Source of the DNA: Amblyomma americanum
Taxonomy: Eukaryota; Arthropoda; Arachnida; Ixodida; Ixodidae
NCBI RefSeq assembly: GCF_052857255.1
Contig: NW_027526709.1
Location: 1-64,000 of the forward strand
Length of the DNA stretch: 64,000 bases
Reading direction: 5' to 3'
Each line of letters opens with the position of its first letter. Positions within the stretch are counted from its first letter, which is position 1. The notes under the pieces are model-generated. The model ran no database searches. It saw only the letters and a program-made list of their open reading frames with translations, and was not told the origin of the DNA. A program made the position numbers and the translations under genes. Below, one piece after another: positions 1 through 64,000 of the stretch.

Positions 1-1810
1 CATCGGTTTTACAAGTGTCCCTGTGACACTCGTCAAAACTTTTTCTCTTATAACTGCGCGAAAAGCATGTATTCTTGCTTATTACAGCGAAACAAGCTGT
101 TTTAGACCGAAACGAGCTAAATCACAAACACATCGGTTTTACAAGTGTTCCTCTGATACGCGTCTAAACTTTTTCTCTTATAACTGCGCGAAAAGCATGT
201 ATTCTTGCTTATTACAGCGAAACAAGCTGTTTTAAACCGAAACGAGCTTAAATCACAACACATCGGTATTACAAGTGTTCCACGTGATACTCGTCAAAAC
301 TTTTTCTCTTATAACTGCGCGAAAAGCATGTATTCGTGCTTAATACAACGAAACAAGCTGTTTTAGACCGAAACGAGTTTAATCTGAACACATCGGTTTT
401 ACAAGTATCCACGTGATACTCGTCAAAACTTTTTCTCTTATAACTGCGCGAAAAGCATGTATTCTTGCTTTATACAACGAAACAAGCTGTTTTAGACCGA
501 AACGAGCTAAATCACAACACGTCGGTTTTACAAGTGTTCTTGATACGCGTCAAAACTTTTTCTTCTATAACTGCGCGTAAAGCATGTATTCTTGCTTAAT
601 ACAGCGAAACAAGCTGTTTTAGACCGAAACGAGCTAAATCACAACACATCGGTATTACAAGTGTTCCACGTGATACTCGTCAAAACTTTTTCTCTTATAC
701 TGCGCGAAAAGCATGTATTCTTGCTTAATACAGCGACACAAGCTGTTTTAGACCGAAACGAGCTAAATCACAACACATCGGTTTTAACAAGTGTTCCTCT
801 GATACGCGTCTAAACTTTTTCTCTTATAACTGCGCGAAAAGCATGTATTCGTGCTAAATACACCGAAACAAGCTGTTTTAGACCGAAACGAGCTAAATCT
901 GAACACATCGGTTTCACAAGTGTCCCTGTGACAAGCGTCAAAACTTTTTCTCTTATAACTGCGCGAAAAGCATGTATTCTTGCTTAATACAGCGAAACAA
1001 GCTGTTTTAGACCGAAACGAGCTAAATCACAACACATCGGTTTTACAAGTGTTCCTCTGATACGCGTCAAAATTTTTCTCTTATAACTGCGCGAAAAGCA
1101 TGTATTCTTGCTTAATACAGCGACAACAAGCTGTTTTAGACCGAAACGAGCTAAATCACAACACATCGGTATTACAAGTGTTCCACGTGATACTCGTCAA
1201 AACTTTTTCTCTTATAACTGCGCGAAAAGCATGTATTCGTGCTTAATACAACAAAACAAGCTGTTTTACACCGAAACGAGCTAAATCTGAACACATCGGT
1301 TTTACAAGTATCCACGTGATACTCGTCAAAACTTTTTCTCGTATAACTGCGCGAAAAGCATGTATTCTTGCTTAATACAGCGAAACAAGCTGTTTTAGAC
1401 CGAAACGAGCTAAATCACAACACATCGGTATTACAAGTGTTCCACGTGATACTCGTCAAAACTTTTTCTCTTATAACTGCGCGAAAAGCATGTATTCGTG
1501 CTTAATACCACAAAACAAGCTGTTTTACACCGAAACGAGCTAAATCTGAACACATCGGTTTTACAAGTATCCACGTGATACTCGTCAAAACTTTTTCTCT
1601 TATAACTGGGCGAAAAGCATGTATTCTTGCTTAATACAACGAACAAGCTGTTTAAGACCGAAAACGAGCTAAATCACAACACATCGGTTTTACAAGTGTC
1701 TCTCTAATACGCGTCAAAACTTTTTCTCTTATAACTGCGCGAAAAGCATGTATTCGTGCTTAATACAACGAAACAAGCTGTTTTAGACCGAAACGAGCTA
1801 AATCTGAACA
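1..1810 (+). repeat. Higher-order repeat A, copy 1 (14 monomers)
   Basis: Fourteen monomers with distinct boxes occur in an order that restarts at 1,811 with the same GTGTCCCTGTGACACTCG monomer. The order of boxes is: CCCTGTGACACTCG; CTCTGATACGCGTCTAAAC; TATTAC-CACGTG; TATCCACGTG; TTCTTGAT; TATTAC-CACGTG; CTCTGAT-TCTAAAC; CCCTGTGACAAGCG; CTCTGAT-CAAAATTTTTC; TATTAC-CACGTG; TATCCACG-TCTCGTATA; TATTAC-CACGTG; TATCCACG with TAACTGGGCG; TCTCTCTAAT. Starting exactly at position 1 is coincidental; the array presumably continues to the left. Scattered single-base insertions and deletions occur (for example near 128, 248, 700, 785 and 1,120). Confidence 0.85.
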
Positions 1811-2714
1811 CATCGGTTTTACAAGTGTCCCTGTGACACTCGTCAAAACTTTTTCTCTTATAACTGCGCGAAAAGCATGTATTCTTGCTTATTACAGCTA
1901 AACAAGCTGTTTTAGACCGAAAACGAGCTAAATCACAACACATCGGTTTTACAAGTGTTCCTCTGATACGCGTCTAAACTTTTTCTCTTATAACTGCGCG
2001 AAAAGCATGTATTCTTGCTTATTACAGCGAAACAAGCTGTTTTAAACCGAAACGAGCTAAATCACAACACATCGGTATTACAAGTGTTCCACGTGATACT
2101 CGTCAAAACTTTTTCTCTTATAACTGCGCGAAAAGCATGTATTCGTGCTTAATACAACGAAACAAGCTGTTTTAGACCGAAACGAGTTTAATCTGAACAC
2201 ATCGGTTTTACAAGTATCCACGTGATACTCGTCAAAACTTTTTCTCTTATAACTGCGCGAAAAGCATGTATTCTTGCTTTATACAACGAAACAAGCTGTT
2301 TTAGACCGAAACGAGCTAAAATCACAACACGTCGGTTTTACAAGTGTTCTTGATACGCGTCAAAACTTTTTCTTCTATAACTGCGCGTAAAGCATGTATT
2401 CTTGCTTAATACAGCGAAACAAGCTGTTTTAGACCGAACGAGCTAAATCACAACACATTCGGTATTACAAGTGTTCCACGTGATACTCGTCAAAACTTTT
2501 TCTCTTATAACTGCGCGAAAAGCATGTATTCTTGCTTAATACAGCGACACAAGCTGTTTTAGACCGAAACGAGCTAAATCACAACACATCGGTTTTACAA
2601 GTGTCTCTCTAATACGCGTCAAAACTTTTTCTCTTATAACTGCGCGAAAAGCATGTATTCGTGCTTAATACAACGAAACAAGCTGTTTAGACCGAAACGA
2701 GCTAAATCTGAACA
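1811..2714 (+). repeat. Higher-order repeat A, collapsed copy 2 (7 monomers)
   Basis: The first six monomers follow the order of copy 1. The array then jumps to the fourteenth (TCTCTCTAATACGCG box, at about 2,587) before restarting at 2,715. Monomers 7 to 13 are missing, a loss of almost exactly half the unit in whole monomers. This is what unequal crossing-over between out-of-register copies would produce. Confidence 0.85.
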
Positions 2715-4521
2715 CATCGGTTTTACAAGTGTCCTGTGACACTCGTCAAAACTTTTTCTCTTATAACTGCGCGAAAAGCATGTATTCTTGCTTATTACAG
2801 CGAAACAAGCTGTTTTAGACCGAAACGAGCTAAATCACAACACAACGGTTTTACAAGTGTTCCTCTGATACGCGTCTAAACTTTTTCTCTTATAACTGCG
2901 CGAAAAGCATGTATTCTTGCTTATTACAGCGAAACAAGCTGTTTAAAACCGAAACGAGCTAAATCACAACACATCGGTATTACAAGTGTTCCACGTGATA
3001 CTCGTCAAAACTTTTTCTCTTATAACTGCGCGAAAAGCATGTATTCGTGCTTAATACAACGAAACAAGCTGTTTTAGACCGAAACGAGTTTAATCTGAAC
3101 ACATCGGTTTTACAAGTATCCACGTGATACTCGTCAAAACTTTTTCTCTTATAACTGCGCGAAAAGCATGTATTCTTGCTTTATACAACGAAACAAGCTG
3201 TTTTAGACGAAACGAGCTAAATCACAACACGTCGGTGGTTTACAAGTGTTCTTGATACGCGTCAAAACTTTTTCTTCTATAACTGCGCGTAAAGCATGTA
3301 TTCTTGCTTAATACAGCGAAACAAGCTGTTTTAGACCGAAACGAGCTAAATCACAACACATCGGTATTACAAGTGTTCCACGTGATACTCGTCAAAACTT
3401 TTTCTCTTATAACTGCGCGAAAAGCATGTATTCTTGCTTAATACAGCGACACAAGCTGTTTTAGACCGAAACGAGCTAAATCACAACACATCGGTTTTAC
3501 AAGTGTTCCTCTGATACGCGTCTAAACTTTTTCTCTTATAACTGCGCGAAAAGCATGTATTCGTGCTAAATACACCGAAACAAGCTGTTTTAGGACCGAA
3601 ACGAGCTAAATCTGAACACATCGGTTTCCAAGTGTCCCTGTGACAAGCGTCAAAACTTTTTCTCTTATAACTGCGCGAAAAGCATGTATTCTTGCTTAAT
3701 ACAGCGAAACAAGCTGTTTTAGACCGAAACGAGCTAAATCACAACACATCGGTTTTACAAGTGTTCCTCTGATACGCGTCAAAATTTTTCTCTTATAACT
3801 GCGCGAAAAGCATGTATTCTTGCTTAATACAGCGAAACAAGCTGTTTTAGACCGAAACGAGCTAAATCACAACACATCGGTATTACAAGTGTTCCACGTG
3901 ATACTCGTCAAAACTTTTTCTCTTATAACTGCGCGAAAAGCATGTATTCGTGCTTAATACAACAAAACAAGCTGTTTTACACCGAAACGAGCTAAATCTG
4001 AACACATCGGTTTTACAAGTATCCACGTGATACTCGTCAAAACTTTTTCTCGTATAACTGCGCGAAAAGCATGTATTCTTGCTTAATACAGCGAAACAAG
4101 CTGTTTTAGACCGAAACGAGCTAAATCACAACACATCGGTATTACAAGTGTTCCACGTGATACTCGTCAAAACTTTTCTCTTATAACTGCGCGAAAAGCA
4201 TGTATTCGTGCTTAATACCACAAAACAAGCTGTTTTACACCGAAACGAGCTAAATCTGAACACATCGGTTTTACAAGTATCCACGTGATACTCGTCAAAA
4301 CTTTTTCTCTTATAACTGGGCGAAAAGCATGTATTCTTGCTTAATACAACGAAACAAGCTGTTTAAGACCGAAACGAGCTAAATCACAACACATCGGTTT
4401 TACAAGTGTCTCTCTAATACGCGTCAAAAACTTTTTCTCTTATAACTGCGCGAAAAGCATGTATTCGTGCTTAATACAACGAAACAAGCTGTTTTAGACC
4501 GAAACGAGCTAAATCTGAACA
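2715..4521 (+). repeat. Higher-order repeat A, copy 3 (14 monomers)
   Basis: A full 14-monomer copy, 1,807 bp, in the same order as 1-1,810. It includes the private markers TCTCGTATA (monomer 11), CTTAATACCACAAAAC (monomer 12) and TAACTGGGCG (monomer 13). Minor length differences come from single-base indels, such as CGGTGGTTTAC near 3,233 and CGGTTTCCAAG near 3,623. Confidence 0.85.
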
Positions 4522-5681
4522 CATCGGTTTTACAAGTGTCCCTGTGGACACTCGTCAAAACTTTTTCTCTTATAACTGCGCGAAAAGCATGTATTCTTGC
4601 TTATTACAGCGAAACAAGCTGTTTTAGACCGAAACGAGCTAAATCACAACACATCGGTTTTACAAGTGTTCCTCTGATACGCGTCTAAACTTTTTCTCTT
4701 ATAACTGCGCGAAAAGCATGTATTCTTGCTTATTACAGCGAAACAAGCTGTTTTAAACCGAAACGAGCTAAATCACAACACATCGGTATTACAAGTGTTC
4801 CACGTGATACTCGTCAAAACTTTTTCTCTTATAACTGCGCGAAAAGCATGTATTCGTGCTTAATACAACGAAACAAGCTGTTTTAGACCGAAACGAGTTT
4901 AATCTGAACACATCGGTTTTACAAGTATCCACGTGATACTCGTCAAAACTTTTTCTCTTATAAACTGCGCGAAAAGCATGTATTCTTGCTTTATACAACG
5001 AAACAAGCTGTTTTAGACCGAAACGAGCTAAATCACAACACGTCGGTTTTACAAGTGTTCTTGATACGCGTCAAAACTTTTTCTTCTATAACTGCGCGTA
5101 AAGCATGTATTCTTGCTTAATACAGCGAAACAAGCTGTTTTAGACCGAAACGAGCTAAATCACAACACATCGGTATTACAAGTGTTCCACGTGATACTCG
5201 TCAAAACTTTTTCTCTTATAACTGCGCGAAAGCATGTATTCTTGCTTAATACAGCGACACAAGCTGTTTTAGACCGAAACGAGCTAAATCACAACACATC
5301 GGTTTTACAAGTGTTCCTCTGATACGCGTCTAAACTTTTTCTCTTATAACTGCGCGAAAAGCATGTATTCGTGCTAAATACAACGAAACAAGCTGTTTTA
5401 GACCGAAACGAGCTAAATCTGAACACATCGGTTTTACAAGTGTCCCTGTGACAAGCGTCAAAACTTTTTCTCTTATAACTGCGCGAAAAGCATGTATTCT
5501 TGCTTAATACAGCGAAACAAGCTGTTTTAGACCGAAACGAGCTAAATCACAACACATCGGTTTTACAAGTGTTCCTCTGATACGCGTCAAAATTTTTCTC
5601 TTATAACTGCGCGAAAAGCATGTATTCTTGCTTAATACAGCGAAACAAGCTGTTTTAAACCGAAACGAGCTAAATCACAAC
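4522..5681 (+). repeat. Higher-order repeat A, partial copy 4 (first 9 monomers)
   Basis: Monomers 1 to 9 of repeat A recur in order. After 5,682 the array switches to a different order (a CACGTG monomer without the ACAAAAC/TTACACC marks). The same nine-monomer block is found again at about 8,523-9,682 and 12,643-13,802, inside the 4,120-bp duplication. Repeat A and the longer unit therefore share ancestry. Confidence 0.8.
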
Positions 5682-6583
5682 ACATCGGTATTACAAGTGT
5701 TCCACGTGATACTCGTCAAAACTTTTCCTCTTATAACTGCGCGAAAAGCATGTATTCGTGCTTAATACAACGAAACAAGCTGTTTTAGACCGAAACGAGC
5801 TAAATCTGAACACATCGGTTTTACAAGTATCCACGTGATACTCGTCAAAACTTTTTCTCTTATAACTGCGCGAAAAGCATGTATTCTTGCTTAACACAAC
5901 GAAACAAGCTGTTTTAGACCGAAACGAGCTAAATCACAACACATCGGTTTTACAATGTTCCTCTGATAAGCGTCAAAACTTTTTCTCTTATAACTGCGCG
6001 AAAAGCATGTATTCTTGCTTAATACAGCGAAACAAGCTGTTTTAGACCGAAACGAGCTAAATCACAACACATCGGTTTTACAAGTATTCTTGATACGCGT
6101 CAAAACTTTTTCTTCTATAACTGCGCGTAAAGCATGTATTCGTGCTTAATACAACGAAACAAGCTGTTTTAGACCGAAACGAGCTAAATCTGAACACATC
6201 GGTTTTACAAGTGTTCCTCTCATACGCGTCAAAACTTTTTCTCTTATAACTGCGCGAAAAGCATGTATTCTTGCTTAATACAGCGAAACAAGCTGTTTTA
6301 GACCGAAACGAGCTAAATCACAACACATTGGTTTTACAAGTGTTCCTCTGATACGCGTCAAAACTTTTTCTCTTATAACTGCGCGAAAAGCATGTATTCT
6401 TGCTTAATACAGCGAAACAAGCTGTTTTAGACCGAAATGAGCTAAATCACAACACATCGGTTTTACAAGTGTTCCTCTGATACGCGTCAAAACTTTTTCT
6501 CGTATAACTGCGCGAAAAGCATGTATTCTTGCTTAATACAGCGAAACAAGCTGTTTTAGACCGAAACGAGCTAAATCACAACA

Positions 6584-6713
6584 CATCGGTATTACAAGTG
6601 TTCCACGTGATACCCGTCAAAACTTTTTCTCTTATAACTGCGCGAAAAGCATGTATTCGTGCTTAATACAACAAAACAAGCTGTTTTACACCGAAACGAG
6701 CTAAATCTGAACA
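6584..6713 (+). repeat. Monomer variant with CACGTG box (130 bp)
   Basis: This exemplar of a second common class reads CATCGGTATTACAAG, then GTTCCACGTGATAC. The CACGTG lies at 6,604-6,609 and replaces the ACGCGT-containing box of the consensus. The extra base makes it 130 bp. It is usually followed by a 129-bp monomer with the related box GTATCCACGTGATACTCG (here starting at 6,714), so two CACGTG monomers often stand side by side. CACGTG is the palindromic E-box core in eukaryotes, but binding here is only a possibility. This copy carries TACCCG where most copies read TACTCG. Confidence 0.9.
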
Positions 6714-6842
6714 CATCGGTTTTACAAGTATCCACGTGATACTCGTCAAAACTTTTTCTCTTATAACTGCGCGAAAAGCATGTATTCTTGCTTAATACAG
6801 CGAAACAAGCTGTTTCAGACCGAAATGAGCTAAATCACAACA

Positions 6843-6971
6843 CATCGGTTTTACAAGTGTTCCTCTGATACGCGTCAAAACTTTTTCTCTTATAACTGCG
6901 CGAAAAGCATGTATTCTTGCTTAATACAGCGAAACAAGCTGTTTTAGACCGAAACGAGCTAAATCACAACA
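6843..6971 (+). repeat. Exemplar consensus monomer (129 bp, ACGCGT type)
   Basis: This copy equals the consensus I read by eye for the commonest monomer. It has the variable box at 6,856-6,876 with ACGCGT at 6,870-6,875. An A4-C-T5 tract follows at 6,877-6,886, then TGCGCG at 6,897-6,902. By hand count it has 50 G+C of 129 (about 39%) and 8 CpG. Two short dyads lie in it: AAGCA/TGCTT at 6,905-6,922, and AGCTGTTT pairing with AAACgAGCT at 6,937-6,960 with one bulged G. The length is a multiple of three, which lets reading frames run through consecutive copies. Phase is by convention. Confidence 0.95.
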
Positions 6972-7260
6972 CATTGGTTTTACAAGTGTTCCTCTGATAC
7001 GCGTCAAAACTTTTTCTCTTATAACTGCGCGAAAAGCATGTATTCTTGCTTAATACAGCGAAACAAGCTGTTTTAGACCGAAATGAGCTAAATCACAACA
7101 CATCGGTTTTACAAGTTTTCCTCTGATACGCGTCAAAACTTTTTCTCGTATAACTGCGCGAAAAGCATGTATTCTTGCTTAATACAGCGAAACAAGCTGT
7201 TTTAGACCGAAACGAGCTAAATCACAACACATCGGTATTACAAGTGTTCCACGTGATACC

Positions 7261-10200
7261 CGTCAAAACTTTTTCTCTTATAACTGCGCGAAAAGCATGT
7301 ATTCGTGCCTAATACAACAAAACAAGCTGTTTTACACCGAAACGAGCTAAATCTGAACACATCGGTTTTACAAGTATCCACGTGATACTCGTCAAAACTT
7401 TTTCTCTTATAACTGCGCGAAAAGCATGTATTCTTGCTTAATACAGCGAAACAAGCTGTTTCAGACCGAAATGAGCTAAATCACAACACATCGGTTTTAC
7501 AAGTGTTCCTCTGATACGCGTCAAAACTTTTTCTCTTATAACTGCGCGAAAAGCATGTATTCTTGCTTAATACAGCGAAACAAACTGTTTTAGACCGAAA
7601 CGAGCTAAATCACAACACATCAGTTTTACAAGTGTTCCTCTGATACGCGTCAAAACTTTTTCTCTTATAACTGCGCGAAAAGCATGTATTCTTGCTTAAT
7701 ACAGCGAAACAAGCTGTTTTAGACCGAAACGAGCTAAATCACAACACATTGGTTTTACAAGTGTTCCTCTGATACGCGTCAAAACTTTTTCTCTTATAAC
7801 TGCGCGAAAAGCATGTATTCTTGCTTAATACAGCGAAACAAGCTGTTTTAGACCGAAATGAGCTAAATCACAACACATCGGTTTTACAAGTATCCACGTG
7901 ATACTCGTCAAAACTTTTTCTCTTATAACTGCGCGAAAAGCATGTATTCTTGCTTAATACAGCGAAACAAGCTGTTTCAGACCGAAATGAGCTAAATCAC
8001 AACACATCGGTTTTACAAGTGTTCCTCTGATACGCGTCAAAACTTTTTCTCTTATAACTGCGCGAAAAGCATGTATTCTTGCTTAATACAGCGAAACAAA
8101 CTGTTTTAGACCGAAACGAGCTAAATCACAACAAATCGGTTTTACAAGTGTTCCTCTGATACGCGTCAACTCTTTTTTCTCTTATAGCTGCGCGAAAAGC
8201 ATGTATTCGTGCTTAGTCCAAGGAAACAAGCTGTTTTAGACCGAAACGAGGTAAATCTGAACACATCGGTTTTACAAGTGTCCCTGTGACACGCCTTTAA
8301 AGCTTTTTCTCTTATCACTGCGCGAAAAGCATGTATTTCTGCTTAATACAGCGAAACAAGCTGTTTTAGACCGAAACGAGCTAAATCACAACTCATCGGT
8401 TTTACAAGTGTTCCTCTGATACGCGTCTAAACTTTTTCTCTTATAACTGCGCGAAAAGCATGTATTCGTGCTTAATACAACGAAACAAGCTGTTTTAGAC
8501 CGAAACGAGCTAAATCTGAACACATCGGTTTTACAAGTGTCCCTGTGACACTCGTCAAAACTTTTTCTCTTATAACTGCGCGAAAAGCATGTATTCTTGC
8601 TTATTACAGCGAAACAAGCTGTTTTAGACCGAAACGAGCTAAATCACAACACATCGGTTTTACAAGTGTTCCTCTGATACGCGTCTAAACTTTTTCTCTT
8701 ATAACTGCGCGAAAAGCATGTATTCTTGCTTATTACAGCGAAACAAGCTGTTTTAAACCGAAACGAGCTAAATCACAACACATCGGTATTACAAGTGTTC
8801 CACGTGATACTCGTCAAAACTTTTTCTCTTATAACTGCGCGAAAAGCATGTATTCGTGCTTAATACAACGAAACAAGCTGTTTTAGACCGAAACGAGTTT
8901 AATCTGAACACATCGGTTTTACAAGTATCCACGTGATACTCGTCAAAACTTTTTCTCTTATAACTGCGCGAAAAGCATGTATTCTTGCTTTATACAACGA
9001 AACAAGCTGTTTTAGACCGAAACGAGCTAAATCACAACACGTCGGTTTTACAAGTGTTCTTGATACGCGTCAAAACTTTTTCTTCTATAACTGCGCGTAA
9101 ACCATGTATTCTTGCTTAATACAGCGAAACAAGCTGTTTTAGACCGAAACGAGCTAAATCACAACACATCGGTATTACAAGTGTTCCACGTGATACTCGT
9201 CAAAACTTTTTCTCTTATAACTGCGCGAAAAGCATGTATTCTTGCTTAATACAGCGAAACAAGCTGTTTTAGACCGAAACGAGCTAAATCACAACACATC
9301 GGTTTTACAAGTGTTCCTCTGATACGCGTCTAAACTTTTTCTCTTATAACTGCGCGAAAAGCATGTATTCGTGCTAAATACAACGAAACAAGCTGTTTTA
9401 GACCGAAAGGAGCTAAATCTGAACACATCGGTTTTACAAGTGTCCCTGTGACAAGCGTCAAAACTTTTTCTCTTATAACTGCGCGAAAAGCATGTATTCT
9501 TGCTTAATACAGCGAAACAAGCTGTTTTAGACCGAAACGAGCTAAATCACAATACATCGGTTTTACAAGTGTTCCTCTGATACGCGTCAAAATTTTTCTC
9601 TTATAACTGCGCGAAAAGCATGTATTCTTGCTTAATACAGCGAAACAAGCTGTTTTAAACCGAAAGGAGCTAAATCACAACACATTGGTTTTACAAGTGT
9701 TCCTCTGATACGCGTCAAAACTTTTCCTCTTATAACTGCGCGAAAAGCATGTATTCGTGCTTAATACAACGAAACAAGCTGTTTTAGACCGAAACGAGCT
9801 AAATCTGAACACATCGGTTTTACAAGTATCCACGTGATACTCGTCAAAACTTTTTCTCTTATAACTGCGCAAAAAGCATGTATTCTTGCTTAACACAACG
9901 AAACAAGCTGTTTTAGACCGAAACGAGCTAAATCACAACACATCGGTTTTACAATGTTCCTCTGATACGCGTCAAAACGTTTTCTCTTATAACTGCGCGA
10001 AAAGCATGTATTCTTGCTTAATACAGCGAAACAAGCTGTTTTAGACCGAAACGAGCTAAATCACAACACATCGGTTTTACAAGTATTCTTGATACGCGTC
10101 AAAACTTTTTCTTCTATAACAGCGCGTAAAGCATGTATTCGTGCTTAATACAACGAAACAAGCTGTTTTAGACCGAAACGAGCTAAATCTGAACACATCG

Positions 10201-11380
10201 GTTTTACAAGTGTTCCTCTGATACGCGTCAAAACTTTTTCTCTTATAACTGCGCGAAAAGCATGTATTCTTGCTTAATACAGCGAAACAAGCTGTTTTAG
10301 ACCGAAACGAGCTAAATCACAACACATTGGTTTTACAAGTGTTCCTCTGATACGCGTCAAAACTTTTTCTCTTATAACTGCGCGAAAAGCATGTATTCTT
10401 GCTTAACACAACGAAACAAGCTGTTTTAGACCGAAACGAGCTAAATCACAACACATCGGTTTTACAATGTTCCTCTGATACGCGTCAAAACGTTTTCTCT
10501 TATAACTGCGCGAAAAGCATGTATTCTTGCTTAATACAGCGAAACAAGCTGTTTTAGACCGAAACGAGCTAAATCACAACACATCGGTTTTACAAGTATT
10601 CTTGATACGCGTCAAAACTTTTTCTTCTATAACAGCGCGTAAAGCATGTATTCGTGCTTAATACAACGAAACAAGCTGTTTTAGACCGAAACGAGCTAAA
10701 TCTGAACACATCGGTTTTACAAGTGTTCCTCTGTTACGCGTAAAAACTTTTTCTCTTATAACTGCGCGAAAAGCATGTATTCTTGCTTAATACAGCGAAA
10801 CAAGCTGTTTTAGACCGAAACGAGCTAAATCACAACACATCGGTTTTACAAGTATTCTTGATACGCGTCAAAACTTTTTCTTCTATAACAGCGCGTAAAG
10901 CATGTATTCGTGCTTAATACAACGAAACAAGCTGTTTTAGACCGAAACGAGCTAAATCTGAACACATCGGTTTTACAAGTGTTCCTCTGATACTCGTCAA
11001 AACTTTTTCTCTTATAACTGCGCGAAAGCATGTATTCTTGCTTAATACAACGAAACAAGCTGTTTAAGACCGAAACGAGCTAAATCACAACACATCGGTT
11101 TTACAAGTGTCTCTCTAATACGCGTCAAAACTTTTTCTCTTATAACTGCGCGAAAAGCATGTATTCTTGCTTAATACAACGAAACAAGCTGTTTTAGACC
11201 GAAACGAGCTAAATCTGAACACATCGGTTTTACAAGTATCCACGTGATACTCGTCAAAACTTTTTCTCTTATAACTGCGCGAAAAGCATGTATTCTTGCT
11301 TAATACAGCGAAACAAGCTGTTTCAGACCGAAATGAGCTAAATCACAACACATCGGTTTTACAAGTGTTCCTCTGATACG
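7261..11380 (+). repeat. 4,120-bp tandem duplication, unit 1 (32 monomers)
   Basis: Every stretch I compared recurs 4,120 bases downstream without a difference, including rare private changes: ATTCGTGCCTAATAC at 7,301 and 11,421, GCGTAAACCATG near 9,096 and 13,216, CGAAAGGAGC near 9,406 and 13,526, CTGTTACGCGTAAAAAC near 10,732 and 14,852, and CGCGAAAGCATG near 11,021 and 15,141. The unit holds the nine-monomer repeat A block and one divergent marker pair (8,134-8,393). Upstream of 7,261 the match stops (TACC versus TACG, and a different box). Confidence 0.9.
8134..8393 (+). repeat. Divergent two-monomer marker (AATCGG + CCTTTAAAG)
   Basis: These two adjacent monomers are the most divergent in the array. 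The first begins AAATCGG, has GCGTCAACTCTTTTTTCTC and TATAGCTGCG, and ends with CTTAGTCC in place of CTTAATAC. The second has CACGCCTTTAAAGC, TTATCACTGCG and GCATGTATTTCTGC. The pair is absent from 1-8,133 and then recurs with its changes intact near 12,254, 19,470, 21,280, 29,290, 32,515, 34,190, 42,590, 45,560, 49,170, 55,000, 56,395, 57,560, 58,720 and 61,300. It is a good phase marker for higher-order repeats. A related form reads CATGCCTTTAAAAC (for example 21,050, 33,968, 37,450, 40,811, 47,140 and 50,750). Confidence 0.9.
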
Positions 11381-14300
11381 CGTCAAAACTTTTTCTCTTA
11401 TAACTGCGCGAAAAGCATGTATTCGTGCCTAATACAACAAAACAAGCTGTTTTACACCGAAACGAGCTAAATCTGAACACATCGGTTTTACAAGTATCCA
11501 CGTGATACTCGTCAAAACTTTTTCTCTTATAACTGCGCGAAAAGCATGTATTCTTGCTTAATACAGCGAAACAAGCTGTTTCAGACCGAAATGAGCTAAA
11601 TCACAACACATCGGTTTTACAAGTGTTCCTCTGATACGCGTCAAAACTTTTTCTCTTATAACTGCGCGAAAAGCATGTATTCTTGCTTAATACAGCGAAA
11701 CAAACTGTTTTAGACCGAAACGAGCTAAATCACAACACATCAGTTTTACAAGTGTTCCTCTGATACGCGTCAAAACTTTTTCTCTTATAACTGCGCGAAA
11801 AGCATGTATTCTTGCTTAATACAGCGAAACAAGCTGTTTTAGACCGAAACGAGCTAAATCACAACACATTGGTTTTACAAGTGTTCCTCTGATACGCGTC
11901 AAAACTTTTTCTCTTATAACTGCGCGAAAAGCATGTATTCTTGCTTAATACAGCGAAACAAGCTGTTTTAGACCGAAATGAGCTAAATCACAACACATCG
12001 GTTTTACAAGTATCCACGTGATACTCGTCAAAACTTTTTCTCTTATAACTGCGCGAAAAGCATGTATTCTTGCTTAATACAGCGAAACAAGCTGTTTCAG
12101 ACCGAAATGAGCTAAATCACAACACATCGGTTTTACAAGTGTTCCTCTGATACGCGTCAAAACTTTTTCTCTTATAACTGCGCGAAAAGCATGTATTCTT
12201 GCTTAATACAGCGAAACAAACTGTTTTAGACCGAAACGAGCTAAATCACAACAAATCGGTTTTACAAGTGTTCCTCTGATACGCGTCAACTCTTTTTTCT
12301 CTTATAGCTGCGCGAAAAGCATGTATTCGTGCTTAGTCCAAGGAAACAAGCTGTTTTAGACCGAAACGAGGTAAATCTGAACACATCGGTTTTACAAGTG
12401 TCCCTGTGACACGCCTTTAAAGCTTTTTCTCTTATCACTGCGCGAAAAGCATGTATTTCTGCTTAATACAGCGAAACAAGCTGTTTTAGACCGAAACGAG
12501 CTAAATCACAACTCATCGGTTTTACAAGTGTTCCTCTGATACGCGTCTAAACTTTTTCTCTTATAACTGCGCGAAAAGCATGTATTCGTGCTTAATACAA
12601 CGAAACAAGCTGTTTTAGACCGAAACGAGCTAAATCTGAACACATCGGTTTTACAAGTGTCCCTGTGACACTCGTCAAAACTTTTTCTCTTATAACTGCG
12701 CGAAAAGCATGTATTCTTGCTTATTACAGCGAAACAAGCTGTTTTAGACCGAAACGAGCTAAATCACAACACATCGGTTTTACAAGTGTTCCTCTGATAC
12801 GCGTCTAAACTTTTTCTCTTATAACTGCGCGAAAAGCATGTATTCTTGCTTATTACAGCGAAACAAGCTGTTTTAAACCGAAACGAGCTAAATCACAACA
12901 CATCGGTATTACAAGTGTTCCACGTGATACTCGTCAAAACTTTTTCTCTTATAACTGCGCGAAAAGCATGTATTCGTGCTTAATACAACGAAACAAGCTG
13001 TTTTAGACCGAAACGAGTTTAATCTGAACACATCGGTTTTACAAGTATCCACGTGATACTCGTCAAAACTTTTTCTCTTATAACTGCGCGAAAAGCATGT
13101 ATTCTTGCTTTATACAACGAAACAAGCTGTTTTAGACCGAAACGAGCTAAATCACAACACGTCGGTTTTACAAGTGTTCTTGATACGCGTCAAAACTTTT
13201 TCTTCTATAACTGCGCGTAAACCATGTATTCTTGCTTAATACAGCGAAACAAGCTGTTTTAGACCGAAACGAGCTAAATCACAACACATCGGTATTACAA
13301 GTGTTCCACGTGATACTCGTCAAAACTTTTTCTCTTATAACTGCGCGAAAAGCATGTATTCTTGCTTAATACAGCGAAACAAGCTGTTTTAGACCGAAAC
13401 GAGCTAAATCACAACACATCGGTTTTACAAGTGTTCCTCTGATACGCGTCTAAACTTTTTCTCTTATAACTGCGCGAAAAGCATGTATTCGTGCTAAATA
13501 CAACGAAACAAGCTGTTTTAGACCGAAAGGAGCTAAATCTGAACACATCGGTTTTACAAGTGTCCCTGTGACAAGCGTCAAAACTTTTTCTCTTATAACT
13601 GCGCGAAAAGCATGTATTCTTGCTTAATACAGCGAAACAAGCTGTTTTAGACCGAAACGAGCTAAATCACAATACATCGGTTTTACAAGTGTTCCTCTGA
13701 TACGCGTCAAAATTTTTCTCTTATAACTGCGCGAAAAGCATGTATTCTTGCTTAATACAGCGAAACAAGCTGTTTTAAACCGAAAGGAGCTAAATCACAA
13801 CACATTGGTTTTACAAGTGTTCCTCTGATACGCGTCAAAACTTTTCCTCTTATAACTGCGCGAAAAGCATGTATTCGTGCTTAATACAACGAAACAAGCT
13901 GTTTTAGACCGAAACGAGCTAAATCTGAACACATCGGTTTTACAAGTATCCACGTGATACTCGTCAAAACTTTTTCTCTTATAACTGCGCAAAAAGCATG
14001 TATTCTTGCTTAACACAACGAAACAAGCTGTTTTAGACCGAAACGAGCTAAATCACAACACATCGGTTTTACAATGTTCCTCTGATACGCGTCAAAACGT
14101 TTTCTCTTATAACTGCGCGAAAAGCATGTATTCTTGCTTAATACAGCGAAACAAGCTGTTTTAGACCGAAACGAGCTAAATCACAACACATCGGTTTTAC
14201 AAGTATTCTTGATACGCGTCAAAACTTTTTCTTCTATAACAGCGCGTAAAGCATGTATTCGTGCTTAATACAACGAAACAAGCTGTTTTAGACCGAAACG

Positions 14301-15500
14301 AGCTAAATCTGAACACATCGGTTTTACAAGTGTTCCTCTGATACGCGTCAAAACTTTTTCTCTTATAACTGCGCGAAAAGCATGTATTCTTGCTTAATAC
14401 AGCGAAACAAGCTGTTTTAGACCGAAACGAGCTAAATCACAACACATTGGTTTTACAAGTGTTCCTCTGATACGCGTCAAAACTTTTTCTCTTATAACTG
14501 CGCGAAAAGCATGTATTCTTGCTTAACACAACGAAACAAGCTGTTTTAGACCGAAACGAGCTAAATCACAACACATCGGTTTTACAATGTTCCTCTGATA
14601 CGCGTCAAAACGTTTTCTCTTATAACTGCGCGAAAAGCATGTATTCTTGCTTAATACAGCGAAACAAGCTGTTTTAGACCGAAACGAGCTAAATCACAAC
14701 ACATCGGTTTTACAAGTATTCTTGATACGCGTCAAAACTTTTTCTTCTATAACAGCGCGTAAAGCATGTATTCGTGCTTAATACAACGAAACAAGCTGTT
14801 TTAGACCGAAACGAGCTAAATCTGAACACATCGGTTTTACAAGTGTTCCTCTGTTACGCGTAAAAACTTTTTCTCTTATAACTGCGCGAAAAGCATGTAT
14901 TCTTGCTTAATACAGCGAAACAAGCTGTTTTAGACCGAAACGAGCTAAATCACAACACATCGGTTTTACAAGTATTCTTGATACGCGTCAAAACTTTTTC
15001 TTCTATAACAGCGCGTAAAGCATGTATTCGTGCTTAATACAACGAAACAAGCTGTTTTAGACCGAAACGAGCTAAATCTGAACACATCGGTTTTACAAGT
15101 GTTCCTCTGATACTCGTCAAAACTTTTTCTCTTATAACTGCGCGAAAGCATGTATTCTTGCTTAATACAACGAAACAAGCTGTTTAAGACCGAAACGAGC
15201 TAAATCACAACACATCGGTTTTACAAGTGTCTCTCTAATACGCGTCAAAACTTTTTCTCTTATAACTGCGCGAAAAGCATGTATTCTTGCTTAATACAAC
15301 GAAACAAGCTGTTTTAGACCGAAACGAGCTAAATCTGAACACATCGGTTTTACAAGTATCCACGTGATACTCGTCAAAACTTTTTCTCTTATAACTGCGC
15401 GAAAAGCATGTATTCTTGCTTAATACAGCGAAACAAGCTGTTTCAGACCGAAATGAGCTAAATCACAACACATCGGTTTTACAAGTGTTCCTCTGATACG
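11381..15500 (+). repeat. 4,120-bp tandem duplication, unit 2 (32 monomers)
   Basis: Directly adjacent copy of 7,261-11,380. The match runs on to about 15,540, where ATTCTTGCTTAATACAACG replaces ATTCGTGCCTAATACAAC. The copies share single-base deletions that no other part of the array has, so the duplication is very recent, or the assembly has traversed one unit twice. Sequence alone cannot separate these. Confidence 0.9.
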
Positions 15501-18500
15501 CGTCAAAACTTTTTCTCTTATAACTGCGCGAAAAGCATGTATTCTTGCTTAATACAACGAAACAAGCTGTTTTAGACCGAAACGAGCTAAATCACAACAC
15601 ATCGGTATTACAAGTGTTCCACGTGATACTCGTCAAAACTTTTTCTCTTATAACTGCGCGAAAAGCATGTATTCTTGCTTAATACAGCGAAACAAGCTGT
15701 TTTAGACCGAAACGAGCTAAATCACAACAAATCGGTTTTACAAGTGCTCCTCTGATACGCGTCAACTCTTTTTTCTCTTATAGCTGCGCGAAAAGCATGT
15801 ATTCGTGCTTAGTCCAACGAAACAAGCTGTTTTAGACCGAAACGAGTTTAATCTGAACACATCGGTTTTTTAAGTATCCACGTGATACTCGTCAAAACTT
15901 TTTCTCTTATAACTGCGCGAAAAGCATGTATTCTTGCTTAATACAACGAAACAAGCTGTTTTAGACCGAAACGAGCTAAATCACAACACATCGGTTTTAC
16001 AAGTGTTCCTCTGATACGCGTCTAAACTTTTTCTTTTATAACTGCGCGAAAAGCATGTATTCGTGCTTAATACAACGAAACAAGCTGTTTTAGACCGAAA
16101 CGAGCTAAATCTGAACACATCGGTTTTACAAGTGTCCCTGTGACACGCGTCAAAACTTTTTTCTCTTATAACTGCGCGAAAAGCATGTATTCTTGCTTAA
16201 TACAGCGAAACAAGCTGTTTTAGACCGAAACGAGCTAAATCACAACACATCGGTTTTACAAGTGTTCCTCTGATACGCGTCTAAACTTTTTCTCTTATAA
16301 CTGCGCGAAAAGCATGTACTCGTGCTAAATACAACGAAACAAGCTGTTCTAGACCGAAACGAGCTAAATCTGAACACATCGGTTTTACAAGTGTTCCTCT
16401 GATACGCGTCAAAACTTTTTCTCTTATAACTGCGCGAAAAGCATGTATTCTTGCTTAATACAGCGAAACAAGCTGTTTTAGACCGAAACGAGCTAAATCA
16501 CAACACATTGGTTTTACAAGTGTTCCTCTGATACGCGTCAAAATTTTTTCTCTTATAACTGCGCGAAAAGCATGTATTCTTGCTTAATACAGCGAAACAA
16601 GCTGTTTTAGACCGAAATGAGCTAAATCACAACACATCGGTTTTACAAGTGTTCCTCTGATACGCGTCAAAACTTTTTCTTTTATAACTGCGCGAAAAGC
16701 ATGTATTCTTGCTTAATACAGCGAAACAAGCTGTTTTAGACCGAAACGAGCTAAATCACAACACATCGGCTTTACAAGTGTTCCTCTGATACGCGTCAAA
16801 ACTTTTTCTCTTATAACTGCGCGAAAAGCATGTATTCTTGCTTAATACAGCGAAACAAGCTGTTTTAGACCGAAACGAGCTAAATCACAACACATCGGTA
16901 TTACAAGTGTTCCACGTGATACTCGTCAAAACTTTTTCTCTTATAACTGCGCGAAAAGCATGTATTCGTGCTTAATACAACGAAACAAGCTGTTTTAGAC
17001 CGAAACGAGTTTAATCTGAACACATCGGTTTTACAAGTATCCACGTGATACTCGTCAAAACTTTTTCTCTTATAACTGCGCGAAAAGCATGTATTCTTGC
17101 TTAATACAACGAAACAAGCTGTTTTAGACCGTAACGAGCTAAATCACAACACATGGTTTTACACGTGTTCTTGATACGCGTCAAAACTTTTTCTCTTATA
17201 ACTGCGCGAAAAGCATGTATTCTTGCTTAATACAGCGAAACAAGCTGTTTTAAACCGAAACGAGCTAAATCACAACACATCGGTATTACAAGTGTTCCAC
17301 GTGATACTCGTCAAAACTTTTTCTCTTATAACTGCGCGAAAAGCATGTATTCGTGCTTAATACAACGAAACAAGCTGTTTTAGACCGAAACGAGTTTAAT
17401 CTGAACACATCGGTTTTACAAGTATCCACGTGATACTCGTCAAAACTTTTTCTCTTATAACTGCGCGAAAAGCATGTATTCTTGCTTAATACAACGAAAC
17501 AAGCTGTTTTAGACCGAAACGAGCTAAATCACAACACATCGGTTTTACAAGTGTTCTTGATACGCGTCAAAACTTTTTCTTCTATAACTGCGCGTAAAGC
17601 ATGTATTCTTGCTTAATACAGCGAAACAAGCTGTTTTAGACCGAAACGAGCTAAATCACAACACATCGGTATTACAAGTGTTCCACGTGATACTCGTCAA
17701 AACTTTTTCTCTTATAACTGCGCGAAAAGCATGTATTCTTGCTTAATACAGCGAAACAAGCTGTTTTAGACCGAAACGAGCTAAATCACAACACATCGGC
17801 TTTACAAGTGTTCCTCTGATACGCGTCAAAACTTTTTCTCTTATAACTGCGCGAAAAGCATGTATTCTTGCTTAATACAGCGAAACAAGCTGTTTTAGAC
17901 CGAAACGAGCTAAATCACAACACATCGGTATTACAAGTGTTCCACGTGATACTCGTCAAAACTTTTTCTCTTATAACTGGGCGAAAAGCATGTATTCGTG
18001 CTTAATACAACGAAACAAGCTGTTTTAGACCGAAACGAGCTTAATCTGAACACATCGGTTTTACAAGTATCCACGTGATACTCGTCAAAACTTTTTCTCT
18101 TATAACTGCGCGAAAAGCATGTATTCTTGCTTAATACAACGAAACAAGCTGTTTTAGACCGAAACGAGCTAAATCACAACACATCGGTTTTACAAGTGTC
18201 TCTCTAATACGCGTCAAAACTTTTTCTCTTATAACTGCGCGAAAAGCATGTATTCTTGCTTAATACAACGAAACAAGCTGTTTTCGACCAAAACGAGCTA
18301 AATCTGAACACATCGGTTTTACAAGTGTTCCTCTGATACGCGTCAAAACTTTTTCTCTTATAACTGCGCGAAAAGCATGTATTCTTGCTTAATACAGCGA
18401 AACAAGCTGTTTTAGACCGAAACGAGCTAAATCACAACACATCGGTTTTACAAGTGTTCTTGATACGCGTCAAAACTTTTTCTTCTATAACTGCGCGTAA

Positions 18501-21500
18501 AGCATGTATTCGTGCTTAATACAACGAAACAAGCTGTTTTAGACCGAAACGAGCTAAATCTGAACACATCGGTTTCACAAGTGTTCCTCTGATACGCGTC
18601 AAAACTTTTTCTCTTATAACTGCGCGAAAAGCATGTATTCTTGCTTAATACAGCGAAACAAGCTGTTTTAGACCGAAACGAGCTAAATCACAACACATTG
18701 GTTTTACAAGTGTTCCTCTGATACGCGTCAAAACTTTTTCTCGTATAACTGCGCGAAAAGCATGTATTCTTGCTTAATACAGCGAAACAAGCTGTTTTAG
18801 ACCGAAACGAGCTAAATCACAACACATCGGTATTACAAGTGTTCCACGTGATACTCGTCAAAACTTTTTCTCTTATAACTGCGCGAAAAGCATGTATTCG
18901 TGCTTAATACAACAAAACAAGCTGTTTTACACCGAAACGAGCTAAATCTGAACACATCGGTTTTACAAGTATCCACGTGATACTCGTCAAAACTTTTTCT
19001 CTTATAACTGCGCGAAAAGCATGTATTCTTGCTTAATACAACGAAACAAGCTGTTTAAGACCGAAACGAGCTAAATCACAACACATCGGTTTTACAAGTG
19101 TCTCTCTAATACGCGTCAAAACTTTTTCTCTTATAACTGCGCGAAAAGCATGTATTCTTGCTTAATACAACGAAACAAGCTGTTTTAGACCGAAACGAGC
19201 TAAATCTGAACACATCGGTTTTACAAGTATCCACGTGATACTCGTCAAAACTTTTTCTCTTATAACTGCGCGAAAAGCATGTATTCTTGCTTAATACAGC
19301 GAAACAAGCTGTTTTAGACCGAAATGAGCTAAATCACAACACATCGGTTTTACAAGTGTTCCTCTGATACGCGTCAAAACTTTTTCTCTTATAACTGCGC
19401 GAAAAGCATGTATTCTTGCTTAATACAGCGAAACAAGCTCTTTTAGACCGAAACGAGCTAAATCACAACAAATCGGTTTTACAAGTGTTCCTCTGATACG
19501 CGTCAACTCTTTTTTCTCTTATAGCTGCGCGAAAAGCATGTATTCGTGCTTAGTCCAACGAAACAAGCTGTTTTAGACCGAAACGAGGTAAGTCTGAACA
19601 CATCGGTTTTACAAGTGTCCCTGTGACACGCCTTTAAAGCTTTTTCTCTTATCACTGCGCGAAAAGCATGTATTTCTGCTTAATACAGCGAAACAAGCTG
19701 TTTTAGACCGAAACGAGCTAAATCACAACACATCGGTTTTACAAGTGTTCCTCTGATACGCGTCTAAACTTTTTCTCTTATAACTGCGCGAAAAGCATGT
19801 ATTCGTGCTTAATACAACGAAACAAGCTGTTTTAGACCGAAACGAGCTAAATCTGAACACATCGGTTTTACAAGTGTCCCTGTGACACTCGTCAAAACTT
19901 TTTCTCTTATAACTGCGCGAAAAGCATGTATTCTTGCTTATTACAGCGAAACAAGCTGTTTTAGACCGAAACGAGCTAAATCACAACACATCGGTTTTAC
20001 AAGTGTTCCTCTGATACTCGTCAAAACTTTTTCTCTTATAACTGCGCGAAAAGCATGTATTCGTGCTTAATACAACGAAACAAGCTGTTTTAGACCGAAA
20101 CGAGTTTAATCTGAACACATCGGTTTTACAAGTATCCACGTGATACGCGTCAAAACTTTTTCTTCTATAACTGCGCGTAAAGCATGTATTCGTGCTTAAT
20201 ACAACGAAACAAGCTGTTTTAGACCGAAACGAGCTAAATCTGAACACATCGGTTTTACAAGTGTTCCTCTGATACGCGTCAAAACTTTTTCTCTTATAAC
20301 AGAGCGAAAAGCATGTATTCTTGCTTAATACAGCGAAACAAGCTGTTTTAGACCGAAACGAGCTAAATCACAACACATCGGCTTTACAAGTGTTCCTCCG
20401 ATACGCGTCAAAACTTTTTCTCTTATAACTGCGCGAAAAGCATGTATTCTTGCTTAATACAGCGAAACAAGCTGTTTTAGACCGAAACGAGCTAAATCAC
20501 AACACATCGGTATTACAAGTGTTCCACGTGATACTCGTCAAAACTTTTTCTCTTATAACTGCGCGAAAAGCATGTATTCGTGCTTAATACAAAGAAACAA
20601 GCTGTTTTAGACCGAAACGAGCTTAATCTGAACACATCGGTTTTACAAGTATCCACGTGATACTCGTCAAAACTTTTTCTCTTATAACTGCGCGAAAAGC
20701 ATGTATTCTTGCTTAATACAACGAAACAAGCTGTTTTAGACCGAAACGAGCTAAATCACAACACATCGGTTTTACAAGTGTCTCTCTAATACGCGTCAAA
20801 ACTTTTTCTCTTATAACTGCGCGAAAAGCATGTATTCTTGCTTAATACAACGAAACAAGCTGTTTTAGACCAAAACGAGCTAAATCTGAACACATCGGTT
20901 TTACAAGTGTTCCTCTGATACGCGTCAAAACTTTTTTCTCTTATAACTGCGCGAAAAGCATGTATTCTTGCTTAGTCCAACGAAACAAGCTGTTTTAGAC
21001 CGAAACGAGGTCAATCTGAACACATCGGTTTTACAAGTGTCCTTGTGACATGCCTTTAAAACTTTTTCTCTTATAACTGCGCGAAAAGCATGTATTCCTG
21101 CTTAATACAGCGAAACAAGCTGTTTTAGACCAAAACGAGCTAAATCACAACACATCGGTTTTACAAGTGTTCCTACGCGTCAAATTTTTGTCTCTTATAA
21201 CTGCGCGAAAAGCATGTATTCTTGCTTAATACAGCGAAACAAGGTGTTTTAGACCGAAACGAGCTAAATCACAACAAATCGGTTTTAGAAGTGTTCCTCT
21301 GATACGCGTCAACTCTTTTTTCTCTTATAGCTGCGCGAAAAGCATGTATTCGTGCTTAGTCCAACGAAACAAGCTGTTTTAGACCGAAACGATGTAAATC
21401 TGAACACATAGGTTTTACAAGTGTCCCTGTGACACGCCTTTAAAGCTTTTTCTCTTATCACTGCGCGAAAAGCATGTATTTCTGCTTAATACAGCGAAAC

Positions 21501-23732
21501 AAGCTGTTTTAGACCGAAACGAGCTAAATCACAACACATCGGTTTTACAAGTGTTCCTCTGATACGCGTCTAAACTTTTTCTTTTATAACTGCGCGAAAA
21601 GCATGTATTCGTGCTTAATACAACGAAACAAGCTGTTTTAGACCGAAACGAGCTAAATCTGAACACATCGGTTTTACAAGTGTCCCTGTGACACGCGTCA
21701 AAACTTTTTTCTCTTATAACTGCGCGAAAAGCATGTATTCTTGCTTAATACAGCGAAACAAGCTGTTTTAGACCGAAACGAGCTAAATCACAACACATCG
21801 GTTTTACAAGTGTTCCTCTGATACGCGTCTAAACTTTTTCTCTTATAACTGCGCGAAAAGCATGTACTCGTGCTAAATACAACGAAACAAGCTGTTCTAG
21901 ACCGAAACGAGCTAAATCTGAACACATCGGTTTTACAAGTGTTCCTCTGATACGCGTCAAAACTTTTTCTCTTATAACTGCGCGAAAAGCATGTATTCTT
22001 GCTTAATACAGCGAAACAAGCTGTTTTAGACCGAAACGAGCTAAATCACAACACATCGGCTTTACAAGTGTTCCTCTGATACGCGTCAAAACTTTTTCTT
22101 TTTTAACTGCGCGAAAAGCATGTATTCTTGCTTAATACAGCGAAACAAGCTGTTTTAGACCGAAATGAGCTAAATCACAACACATCGGTATTACAAGTGT
22201 TCCACGTGATACTCGTCAAAACTTTTTCTCTTATAACTGCGCGAAAAGCATGTATTCGTGCTTAATACAACGAAACAAGCTGTTCTAGACCGAAACGAGT
22301 TTAATCTGAACACATCGGTTTTTTAAAAGTATCCACGTGATACTCGTCAAAACTTTTTCTCTTATAACTGCGCGAAAAGCATGTATTCTTGCTTAATACA
22401 ACGAAACAAGCTGTTTTAGACCGAAACGAGCTAAATCACAACACATCGGTTTTAAAAGTGTTCCTCTGATACGCGTCTAAACTTTTTCTTTTATAACTGC
22501 GCGAAAAGCATGTATTCGTGCTTAATACAACGAAACAAGCTGTTTTAGACCGAAACGAGCTAAATCTGAACACATCGGTTTTACAAGTGTCCCTGTGACA
22601 CGCGTCAAAACTTTTTTCTCTTATAACTGCGCGAAAAGCATGTATTCTTGCTTAATACAGCGAAACAAGCTGTTTTAGACCGAAACGAGCTAAATCACAA
22701 CACATCGGTTTTACAAGTGTTCCTCTGATACGCGTCTAAACTTTTTCTCTTATAACTGCGCGAAAAGCATGTACTCGTGCTAAATACAACGAAACAAGCT
22801 GTTCTAGACCGAAACGAGCTAAATCTGAACACATCGGTTTTACAAGTGTTCCTCTGATACGCGTCAAAACTTTTTCTCTTATAACTGCGCGAAAAGCATG
22901 TATTCTTGCTTAATACAGCGAAACAAGCTGTTTTAGACCGAAACGAGCTAAATCACAACACATTGGTTTTACAAGTGTTCCTCTGATACTCGTCAAAATT
23001 TTTTCTCTTATAACTGCGCGAAAAGCATGTATTCTTGCTTAATACAGCGAAACAAGCTGTTTTAGACCGAAACGAGCTAAATCACAACACATCGGTTTTA
23101 CAAGTGTTCCTCTGATACGCGTCAAAACTTTTTCTCTTATAACTGCGCGAAAAGCATGTATTCTTGCTTAATACAGCGAAACAAGCTGTTTTAGACCGAA
23201 ACGAGCTAAATCACAACACATCGGCTTTACAAGTGTTCCTCTGATACGCGTCAAAACTTTTTCTCTTATAACTGCGCGAAAAGCACGTATTCTTGCTTAA
23301 TACAGCGAAACAAGCTGTTTTAGACCGAAACGAGCTAAATCACAACACATCGGTATTACAAGTGTTCCACGTGATACTCGTCAAAACTTTTTCTCTTATA
23401 ACTGCGCGAAAAGCATGTATTCGTGCTTAATACAACGAAACAAGCTGTTTTAGACCGAAACGAGTTTAATCTGAACACATCGGTTTTACAAGTAACCACG
23501 TGATACTCGTTAAAACTTTTTCTCTTATAACTGCGCGAAAAGCATGTATTCTTGCTTAATACAACGAAACAAGCTGTTTTAGACCGAAACGAGCTAAATC
23601 ACAACACATGGTTTTACACGTGTTCTTGATACGCGTCAAAACTTTTTCTCTTATAACTGCGCGAAAAGCATGTATTCTTGCTTAATACAGCGAAACAAGC
23701 TGTTTTAGACCGAAACGAGCTAAATCACAACA
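15501..23732 (+). repeat. Mixed-order satellite block
   Basis: All monomers are of the same classes as elsewhere, but I could not define one clean higher-order period over the whole block. Short runs recur. For example, the monomer GTGTCCCTGTGACACGCGTC with a T7 tract (CAAAACTTTTTTCTC) is at about 16,118, 21,666 and 22,573, followed each time by a TCTAAAC monomer with GCATGTACTCGTGCTAAATAC and TGTTCTAGACCG. A CATGGTTTTACACGTG monomer is at about 17,153 and 23,608. Marker pairs lie near 19,470 and 21,280. No gene or foreign insertion is visible. Confidence 0.8.
17537..17663 (+). repeat. Short monomer variant (127 bp, TTCTTGATACGCG box)
   Basis: A distinct class lacks two bases in the variable box (GTGTTCTTGATACGCG). 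It also carries linked changes downstream: TTTTTCTTCTATAAC in place of TTTTTCTCTTATAAC, and GCGCGTAAAGC in place of GCGCGAAAAGC. The linked set recurs across the array, for example near 519, 5,041, 10,850, 28,140, 36,530, 52,797, 57,830 and 61,830. It therefore behaves as a true subfamily occupying fixed positions in the higher-order repeats rather than as random mutation. Confidence 0.9.
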
Positions 23733-25672
23733 CATCGGCTTTACAAGTGTTCCTCTGATACGCGTCAAAACTTTTTCTCTTATAACTGCGCGAAAAGCAT
23801 GTATTCTTGCTTAATACAGCGAAACAAGCTGTTTTAGACCGAAACGAGCTAAATCACAACACATCGGTATTACAAGTGTTCCACGTGATACTCGTCAAAA
23901 CTTTTTCTCTTATAACTGCGCGAAAAGCATGTATTCGTGCTTAATACAACGAAACAAGCTGTTTTAGACCGAAACGAGCTTATTCTGAACACATCGGTTT
24001 TACAAGTATCCACGTGATACTCGTCAAAACTTTTTCGCTTATAACTGCGCGAAAAGCATGTATTCTTGCTTAATACAACGAGACAAGCTGTTTTAGACCG
24101 AAACGAGCTAAATCACAACACATCGGTTTTACAAGTGTCTCTCTAATACGCGTCAAAACTTTTTCTCTTATAACTGCGCGAAAAGCATGTATTCTTGCTT
24201 AATACAACGAAACAAGCTGTTTTAGACCAAAACGAGCTAAATCTGAACACATCGGTTTTACAAGTGTTCCTCTGATACGCGTCAAAACTTTTTTCTCTTA
24301 TAACTGCGCGAAAAGCATGTATTCTTGCTTAGTCCAACGAAACAAGCTGTTTTAGACCGAAACGAGGTAAATCTGAACACATCGGTTTTACAAGTGTCCT
24401 TGTGACACGCCTTTAAAACTTTTTCTCTTATAACTGCGCGAAAAGCATGCATTCCTGCTTAATACAGCGAAACAAGCTGTTTTAGACCGAAACGAGCTAA
24501 ATCACAACACATCGGTATTACAAGTGTTCCACGTGATACTCGTCAAAACTTTTTCTCTTATAACTGCGCGAAAAGCATGTATTCTTGCTTAATACAACGA
24601 AACAAGCTGTTTTAGACCGAAACGAGGTAAATCACAACACATGGTTTTACACGTGTTCTTGATACGCGTCAAAACTTTTTCTTCTATAACTGCGCGTAAA
24701 GCATGTATTCGTGCTTAATACAACGAAACAAGCTGTTTCAGACCGAAACGAGCTAAATCTGAACACATCAATTTTACAAGTGTTCCTCTGATACGCGTCA
24801 AAACTTTTTCTCTTATAACTGCGCGAAAAGCATGTATTCTTGCTTAATACAGCGAAACAAGCTGTTTTAGACCGAAACGAGCTAAATCACAACACATCGG
24901 CTTTACAAGTGTTCCTCTGATACGCGTCAAAACTTTTTCTCTTATAACTGCGCGAAAAGCATGTATTCTTGCTTAATACAGCGAAACAAGCTGTTTTAGA
25001 CCGAAACGAGCTAAATCACAACACATCGGTATTACAAGTGTTCCACGTGATACTCGTCAAAACTTTTTCTCTTATAACTGCGCGAAAAGCATGTATTCGT
25101 GCTTAATACAACGAAACAAGCTGTTTTAGACCGAAACGAGCTTATTCTGAACACATCGGTTTTACAAGTATCCACGTGATACTCGTCAAAACTTTTTCGC
25201 TTATAACTGCGCGAAAAGCATGTATTCTTGCTTAATACAACGAAACAAGCTGTTTTAGACCGAAACGAGCTAAATCACAACACATCGGTTTTACAAGTGT
25301 CTCTCTAATACGCGTCAAAACTTTTTCTCTTATAACTGCGCGAAAAGCATGTATTCTTGCTTAATACAACGAAACAAGCTGTTTTAGACCAAAACGAGCT
25401 AAATCTGAACACATCGGTTTTACAAGTGTTCCTCTGATACGCGTCAAAACTTTTTTCTCTTATAACTGCGCGAAAAGCATGTATTCTTGCTTAGTCCAAC
25501 GAAACAAGCTGTTTTAGACCGAAACGAGGTAAATCTGAACACATCGGTTTTACAAGTGTCCTTGTGACACGCCTTTAAAACTTTTTCTTTATAACTGCGC
25601 GAAAAGCATGCATTCCTGCTTAATACAGCGAAACAAGCTGTTTTAGACCGAAACGAGCTAAATCACAACACA
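23733..25672 (+). repeat. Duplicated block with 1,162-bp (9-monomer) offset
   Basis: The stretch 23,733-24,510 recurs at 24,895-25,672. Shared private marks are GAGCTTATTCTG (23,976 and 25,138), TTTTTCGCTTATAAC (24,031 and 25,193) and GCATGCATTCCTGC (24,445 and 25,606). Between them the order differs, so this is a duplicated segment with other monomers between rather than a simple tandem pair. Confidence 0.8.
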
Positions 25673-26872
25673 TCGGTTTTACAAGTGTTCCTCTGATACG
25701 CGTCTAAACTTTTTCTTTTATAACTGCGCGAAAAGCATGTATTCGTGCTTAATACAACGAAACAAGCTGTTTTAGACCGAAACGAGCTAAATCTGAACAC
25801 ATCGGTTTTACAAGTGTCCCTGTGACACGCGTCAAAACTTTTTTCTCTTATAACTGCGCGAAAAGCATGTATTCTTGCTTAATACAGCGAAACAAGCTGT
25901 TTTAGACCGAAACGAGCTAAATCACAACACATCGGTTTTACAAGTGTTCCTCTGATACGCGTCAAAATATTTTCTCTTATAACTGCGCGAAAAGCATGTA
26001 TTCTTGCTTAATACAGCGAAACAAGCTGTTTTAGACCGAAATGAGCTAAATCACAACACATCGGTTTTACAAGTGTTCCTCTGATACGCGTCAAAACTTT
26101 TTCTCTTATAACTGCGCGAAAAGCATGTATTCTTGCTTAATACAACGAAACAAGCTGTTTTAGGACCAAAACGAGCTAAATCTGAACACATCGGTTTTAC
26201 AAGTGTTCCTCTGATACGCGTCAAAACTTTTTTCTCTTATAACTGCGCGAAAAGCATGTATTCTTGCTTAGTCCAACGAAACAAGCTGTTTTAGACCGAA
26301 ACGAGGTAAATCTGAACACAATCGGTTTTACAAGTGTCCTTGTGACACGCCTTTAAAACTTTTTCTTTATAACTGCGCGAAAAGCATGCATTCCTGCTTA
26401 ATACAGCGAAACAAGCTGTTTTAGACCGAAACGAGCTAAATCACAACACATCGGTTTTACAAGTGTTCCTCTGATACGCGTCTAAACTTTTTCTTTTATA
26501 ACTGCGCGAAAAGCATGTATTCGTGCTTAATACAACGAAACAAGCTGTTTTAGACCGAAACGAGCTAAATCTGAACACATCGGTTTTACAAGTGTCCCTG
26601 TGACACGCGTCAAAACTTTTTTCTCTTATAACTGCGCGAAAAGCATGTATTCTTGCTTAATACAGCGAAACAAGCTGTTTTAGACCGAAACGAGCTAAAT
26701 CACAACACATCGGTTTTACAAGTGTTCCTCTGATACGCGTCAAAATATTTTCTCTTATAACTGCGCGAAAAGCATGTATTCTTGCTTAATACAGCGAAAC
26801 AAGCTGTTTTAGACCGAAATGAGCTAAATCACAACACATCGGTTTTACAAGTGTTCCTCTGATACGCGTCAA
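25317..26872 (+). repeat. Tandem pair of 778-bp (6-monomer) units
   Basis: Units of about 25,317-26,094 and 26,095-26,872 share a 2-base deletion (TTTTTCTTTATAAC in the GCATGCATTCC monomer) and the mark CAAAATATTTTCTC (25,963 and 26,741). Unit 2 has extra bases at TTTTAGGACCAAAACG (about 26,160) and ACACAATCGG (about 26,320). It overlaps the end of the 1,162-bp-offset duplication, so the duplication steps are nested. Confidence 0.8.
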
Positions 26873-29800
26873 AACTTTTTCTCTTATAACTGCGCGAAAA
26901 GCATGTATTCTTGCTTAATACAGCGAAACAAGCTGTTTTAGACCGAAACGAGCTAAATCACAACACATCGGTATTACAAGTGTTCCACGTGATACTCGTC
27001 AAAACTTTTTCTCTTATAACTGCGCGAAAAGCATGTATTCCGTGCTTAATACAACAAAACAAGCTGTTTTAGACCGAAACGAGCTAAATCTGAACACATC
27101 GGTTTTACAAGTATCCACGTGATACTCGTCAAAACTTTTTCTCTTATAACTGCGCGAAAAGCATGTATTCGTGCTTAATACAACGAAACAAGCTGTTTTA
27201 GACCGAAACGAGCTAAATCTGAACACATCGGTTTTACAAGTGTCCCTGTGAAACTCGTCAAAACTTTTTCTCTTATAACTGCGCGAAAAGCATGTATTCT
27301 TGCTTATTACAGCGAAACAAGCTGTTTTAGACCGAAACGAGCTAAATCACAACACATCGGTTTTACAAGTGTTCCTCTGATACGCGTCTAAACTTTTTCT
27401 CTTATAACTGCGCGAAAAGCAAGTATTCGTGCTAAATACAACGAAACAAGCTGTTCTAGACCGAAACGAGCTAAATCTGAACACATCGGTTTTACAAGTG
27501 TCCCTGTGACACGCGTCAAAACTTTTTCTCTTATAACTGCGCGAAAAGCATGTATTCTTGCTTAATACAGCGAAACAAGCTGTTTTAAACCGAAACGAGC
27601 TAAATCACAACACATCGGTATTACAAGTGTTCCACGTGATACTCGTCAAAACTTTTTCTCTTATAACTGCGCGAAAAGCATGTATTCGTGCTTAATACAA
27701 CGAAACAAGCTGTTTTAGATCGAAACGAGCTTAATCTGAACACATCGGTTTTACAAGTATCCACGTGATACTCGTCAAAACTTTTTCTCTTATAACTGCG
27801 CGAAAAGCATGTATTCTTGCTTAATACAACGAAACAAGCTGTTTTAGACCGAAACGAGCTAAATCACAACACATCGGTTTTACAAGTGTCTCTCTAATAC
27901 GCGTCAAAACTTTTTCTCTTATAACTGCGCGAAAAGCATGTATTCTTGCTTAATACAACGAAACAAGCTGTTTTAGACCAAAACGAGCTAAATCTGAACA
28001 CATCGGTTTTACAAGTGTTCCTCTGATACGCGTCAAAACTTTTTCTCCTATAACTGCGCGAAAAGCATGTATTCTTGCTTAATACAGTGAAACAAGCTGT
28101 TTTAGACCGAAACGAGCTAAATCACAACACATCGGTTTTACAAGTGTTCTTGATACGCGTCAAAACTTTTCTTCTATAACTGCGCGTAAAGCATGTATTC
28201 GTGCTTAATACAACGAAACAAGCTGTTTTAGACCGAAACGAGCTAAATCTGAACACATCGGTTTTACAAGTGTTCCTCTGATACGCGTCAAAACTTTTTC
28301 TCTTATAACTGCGCGAAAAGCATGTATTCTTGCTTAATACAGCGAAACAAGCTGTTTTAGACCGAAACGAGCTAAATCACAACACATTGGTTTTACAAGT
28401 GTTCCTCTGATACGCGTCAAAACTTTTTCTCTTATAACTGCGCGAAAAGCATGTATTCTTGCCTAATACAGCGAAACAAGCTGTTTTAGACCTAAATGAG
28501 CTAAATCACAACACCGGTTTTACAAGTGTTCCTCTGATACGCGTCAAATCTTTTTCTCGTATAACTGCGCGAAAAAGCATGTATTCTTGCTTAATACAGC
28601 GAAACAAGCTGTTTTAGACCGAAACGAGCTAAATCACAACACATCGGTATTACAAGTGTTCCACGTGATACTCGTCAAAACTTTTTCTCTTATAACTGCG
28701 CGAAAAGCATGTATTCTTGCTTAATACAACGAAACAAGCTGTTTAAGACCGAAACGAGCTAAATCACAACACATCGGTTTTACAAGTGTCTCTCTAATAC
28801 GCGTCAAAACTTTTTCTCTTATAACTGCGCGAAAAGCATGTATTCTTGCTTAATACAACGAAACAAGCTGTTTTAGACCGAAACGAGCTAAATCTGAACA
28901 CATCGGTTTTACAAGTATCCACGTATACTCGTCAAAACTTTTTCTCTTATAACTGCGCGAAAAGCATGTATTCTTGCTTAATACAGCGAAACAAGCTGTT
29001 TTAGACCGAAATGAGCTAAATCACAACACATCGGTTTTACAAGTGTTCCTCTGATACGCGTCAAAACATTTTCTCTTATAACTGCGCGAAAAGCATGTAT
29101 TCTTGCTTAATACAGCGAAACAAGCTGTTTTAGACCGAAACGAGCTAAATCACAACACATCGGTATTACAAGTGTTCCACGTGATACTCGTCAAAACGTT
29201 TTCTCTTATAACTGCGCGAAAAGCATGTATTCTTGCTTAATACAGCGAAACAAGCTGTTTTAGACCGAAACGAGCTAAATCACAACAAATCGGTTTTACA
29301 AGTGTTCCTCTGATACGCGTCAACTCTTTTTTCTCCTATAGCTGCGCGAAAAGCATGTATTCGTGCTTAGTCCAACGAAACAAGCTGTTTTAGACCGAAA
29401 CGAGGTAAATCTGAACACATCGGTTTTACAAGTGTCCCTGTGACACGCCTTTAAAGCTTTTTCTCTTATCACTGCGCGAAAAGCATGTATTTCTGCTTAA
29501 TACAGCGAAACAAGCTGTTTTAGACCGAAACGAGCTAAATCACAACACATCGGTTTTACAAGTGTTCCTCTGATACGCGTCTAAACTTTTTCTCTTATAA
29601 CTGCGCGAAAAGCATGTATTCGTGCCTAATACAACGAAACAAGCTGTTTTAGACCGAAACGAGCTAAATCTGAACACATCGGTTTTACAAGTGTCCCTGT
29701 GACACTCGTCAAAACTTTTTCTCTTATAACTGCGCGAAAAGCATGTATTCTTGCTTATTACAGCGAAACAAGCTGTTTTAGACCGAAACGAGCTGAATCA

Positions 29801-32800
29801 CAACACATCGGTTTTACAAGTGTTCCTCTGATACGCGTCTAAACTTTTTCTCTTATAACTGCGCGAAAAGCATGTATTCGTGCTAAATACAACGAAACAA
29901 GCTGTTCTAGACCGAAACGAGCTTAATCTGAACACATCGGTTTTACAAGTGTCCCTGTGACACGCGTCAAAACTTTTTCTCTTATAACTGCGCGAAAAGC
30001 ATGTATTCTTGCTTAATACAGCGAAACAAGCTGTTTTAAACCGAAACGAGCTAAATCACAACCCATCGGTATTAAAAGTGTTCCACGTGATACTCGTCAA
30101 AACTTTTTCTCTTATAACTGCGCGAAAAGCATGTATTCGTGCTTAATACAACGAAACAAGCTGTTTTAGACCGAAACGAGTTTAATCTGAATACATCGGT
30201 TTTACAAGTATCCACGTGATACTCGTCAAAACTTTTTCTCTTATAACTGCGCGAAAAGCATGTATTCTTGCTTAATACAACGAAACAAGCTGTTTTAGAC
30301 CGAAACGAGCTAAATCTGAACACATCGGTTTTACAAGTGTTCCTCTAATACGCGTCAAAAGTTTTTCTCCTATAACTGCGCGAAAAGCATGTATTCTTGC
30401 TTAATACAGCGAAACAAGCTGTTTTAGACCGAAACGACCTAATTCACAACACATCGGCTTTACAAGTGTTCCTCTGATATGCGTCAAAACTTTTTCTCTT
30501 ATAACTGCGCGAAAAGCATGTATTCTTGCTTAATACAGCGAAACAAGCTGTTTTAGACCGAAACGAGCTAAATCACAACACATCGGTATTACAAGTGTTC
30601 CACGTGATACTCGTCAAAACCTTTTTCTCATAACTGCGCGAAAAGCATGTATTCGTGCTTAATACAACGAAACAAGCTGTTTTAGACCGAAACGAGCTTA
30701 ATCTGAACACATCGGTTTTACAAGTATCCACGTGATACTCGTCAAAACTTTTTCTCTTATAACTGCGCGAAAAAGCATGTATTCTTGCTTAATACAACGA
30801 AACAAGCTGTTTTAGACCGAAACGAGCTAAATCACAACACAGCGGTTTTACAAGTGTCTCTCTAATACGCGTCAAAACTTTTTCTCTTATAACTGCGCGA
30901 AAAGCATGTATTCTTGCTTAATACAACGAAACAAGCTGTTTTAGGACCAAAACGAGCTAAATCACAACACATCGGTTTTACAAGTGTTCCTACGCGTCAA
31001 TTTTTTTCTCTTATAACTGCGCGAAAAGCATGTATTCTTGCTTATACAGCGAAACAAGCTGTTTTAGACCTACGAAACGAGCTAAATCACAACAATCGGT
31101 TTTAGAAGTGTTCCTCTGATACGCGTCAACTCTTTTTCTCTTATAGCTGCGCGAAAAGCATGTATTCGTGCTTAGTCCAACGAAACAGCTGTTTTAGACC
31201 GAAACGAGGTAAATCTGAACACATCGGTTTTACAAGTGTCCCTGTGACACGCCTTTAAAGCTTTTTCTCTTATCACTGCGCGAAAAGCATGTATTTCTGC
31301 TTAATACAACGAAACAAGCTGTTTTAGACCGAAACGAGCTAAATCACAACACAAATCGGTTTTAGAAGTGTTCCTCTGATACGCGTCAACTCTTTTTTCT
31401 CTTATAGCTGCGCGAAAAGCATGTATTCGTGCTTAGTCCAACGAAACAAGCTGTTTTAGACCGAAACGAGGTAAATCTGAACACATCGGTTTTACAAGTG
31501 TCCTTGTGACATGCCTTTAAAAACTTTTTCTCTTATAACTGCGCGAAAAAGCATGTATTCTTGCCTAATACAGCGAAACAAGCTGTTTTAGACCGAAATG
31601 AGCTAAATCACAACACCTCGGTTTTACAAGTGTTCCTCTGATACGCGTCAAAAACTTTTCTCGTATAACTGCGCGAAAAGCATGTATTCTTGCTTAATAC
31701 AGCGAAACAAGCTGTTTTAGACCGAAACGAGCTAAATCACACACATCGGTATTACAAGTGTTCCACGTGATACTCGTCAAAACTTTTTCTCTTATAACTG
31801 CGCAAAAAGCATGTATTCGTGCTTAATACAACAAAACAAGCTGTTTACACCGAAACGAGCTAAATCTGAACACATCGGTTTTACAAGTATCCACGTGATA
31901 CTCGTCAAAACTTTTTCTCTTATAACTGCGCGAAAAGCATGTATTCTTGCTTAATACAACGAAACAAGCTGTTTAAGACCGAAACGAGCTAATCACAACA
32001 CATCGGTTTTACAAGTGTCTCTCTAATACGCGTCAAAACTATTCTCTTATAACTGCGCGAAAAGCATGTATCTTGCTTAATACAACGAAACAAGCTGTTT
32101 TAGACCGAAACGAGCTAAATCTGAACACATCGGTTTTACAAGTATCCACGTGATACTCGTCAAAACTTTTCTCTTATAACTGCGCGAAAAGCATGTATTC
32201 TTGCTTAATACAGCGAAACAAGCTGTTTTAGACCGAATGAGCTAAATCACAACACATCGGTTTACAAGTGTTCCTCTGATACGCGTCAAAACTTTTTCTC
32301 TTATAACTGCGCGAAAAGCAATGTATTCTTGCTTAATACAGCGAAACAAGCTGTTTTAGACCGAAACGAGCTAAATCACAACACATCGGTATTACAAGTG
32401 TTCCACGTGATACTCGTCAAAACGTTTTCTCTTATAACTGCGCGAAAAGCATGTATTCTTGCTTAATACAAGCGAAACAAGCTGTTTTAGACCGAAACGA
32501 GCTAAATCACAACAAATCGGTTTTACAAGTGTTCCTCTGATACGCGTCAACTCTTTTTTCTCCTATAGCTGCGCGAAAAGCATGTATTCGTGCTTAGTCC
32601 AACGAAACAAGCTGTTTTAGACCGAAACGAGGTAAATCTGAACACATCGGTTTTACAAGTGTCCCTGTGACACGCCTTTAAAGCTTTTTCTCTTATCACT
32701 GCGCGAAAAGCATGTATTTCTGCTTAATACAGCGAAACAAGCTGTTTTAGACCGAAACGAGCCTAAATCACAACACATCGGTTTTACAAGTGTTCCTCTG

Positions 32801-35613
32801 ATACGCGTCTAAACTTTTTCTCTTATAACTGCGCGAAAAGCATGTATTCGTGCTTAATACAACGAAACAAGCTGTTTTAGACCGAAACGAGCTAAATCTG
32901 AACACATCGGTTTTACAAGTGTCCCTGTGACACTCGTCAAAACTTTTTCTCTTATAACTGCGCGAAAAGCATGTATTCTTGCTTATTACAGCGAAACAAG
33001 CTGTTTTAGACCGAAACGAGCTAAATGACAACACATCGGTTTTACAAGTGTTCCTCTGATACGCGTCTAAACTTTTTCTCTTATAACTGCGCGAAAAGCA
33101 TGTATTCGTGCTAAATACAACGAAACAAGCTGTTCTAGACCGAAACGAGCTTAATCTGAACACATCGGTTTTACAAGTATCCCTGTGACACGCGTCAAAA
33201 CTTTTTCTCTTATAACTGCGCGAAAAGCATGTATTCTTGCTTAATACAGCGAAACAAGCTGTTTTAAACCGAAACGAGCTAAATCACAACACATCGGTAT
33301 TAAAAGTGTTCCACGTGATACTCGTCAAAACTTTTTCTCTTATAACTGCGCGAAAAGCATGTATTCGTGCTTAATACAACGAAACAAGCTGTTTAGACCG
33401 AAACGAGTTTAATCTGAACACATCGGTTTTACAAGTATCCACGTGATACTCGTCAAAACTTTTTCTCTTATAACTGCGCGAAAAGCATGTATTCTTGCTT
33501 AATACAACGAAAAAAGCTGTTTTAGACCGAAACGAGCTAAATCTGAACACATCGGTTTTACAAGTGTTCCTCTAATACGCGTCAAAACTTTTTCTCTTAT
33601 AACTGCGCGAAAAGCATGTATTCTTGCTTAATACAACGAAACAAGCTGTTTTAGACCGAAACGAGCTAAATCACAACACATCGGTTTTACAAGTGTCTCT
33701 CTAATACGCGTCAAAACTTTTTCTCTTATAACTGCGCGAAAAGCATGTATTCTTGCTTAATACAACGAAACAAGCTGTTTTAGACCAAAACGAGCTAAAT
33801 CTGAACACATCGGTTTTACAAGTGTTCCTCTGATACGCGTCAAAACTTTTTTCTCTTATAACTGCGCGAAAAGCATGTATTCTTGCTTAGTCCAACGAAA
33901 CAAGCTGTTTTAGACCGAAACGAGGTAAATCTGAACACATCGGTTTTACAAGTGTCCTTGTGACATGCCTTTAAAACTTTTTCTCTTATAACTGCGCGAA
34001 AAGCATGTATTCCTGCTTAATACAGCGAAACAAGCTGTTTTAGACCAAAACGAGCTAAATCACAACACATCGGTTTTACAAGTGTTCCTACGCGTCAAAT
34101 TTTTTTCTCTTATAACTGCGCGAAAAGCATGTATTCTTGCTTAATACAGCGAAACAAGCTGTTTTAGACCGAAACGAGCTAAATCACAACAAATCGGTTT
34201 TAGAAGTGTTCCTCTGATACGCGTCAACTCTTTTTTCTCTTATAGCTGCGCGAAAAGCATGTATTCGTGCTTAGTCCAACGAAACAAGCTGTTTTAGACC
34301 GAAACGAGGTAAATCTGAACACATCGGTTTTACAAGTGTCCCTGTGACACGCCTTTAAAGCTTTTTCTCTTATCACTGCGCGAAAAGCATGTATTTTTGC
34401 TTAATACAGCGAAACAAGCTGTTTTAGACCGAAACGAGCTAAATCACAACACATCGGTTTTACAAGTGTTCCTCTGATACGCGTCTAAACTTTTTCTTTT
34501 ATAACTGCGCGAAAAGCATGTATTCGTGCTTAATACAACGAAACAAGCTGTTTTAGACCGAAACGAGCTAAATCTGAACACATCGGTTTTACAAGTGTCC
34601 CTGTGACACGCGTCAAAACTTTTTTCTCTTATAACTGCGCGAAAAGCATGTATTCTTGCTTAATACAGCGAAACAAGCTGTTTTAGACCGAAACGAGCTA
34701 AATCACAACACATCGGTTTTACAAGTGTTCCTCTGATACGCGTCTAAACTTTTTCTCTTATAAATGCGCGAAAAGCATGTACTCGTGCTAAATACAACGA
34801 AACAAGCTGTTCTAGACCGAAACGAGCTAAATCTGAACACATCGGTTTTACAAGTGTTCCTCTGATACGCGTCAAAACTTTTTCTCTTATAACTGCGCGA
34901 AAAGCATGTATTCTTGCTTAATACAGCGAAACAAGCTGTTTTAGACCGAAACGAGCTAAATCACAACACATTGGTTTTACAAGTTTTCCTCTGATACGCG
35001 TCAAAATTTTTTCTCTTATAACTGCGCAAAAAGCATGTATTCTTGCTTAATACAGCGAAACAAGCTGTTTTAGACCGAAATGAGCTAAATCACAACACAT
35101 CGGTTTTACAAGTGTTCCTCTGATACGCGTCAAAACTTTTTCTCTTATAACTGCGCGAAAAGCATGTATTCTTGCTAAATACTACGAAACAAGCTGTTTA
35201 AGACCGAAACGAGCTAAATCACAACACATCGGTTTTACAAGTGTCTCTCTAATACGCGTCAAAACTTTTTCTCTTATAACTGCGCGAAAAGCATGTATTC
35301 TTGCTTAATACAACGAAACAAGCTGTTTTAGACTGAAACGAGCTAAATCTGAACACATCGGTTTTACAAGTATCCACGTGATACTCGTCAAAACTTTTTC
35401 TCTTATAACTGCGCGAAAAGCATGTATTCTTGCTTAATACAGCGAAACAAGCTGTTTTAGACCGAAATGAGCTAAATCACAACACATCGGTTTTACAAGT
35501 GTTCCTCTGATACGCGTCAAAACTTTTTCTCTTATAACTGCGCGAAAAGCATGTATTCTTGCTTAATACAGCGAAACAAGCTGTTTTAGACCGAAACGAG
35601 CTAAATCACAACA
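26873..35613 (+). repeat. Mixed-order block with a ~3.23-kb offset duplication
   Basis: The segment at about 28,500-30,340 is homologous to about 31,610-33,570 at an offset near 3,228 bp (25 monomers). Shared marks include TTGCCTAATAC, CTGTTTAAGACC (28,738 and 31,967), TTCTCCTATAGCTG (29,332 and 32,561) and CGGTATTAAAAGTG (30,066 and 33,294). The second copy carries many more single-base indels than the first (see the stretch at 30,600-32,780). The rest is ordinary monomers. Confidence 0.75.
30600..32780 (+). other. Indel-dense stretch of the satellite
   Basis: About twenty small insertions or deletions fall in 2.2 kb. Examples are AAAACCTTTTTCTCATAAC (30,617), CTTATACAGCG (31,041), GACCTACGAAACG (31,068), GAAACAGCTG (31,183), ATCACACACATCGG (31,736), TGTTTACACC (31,843), GAGCTAATCAC (31,987), AAAACTATTCTC (32,035), GCATGTATCTTGC (32,065), GACCGAATGAGC (32,232), AGCAATGTATT (32,317), ACAAGCGAAAC (32,467) and GAGCCTAAATC (32,759). 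Neighbouring kilobases have only a few. The cause may be poor consensus accuracy or real decay. Confidence 0.8.
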
Positions 35614-37807
35614 CATCGGTATTACAAGTGTTCCACGTGATACTCGTCAAAACTTTTTCTCTTATAACTGCGCGAAAAGCATGTATTCTTGCTTATTACA
35701 GCGAAACAAGCTGTTTTAGACCGAAACGAGCTAAATCACAACAAATCGGTTTTACAAGTGTTCCTCTGATACGCGTCAACTCTCTTTTCTCTTATAGCTG
35801 CGCGAAAAGCATGTATTCGTGCTTAGTCCAACGAAACAACCTGTTTTAGACCGAAACGAGGTAAATCTGAACACATCGGTTTTACAAGTGTCTGTGACAC
35901 TCGTCAAAACTTTTTCTCTTATAACTGCGCGAAAAGCATGTATTCTTGCTTAATACAGCGAAACAAGCTGTTTTAGACCGAAACGAGCTAAATCACAACA
36001 CATCGGTTTTACAAGTGTTCCTCTGATACGCGTCTAAACTTTTTCTCCTATAACTGCGCGAAAAGCATGTATTCGTGCTAAATACAACGAAACAAGCTGT
36101 TCTAGACCGAAACGAGCTAAATCTGAACACATCGGTTTTACAAGTGTCCCTGTGACACGCGTCAAAACTTTTTCTCTTATAACTGCGCGAAAAGCATGTA
36201 TTCTTGCTTAATACAGCGAAACAAGCTGTTTTAAACCGAAACGAGCTAAATCACAACACATCGGTATTACAAGTGTTCCACGTGATACTCGTCAAAACTT
36301 TTTCTCTTATAACTGCGCGAAAAGCATGTATTCGTGCTTAATACAACGAAACAAGCTGTTTTAGACCGAAACGAGTTTAATCTGAACACATCGGTTTTAC
36401 AAGTATCCACGTGATACTCGTCAAAACTTTTTCTCTTATAACTGCGCGAAAAGCATGTATTATTGCTTAATACAACGAAACAAGCTGTTTTAGACCGAAA
36501 CGAGCTAAATCACAACACATCGGTTTTACAAGTGTTCTTGATACGCGTGAAAACTTTTTCTTCTATAACTGCGCGTAAAGCATGTATTCGTGCTTAATAC
36601 AACGAAACAAGCTGTTTTAGACCGAAACGAGCTAAATCTGAACACATCGGTTTTACAAGTGTTCCTCTGATACGCGTCAAAACTTTTTCTCTTATAACTG
36701 CGCGAAAAGCATGTATTCTTGCTTAATACAGCGAAACAAGCTGTTTTAGACCGAAACGAGCTAAATCACAACACATCGGCTTTACAAGTGTTCCTCTGAT
36801 ACGCGTCAAAACTTTTTCTCTTATAACTGCGCGAAAAGCATGTATTCTTGCTTAATACAGCGAAACAAGCTGTTTTAGACCGAAACGAGCTAAATCACAA
36901 CACATCGGTATTACAAGTGTTCCACGTGATACTCGTCAAAACTTTTTCTCTTATAACTGCGCGAAAAGCATGTATTCGTGCTTAATACAACGAAACAAGC
37001 TGTTTTAGACCGAAACGAGCTTAATCTGAACACATCGGTTTTATAAGTATCCACGTGATACTCGTCAAAACTTTTTCTCTTATAACTGCGCGAAAAGCAT
37101 GTATTCTTGCTTATTACAACGAAACAAGCTGTTTTAGACCGAAACGAGCTAAATCACAACACATCGGTTTTACAAGTGTCTCTCTAATACGCGTCAAAAC
37201 TTTTTCTCTTATAACTGCGCGAAAAGCATGTATTCTTGCTTAATACAACGAAACAAGCTGTTTTAGACCAAAACGAGTTAAATCTGAACACATCGGTTTT
37301 ACAAGTGTTCCTCTGATACGCGTCAAAACTTTTTTCTCTTATAACTGCGCGAAAAGCATGTATTCTTGCTTAGTCCAACGAAACAAGCTGTTTTAGACCG
37401 AAACGAGGTAAATCTGAACACATCGGTTTTACAAGTGTCCTTGTGACATGCCTTTAAAACTTTTTCTCTTATAACTGCGCGAAAAGCATGTATTCCTGCT
37501 TAATACAGCGAAACAAGCTGTTTTAGACCAAAACGAGCTAAATCACAACACATCGGTTTTACAAATGTTCCTGATACGCGTCAAATTTTTTTCTCTTATA
37601 ACTGCGCGAAAAGCATGTATTCTTGCTTAATACAGCGAAACAAGCTGTTTTAGACCGAAACGAGCTAAATCACAACAAATCGGTTTTAGAAGTGTTCCTC
37701 TGATACGCGTCAACTCTTTTTTCTCTTATAGCTGCGCGAAAAGCATGTAATCGTGCTTAATACAACGAAACAAGCTGTTTTAGACCGAAACGAGCTAAAT
37801 CTGAACA
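35614..37807 (+). repeat. 2.19-kb (17-monomer) unit, first copy
   Basis: This unit begins at the CATCGGTATTAC monomer at 35,614 and restarts at 37,808. Marks shared at an offset of about 2,194 bp include GTCAACTCTCTTTTCTC (35,776 and 37,968), AAACAACCTGTTTTAG (35,834 and 38,026), the short box GTGTCTGTGACACTCG (35,888 and 38,080), GTATTATTGC (36,466 and 38,651) and ACGCGTGAAAAC (36,543 and 38,736). The right junction falls inside a hybrid monomer that reads GCATGTAATCGTGC at about 37,743. Confidence 0.8.
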
Positions 37808-40540
37808 CATCGGTATTACAAGTGTTCCACGTGATACTCGTCAAAACTTTTTCTCTTATAACTGCGCGAAAAGCATGTATTCTTGCTTATTACAGCGAAC
37901 AAGCTGTTTTAGACCGAAACGAGCTAATCACAACAAATCGGTTTTACAAGTGTTCCTCTGATACGCGTCAACTCTCTTTTCTCTTATAGCTGCGCGAAAA
38001 GCATGTATTCGTGCTTAGTCCAACGAAACAACCTGTTTTAGACCGAAACGAGGTAAATCTGAACACATCGGTTTTACAAGTGTCTGTGACACTCGTCAAA
38101 ACTTTTTCTCTTATAACTGCGCGAAAAGCATGTATTCCTTGCTTAATACAGCGAAACAAGCTGTTTTAGACCGGAACGAGCTAAATCACAACACATCGGT
38201 TTTACAAGTGTTCCTCTGATACGTGTCTAAACTTTTTCTCCTATAACTGCGCGAAAAGCATGTATTCGTGCTAAATACAACGAAACAAGCTGTTCTAGAC
38301 CGAAACGAGCTAAATCTGAACACATCGGTTTTACAAGTGTCCCTGTGACACGCGTCAAAACTTTTTCTCTTATAACTGCGCGAAAAGCATGTATTCTTGC
38401 TTAATACAGCGAAACAAGCTGTTTTTAAACCGAAACGAGCTAAATCACAACACATCGGTATTACAAGTGTTCCACGTGATACTCGTCAAAACTTTTTCTC
38501 TTATAACTGCGCGAAAAGCATGTATTCGTGCTTAATACAACGAAACAAGCTGTTTTAGACCGAAACGAGTTTAATCTGAACACATCGGTTTTACAAGTAT
38601 CCACGTGATACTCGTCAAAACTTTTTCTCTTATAACTGCGCGAAAAGCATGTATTATTGCTTAATACAACGAAACAAGCTGTTTTAGACCGAAACGAGCT
38701 AAATCACAACACATCGGTTTTACAAGTGTTCTTGATACGCGTGAAAAACTTTTTCTTCTATAACTGCGCGTAAAGCATGTATTCGTTCGTGCTTAATACA
38801 ACGAAACAAGCTGTTTTAGACCGAAACGAGCTAAATCTGAACACATCGGTTTTACAAGTGTTCCTCTGATACGCGTCAAAACTTTTTCTCTTATAACTGC
38901 GCGAAAAGCATGTATTCTTGCTTAATACAGCGAAACAAGCTGTTTTAGACCGAAACGAGCTAAATCACAACACATCGGCTTTACAAGTGTTCCTCTGATA
39001 CGCGTCAAAACTTTTTCTCTTATAACTGCGCGAAAAGCATGTATTCTTGCTTAATACAGCGAAACAAGCTGTTTTAGACCGAAACGAGCTAAATCACAAC
39101 ACATCGGTATTACAAGTGTTCCACGTGATACTCGTCAAAACTTTTTCTCTTATAACTGCGCGAAAAGCATGTATTCGTGCTTAATACAACGAAACAAGCT
39201 GTTTTAGACCGAAACGAGCTTAATCTGAACACATCGGTTTTATAAGTATCCACGTGATACTCGTCAAAACTTTTTCTCTTATAACTGCGCGAAAAGCATG
39301 TATTCTTGCTTATTACAACGAAACAAGCTGTTTTAGACCGAAACGAGCTAAATCACAACACATCGGTTTTACAAGTGTTCCTCTGATACGCGTCTAAACT
39401 TTTTCTCCTATAACTGCGCGAAAAGCATGTATTCGTGCTAAATACAACGAAACAAGCTGTTCTAGACCGAAACGAGCTAAATCTGAACACATCGGTTTTA
39501 CAAGTGTCCCTGTGACACCGCGTCAAAACTTTTCTCTTATAACTGCGCGAAAAGCATGTATTCTTGCTTAATACAGCGAAACAAGCTGTTTTAAACCGAA
39601 ACGAGCTAAATCACAACACATCGGTATTACAAGTGTTCCACGTGATACTCGTCAAAACTTTTTCTCTTATAACTGCGCGAAAAGCATGTATTCGTGCTTA
39701 ATACAGCGAAACAAGCTGTTTTAGACCGAAACGAGTTTAATCTGAACACATCGGTTTTACAAGTATCCACGTGATACTCGTCAAAACTTTTTTCTCTTAT
39801 AACTGCGCGAAAAGCATGTATTATTGCTTAATACAACGAAACAAGCTGTTTTAGACCGAAACGAGCTAAATCACAACACATCGGTTTTACAAGTGTTCTT
39901 GATACGCGTGAAAACTTTTTCTTCTATAACTGCGCGTAAAGCATGTATTCGTGCTTAATACAACGAAACAAGCTGTTTTAGACCGAAACGAGCTAAATCT
40001 GAACACATCGTTTTAACAAGTGTTCCTCTGATACGCGTCAAAAACTTTTTCTCTTATAACTGCGCGAAAAGCATGTATTCTTGCTTAATACAGCGAAACA
40101 AGCTGTTTTAGACCGAAACGAGCTAAATCACAACACATCGGCTTTACAAGTGTTCCTCTGATACGCGTCAAAACTTTTTCTCTTATAACTGCGCGAAAAG
40201 CATGTATTCTTGCTTAATACAGCGAAACAAGCTGTTTTAGACCGAAACGAGCTAAATCACAACACATCGGTATTACAAGTGTTCCACGTGATACTCGTCA
40301 AAACTTTTTCTCTTATAACTGCGCGAAAAGCATGTATTCGTGCTTAATACAACGAAACAAGCTGTTTTAGACCGAAACGAGCTTAATCTGAACACATCGG
40401 TTTTATAAGTATCCACGTGATACTCGTCAAAACTTTTTCTCTTATAACTGCGCGAAAAGCATGTATTCTTGCTTATTACAACGAAACAAGCTGTTTTAGA
40501 CCGAAACGAGCTAAATCACAACACATCGGTTTACAAGTGT
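37808..40540 (+). repeat. 2.19-kb unit, second copy, with internal 1.16-kb duplication
   Basis: The match to the first copy holds from 37,808 to about 39,360. The array then jumps back nine monomers: 38,198-39,360 is repeated at 39,361-40,527 (offset about 1,163-1,167). Marks are TTTTTCTCCTATAAC with CGTGCTAAATAC and TGTTCTAGACC, GTATTATTGC (38,651 and 39,818) and TTTTATAAGTATCC (39,236 and 40,400). The continuation from 40,527 resumes where the first copy left off (TCTCTCTAAT box). Odd small indels include ATTCGTTCGTGC at 38,781. Confidence 0.75.
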
Positions 40541-41168
40541 CTCTCTAATACGCGTCAAAACTTTTTCTCTTATAACTGCGCGAAAAGCATGTATTCTTGC
40601 TTAATACAACGAAACAAGCTGTTTTAGACCAAAACGAGTTAAATCTGAACACATCGGTTTTACAAGTGTTCCTCTGATACGCGTCAAACTTTTTTCTCTT
40701 ATAACTGCGCGAAAAGCATGTATTCTTGCTTAGTCCAACGAAACAAGCTGTTTTAGACCGAAACGAGGTAAATCTGAACACATCGGTTTTACAAAGTGTC
40801 CCTTGTGACATGCCTTTAAAACTTTTTCTCTTATAACTGCGCGAAAAGCATGTATTCCTGCTTAATACAGCGAAACAAGCTGTTTTAGACCAAACGAGCT
40901 AAATCACAACACATCTGTTTTACAAATGTTCCTGATACGCGTCAAATTTTTTTCTCTTATAACTGCGCGAAAAGCATGTATTCTTGCTTAATACAGCGAA
41001 ACAAGCTGTTTTAGACCGAAACGAGCTAAATCACAACAAATCGGTTTTAGAAGTGTTCCTCTGATACGCGTCAACTCTTTTTTCTCTTATAGCTGCGCGA
41101 AAAGCATGTAATCGTGCTTAGTCCAACGAAACAAGCTGTTTTAGACCGAAACGAGGTAAATCTGAACA

Positions 41169-44140
41169 CATCGGTTTTACAAGTGTCCCTGTGACACGCG
41201 TCAAAACTTTTTCTCTTATAACTGCGCGAAAAGCATGTATTCTTGCTTAATACAGCGAAACAAGCTGTTTTAGACCGAAACGAGCTAAATCACAACACAT
41301 CGGTTTTACAAGTGTTCCTCTGATTACGCGTCTAAACTTTTTCTCTTATAACTGCGCGAAAAGCATGTACTCGTGCTAAATACAACGAAACAAGCTGTTC
41401 TAGACCGAAACGAGCTAAATCTGAACACATCGGTTTTACAAGTGTTCCTCTGATACGCGTCAAAACTTTTTTCTCTTATAACTGCGCGAAAAGCATGTAT
41501 TCTTGCTTAATACAGCGAAACAAGCTGTTTTAGACCGAAACGAGCTAATCACAACACATTGGTTTTACAAGTGTTCCTCTGATACGCCTCAAAACTTTTT
41601 CTCTTATAACTGCGCGAAAAGCATGTATTCTTGCTTAATACAGCGAAACAAGCTGTTTTAGACCGAAATGAGCTAAATCACAACACATCGGTTTTACAAG
41701 TGTTCCTCTGATACGCGTCAAAACTTTTTCTCTTATAACTGCGCGAAAAGCATGTATTCTTGCTTAATACAGCGAAACAAGCTGTTTTAGACCGAAACGA
41801 GCTAAATCACAACACATCGGTATTACAAGTGTTCCACGTGATACTCGTCAAAACTTTTTTTCTTAAAACTGCGCGAAAAGCATGTATTCGTGCTTAATAC
41901 AACAACACAAGCTCTTTTAGACCGAAACGAGCTAAATCTGAACACATCGGTTTTACAGGTATCCACGTGATACTCGTCAAAACTTTTTCTCTTTTAACTG
42001 CGCGAAAAGCATGTATTCTTGCTTAATACAACGAAACAAGCTGTTTAAGACCGAAACGAGCTAAATCACAACACATCGGTTTTTACAAGTGTCTCTCTAA
42101 TAAGCGTCAAAACTTTTTCTCTTATAACTGCGCGAAAAGCATGTATTCTTGCTTAATACAACGAAACAAGCTGTTTTAGAACGAAACGAGCTAAATCTGA
42201 ACACATCGGTTTTACAAGTATCCACGTGATACTCGTCAAAACTTTTTCTCTTATAACTGCGCGAAAAGCATGTATTCTTGCTTAATACAGCGAAACAAGC
42301 TGTTTTAGACCGAAATGAGCTAAATCACAACACATCGGTTTTACAAGTGTTCCTCTGATACGCGTCAAAACTTTTTCTCTTATAACTGCGCGAAAAGCAA
42401 GTATTCTTGCTTAATACAGCGAAACAAGCTGTTTTAGACCGAAACGAGCTAAATCACAACACATCGGTATTACAAGTGTTCCACGTGATACTCGTCAAAA
42501 CTTTTTCTCTTATAACTGCGCGAAAAGCATGTATTCTGCTTAATACAGCGAAACAAGCTGTTTTAGACCGAAACGAGCTAAATCACAACAAATCGGTTTT
42601 ACAAGTGTTCCTCTGATACGCGTCAACTCTTTTTTCCTCTTATAGCTGCGCGAAAAGCATGTATTCGTGCTTAGGCCAACGAAACAAGCTGTTTAGACCG
42701 GAAACGAGGTAAATCTGAACACATCGGTTTTACAAGTGTCCCTGTGACACGCCTTTAAAGCTTTTTCTCTTATCACTGCGCGAAAAGCATGTATTTCTGC
42801 TTAATACAGCGAAACAAGTTGTTTTAGACCGAAACGAGCTAAATCACAACACATCGGTTTTACAAGTGTTCCTCTGATACGCGTCTAAACTTTTTCTCTT
42901 ATAACTGCGCGAAAAGCATGTATTCGTGCTTAATACAACGAAACAAGCTGTTTTAGACTGAAACGAGCTAAATATGAACACATCGGTTTTACAAGTGTCC
43001 CTGTGACACTCGTCAAAACTTTTTCTCTTATAACTGCGCAAAAAGCATGTATTCTTGCTTAATACAGCGAAACAAGCTGTTTTAAACCGAAACGAGCTAA
43101 ATCACAACACATCACTATTACAAGTGTTCCACGTGATACTCGTCAAAACTTTTGCTCTTATAACTGCGCGAAAAGCATGTATTCGTGCTTAATACAACGA
43201 AACAAGCTGTTTTAGACCGAAACGAGTTTAATCTGAACACATCGGTTTTACAAGTATCCACGTGATACTCGTCAAAACTTTTTCTCTTATAACTGCGCGA
43301 AAAGCATGTATTCTTGCTTAATACAACGAAACAAGCTGTTTTAGACCGAAACGAGCTAAATCACAACACATCAATTTACAAGTGTTCTTGATACGCGTCA
43401 AAACTTTTTCTTCTATAACTGCGCGTAAAGCATGTACTCGTGCTTAATACAACGAAACAAGCTGTTTAGACCGAAACGAGCTAAATCTGAACACATCGGT
43501 TTTATAAGTGTTCCTCTAATACGCGTCAAAACTTTTTCTCTTATAACTGCGCGAAAAGCATGTATTCTTGCTTAATACAGCGAAACAAGCTGTTTTAGAC
43601 CGAAACGAGCTAAATCACAACACATCGGCTTTACAAGTGTTCCTCTGATACTCGTCAAAACTTTTTCTCTTATAACTGCGCGAAAAGCATGTATTCGTGC
43701 TTAATACAACGAAACAAGCTGTTTTTAGACCGAAACGAGCTTAATCTGAACACATCGGTTTTACAAGTATCCACGTGATACTCGTCAAAACTTTTTCTCT
43801 TATAACTGCGCGAAAAGCATGTATTCTTGCTTAATACAACGAAACAAGCTGTTTTAGACCGAAACGAGCTAAATCACAACACATCGGTTTTACAAGTGTC
43901 TCTCTAATACGCGTCAAAACTTTTTCTCTTATAACTGCGCGAAAAGCATGTATTCTTGCTTAATACAACGAAACAAGCTGTTTTAGACCAAAACGAGCTA
44001 AATCTGAACACATCGGTTTTACAAGTGTTCCTCTGATACGCGTCAAAACTTTTTTCTCTTATAACTGCGCGAAAAGCATGTATTCTTGCTTAGTCCAACG
44101 AAACAAGCTGTTTTAGACCGAAACGAGGTAAATCTGAACA
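41169..44140 (+). repeat. Higher-order repeat B, short copy (23 monomers)
   Basis: The unit starts at the GTGTCCCTGTGACACGCGTC monomer and contains in order the TGTACTCGTGCTAAATAC/TTCTAGACC monomer, the GATACGCCTCAAAAC monomer (41,581), the GCAAGTATTC monomer (42,397), the marker pair (about 42,590-42,850), AATATGAACAC (42,971) and ACATCACTATTAC (43,108). It is 2,972 bp, five monomers shorter than the next copies because its end goes straight to the next start without the ATGCCTTTAAAAC and second marker-pair section. Confidence 0.8.
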
Positions 44141-47100
44141 CATCGGTTTTACAAGTGTCCCTGTGACACGCGTCAAAACTTTTTCTCTTATAACTGCGCG
44201 AAAAGCATGTATTCTTGCTTAATACAGCGAAACAAGCTGTTTTAGACCGAAACGAGCTAAATCACAACACATCGGTTTTACAAGTGTTCCTCTGATACGC
44301 GTCTAAACTTTTTCTCTTATAACTGCGCGAAAAGCATGTACTCGTGCTAAATACGAACGAAACAAGCTGTTCTAGACCGAAACGAGCTAAATCTGAACAC
44401 ATCGGTTTTACAAGTGTTCCTCTGATACGCGTCAAAACTTTTTCTCTTATAACTGCGCGAAAAGCATGTATTCTTGCTTAATACAGCGAAACAAGCTGTT
44501 TTAGACCGAAACGAGCTAAATCACAACACATTGGTTTTACAAGTGTTCCTCTGATACGCCTCAAAACTTTTTCTCTTATAACTGCGCGAAAAGCATGTAT
44601 TCTTGCTTAATACAGCGAAACAAGCTGTTTTAGACCGAAATGAGCTAAATCACAACACATCGGTTTTACAAGTGTTCCTCTGATACGCGTCAAAACTTTT
44701 CTCTTATAACTGCGCGAAAACCATGTATTCTTGCTTAATACAGCGAAACAAGCTGTTTTAGACCGAAACGAGCTAAATCACAACACATCGGTATTACAAG
44801 TGTTCCACGTGATACTCGTCAAAACTTTTTTTCTTATAACTGCGCGAAAAGCATGTATTCGTGCTTAATACAACAAAACAAGCTGTTTTAGACCGAAACG
44901 AGCTAAATCTGAACACATCGGTTTTACAGGTATCCACGTTATACTCGTCAAAACTTTTTCTCTTTTAACTGCGCGAAAGCATGTATTCTTGCTTAATACA
45001 ACGAAACAAGCTGTTTAAGACCGAAACGAGCTAAATCACAACACATCGGTTTTACAAGTGTCTCTCTAATAAGCGTCAAAACTTTTTCTCTTATAACTGC
45101 GCGAAAAGCATGTATTCTTGCTTAATACAACGAAACAAGCTGTTTTAGACCGAAACGAGCTAAATCTGAACACATCGGTTTTACAAGTATCCACGTGATA
45201 CTCGTCAAAACTTTTTCTCTTATAACTGCGCGAAAAGCATGTATTCTTGCTTAATACAGCGAAACAAGCTGTTTTAGACCGAAATGAGCTAAATCACAAC
45301 ACATCGGTTTTTACAAGTGTTCCTCTGATACGCGTCAAAACTTTTTCTCTTATAACTGCGCGAAAAGCAAGTATTCTTGCTTAATACAGCGAAACAAGCT
45401 GTTTTAGACCGAAACGAGCTAAATCACAACACATCGGTATTACAAGTGTTCCACGTGATACTCGTCAAAACTTTTTCTCTTATAACTGCGCGAAAAGCAT
45501 GTATTCTTGCTTAATACAGCGAAACAAGCTGTTTTAGACCGAAACGAGCTAAATCACAACAAATCGGTTTTACAAGTGTTCCTCTGATACGCGTCAACTC
45601 TTTTTTCTCTTATAGCTGCGCGAAAAGCATGTATTCGTGCTTAGTCCAACGAAACAAGCTGTTTTAGACCGAAACGAGGTAAATCTGAACACATCGGTTT
45701 TACAAGTGTCCCTGTGACACGCCTTTAAAGCTTTTTCTCTTATCACTGCGCGAAAAGCATGTATTTCTGCTTAATACAGCGAAACAAGTTGTTTTAGACC
45801 GAAACGAGCTAAATCACAACACATCGGTTTTACAAGTGTTCCTCTGATACGCGTCTAAACTTTTTCTCTTATAACTGCGCGAAAAGCATGTATTCGTGCT
45901 TAATACAACGAAACAAGCTGTTTTAGACCGAAACGAGCTAAATATGAACACATCGGTTTTACAAGTGTCCCTGTGACACTCGTCAAAACTTTTTCTCTTA
46001 TAACTGCGCAAAAAGCATGTATTCTTGCTTAATACAGCGAAACAAGCTGTTTTAAACCGAAACGAGCTAAATCACAACACATCACTATTACAAGTGTTCC
46101 ACGTGATACTCGTCAAAACTTTTTCTCTTATAACTGCGCGAAAAGCATGTATTCGTGCTTAATACAACGAAACAAGCTGTTTTAGACCGAAACGAGTTTA
46201 ATCTGAACACATCGGTTTTACAAGTATCCACGTGATACTCGTCAAAACTTTTTCTCTTATAACTGCGCGAAAAGCATGTATTCTTGCTTAATACAACGAA
46301 ACAAGCTGTTTTAGACCGAAACGAGCTAAATCACAACACATCAATTTACAAGTGTTCTTGATACGCGTCAAAACTTTTTCTTCTATAACTGCGCGTAAAG
46401 CATGTACTCGTGCTTAATACAACGAAACAAGCTGTTTTAGACCGAAACGAGCTAAATCTGAACACATCGGTTTTATAAGTGTTCCTCTAATACGCGTCAA
46501 AACTTTTTCTCTTATAACTGCGCGAAAAGCATGTATTCTTGCTTAATACAGCGAAACAAGCTGTTTAGACCGAAACGAGCTAAATCACAACACATCGGCT
46601 TTACAAGTGTTCCTCTGATACTCGTCAAAACTTTTTCTCTTATAACTGCGCGAAAAGCATGTATTCGTGCTTAATACAACGAAACAAGCTGTTTTAGACC
46701 GAAACGAGCTTAATCTGAACACATCGGTTTTACAAGTATCCACGTGATACTCGTCAAAACTTTTTCTCTTATAACTGCGCGAAAAGCATGTATTCTTGCT
46801 TAATACAACGAAACAAGCTGTTTTAGACCGAAACGAGCTAAATCACAACACATCGGTTTTACAAGTGTCTCTCTAATACGCGTCAAAACTTTTTCTCTTA
46901 TAACTGCGCGAAAAGCATGTATTCTTGCTTAATACAACGAAACAAGCTGTTTTAGACCAAAACGAGCTAAATCTGAACACATCGGTTTTACAAGTGTTCC
47001 TCTGATACGCGTCAAAACTTTTTTCTCTTATAACTGCGCGAAAAGCATGTATTCTTGCTTAGTCCAACGAAACAAGCTGTTTTAGACCGAAACGAGGTAA

Positions 47101-47755
47101 ATCTGAACACATCGGTTTTACAAGTGTCCTTGTGACATGCCTTTAAAACTTTTTCTCTTATAACTGCGCGAAAAGCATGTATTCCTGCTTAATACAGCGA
47201 AACAAGCTGTTTTAGACCAAAACGAGCTAAATCACAACACATCGGTTTTACAAGTGTTCCTGATACGCGTCAAATTTTTTTCTCTATAACTGCGCGAAAA
47301 GCATGTATTCTTGCTTAATACAGCGAAACAAGTTGTTTTAGACCGAAACGAGCTAAATCACAACAAATCGGTTTTAGAAGTGTTCCTCTGATACGCGTCA
47401 ACTCTTTTTTCTCTTATAGCTGCGCGAAAAGCATGTATTCGTGCTTAGTCCAACGAAAGAAGCTGTTTTAGACCGAAACGAGGTAAATCTGAACACATCG
47501 GTTTTACAAGTGTCCCTGTGACACGCCTTTAAAAGCTTTTTCTCTTATCACTGCGCGAAAAGCATGTATTTCTGCTTAATACAGCGAAACAAGCTGTTTT
47601 TAGACCGAAACGAGCTAAATCACAACACATCGGTTTTACAAGTGTTCCTCTGATACGCGTCTAAACTTTTTCTCTTATAACTGCGCGAAAAGCATGTATC
47701 GTGCTTAATACAACGAAACAAGCTGTTTCAGACCGAAACGAGCTAAATCTGAACA
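44141..47755 (+). repeat. Higher-order repeat B, full copy 1 (28 monomers)
   Basis: This 3,615-bp unit has the marks GATACGCCTCAAAAC (44,559), TACAGGTATCC (44,925), GCAAGTATTC (45,367), the marker pair near 45,560-45,820, AATATGAACAC (45,941), ACATCACTATTAC (46,079), ACATCAATTTACAAG (46,339), CATGCCTTTAAAAC (47,136) and a second marker pair near 47,360-47,620. It is the best template for the long unit in this half of the window. Confidence 0.85.
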
Positions 47756-50700
47756 CATCGGTTTTACAAGTGTCCCTGTGACACGCGTCAAAACTTTTTC
47801 TCTTATAACTGCGCGAAAAGCATGTATTCTTGCTTAATACAGCGAAACAAGCTGTTTTAGACCGAAACGAGCTAAATCACAACACATCGGTTTTACAAGT
47901 GTTCCTCTGATACGCGTCTAAACTTTTTCTCTTATAACTGCGCGAAAAGCATGTACTCGTGCTAAATACAACGAAACAAGCTGTTCTAGACCGAAACGAG
48001 CTAAATCTGAACACATCGGTTTTACAAGTGTTCCTCTGATACGCGTCAAAACTTTTTCTCTTATAACTGCGCGAAAAGCATGTATTCTTGCTTAATACAG
48101 CGAAACAAGCTGTTTTAGACCGAAACGAGCTAAATCACAACACATTGGTTTTACAAGTGTTCTCTGATACGCCTCAAAACTTTTTCTCTTATAACTGCGC
48201 GAAAAGCATGTATTCTTGCTTAATACAGCGAAACAAGCTGTTTTAGACCGAAATGAGCTAAATCACAACACATCGGTTTTACAAGTGTTCCTCTGATACG
48301 CGTCAAAACTTTTTCTCTTATAACTGCGCGAAAAGCATGTATTCTTGCTTAATACAGCGAAACAAGCTGTTTTAGACCGAAACGAGCTAAATCACAACAC
48401 ATCGGTATTACAAGTGTTCCACGTGATACTCGTCAAAACTTTTTTTCTTATAACTGCGCGAAAAGCATGTATTCGTGCTTAATACAACAAAACAAGCTGT
48501 TTTAGACCGAAACGAGCTAAATCTGAACACATCGGTTTTACAGGTATCCACGTGATACTCGTCAAAACTTTTTCTCTTTTAACTGCGCGAAAAGCATGTA
48601 TTCTTGCTTAATACAACGAAACAAGCTGTTTAAGACCGAAACGAGCTAAATCACAACACATCGGTTTTACAAGTGTCTCTCTAATAAGCGTCAAAACTTT
48701 TTCTCTTATAACTGCGCGAAAAGCATGTATTCTTGCTTAATACAACGAAACAAGCTGTTTTAGACCGAAACGAGCTAAATCTGAACACATCGGTTTTACA
48801 AGTATCCACGTGATACTCGTCAAAACTTTTCTCTTATAACTGCGCGAAAAGCATGTATTCTTGCTTAATACAGCGAAACAAGCTGTTTTAGACCGAAATG
48901 AGCTAAATCACAACACATCGGTTTTACAAGTGTTCCTCTGATACGCGTCAAACTTTTTCTCTTATAACTGCGCGAAAAGCAAGTATTCTTGCTTAATACA
49001 GCGAAACAAGCTGTTTTAGACCGAAACGAGCTAAATCACAACACATCGGTATTACAAGTGTTCCACGTGATACTCGTCAAACTTTTTCTCTTATAACTGC
49101 GCGAAAAGCATGTATTCTTGCTTAATACAGCGAAACAAGCTGTTTTAGACCGAAACGAGCTAAATCACAACAAATCGGTTTTACAAGTGTTCCTCTGATA
49201 CGCGTCAACTCTTTTTCTCTTATAGCTGCGCGAAAAGCATGTATTCGTGCTTAGTCCAACGAAACAAGCTGTTTTAGACCGAAACGAGGTAAATCTGAAC
49301 ACATCGGTTTTACAAGTGTCCCTGTGACACGCCTTTAAAGCTTTTTCTCTTATCACTGCGCGAAAAGCATGTATTTCTGCTTAATACAGCGAAACAAGTT
49401 GTTTTAGACCGAAACGAGCTAAATCACAACACATCGGTTTTACAAGTGTTCCTCTGATACGCGTCTAAACTTTTTCTCTTATAACTGCGCGAAAAGCATG
49501 TATTCGTGCTTAATACAACGAAACAAGCTGTTTTAGACCGAAACGAGCTAAATATGAACACATCGGTTTTACAAGTGTCCCTGTGACACTCGTCAAAACT
49601 TTTTCTCTTATAACTGCGCAAAAAGCATGTATTCTTGCTTAATACAGCGAAACAAGCTGTTTTAAACCGAAACGAGCTAAATCACAACACATCACTATTA
49701 CAAGTGTTCCACGTGATACTCGTCAAAACTTTTTCTCTTATAACTGCGCGAAAAGCATGTATTCGTGCTTAATACAACGAAACAAGCTGTTTTAGACCGA
49801 AACGAGTTTAATCTGAACACATCGGTTTTACAAGTATCCACGTGATACTCGTCAAAACTTTTTCTCTTATAACTGCGCGAAAAGCATGTATTCTTGCTTA
49901 ATACAACGAAACAAGCTGTTTTAGACCGAAACGAGCTAAATCACAACACATCAATTTACAAGTGTTCTTGATACGCGTCAAAACTTTTTCTTCTATAACT
50001 GCGCGTAAAGCATGTACTCGTGCTTAATACAACGAAACAAGCTGTTTTAGACCGAAACGAGCTAAATCTGAACACATCGGTTTTATAAGTGTTCCTCTAA
50101 TACGCGTCAAAACTTTTTCTCTTATAACTGCGCGAAAAGCATGTATTCTTGCTTAATACAGCGAAACAAGCTGTTTTAGACCGAAACGAGCTAAATCACA
50201 ACACATCGGCTTTACAAGTGTTCCTCTGATACTCGTCAAAACTTTTTCTCTTATAACTGCGCGAAAAGCATGTATTCGTGCTTAATACAACGAAACAAGC
50301 TGTTTTAGACCGAAACGAGCTTAATCTGAACACATCGGTTTTACAAGTATCCACGTGATACTCGTCAAAACTTTTTCTCCTATAACTGCGCGAAAAGCAT
50401 GTATTCTTGCTTAATACAACGAAACAAGCTGTTTTAGACCGAAACGAGCTAAATCACAACACATCGGTTTTACAAGTGTCTCTCTAATACGCGTCAAAAC
50501 TTTTTCTCTTATAACTGCGCGAAAAGCATGTATTCTTGCTTAATACAACGAAACAAGCTGTTTTAGACCAAAACGAGCTAAATCTGAACACATCGGTTTT
50601 ACAAGTGTTCCTCTGATACGCGTCAAAACTTTTTTCTCTTATAACTGCGCGAAAAGCATGTATTCTTGCTTAGTCCAACGAAACAAGCTGTTTTAGACCG

Positions 50701-51362
50701 AAACGAGGTAAATCTGAACACATCGGTTTTACAAGTGTCCTTGTGACATGCCTTTAAAACTTTTTCTCTTATAACTGCGCGAAAAGCATGTATTCCTGCT
50801 TAATACAGCGAAACAAGCTGTTTTAGACCAAAACGAGCTAAATCACAACACATCGGTTTTACAAGTGTTCCTGATACGCGTCAAATTTTTTTCTCTTATA
50901 ACTGCGCGAAAGCATGTATTCTTGCTTAATACAGCGAAACAAGTTGTTTTAGACCGAACGAGCTAAATCACAACAAATCGGTTTTAGAAGTGTTCCTCTG
51001 ATACGCGTCAACTCTTTTTTCTCTTATAGCTGCGCGAAAAGCATGTATTCGTGCTTAGTCCAACGAAGAAGCTGTTTTAGACCGAAACGAGGTAAATCTG
51101 AACACATCGGTTTTACAAGTGTCCCTGTGACACGCCTTTAAAGCTTTTTCTCTTATCACTGCGCGAAAAGCATGTATTTCTGCTTAATACAGCGAAACAA
51201 GCTGTTTTAGACCGAAACGAGCTAAATCACAACACATCGGTTTTACAAGTGTTCTCTGATACGCGTCTAAACTTTTTCTCTTATAACTGCGCGAAAAGCA
51301 TGTATTCGTGCTTAATACAACGAAACAAGCTGTTTCAGACCGAAACGAGCTAAATCTGAACA
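47756..51362 (+). repeat. Higher-order repeat B, full copy 2 (28 monomers)
   Basis: This 3,607-bp unit has the same order of marks as 44,141-47,755, including GATACGCCTCAAAAC (48,169), TACAGGTATCC (48,539), GCAAGTATTC (48,978), AATATGAACAC (49,551), ACATCAATTTACAAG (49,949) and CATGCCTTTAAAAC (50,748). Differences are mostly single-base indels, such as GTCAAACTTTTTC near 48,948 and ACGAAGAAGCTG near 51,063. Confidence 0.85.
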
Positions 51363-53685
51363 CATCGTTTTACAAGTGTCCCTGTGACACGCGTCAAAAC
51401 TTTTTCTCTTATAACTGCGCGAAAAGCATGTATTCTTGCTTAATACAGCGAAACAAGCTGTTTTAGACCGAAACGAGCTAAATCACAACACATCGGTTTT
51501 ACAAGTGTTCCTCTGATACGCGTCTAAACTTTTTCTCTTATAACTGCGCGAAAAGCATGTACTCGTGCTAAATACAACGAAACAAGCTGTTCTAGACCGA
51601 AACGAGCTAAATCTGAACACATCGGTTTTACAAGTGTTCCTCTGATACGCGTCAAAACTTTTTCTCTTATAACTGCGCGAAAAGCATGTATTCTTGCTTA
51701 ATACAGCGAAACAAGCTGTTTTAGACCGAAACGAGCTAAATCACAACACATTGGTTTTACAAGTGTTCCTCTGATACGCCTCAAAACTTTTTCTCTTATA
51801 ACTGCGCGAAAAGCATGTATTCTTGCTTAATACAGCGAAACAAGCTGTTTTAGACCGAAATGAGCTAAATCACAACACATCGGTTTTACAAGTGTTCCTC
51901 TGATACGCGTCAAAACTTTTTCTCTTATAACTGCGCGAAAAGCATGTATTCTTGCTTAATACAGCGAAACAAGCTGTTTTAGACCGAAACGAGCTAAATC
52001 ACAACACATCGGTATTACAAGTGTTCCACGTGATACTCGTCAAAACTTTTTTTCTTATAACTGCGCGAAAAGCATGTATTCGTGCTTAATACAACAAAAC
52101 AAGCTGTTTTAGACCGAAACGAGCTAAATCTGAACACATCGGTTTTACAGGTATCCACGTGATACTCGTCAAAACTTTTTCTCTTATAACTGCGCGAAAA
52201 GCATGTATTCTTGCTTAATACAGCGAAACAAGCTGTTTTAGACCGAAATGAGCTAAATCACAACACATCGGTTTTACAAGTGTTCCTCTGATACGCGTCA
52301 AAACTTTTTCTCTTATAACTGCGCGAAAAGCAAGTATTCTTGCTTAATACAGCGAAACAAGCTGTTTTAGACCGAAACGAGCTAAATCACAACACATCGG
52401 TATTACAAGTGTTCCACGTGATACTCGTCAAAACTTTTTCTCTTATAACTGCGCGAAAAGCATGTATTCTTGCTTAATACAGCGAAACAAGCTGTTTTAG
52501 ACCGAAACGAGCTAAATCACAACAAATCGGTTTTACAAGTGTTCCTCTGATACGCGTCAACTCTTTTTTCTCTTATAGCTGCGCGAAAAGCATGTATTCG
52601 TGCTTAATACAACGAAACAAGCTGTTTTAGACCGAAACGAGCTAAATATGAACACATCGGTTTTACAAGTGTCCCTGTGACACTCGTCAAAACTTTTTCT
52701 CTTATAACTGCGCGAAAAGCATGTATTCTTGCTTAATACAACGAAACAAGCTGTTTTAGACCGAAACGAGCTAAATCACAACACATCGGTTTTACAAGTG
52801 TTCTTGATACGCGTCAAAACTTTTTCTTCTATAACTGCGCGTAAAGCATGTACTCGTGCTTAATACAACGAAACAAGCTGTTTTAGACCGAAACGAGCTA
52901 AATCTGAACACATCGGTTTTACAAGTGTTCCTCTAATACGCGTCAAAACTTTTTCTCTTATAACTGCGCGAAAAGCATGTATTCTTGCTTAATACAGCGA
53001 AACAAGCTGTTTTAGACCGAAACGAGCTAAATCACAACACATCGGCTTTACAAGTGTTCCTCTGATACGCGTCAAAACTTTTTCTCTTATAACTGCGCGA
53101 AAAGCATGTATTCTTGCTTAATACAGCGAAACAAGTTGTTTTAGACCGAAACGAGCTAAATCACAACACATCGGTATTACAAGTGTTCCACGTGATACTC
53201 GTCAAAACTTTTTCTCTTATAACTGCGCGAAAAGCATGTATTCGTGCTTAATACAACGAAACAAGCTGTTTTAGACCGAAACGAGCTTAATCTGAACACA
53301 TCGGTTTCACAAGTATCCACGTGATACTCGTCAAAACGTTTTCTCTTATAACTGCGCGAAAAGCATGTATTCTTGCTTAATACAACGAAACAAGCTGTTT
53401 TAGACCGAAACGAGCTAAATCACAACACATCGGTTTTACAAGTGTCTCTCTAATACGCGTCAAAACTTTTTCTCTTATAACTGCGCGAAAAGCATGTATT
53501 CTTGCTTAATACAACGAAACAAGCTGTTTTAGACCAAAACGAGCTAAATCTGAACACATCGGTTTTACAAGTGTTCCTCTGATACGCGTCTAAACTTTTT
53601 CTCTTATAACTGCGCGAAAAGCATGTATTCGTGCTTAATACAACGAAACAAGCTGTTTCAGACCGAAACGAGCTAAATCTGAACA
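51363..53685 (+). repeat. Higher-order repeat B, shortened copy (18 monomers)
   Basis: Starts like the full copies (GATACGCCTCAAAAC at 51,775, TACAGGTATCC at 52,147, GCAAGTATTC at 52,329) but skips whole monomers. After TACAGGTATCC it omits the TTTAAGACC, TCTCTCTAATAAG and TATCC monomers. After the AACTCTTTTTTCTC monomer it omits the CCTTTAAAG monomer and its neighbour. After AATATGAACAC (52,646) it omits ACATCACTATTAC. The CATGCCTTTAAAAC section is also missing. Total 2,323 bp, 18 monomers. Confidence 0.75.
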
Positions 53686-56524
53686 CATGGGTTTTACAAG
53701 TGTCCCTGTGACACGCGTCAAAACTTTTTCTCTTATAACTGCGCGAAAAGCATGTATTCTTGCTTAATACAGCGAAACAAGCTGTTTTAGACCGAAACGA
53801 GCTAAATCACAACACATCGGTTTTACAAGTGTTCCTCTGATACGCGTCTAAACTTTTTCTCTTATAACTGCGCGAAAAGCATGTACTCGTGCTAAATACA
53901 ACGAAACAAGCTGTTCTAGACCGAAACGAGCTAAATCTGAACACATCGGTTTTACAAGTGTTCCTCTGATACGCGTCAAAACTTTTTCTCTTATAACTGC
54001 GCGAAAAGCATGTATTCTTGCTTAATACAGCGAAACAAGCTGTTTTAGACCGAAACGAGCTAAATCACAACACATTGGTTTTACAAGTGTTCCTCTGATA
54101 CGCCTCAAAACTTTTTCTCTTATAACTGCGCGAAAAGCATGTATTCTTGCTTAATACAGCGAAACAAGCTGTTTTAGACCGAAATGAGCTAAATCACAAC
54201 ACATCGGTTTTACAAGTGTTCCTCTGATACGCGTCAAAACTTTTTCTCTTATAACTGCGCGAAAAGCATGTATTCTTGCTTAATACAGCGAAACAAGCTG
54301 TTTTAGACCGAAACGAGCTAAATCACAACACATCGGTATTACAAGTGTTCCACGTGATACTCGTCAAAACTTTTTCTCTTATAACTGCGCGAAAAGCATG
54401 TATTCGTGCTTAATACAACAAAACAAGCTGTTTTAGACCGAAACGAGCTAAATCTGAACACATCGGTTTTACAAGTATCCACGTGATACTCGTCAAAACT
54501 TTTTCTCTTATAACTGCGCGAAAAGCATGTATTCTTGCTTAATACAACGAAACAAGCTGTTTTAGACCGAAACGAGCTAAATCTGAACACATCGGTTTTA
54601 CAAGTATCCACGTGATACTCGTCAAAACTTTTTCTTTTATAACTGCGCGAAAAGCATGTATTCTTGCTTAATACAGCGAAACAAGCTGTTTTAGACCGAA
54701 ATGAGCTAAATCACAACACATCGGTTTTACAAGTTTTCCTCTGATACGCGTCAAAACTTTTTCTCTTATAACTGCGCGAAAAGCATGTATTCCTGCTTAA
54801 TACAGCGAAACAAGCTGTTTTAGACCAAAACGAGCTAAATCACAACACAACGGTTTTACAAGTGTTCCTGATACGTGTCAAATTTTTTTCTCTTATAACT
54901 GCGCGAAAAGCATGTATTCTTGCTTAATACAGCGAAACAAGTTGTTTTAGACCGAAACGAGCTAAATCACAACAAATCGGTTTTAGAAGTGTTCCTCTAA
55001 TACGCGTCAACTCTTTTTTCTCTTATAGCTGCGCGAAAAGCATGTATTCGTGCTTAGTCCAACGAAACAAGCTGTTTTAGACCGAAACGAGGTAAATCTG
55101 AACACATCGGTTTTACAAGTGTCCCTGTGACACGCCTTTAAAGCTTTTTCTCTTATCACTGCGCGAAAAGCATGTATTTCTGCTTAATACAGCGAAACAA
55201 GCTGTTTTAGACCGAAACGAGCTAAATCACAACACATCGGTTTTACAAGTGTTCCTCTGATACGCGTCTAAACTTTTTCTCTTATAACTGCGCGAAAAGC
55301 ATGTATTCGTGCTTAATACAACGAAACAAGCTGTTTCAGACCGAAACGAGCTAAATCTGAACACATCGGTTTTACAAGTGTCCCTGTGACACGCGTCAAA
55401 ACTTTTTCTCTTATAACTGCGCGAAAAGCATGTATTCTTGCTTAATACAGCGAAACAAGCTGTTTTAGACCGAAACGAGGTAAATCACAACACATCGGTT
55501 TTACAAGTGTTCCTCTGATACGCGTCTAAACTTTTTCTCTTATAACTGCGCGAAAAGCATGTACTCGTGCTAAATACAACGAAACAAGCTGTTCTAGACC
55601 GAAACGAGCTAAATCTGAACACATCGGTTTTACAAGTGTTCCTCTGATACGCGTCAAAACTTTTTCTCTTATAACTGCGCGAAAAGCATGTATTCTTGCT
55701 TAATACAGCGAAACAAGCTGTTTTAGACCGAAACGAGCTAAATCACAACACATCGGTATTACAAGTGTTCCACGTGATACTCGTCAAAACTTTTTCTCTT
55801 ATAACTGCGCGAAAAGCATGTATTCGTGCTTAATACAACAAAACAAGCTGTTTTAGACCGAAACGAGCTAAATCTAAACACATCGGTTTTACAAGTATCC
55901 ACGTGATACTCGTCAAAACTTCTCTTATAACTGCGCGAAAAGCATGTATTCTTGCTTAATACAACGAAACAAGCTGTTTTAGACCGAAACGAGCTAAATC
56001 TGAACACATCGGTTTTACAAGTATCCACGTGATACTCGTCAAAACTTTTTCTTTTATAACTGCGCGAAAAGCATGTATTCTTGCTTAATACAGCGAAACA
56101 AGCTGTTTTAGACCGAAATGAGCTAAATCACAACACATCGGTTTTACAAGTGTTCCTCTGATACGCGTCAAAACTTTTTCTCTTATAACTGCGCGAAAAG
56201 CATGTATTCTTGCTTAATACAGCGAAACAAGCTGTTTTAGACCGAAACGAGCTAAATCACAACACATCGGTATTACAAGTGTTCCAGGTGATACTCGTCA
56301 AAACTTTTTCTCTTATAACTGCGCGAAAAGCATGTATTCTTGCTTAATACAGCGAAACAAGCTGTTTTAGACCGAAACGAGCTAAATCACAACAAATCGG
56401 TTTTACAAGTGTTCCTCTGATACGCGTCAACTCTTTTTTCTCTTATAGCTGCGCGAAAAGCATGTATTCGTGCTTAGTCCAACGAAACAAGCTGTTTTAG
56501 ACCGAAACGAGGTAAATCTGAACA
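53686..56524 (+). repeat. Repeat B-related block with doubled TATCCACG monomers
   Basis: Begins with the repeat B start monomer (here CATGGG) and its GATACGCCTCAAAAC monomer (54,101). It then has two TATCCACGTG monomers in a row (from about 54,462 and 54,591), the second with TTTTTCTTTTATAAC. The same doubled arrangement recurs near 55,880, 57,040, 60,783 and 63,751, so this pair is a feature of the last 10 kb only. Marker pair near 54,975-55,230. A 4-base loss in the T tract (AAAACTTCTCTTATAAC) is at about 55,914. Confidence 0.75.
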
Positions 56525-58847
56525 CATCGGTTTTACAAGTGTCCCTGTGACACGCCTTTAAAGCTTTTTCTCTTATCACTGCGCGAAAAGCATGTATTTC
56601 TGCTTAATACAGCGAAACAAGCTGTTTTAGACCGAAACGAGCTAAATCACAACACATCGGTTTTACAAGTGTTCTTGATACGCGTCAAAACTTTTTCTTC
56701 TATAACTGCGCGTAAAGCATGTATTCGTGCTTAATACAACGAAACAAGCTGTTTTAGACCGAAACGATTTAAATCTGAACACATCGGTTTTACAAGTGTT
56801 CCTCTGATACGCGTCAAAACTTTTTCTCTTATAACTGCGCGAAAAGCATGTATTCTTGCTTAATACAGCGAAACAAGCTGTTTTAAACCGAAACGAGCTA
56901 AATCACAACACATCACTATTACAAGTGTTCCACGTGATACTCGTCAAAACTTTTTCTCTTATAACTGCGCGAAAAGCATGTATTCGTGCTTAATACAACG
57001 AAACAAGCTGTTTTAGACCGAAACGAGTTTAATCTGAACACATCGGTTTTACAAGTATCCACGTGATACTCGTCAAAACTTTTTCTCTTATAACTGCGCG
57101 AAAAGCATGTATTCTTGCTTAATACAACGAAACAAGCTGTTTTAGACCGAAACGAGCTAAATCTGAACACATCGGTTTTACAAGTATCCACGTGATACTC
57201 GTCAAAACTTTTTCTTTTATAACTGCGCGAAAAGCATGTATTCTTGCTTAATACAGCGAAACAAGCTGTTTTAGACCGAAATGAGCTAAATCACAACACA
57301 TCGGTTTTACAAGTGTTCCTCTGATACGCGTCAAAACTTTTTCTCTTATAACTGCGCGAAAAGCATGTATTCTTGCTTAATACAGCGAAACAAGCTGTTT
57401 TAGACCGAAACGAGCTAAATCACAACCCATCGGTATTACAAGCGTTCCAGGTGATACTCGTCAAAACTTTTTCTCTTATAACTGCGCGAAAAGCATGTAT
57501 TCTTGCTTAATACAGCGAAACAAGCTGTTTTAGACCGAAACGAGCTAAATCACAACAAATCGGTTTTACAAGTGTTCCTCTGATACGCGTCAACTCTTTT
57601 TTCTCTTATACCTGCGCGAAAAGCATGTATTCGTGCTTAGTCCAACGAAACAAGCTGTTTTAGACCGAAACGAGGTAAATCTGAACACATCGGTTTTACA
57701 AGTGTCCCTGTGACACGCCTTTAAAGCTTTTTCTCTTATCACTGCGCGAAAAGCATGTATTTCTGCTTAATACAGCGAAACAAGCTGTTTTAGACCGAAA
57801 CGAGCTAAATCACAACACATCGGTTTTACAAGTGTTCTTGATACGCGTCAAAACTTTTTCTTCTATAACTGCGCGTAAAGCATGTATTCGTGCTTAATAC
57901 AACGAAACAAGCTGTTTTAGACCGAAACGATTTAAATCTGAACACATCGGTTTTACAAGTGTTCCTCTGATACGCGTCAAAACTTTTTCTCTTATAACTG
58001 CGCGAAAAGCATGTATTCTTGCTTAATACAGCGAAACAAGCTGTTTTAAACCGAAACGAGCTAAATCACAACACATCACTATTACAAGTGTTCCACGTGA
58101 TACTCGTCAAAACTTTTTCTCTTATAACTGCGCGAAAAGCATGTATTCGTGCTTAATACAACGAAACAAGCTGTTTTAGACCGAAACGAGTTTAATCTGA
58201 ACACATCGGTTTTACAAGTATCCACGTGATACTCGTCAAAACTTTTTCTCTTATAACTGCGCGAAAAGCATGTATTCTTGCTTAATACAACGAAACAAGC
58301 TGTTTTAGACCGAAACGAGCTAAATCACAACACATCGGTTTTACAAGTGTTCTTGATACGCGTCAAAACTTTTTCTTCTATAACTGCGCGTAAAGCATGT
58401 ACTCGTGCTTAATACAACGAAACAAGCTGTTTTAGACCGAAACGAGCTAAATCTGAACACATCGGTTTTACAAGTGTTCCTCTAATACGCGTCAAAACTT
58501 TTTCTCTTATAACTGCGCGAAAAGCATGTATTCTTGCTTAATACAGCGAAACAAGCTGTTTTAGACCGAAACGAGCTAAATCACAACACATCGGCTTTAC
58601 AAGTGTTCCTCTGATACGCGTCAAAACTTTTTCTCTTATAACTGCGCGAAAAGCATGTATTCTTGCTTAATACAGCGAAACAAGTTGTTTTAGACCGAAA
58701 CGAGCTAAATCACAACAAATCGGTTTTACAAGTGTTCCTCTGATACGCGTCAACTCTTTTTTCTCTTATAGCTGCGCGAAAAGCATGTATTCGTGCTTAG
58801 TCCAACGAAACAAGCTGTTTTAGACCGAAACGAGGTAAATCTGAACA
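56525..58847 (+). repeat. Two 9-monomer units (1,163 and 1,160 bp)
   Basis: Successive CCTTTAAAG monomers start at 56,525, 57,688 and 58,848. Both units open with the same run: CCTTTAAAG, TTCTTGAT, a monomer preceded by the private mark CGATTTAAATCTG, ACATCACTATTAC, TATCCACG. Monomers 6 to 8 then differ. The first unit has a second TATCCACG, CTCTGAT and TTCCAGGTGATAC. The second has TTCTTGAT with TGTACTCG, CTCTAAT and CATCGGCTTTAC. Equal length with different contents points to exchange between units in whole monomers. Confidence 0.8.
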
Positions 58848-61430
58848 CATCGGTTTTACAAGTGTCCCTGTGACACGCCTTTAAAGCTTTTTCTCTTATC
58901 ACTGCGCGAAAAGCATGTATTTCTGCTTAATACAGCGAAACAAGCTGTTTTAGACCGAAACGAGCTAAATCACAACACATCGGTTTTACAAGTGTTCTTG
59001 ATACGCGTCAAAACTTTTTCTTCTATAACTGCGCGTAAAGCATGTATTCGTGCTTAATACAACGAAACAAGCTGTTTTAGACCGAAACGATTTAAATCTG
59101 AACACATCGGTTTTACAAGTGTTCCTCTGATACGCGTCAAAACTTTTTCTCTTATAACTGCGCGAAAAGCATGTATTCTTGCTTAATACAGCGAAACAAG
59201 CTGTTTTAAACCGAAACGAGCTAAATCACAACACATCACTATTACAAGTGTTCCACGTGATACTCGTCAAAACTTTTTCTCTTAAAAACTGCGCGAAAAG
59301 CATGTATTCGTGCTTAATACAACGAAACAAGCTGTTTTAGACCGAAACGAGTTTAATCTGAACACATCGGTTTTACAAGTATCCACGTGATACTCGTCAA
59401 AACTTTTTCTCTTATAACTGCGCGAAAAGCATGTATTCTTGCTTAATACAACGAAACAAGCTGTTTTAGACCGAAACGAGCTAAATCACAACACATCGGT
59501 TTTACAAGTGTTCTTGATACGCGTCAAAACTTTTTCTTCTATAACTGCGCGTAAAGCATGTACTCGTGCTTAATACAACGAAACAAGCTGTTTTAGACCG
59601 AAACGAGCTAAATCTGAACACATCGGTTTTACAAGTGTTCCTCTAATACGCGTCAAAACTTTTTCTCTTATAACTGCGCGAAAAGCATGTATTCTTGCTT
59701 AATACAGCGAAACAAGCTGTTTTAGACCGAAACGAGCTAAATCACAACACATCGGCTTTACAAGTGTTCCTCTGATACGCGTCAAAACTTTTTCTCTTAT
59801 AACTGCGCGAAAAGCATGTATTCTTGCTTAATACAGCGAAACAAGTTGTTTTAGACCGAAACGAGCTAAATCACAACACATCGGTATTACAAGTGTTCCA
59901 CGTAATACTCGTCAAAACTTTTTCTCTTATAACTGCGCGAAAAGCATGTATTCGTGCTTAATACAACGAAACAAGCTGTTTTAGACCGAAACGAGCTTAA
60001 TCTGAACACATCGGTTTTACAAGTATCCACGTGATACTCGTCAAAACTTTTTCTCTTATAACTGCGCGAAAAGCATGTATTCTTGCTTAATACAACGAAA
60101 CAAGCTGTTTTAGACCGAAACGAGCTAAATCACAACACATCGGTTTTACAAGTGTCTCTCTAATACGCGTCAAAACTTTTTCTCTTATAACTGCGCGAAA
60201 AGCATGTATTCTTGCTTAATACAACGAAACAAGCTGTTTTAGACCAAAACGAGCTAAATCTGAACACATCGGTTTTACAAGTGTTCCTCTGATACGCGTC
60301 TAAACTTTTTCTCTTATAACTGCGCGAAAAGCATGTATTCGTGCTTAATACAACGAAACAAGCTGTTTCAGACCGAAACGAGCTAAATCTGAACACATCG
60401 GTTTTACAAGTGTCCCTGTGACACGCGTCAAAACTTTTTCTCTTATAACTGCGCGAAAAGCATGTATTCTTGCTTAATACAGCGAAACAAGCTGTTTTAG
60501 ACCGAAATGAGCTAAATCACAACACATCGGTTTTACAAGTGTTCCTCTGATACGCGTCAAAACTTTTTCTCTTATAACTGCGCGAAAAGCATGTATTCTT
60601 GCTTAATACAGCGAAACAAGCTGTTTTAGACCGAAACGAGCTAAATCACAACACATCGGTATAACAAGTGTTCCACGTGATACTCGTCAAAACTTTTTCT
60701 CTTATAACTGCGCGAAAAGCATGTATTCGTGCTTAATACAACAAAACAAGCTGTTTTAGACCGAAACGAGCTAAATCTGAACACATCGGTTTTACAAGTA
60801 TCCACGTGATACTCGTCAAAACTTTTTCTCTTATAACTGCGCGAAAAGCATGTATTCTTGCTTAATACAACGAAACAAGCTGTTTTAGACCGAAACGAGC
60901 TAAATCTGAACACATCGGTTTTACAAGTATCCACGTGATACTCGTCAAAACTTTTTCTTTTATAACTGCGCGAAAAGCATGTATTCTTGCTTAATACAGC
61001 GAAACAAGCTGTTTTAGACCGAAATGAGCTAAATCACAACACATCGGTTTTACAAGTGTTCCTCTGATACGCGTCAAAACTTTTTCTCTTATAACTGCGC
61101 GAAAAGCATGTATTCTTGCTTAATACAGCGAAACAAGCTGTTTTAGACCGAAACGAGCTAAATCACAACACATCGGTATTACAAGTGTTCCAGGTGATAC
61201 TCGTCAAAACTTTTTCTCTTATAACTGCGCGAAAAGCATGTATTCTTGCTTAATACAGCGAAACAAGCTGTTTTAGACCGAAACGAGCTAAATCACAACA
61301 AATCGGTTTTACAAGTGTTCCTCTGATACGCGTCAACTCTTTTTTCTCTTATAGCTGCGCGAAAAGCATGTATTCGTGCTTAGTCCAACGAAACAAGCTG
61401 TTTTAGACCGAAACGAGGTAAATCTGAACA
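58848..61430 (+). repeat. 20-monomer unit sharing the CGATTTAAATCTG opening
   Basis: This unit starts with the same run as the 9-monomer units (CGATTTAAATCTG near 59,088, ACATCACTATTAC near 59,232) but continues for 2,583 bp before the next CCTTTAAAG monomer at 61,431. It contains the CATCGGCTTTAC, TCTCTCTAAT, TTTCAGACC, doubled TATCCACG and TTCCAGGTG monomers. It looks like the two 9-monomer arrangements joined with extra monomers between. Confidence 0.75.
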
Positions 61431-61560
61431 CATCGGTTTTACAAGTGTCCCTGTGACACGCCTTTAAAGCTTTTTCTCTTATCACTGCGCGCAAAGCATG
61501 TATTTCTGCTTAATACAGCGAAACAAGCTGTTTTAGACCGAAACGAGCTAAATCACAACA

Positions 61561-61819
61561 CATCGGTTTTACAAGTGTTCCTCTGATCCAATACACTGTG
61601 TAGCGCAGCAAAAGACGAGGACACAAGAGACGAGAGACGAACACCACGAGCGCTCGTGGTGTTCGTCTCTCGTCTCTTGTGTCCTCGTCTTTTGCTGCGC
61701 TACACAGTGTATTGGATACTCGTCAAAACTTTTTCTCTTATAACTGCGCGAAAAGCATGTATTCTTGCTTAATACAACGAAACAAGCTGTTTTAGACCGA
61801 AACGAGCTAAATCACAACA
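61561..61819 (+). repeat. Monomer interrupted by the palindrome
   Basis: CATCGG starts at 61,561 and next at 61,820, a spacing of 259, which is one 129-bp monomer plus 130 bp. The left part follows a CCTTTAAAG/TATTTCTGC monomer and reads GTGTTCCTCTGAT. The right part reads ACTCGTCAAAAC with ATTCTTGCTTAATACAACG. A hybrid monomer GTTCCTCTGATACTCGTC exists uninterrupted elsewhere (near 10,981, 22,980, 43,638, 46,612 and 50,220), so the interrupted site needs no extra deletion. Confidence 0.8.
61586..61717. repeat. Perfect 132-bp palindrome inserted in one monomer (foldback/MITE-like)
   Basis: This is the only non-satellite sequence in the window. The arms 61,586-61,651 and 61,652-61,717 are exact reverse complements over 66 nt, with no spacer (centre AGC|GCT). 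The outer bases are ATCCAATACACTG and CAGTGTATTGGAT. Each arm holds TACACtGTGTA, itself a short inverted repeat (61,592-61,602, mirrored at 61,701-61,711), and a 50-nt run with no T on the + strand in the left arm (61,602-61,651). Removing 61,588-61,717 rejoins CTCTGAT to ACTCGTC and leaves a normal 129-bp monomer, consistent with a 128-bp insertion and a 2-bp AT duplication. The AT could equally belong to the palindrome. There is no coding capacity. It could be a non-autonomous foldback element, an inverted-dimer capture event or a technical artefact. Confidence 0.85.
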
Positions 61820-62334
61820 CATCGGTTTTACAAGTGTTCTTGATACGCGTCAAAACTTTTTCTTCTATAACTGCGCGTAAAGCATGTACTCGTGCTTAAT
61901 ACAACGAAACAAGCTGTTTTAGACCGAAACGAGCTAAATCTGAACACATCGGTTTTACAAGTGTTCCTCTAATACGCGTCAAAACTTTTTCTCTTATAAC
62001 TGCGCGAAAAGCATGTATTCTTGCTTAATACAGCGAAACAAGCTGTTTTAGACCGAAACGAGCTAAATCACAACACATCGGCTTTACAAGTGTTCCTCTG
62101 ATACGCGTCAAAACTTTTTCTCTTATAACTGCGCGAAAAGCATGTATTCTTGCTTAATACAGCGAAACAAGTTGTTTTAGACCGAAACGAGCTAAATCAC
62201 AACACATCGGTATTACAAGTGTTCCACGTGATACTCGTCAAAACTTGTTCTCTTATAACTGCGCGAAAAGCATGTATTCGTGCTTAATACAACGAAACAA
62301 GCTGTTTTAGACCGAAACGAGCTAAATCACAACA

Positions 62335-63108
62335 CATCGGTTTTACAAGTGTCTCTCTAATACGCGTCAAAACTTTTTCTCTTATAACTGCGCGAAAAGC
62401 ATGTATTCTTGCTTAATACAACGAAACAAGCTGTTTTAGACCAAAACGAGCTAAATCTGAACACATCGGTTTTACAAGTGTTCCTCTGATACGCGTCTAA
62501 ACTTTTTCTCTTATAACTGCGCGAAAAGCATGTATTCGTGCTTAATACAACGAAACAAGCTGTTTCAGACCGAAACGAGCTAAATCTGAACACATCGGTT
62601 TTACAAGTGTCCCTGTGACACGCGTCAAAACTTTTTCTCTTATAACTGCGCGAAAAGCATGTATTCTTGCTTAATACAACGAAACAAGCTGTTTTAGACC
62701 GAAACGAGCTAAATCACAACACATCGGTTTTACAAGTGTCTCTCTAATACGCGTCAAAACTTTTTCTCTTATAACTGCGCGAAAAGCATGTATTCTTGCT
62801 TAATACAACGAAACAAGCTGTTTTAGACCAAAACGAGCTAAATCTGAACACATCGGTTTTACAAGTGTTCCTCTGATACGCGTCTAAACTTTTTCTCTTA
62901 TAACTGCGCGAAAAGCATGTATTCGTGCTTAATACAACGAAACAAGCTGTTTCAGACCGAAACGAGCTAAATCTGAACACATCGGTTTTACAAGTGTCCC
63001 TGTGACACGCGTCAAAACTTTTTCTCTTATAACTGCGCGAAAAGCATGTATTCTTGCTTAATACAGCGAAACAAGCTGTTTTAGACCGAAACGAGCTAAA
63101 TCACAACA
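62335..63108 (+). repeat. Tandem pair of 387-bp (3-monomer) units
   Basis: Units 62,335-62,721 and 62,722-63,108 each hold a TCTCTCTAAT monomer followed by GACCAAAACG, a TCTAAAC monomer followed by TTTCAGACC, and a CCCTGTGACACGCG monomer. The only clear difference I see is TACAACG versus TACAGCG in the third monomer. The junction is in register. This is the smallest clear tandem duplication I found in the window. Confidence 0.85.
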
Positions 63109-64000
63109 CATCGGTTTTACAAGTGTTCCTCTGATACGCGTCTAAACTTTTTCTCTTATAACTGCGCGAAAAGCATGTACTCGTGCTAAATACAACGAAA
63201 CAAGCTGTTCTAGACCGAAACGAGCTAAATCTGAACACATCGGTTTTACAAGTGTTCCTCTGATACGCGTCAAAACTTTTTCTCTTATAACTGCGCGAAA
63301 AGCATGTATTCTTGCTTAATACAGCGAAACAAGCTGTTTTAGACCGAAACGAGCTAAATCACAACACATTGGTTTTACAAGTGTTCCTCTGATACGCCTC
63401 AAAACTTTTTCTCTTATAACTGCGCGAAAAGCATGTATTCTTGCTTAATACAGCGAAACAAGCTGTTTTAGACCGAAATGAGCTAAATCACAACACATCG
63501 GTTTTACAAGTGTTCCTCTGATACGCGTCAAAACTTTTTCTCTTATAACTGCGCGAAAAGCATGTATTCTTGCTTAATACAGCGAAACAAGCTGTTTTAG
63601 ACCGAAACGAGCTAAATCACAACACATCGGTATTACAAGTGTTCCACGTGATACTCGTCAAAACTTTTTCTCTTATAACTGCGCGAAAAGCATGTATTCG
63701 TGCTTAATACAACAAAACAAGCTGTTTTAGACCGAAACGAGCTAAATCTGAACACATCGGTTTTACAAGTATCCACGTGATACTCAAAACTTTTTCTCTT
63801 ATAACTGCGCGAAAAGCATGTATTCTTGCTTAATACAACGAAACAAGCTGTTTTAGACCGAAACGAGCTAAATCTGAACACATCGGTTTTACAAGTATCC
63901 ACGTGATACTCGTCAAAACTTTTTCTTTTATAACTGCGCGAAAAGCATGTTTTCTTGCTTAATACAGCGAAACAAGCTGTTTTAGACCGAAATGAGCTAA
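63109..64000 (+). repeat. Repeat B-related end of window
   Basis: The order TGTACTCG/TTCTAGACC, CTCTGAT, CATTGG with GATACGCCTC (63,390), GAAATGAGC, TATTAC-CACGTG, then two TATCCACG monomers matches about 53,815-54,710. There is a 3-base loss at GATACTCAAAAC (about 63,780). The last monomer starts at 63,881 and is cut at base 120 by the window end, so the array continues beyond it. Confidence 0.8.

Follow-up and report, generated by a model that had tools for sequence, protein, structure and literature searches.

A perfect palindrome in satellite DNA of the tick Amblyomma americanum is the remnant of a Penelope-like element insertion

Penelope-like elements (PLEs) form a third class of eukaryotic retroelements that is little understood; a hammerhead motif in the pLTR is frequent among them and is not required. 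The published marks of the group are pLTRs, tandem units, a tail of 30–40 bp, inverted pLTRs and short target duplications (PMC3846280, PMC8969392, PMC11167929). Two described systems come closest to the tick family reported here. Like that family, Penelope of Adineta vaga has an ORF with RT and GIY-YIG domains, pLTRs, an inverted pLTR at the other end and palindromes at the inverted junction, and its optional 31-bp tail and its duplications of 8–10 bp also have counterparts in the tick, as far as the available text of the rotifer study describes them (PMC3846280). Poseidon of Anolis carolinensis, studied in vitro, has two internal start sites of reverse transcription and a tail that is the interval between them, as the tick family appears to have; the available text reports that the purified protein cuts and extends both target strands and that the two internal start sites are adjacent (PMC11167929). 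How PLEs come to have head-to-head inverted copies is unsettled in the parts of these sources available to us: self-priming was proposed in 2013 (PMC3846280), and the in vitro work of 2024 left the steps after initiation open (PMC11167929). In the literature as far as it could be searched, “penelope-like” did not occur together with “twin priming”, though subscription papers may discuss the mechanism. PLEs with inverted pLTRs are already known; a tick family whose short palindromes have no spacer is apparently a new member of this group.

The DNA analyzed here, called the window, is a stretch of 64,000 nucleotides (C237:1-64000) from an A. americanum genome of 2.56 Gb and 429 contigs. According to TRF, the entire window is one 129-bp tandem array. 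Within it lies a perfect palindrome of 132 nt (61586-61717), whose arms of 66 nt each (61586-61651 and 61652-61717) are 100% complementary and meet with zero spacer, just as the original prediction described. It is the one zero-spacer palindrome with arms of at least 7 nt in the window, and the longest such arms in 30 first-order Markov sequences of window length reached 7–10 nt. Among stretches made up of 14-mers that the window contains once, 61575-61727 is the longest, with 140 words against 18–22 in the four others listed, and none of the 10-mers of the palindrome recurs anywhere else within the window. The claim that the palindrome is the only foreign sequence in 64 kb holds inside the window, but two further copies lie just past its edge on the same contig (C237:64554 and C237:67697). 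A nested near-dyad, TACACtGTGTA, had been pointed out close to the end of each arm, where transposase sites often lie; it is present in both arms but unneeded, as a 2-bp shorter subfamily in which the dyad is broken (CACTGTAGC) is still palindromic.

As single-stranded DNA with short flanks, the palindrome folds at -86.9 kcal/mol, against a shuffle mean of -20.9. An RNA gene was considered and rejected: the Rfam matches come from many families that are unrelated to each other, involve both strands in most cases and all stay under the gathering scores, as expected of a long perfect hairpin. Prokaryotic, phage or plasmid relatives were likewise rejected, with no phage or plasmid matches to the palindrome. 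Exact matches numbered 0 each for a 20-mer of the arm in viral contigs, a 25-mer of the arm in genome contigs and a 26-mer of the satellite in viral contigs, and the 28 viral contigs that contain an exact 15-mer of the arm agree with it at only 22–32 of its 66 positions.

A search of the window's own genome for the palindrome, of the kind proposed with the original prediction, found many copies with short target duplications. At least 41 places (40 scored of 446 candidates), the window copy included, lie on C1-C10 and C237, and the sister palindromes are spread across large contigs, most with duplications, so that the expected dispersed mobile family with target-site duplications exists. Of the 40 other places 33 were fetched, leaving aside six in arrays on C5 and C6 and one inside L049. 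All 33 bear a tail (ACTATGTACCAACAAGCCCAAAAAGCCACGCTACTGA) of up to 37 nt, whole or slightly shortened, on one side of the palindrome. Because this tail is one-sided in every fetched sister, the element is asymmetric and consists of a left arm, a right arm and a tail. A 30-mer of the tail has 193 exact occurrences in the genome, and its reversed control has 0. The analysis covered fifty of these 193 tail places, taken along the genome between C1 and the early part of C3, and at many of them the right arm is the end of a longer sequence.

Target-site duplications were scored from words shared by the two flanks, which may contain a few bases of microhomology. Of the 48 copies, 38 have a word of at least 8 nt in common between their flanks; among mismatched left–right pairs this is so for 8 of 2256. 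The duplications vary from 8 to 14 nt and are mostly of 9–14, with 11 nt the commonest length, and among the ten copies that have no such word several show a duplication by eye, for example L094 (GTACATGGTAT) and, with a mismatch, L075 and L052. Where several copies had one right flank in common, a single one entered this set of 48 and likewise a set of 28 from the palindrome search; the 48 still includes both L087 and L088, whose tails belong to one place.

The two copies just past the window explain how the window copy came to look different from its sisters. Both are tailed and have TCCTCTGAT on either side, and they lie 3.0 and 6.1 kb downstream on C237. Their flanks are mutually identical over 900 of 900 bases on each side. 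The left flank of the window copy aligns to them with 894 identities, 3 mismatches and 6 gap positions, and its palindrome also matches theirs. What the window copy does not have is a stretch of 433 bp, from the GA of the palindrome-terminal GGA to GATACTCG several monomers further; beyond this gap its right flank again matches the tailed sisters, at 400 of 400 bases. Since the dispersed copies all have the tail, the direction of the change was tail loss in the window copy and not tail gain in the others. The simplest account is a single insertion that was amplified along with the satellite array, one descendant of which, the window copy, lost its tail. The coordinates of the resulting features are collected in Table 1.

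Table 1. Features of the window around the palindrome (positions are those of the window; a dot marks a feature without strand)
Feature	Position	Strand	Basis
129-bp satellite array, left flank	1..61578	+	TRF
Target-site duplication of 9 bp (TCCTCTGAT) from the original insertion, left copy	61579..61587	+	Both copies flank the tailed sisters C237:64554 and C237:67697; right copy lost by deletion
Left arm: pLTR end of the Penelope-like element in antisense, beginning where pLTR and tail meet	61588..61651	-	Comparison with sister copies
Self-complementary centre AGCGCT, supposed pairing point of two cDNA ends	61649..61654	.	Sequence; shared exactly by 15 of the 28 distinct sister palindromes
Right arm, a sense copy of the same pLTR end, without the 37-nt tail seen in sisters	61652..61716	+	Sister comparison
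Junction of the 433-bp deletion, with 2-bp (GA) microhomology; tail, right target duplication and several satellite monomers gone	61715..61716	+	Alignment to sisters
129-bp satellite array, right flank; first 400 bases equal C237:65117-65516 exactly	61717..64000	+	TRF and alignment

This history bears directly on the foldback or MITE-like DNA element that had been suggested first. Seen alone, the window copy has inverted repeats, AT at both ends and gap-free empty sites: when the insert and one AT are removed, the remainder aligns to other sites of the array, with the join gap-free in three of five alignments shown and a 2-nt gap a few bases to its left in the other two. It thereby resembles a palindromic element with an AT duplication such as ISL2EU or ATon, the latter a small, non-coding element of Aedes aegypti with terminal inverted repeats according to the available text (PMC3422177). 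ATon (PMC3422177) and ISL2EU (PMC4482050) are described there as inserting at AT, whereas the window copy only appears to do so. Because the 433-bp deletion made the junction, the AT repeat at the ends of the palindrome is a by-product and no target-site duplication, and the tailed sisters together with the deletion junction rule out an AT-target DNA transposon for this copy. The family as a whole also lies outside ATon and ISL2EU: its duplications are longer and vary between 8 and 14 nt instead of having a fixed length, its tail is one-sided in 33 of 33 fetched sisters, its long copies have RT and EN, and its arm with the tail forms the 3' end of an element encoding RT and a GIY-YIG endonuclease. 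With the deletion accounting for the window copy, we give an origin as a MITE or foldback transposon practically no credence.

Perfect palindromes can be artefacts of assembly or library preparation. For this palindrome such an origin is very improbable. Both of its flanks hold their orientation and continue into intact satellite, the sisters elsewhere carry duplications of their own, and the tailed insertion is present twice more on C237.

The palindrome arm and the 37-nt tail are the 3' end of a Penelope-like retrotransposon, and the window palindrome is what is left of a short PLE insertion into A. americanum satellite DNA. Longer copies contain ORFs that match RVT_1 at E 8e-7 and 1e-6, just under the Pfam cut-off. 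A search with a 344-aa ORF piece of L105 returned 123 proteins, and the organism names among the matches listed are those of ticks. When this piece and 37 relatives were aligned, RVT_1 was found in 28 of the 38 members and GIY-YIG (PF01541) in 4 of the 38 (best E 0.00095); in the tick ORF pieces themselves Pfam gave no GIY-YIG match. Against solved structures, the profile matched group II intron RTs best (from 2.2e-7), and telomerase chains (E 0.002–0.003) came behind these and other RTs. The predicted structure of the tick piece has a mean pLDDT of 87.5 and a pTM of 0.47. Used in Foldseek, it gave no match at E <=0.001; HIV RT chains weakly occupy most of the top rows, and at rank 38 stands the catalytic domain of the GIY-YIG endonuclease I-TevI (probability 0.90, TM 0.66 of target).

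The architecture of the longer copies agrees with this assignment. A long insertion at L105:2685-5872 has an inverted left part, which begins at 2685, together with a pLTR-ORF-pLTR unit in sense orientation and a tail at 5837; its ORF is split over two overlapping frames, and an 11-nt duplication (ATAAGTATCTA) stands at both insertion ends. Units in tandem or partial tandem and pLTRs are present in L105, L104 and L102, and inverted pLTRs and short target duplications of variable length are present in the family. No hammerhead family was found at E <=0.1 in six tick loci, whereas Anolis Poseidon is described as having a hammerhead ribozyme (PMC11167929). In L105 the sense reading passes through the tail into the ORF as ...GTMYQQAQKATLL..., and the tail likely contains the start codon; in Anolis Poseidon, by contrast, the common start is given as 111–118 bp into the ORF (PMC11167929). 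The Adineta vaga copies, as far as they are described in the available text, are larger (PMC3846280), whereas many tick insertions are a spacerless palindrome and tail alone, one of them amplified in satellite.

In these small copies the starts of the two arms can be read directly. Relative to the tail, the left arm of 44 of the 48 copies starts at -5 to +11 (site 2). The other four rows (L039, L071 and L087/L088, the last two being two tails at one place) have this start at +33 or +34, and no left arm starts in the interval. All 48 right ends fall within +30 to +37 (site 1), where +37 is the limit of the aligned tail. While these 48 were partly selected by the tail, the 28 copies from the palindrome search were selected without it, and 27 of them have mixed start sites, with one (L039) running off the fetched DNA and 0 having site 2 at both ends. 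A free choice of site on each side allows at most half to be mixed, and 27 of 28 is beyond this. The +33/+34 outliers run on into the PLE body on one side. Site 1 at both ends was considered for L039, L063, L071, L087/L088 and L091 and rejected, since one side continues into the PLE body in each; L102, which is the place of L087/L088, is the one followed to both ends, and the rest run off the fetched DNA. Of the copies followed to both ends, L102 has site 2 on the left and site 1 on the right, and L104 is its mirror, with site 1 on the left and site 2 on the right. One site per side differs from what the available text on Anolis Poseidon holds, in which no strand difference in start sites is reported; there the start sites of top and bottom strand are alike in bulk, which speaks against one site per strand (PMC11167929).

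The two arms of a copy also resemble each other in ways that bear on the number of templates. The 2-bp indel that separates the subfamilies is concordant between arms in 28 of 28 distinct palindromes (12 long, 16 short) and, in a second set, in all 24 scorable rows, equal to 22 of 22 places (7 of 31 rows were not scorable); the two sets, of 28 and 22 places, overlap by six places. In L075, L083 and L096 the long arms differ by 0.14–0.29%, against between-copy medians of 2.0–2.5%. Among the other long-armed copies, eight in total with these three, L069 and L078 are under the between-copy median, L091 is slightly under it, and L118 and L119 are slightly over. A dimer of the protein, as predicted in the 2024 study (PMC11167929), could carry two RNAs, and the two cDNAs would then come from two different RNA molecules. 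Random pairing of two types would give agreement in about half of the copies, and the long arms of L075, L083 and L096 are closer to each other than to other copies, although two RNAs of one source locus escape this test. We consider two RNA molecules distinctly improbable; a single RNA is suggested because the subfamily type agrees between arms wherever it can be scored.

The inner ends of the arms bear on whether the second arm was copied from RNA or from the first arm. They were taken as BLAST ends, accurate to a few nt, in 22 copies: 24 rows less L085, whose flank is the same as that of L084, and L078, the source of the reference. In the remaining 26 of the 50 tail places the left arm was not seen, ran off the fetched DNA or belonged to an apparent double-site-1 case. 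In 7 of the 22 copies the two inner ends coincide to within 3 nt. In the other 15 the difference exceeds 3 nt; the left arm is the longer one in 11 of these and the right arm in 4. Self-priming, in which a single cDNA folds back and copies itself, was inferred in 2013 from the palindromes at inverted junctions of rotifer Penelope, on an antisense template there (PMC3846280). Identical arms need no second priming event under it, and the 7 copies with equal inner ends are in its favour. The left arms, on the other hand, often contain sequence missing from the right arm (348 against 85 nt in L074, and likewise in L124, L108 and L096), although deletions at the palindrome centre could mimic this; L104 has a site-1 arm of about 215 nt, and its other side spans more than one unit. 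A cDNA running back on itself should, moreover, include the tail, yet left arms begin about 37 nt inside. We therefore regard self-priming as unlikely, though the most plausible of the alternatives, and a simple snap-back origin of the sisters was rejected for the same reason, that left arms can have sequence that right arms do not. Barring later deletions at the palindrome centre, which could also make arms unequal, the surplus in the left arm argues for two cDNAs over a fold-back. Whereas self-priming was proposed for Adineta vaga (PMC3846280), the tick copies, judged by their sequences, appear to favour two cDNAs, one per target strand and both on one RNA.

The reading that we consider fairly probable is thus a PLE insertion whose palindrome came from two cDNAs made on one RNA and joined head to head, with the window copy arising later by tail loss. 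The PLE protein would cut the two strands of the target at positions about 11 bp from each other. One cDNA would begin on each cut strand, at two RNA sites 37 nt apart around the start codon that are the presumed starts of reverse transcription in the tick. Both cDNAs would be templated by a single RNA molecule and extend towards its 5' end, and their 3' ends would be joined head to head. On an ordinary mRNA, copying would end at the leader start, which may lie near AGCGCT. Two identical cDNA ends could then pair via this self-complementary stretch, and fill-in would give a perfect palindrome without spacer, while longer RNAs would give longer head-to-head repeats.

Several observations on the inner ends are relevant to this centre. 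The inner end of the left arm falls between -76 and -57 in 15 of the 22 copies, and L070, L072 and L073, in which no left arm was seen, start at -62 to -76. This preferred stop suggests, as a simple reading, that the 5' end of the PLE mRNA is near AGCGCT, which comes shortly after AATAAAAT. The exact AGCGCT centre is found in 15 of the 28 palindromes from the genome search, copies that were selected by similarity to the window palindrome. AGCGCT is proposed as the join because pairing between two identical cDNAs requires self-complementary sequence, which AGCGCT provides.

Two cDNAs on one RNA permit a broader hypothesis, which we hold with somewhat less than even confidence. PLE insertion may be an obligate double-strand reaction on one RNA, in which two enzyme units each take one start site and one nicked end; spacerless palindromes would be dead-end products of ordinary mRNA run-off, and productive copies would need read-through RNAs from tandem units. 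If this is true, a single reaction accounts for the tail and the pLTR as well as for inverted copies and short palindromes. The A. americanum genome offers many small insertions that show, side by side, the two start sites, the ends of both cDNAs and the target duplication, and these point to one start per side and one RNA. They also indicate that a perfect palindrome can originate by retrotransposition and later be amplified and trimmed within satellite DNA.

The satellite array has its own record of amplification. In window 8001-15120 a block is duplicated 4120 bases apart, with 100% identity over three successive 1-kb windows (8001-11000 against 12121-15120), and window 45001-52000 contains another local duplication, 99–99.8% identical, at about 3.61 kb. 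The latter and the 3143-bp repeat past the window edge suggest that the array underwent repeated segmental amplification. Elsewhere in the genome, palindromic copies stand at regular spacing at C6:152987526-153111182 (at least eight places) and at C5:93321554-93334478 (at least three), which indicates that the element is present in other amplified arrays too. Three single loci have unusual structures. L103:2082-2203 is another long hairpin, which several microRNA families match on both strands, below gathering scores. L116 (C2:206092500-206094200) has the tail twice in tandem, almost without an arm, and L049 (C8:30041103-30042287) has two tandem antisense left parts before the sense arm and tail, as if there had been an extra round of copying.
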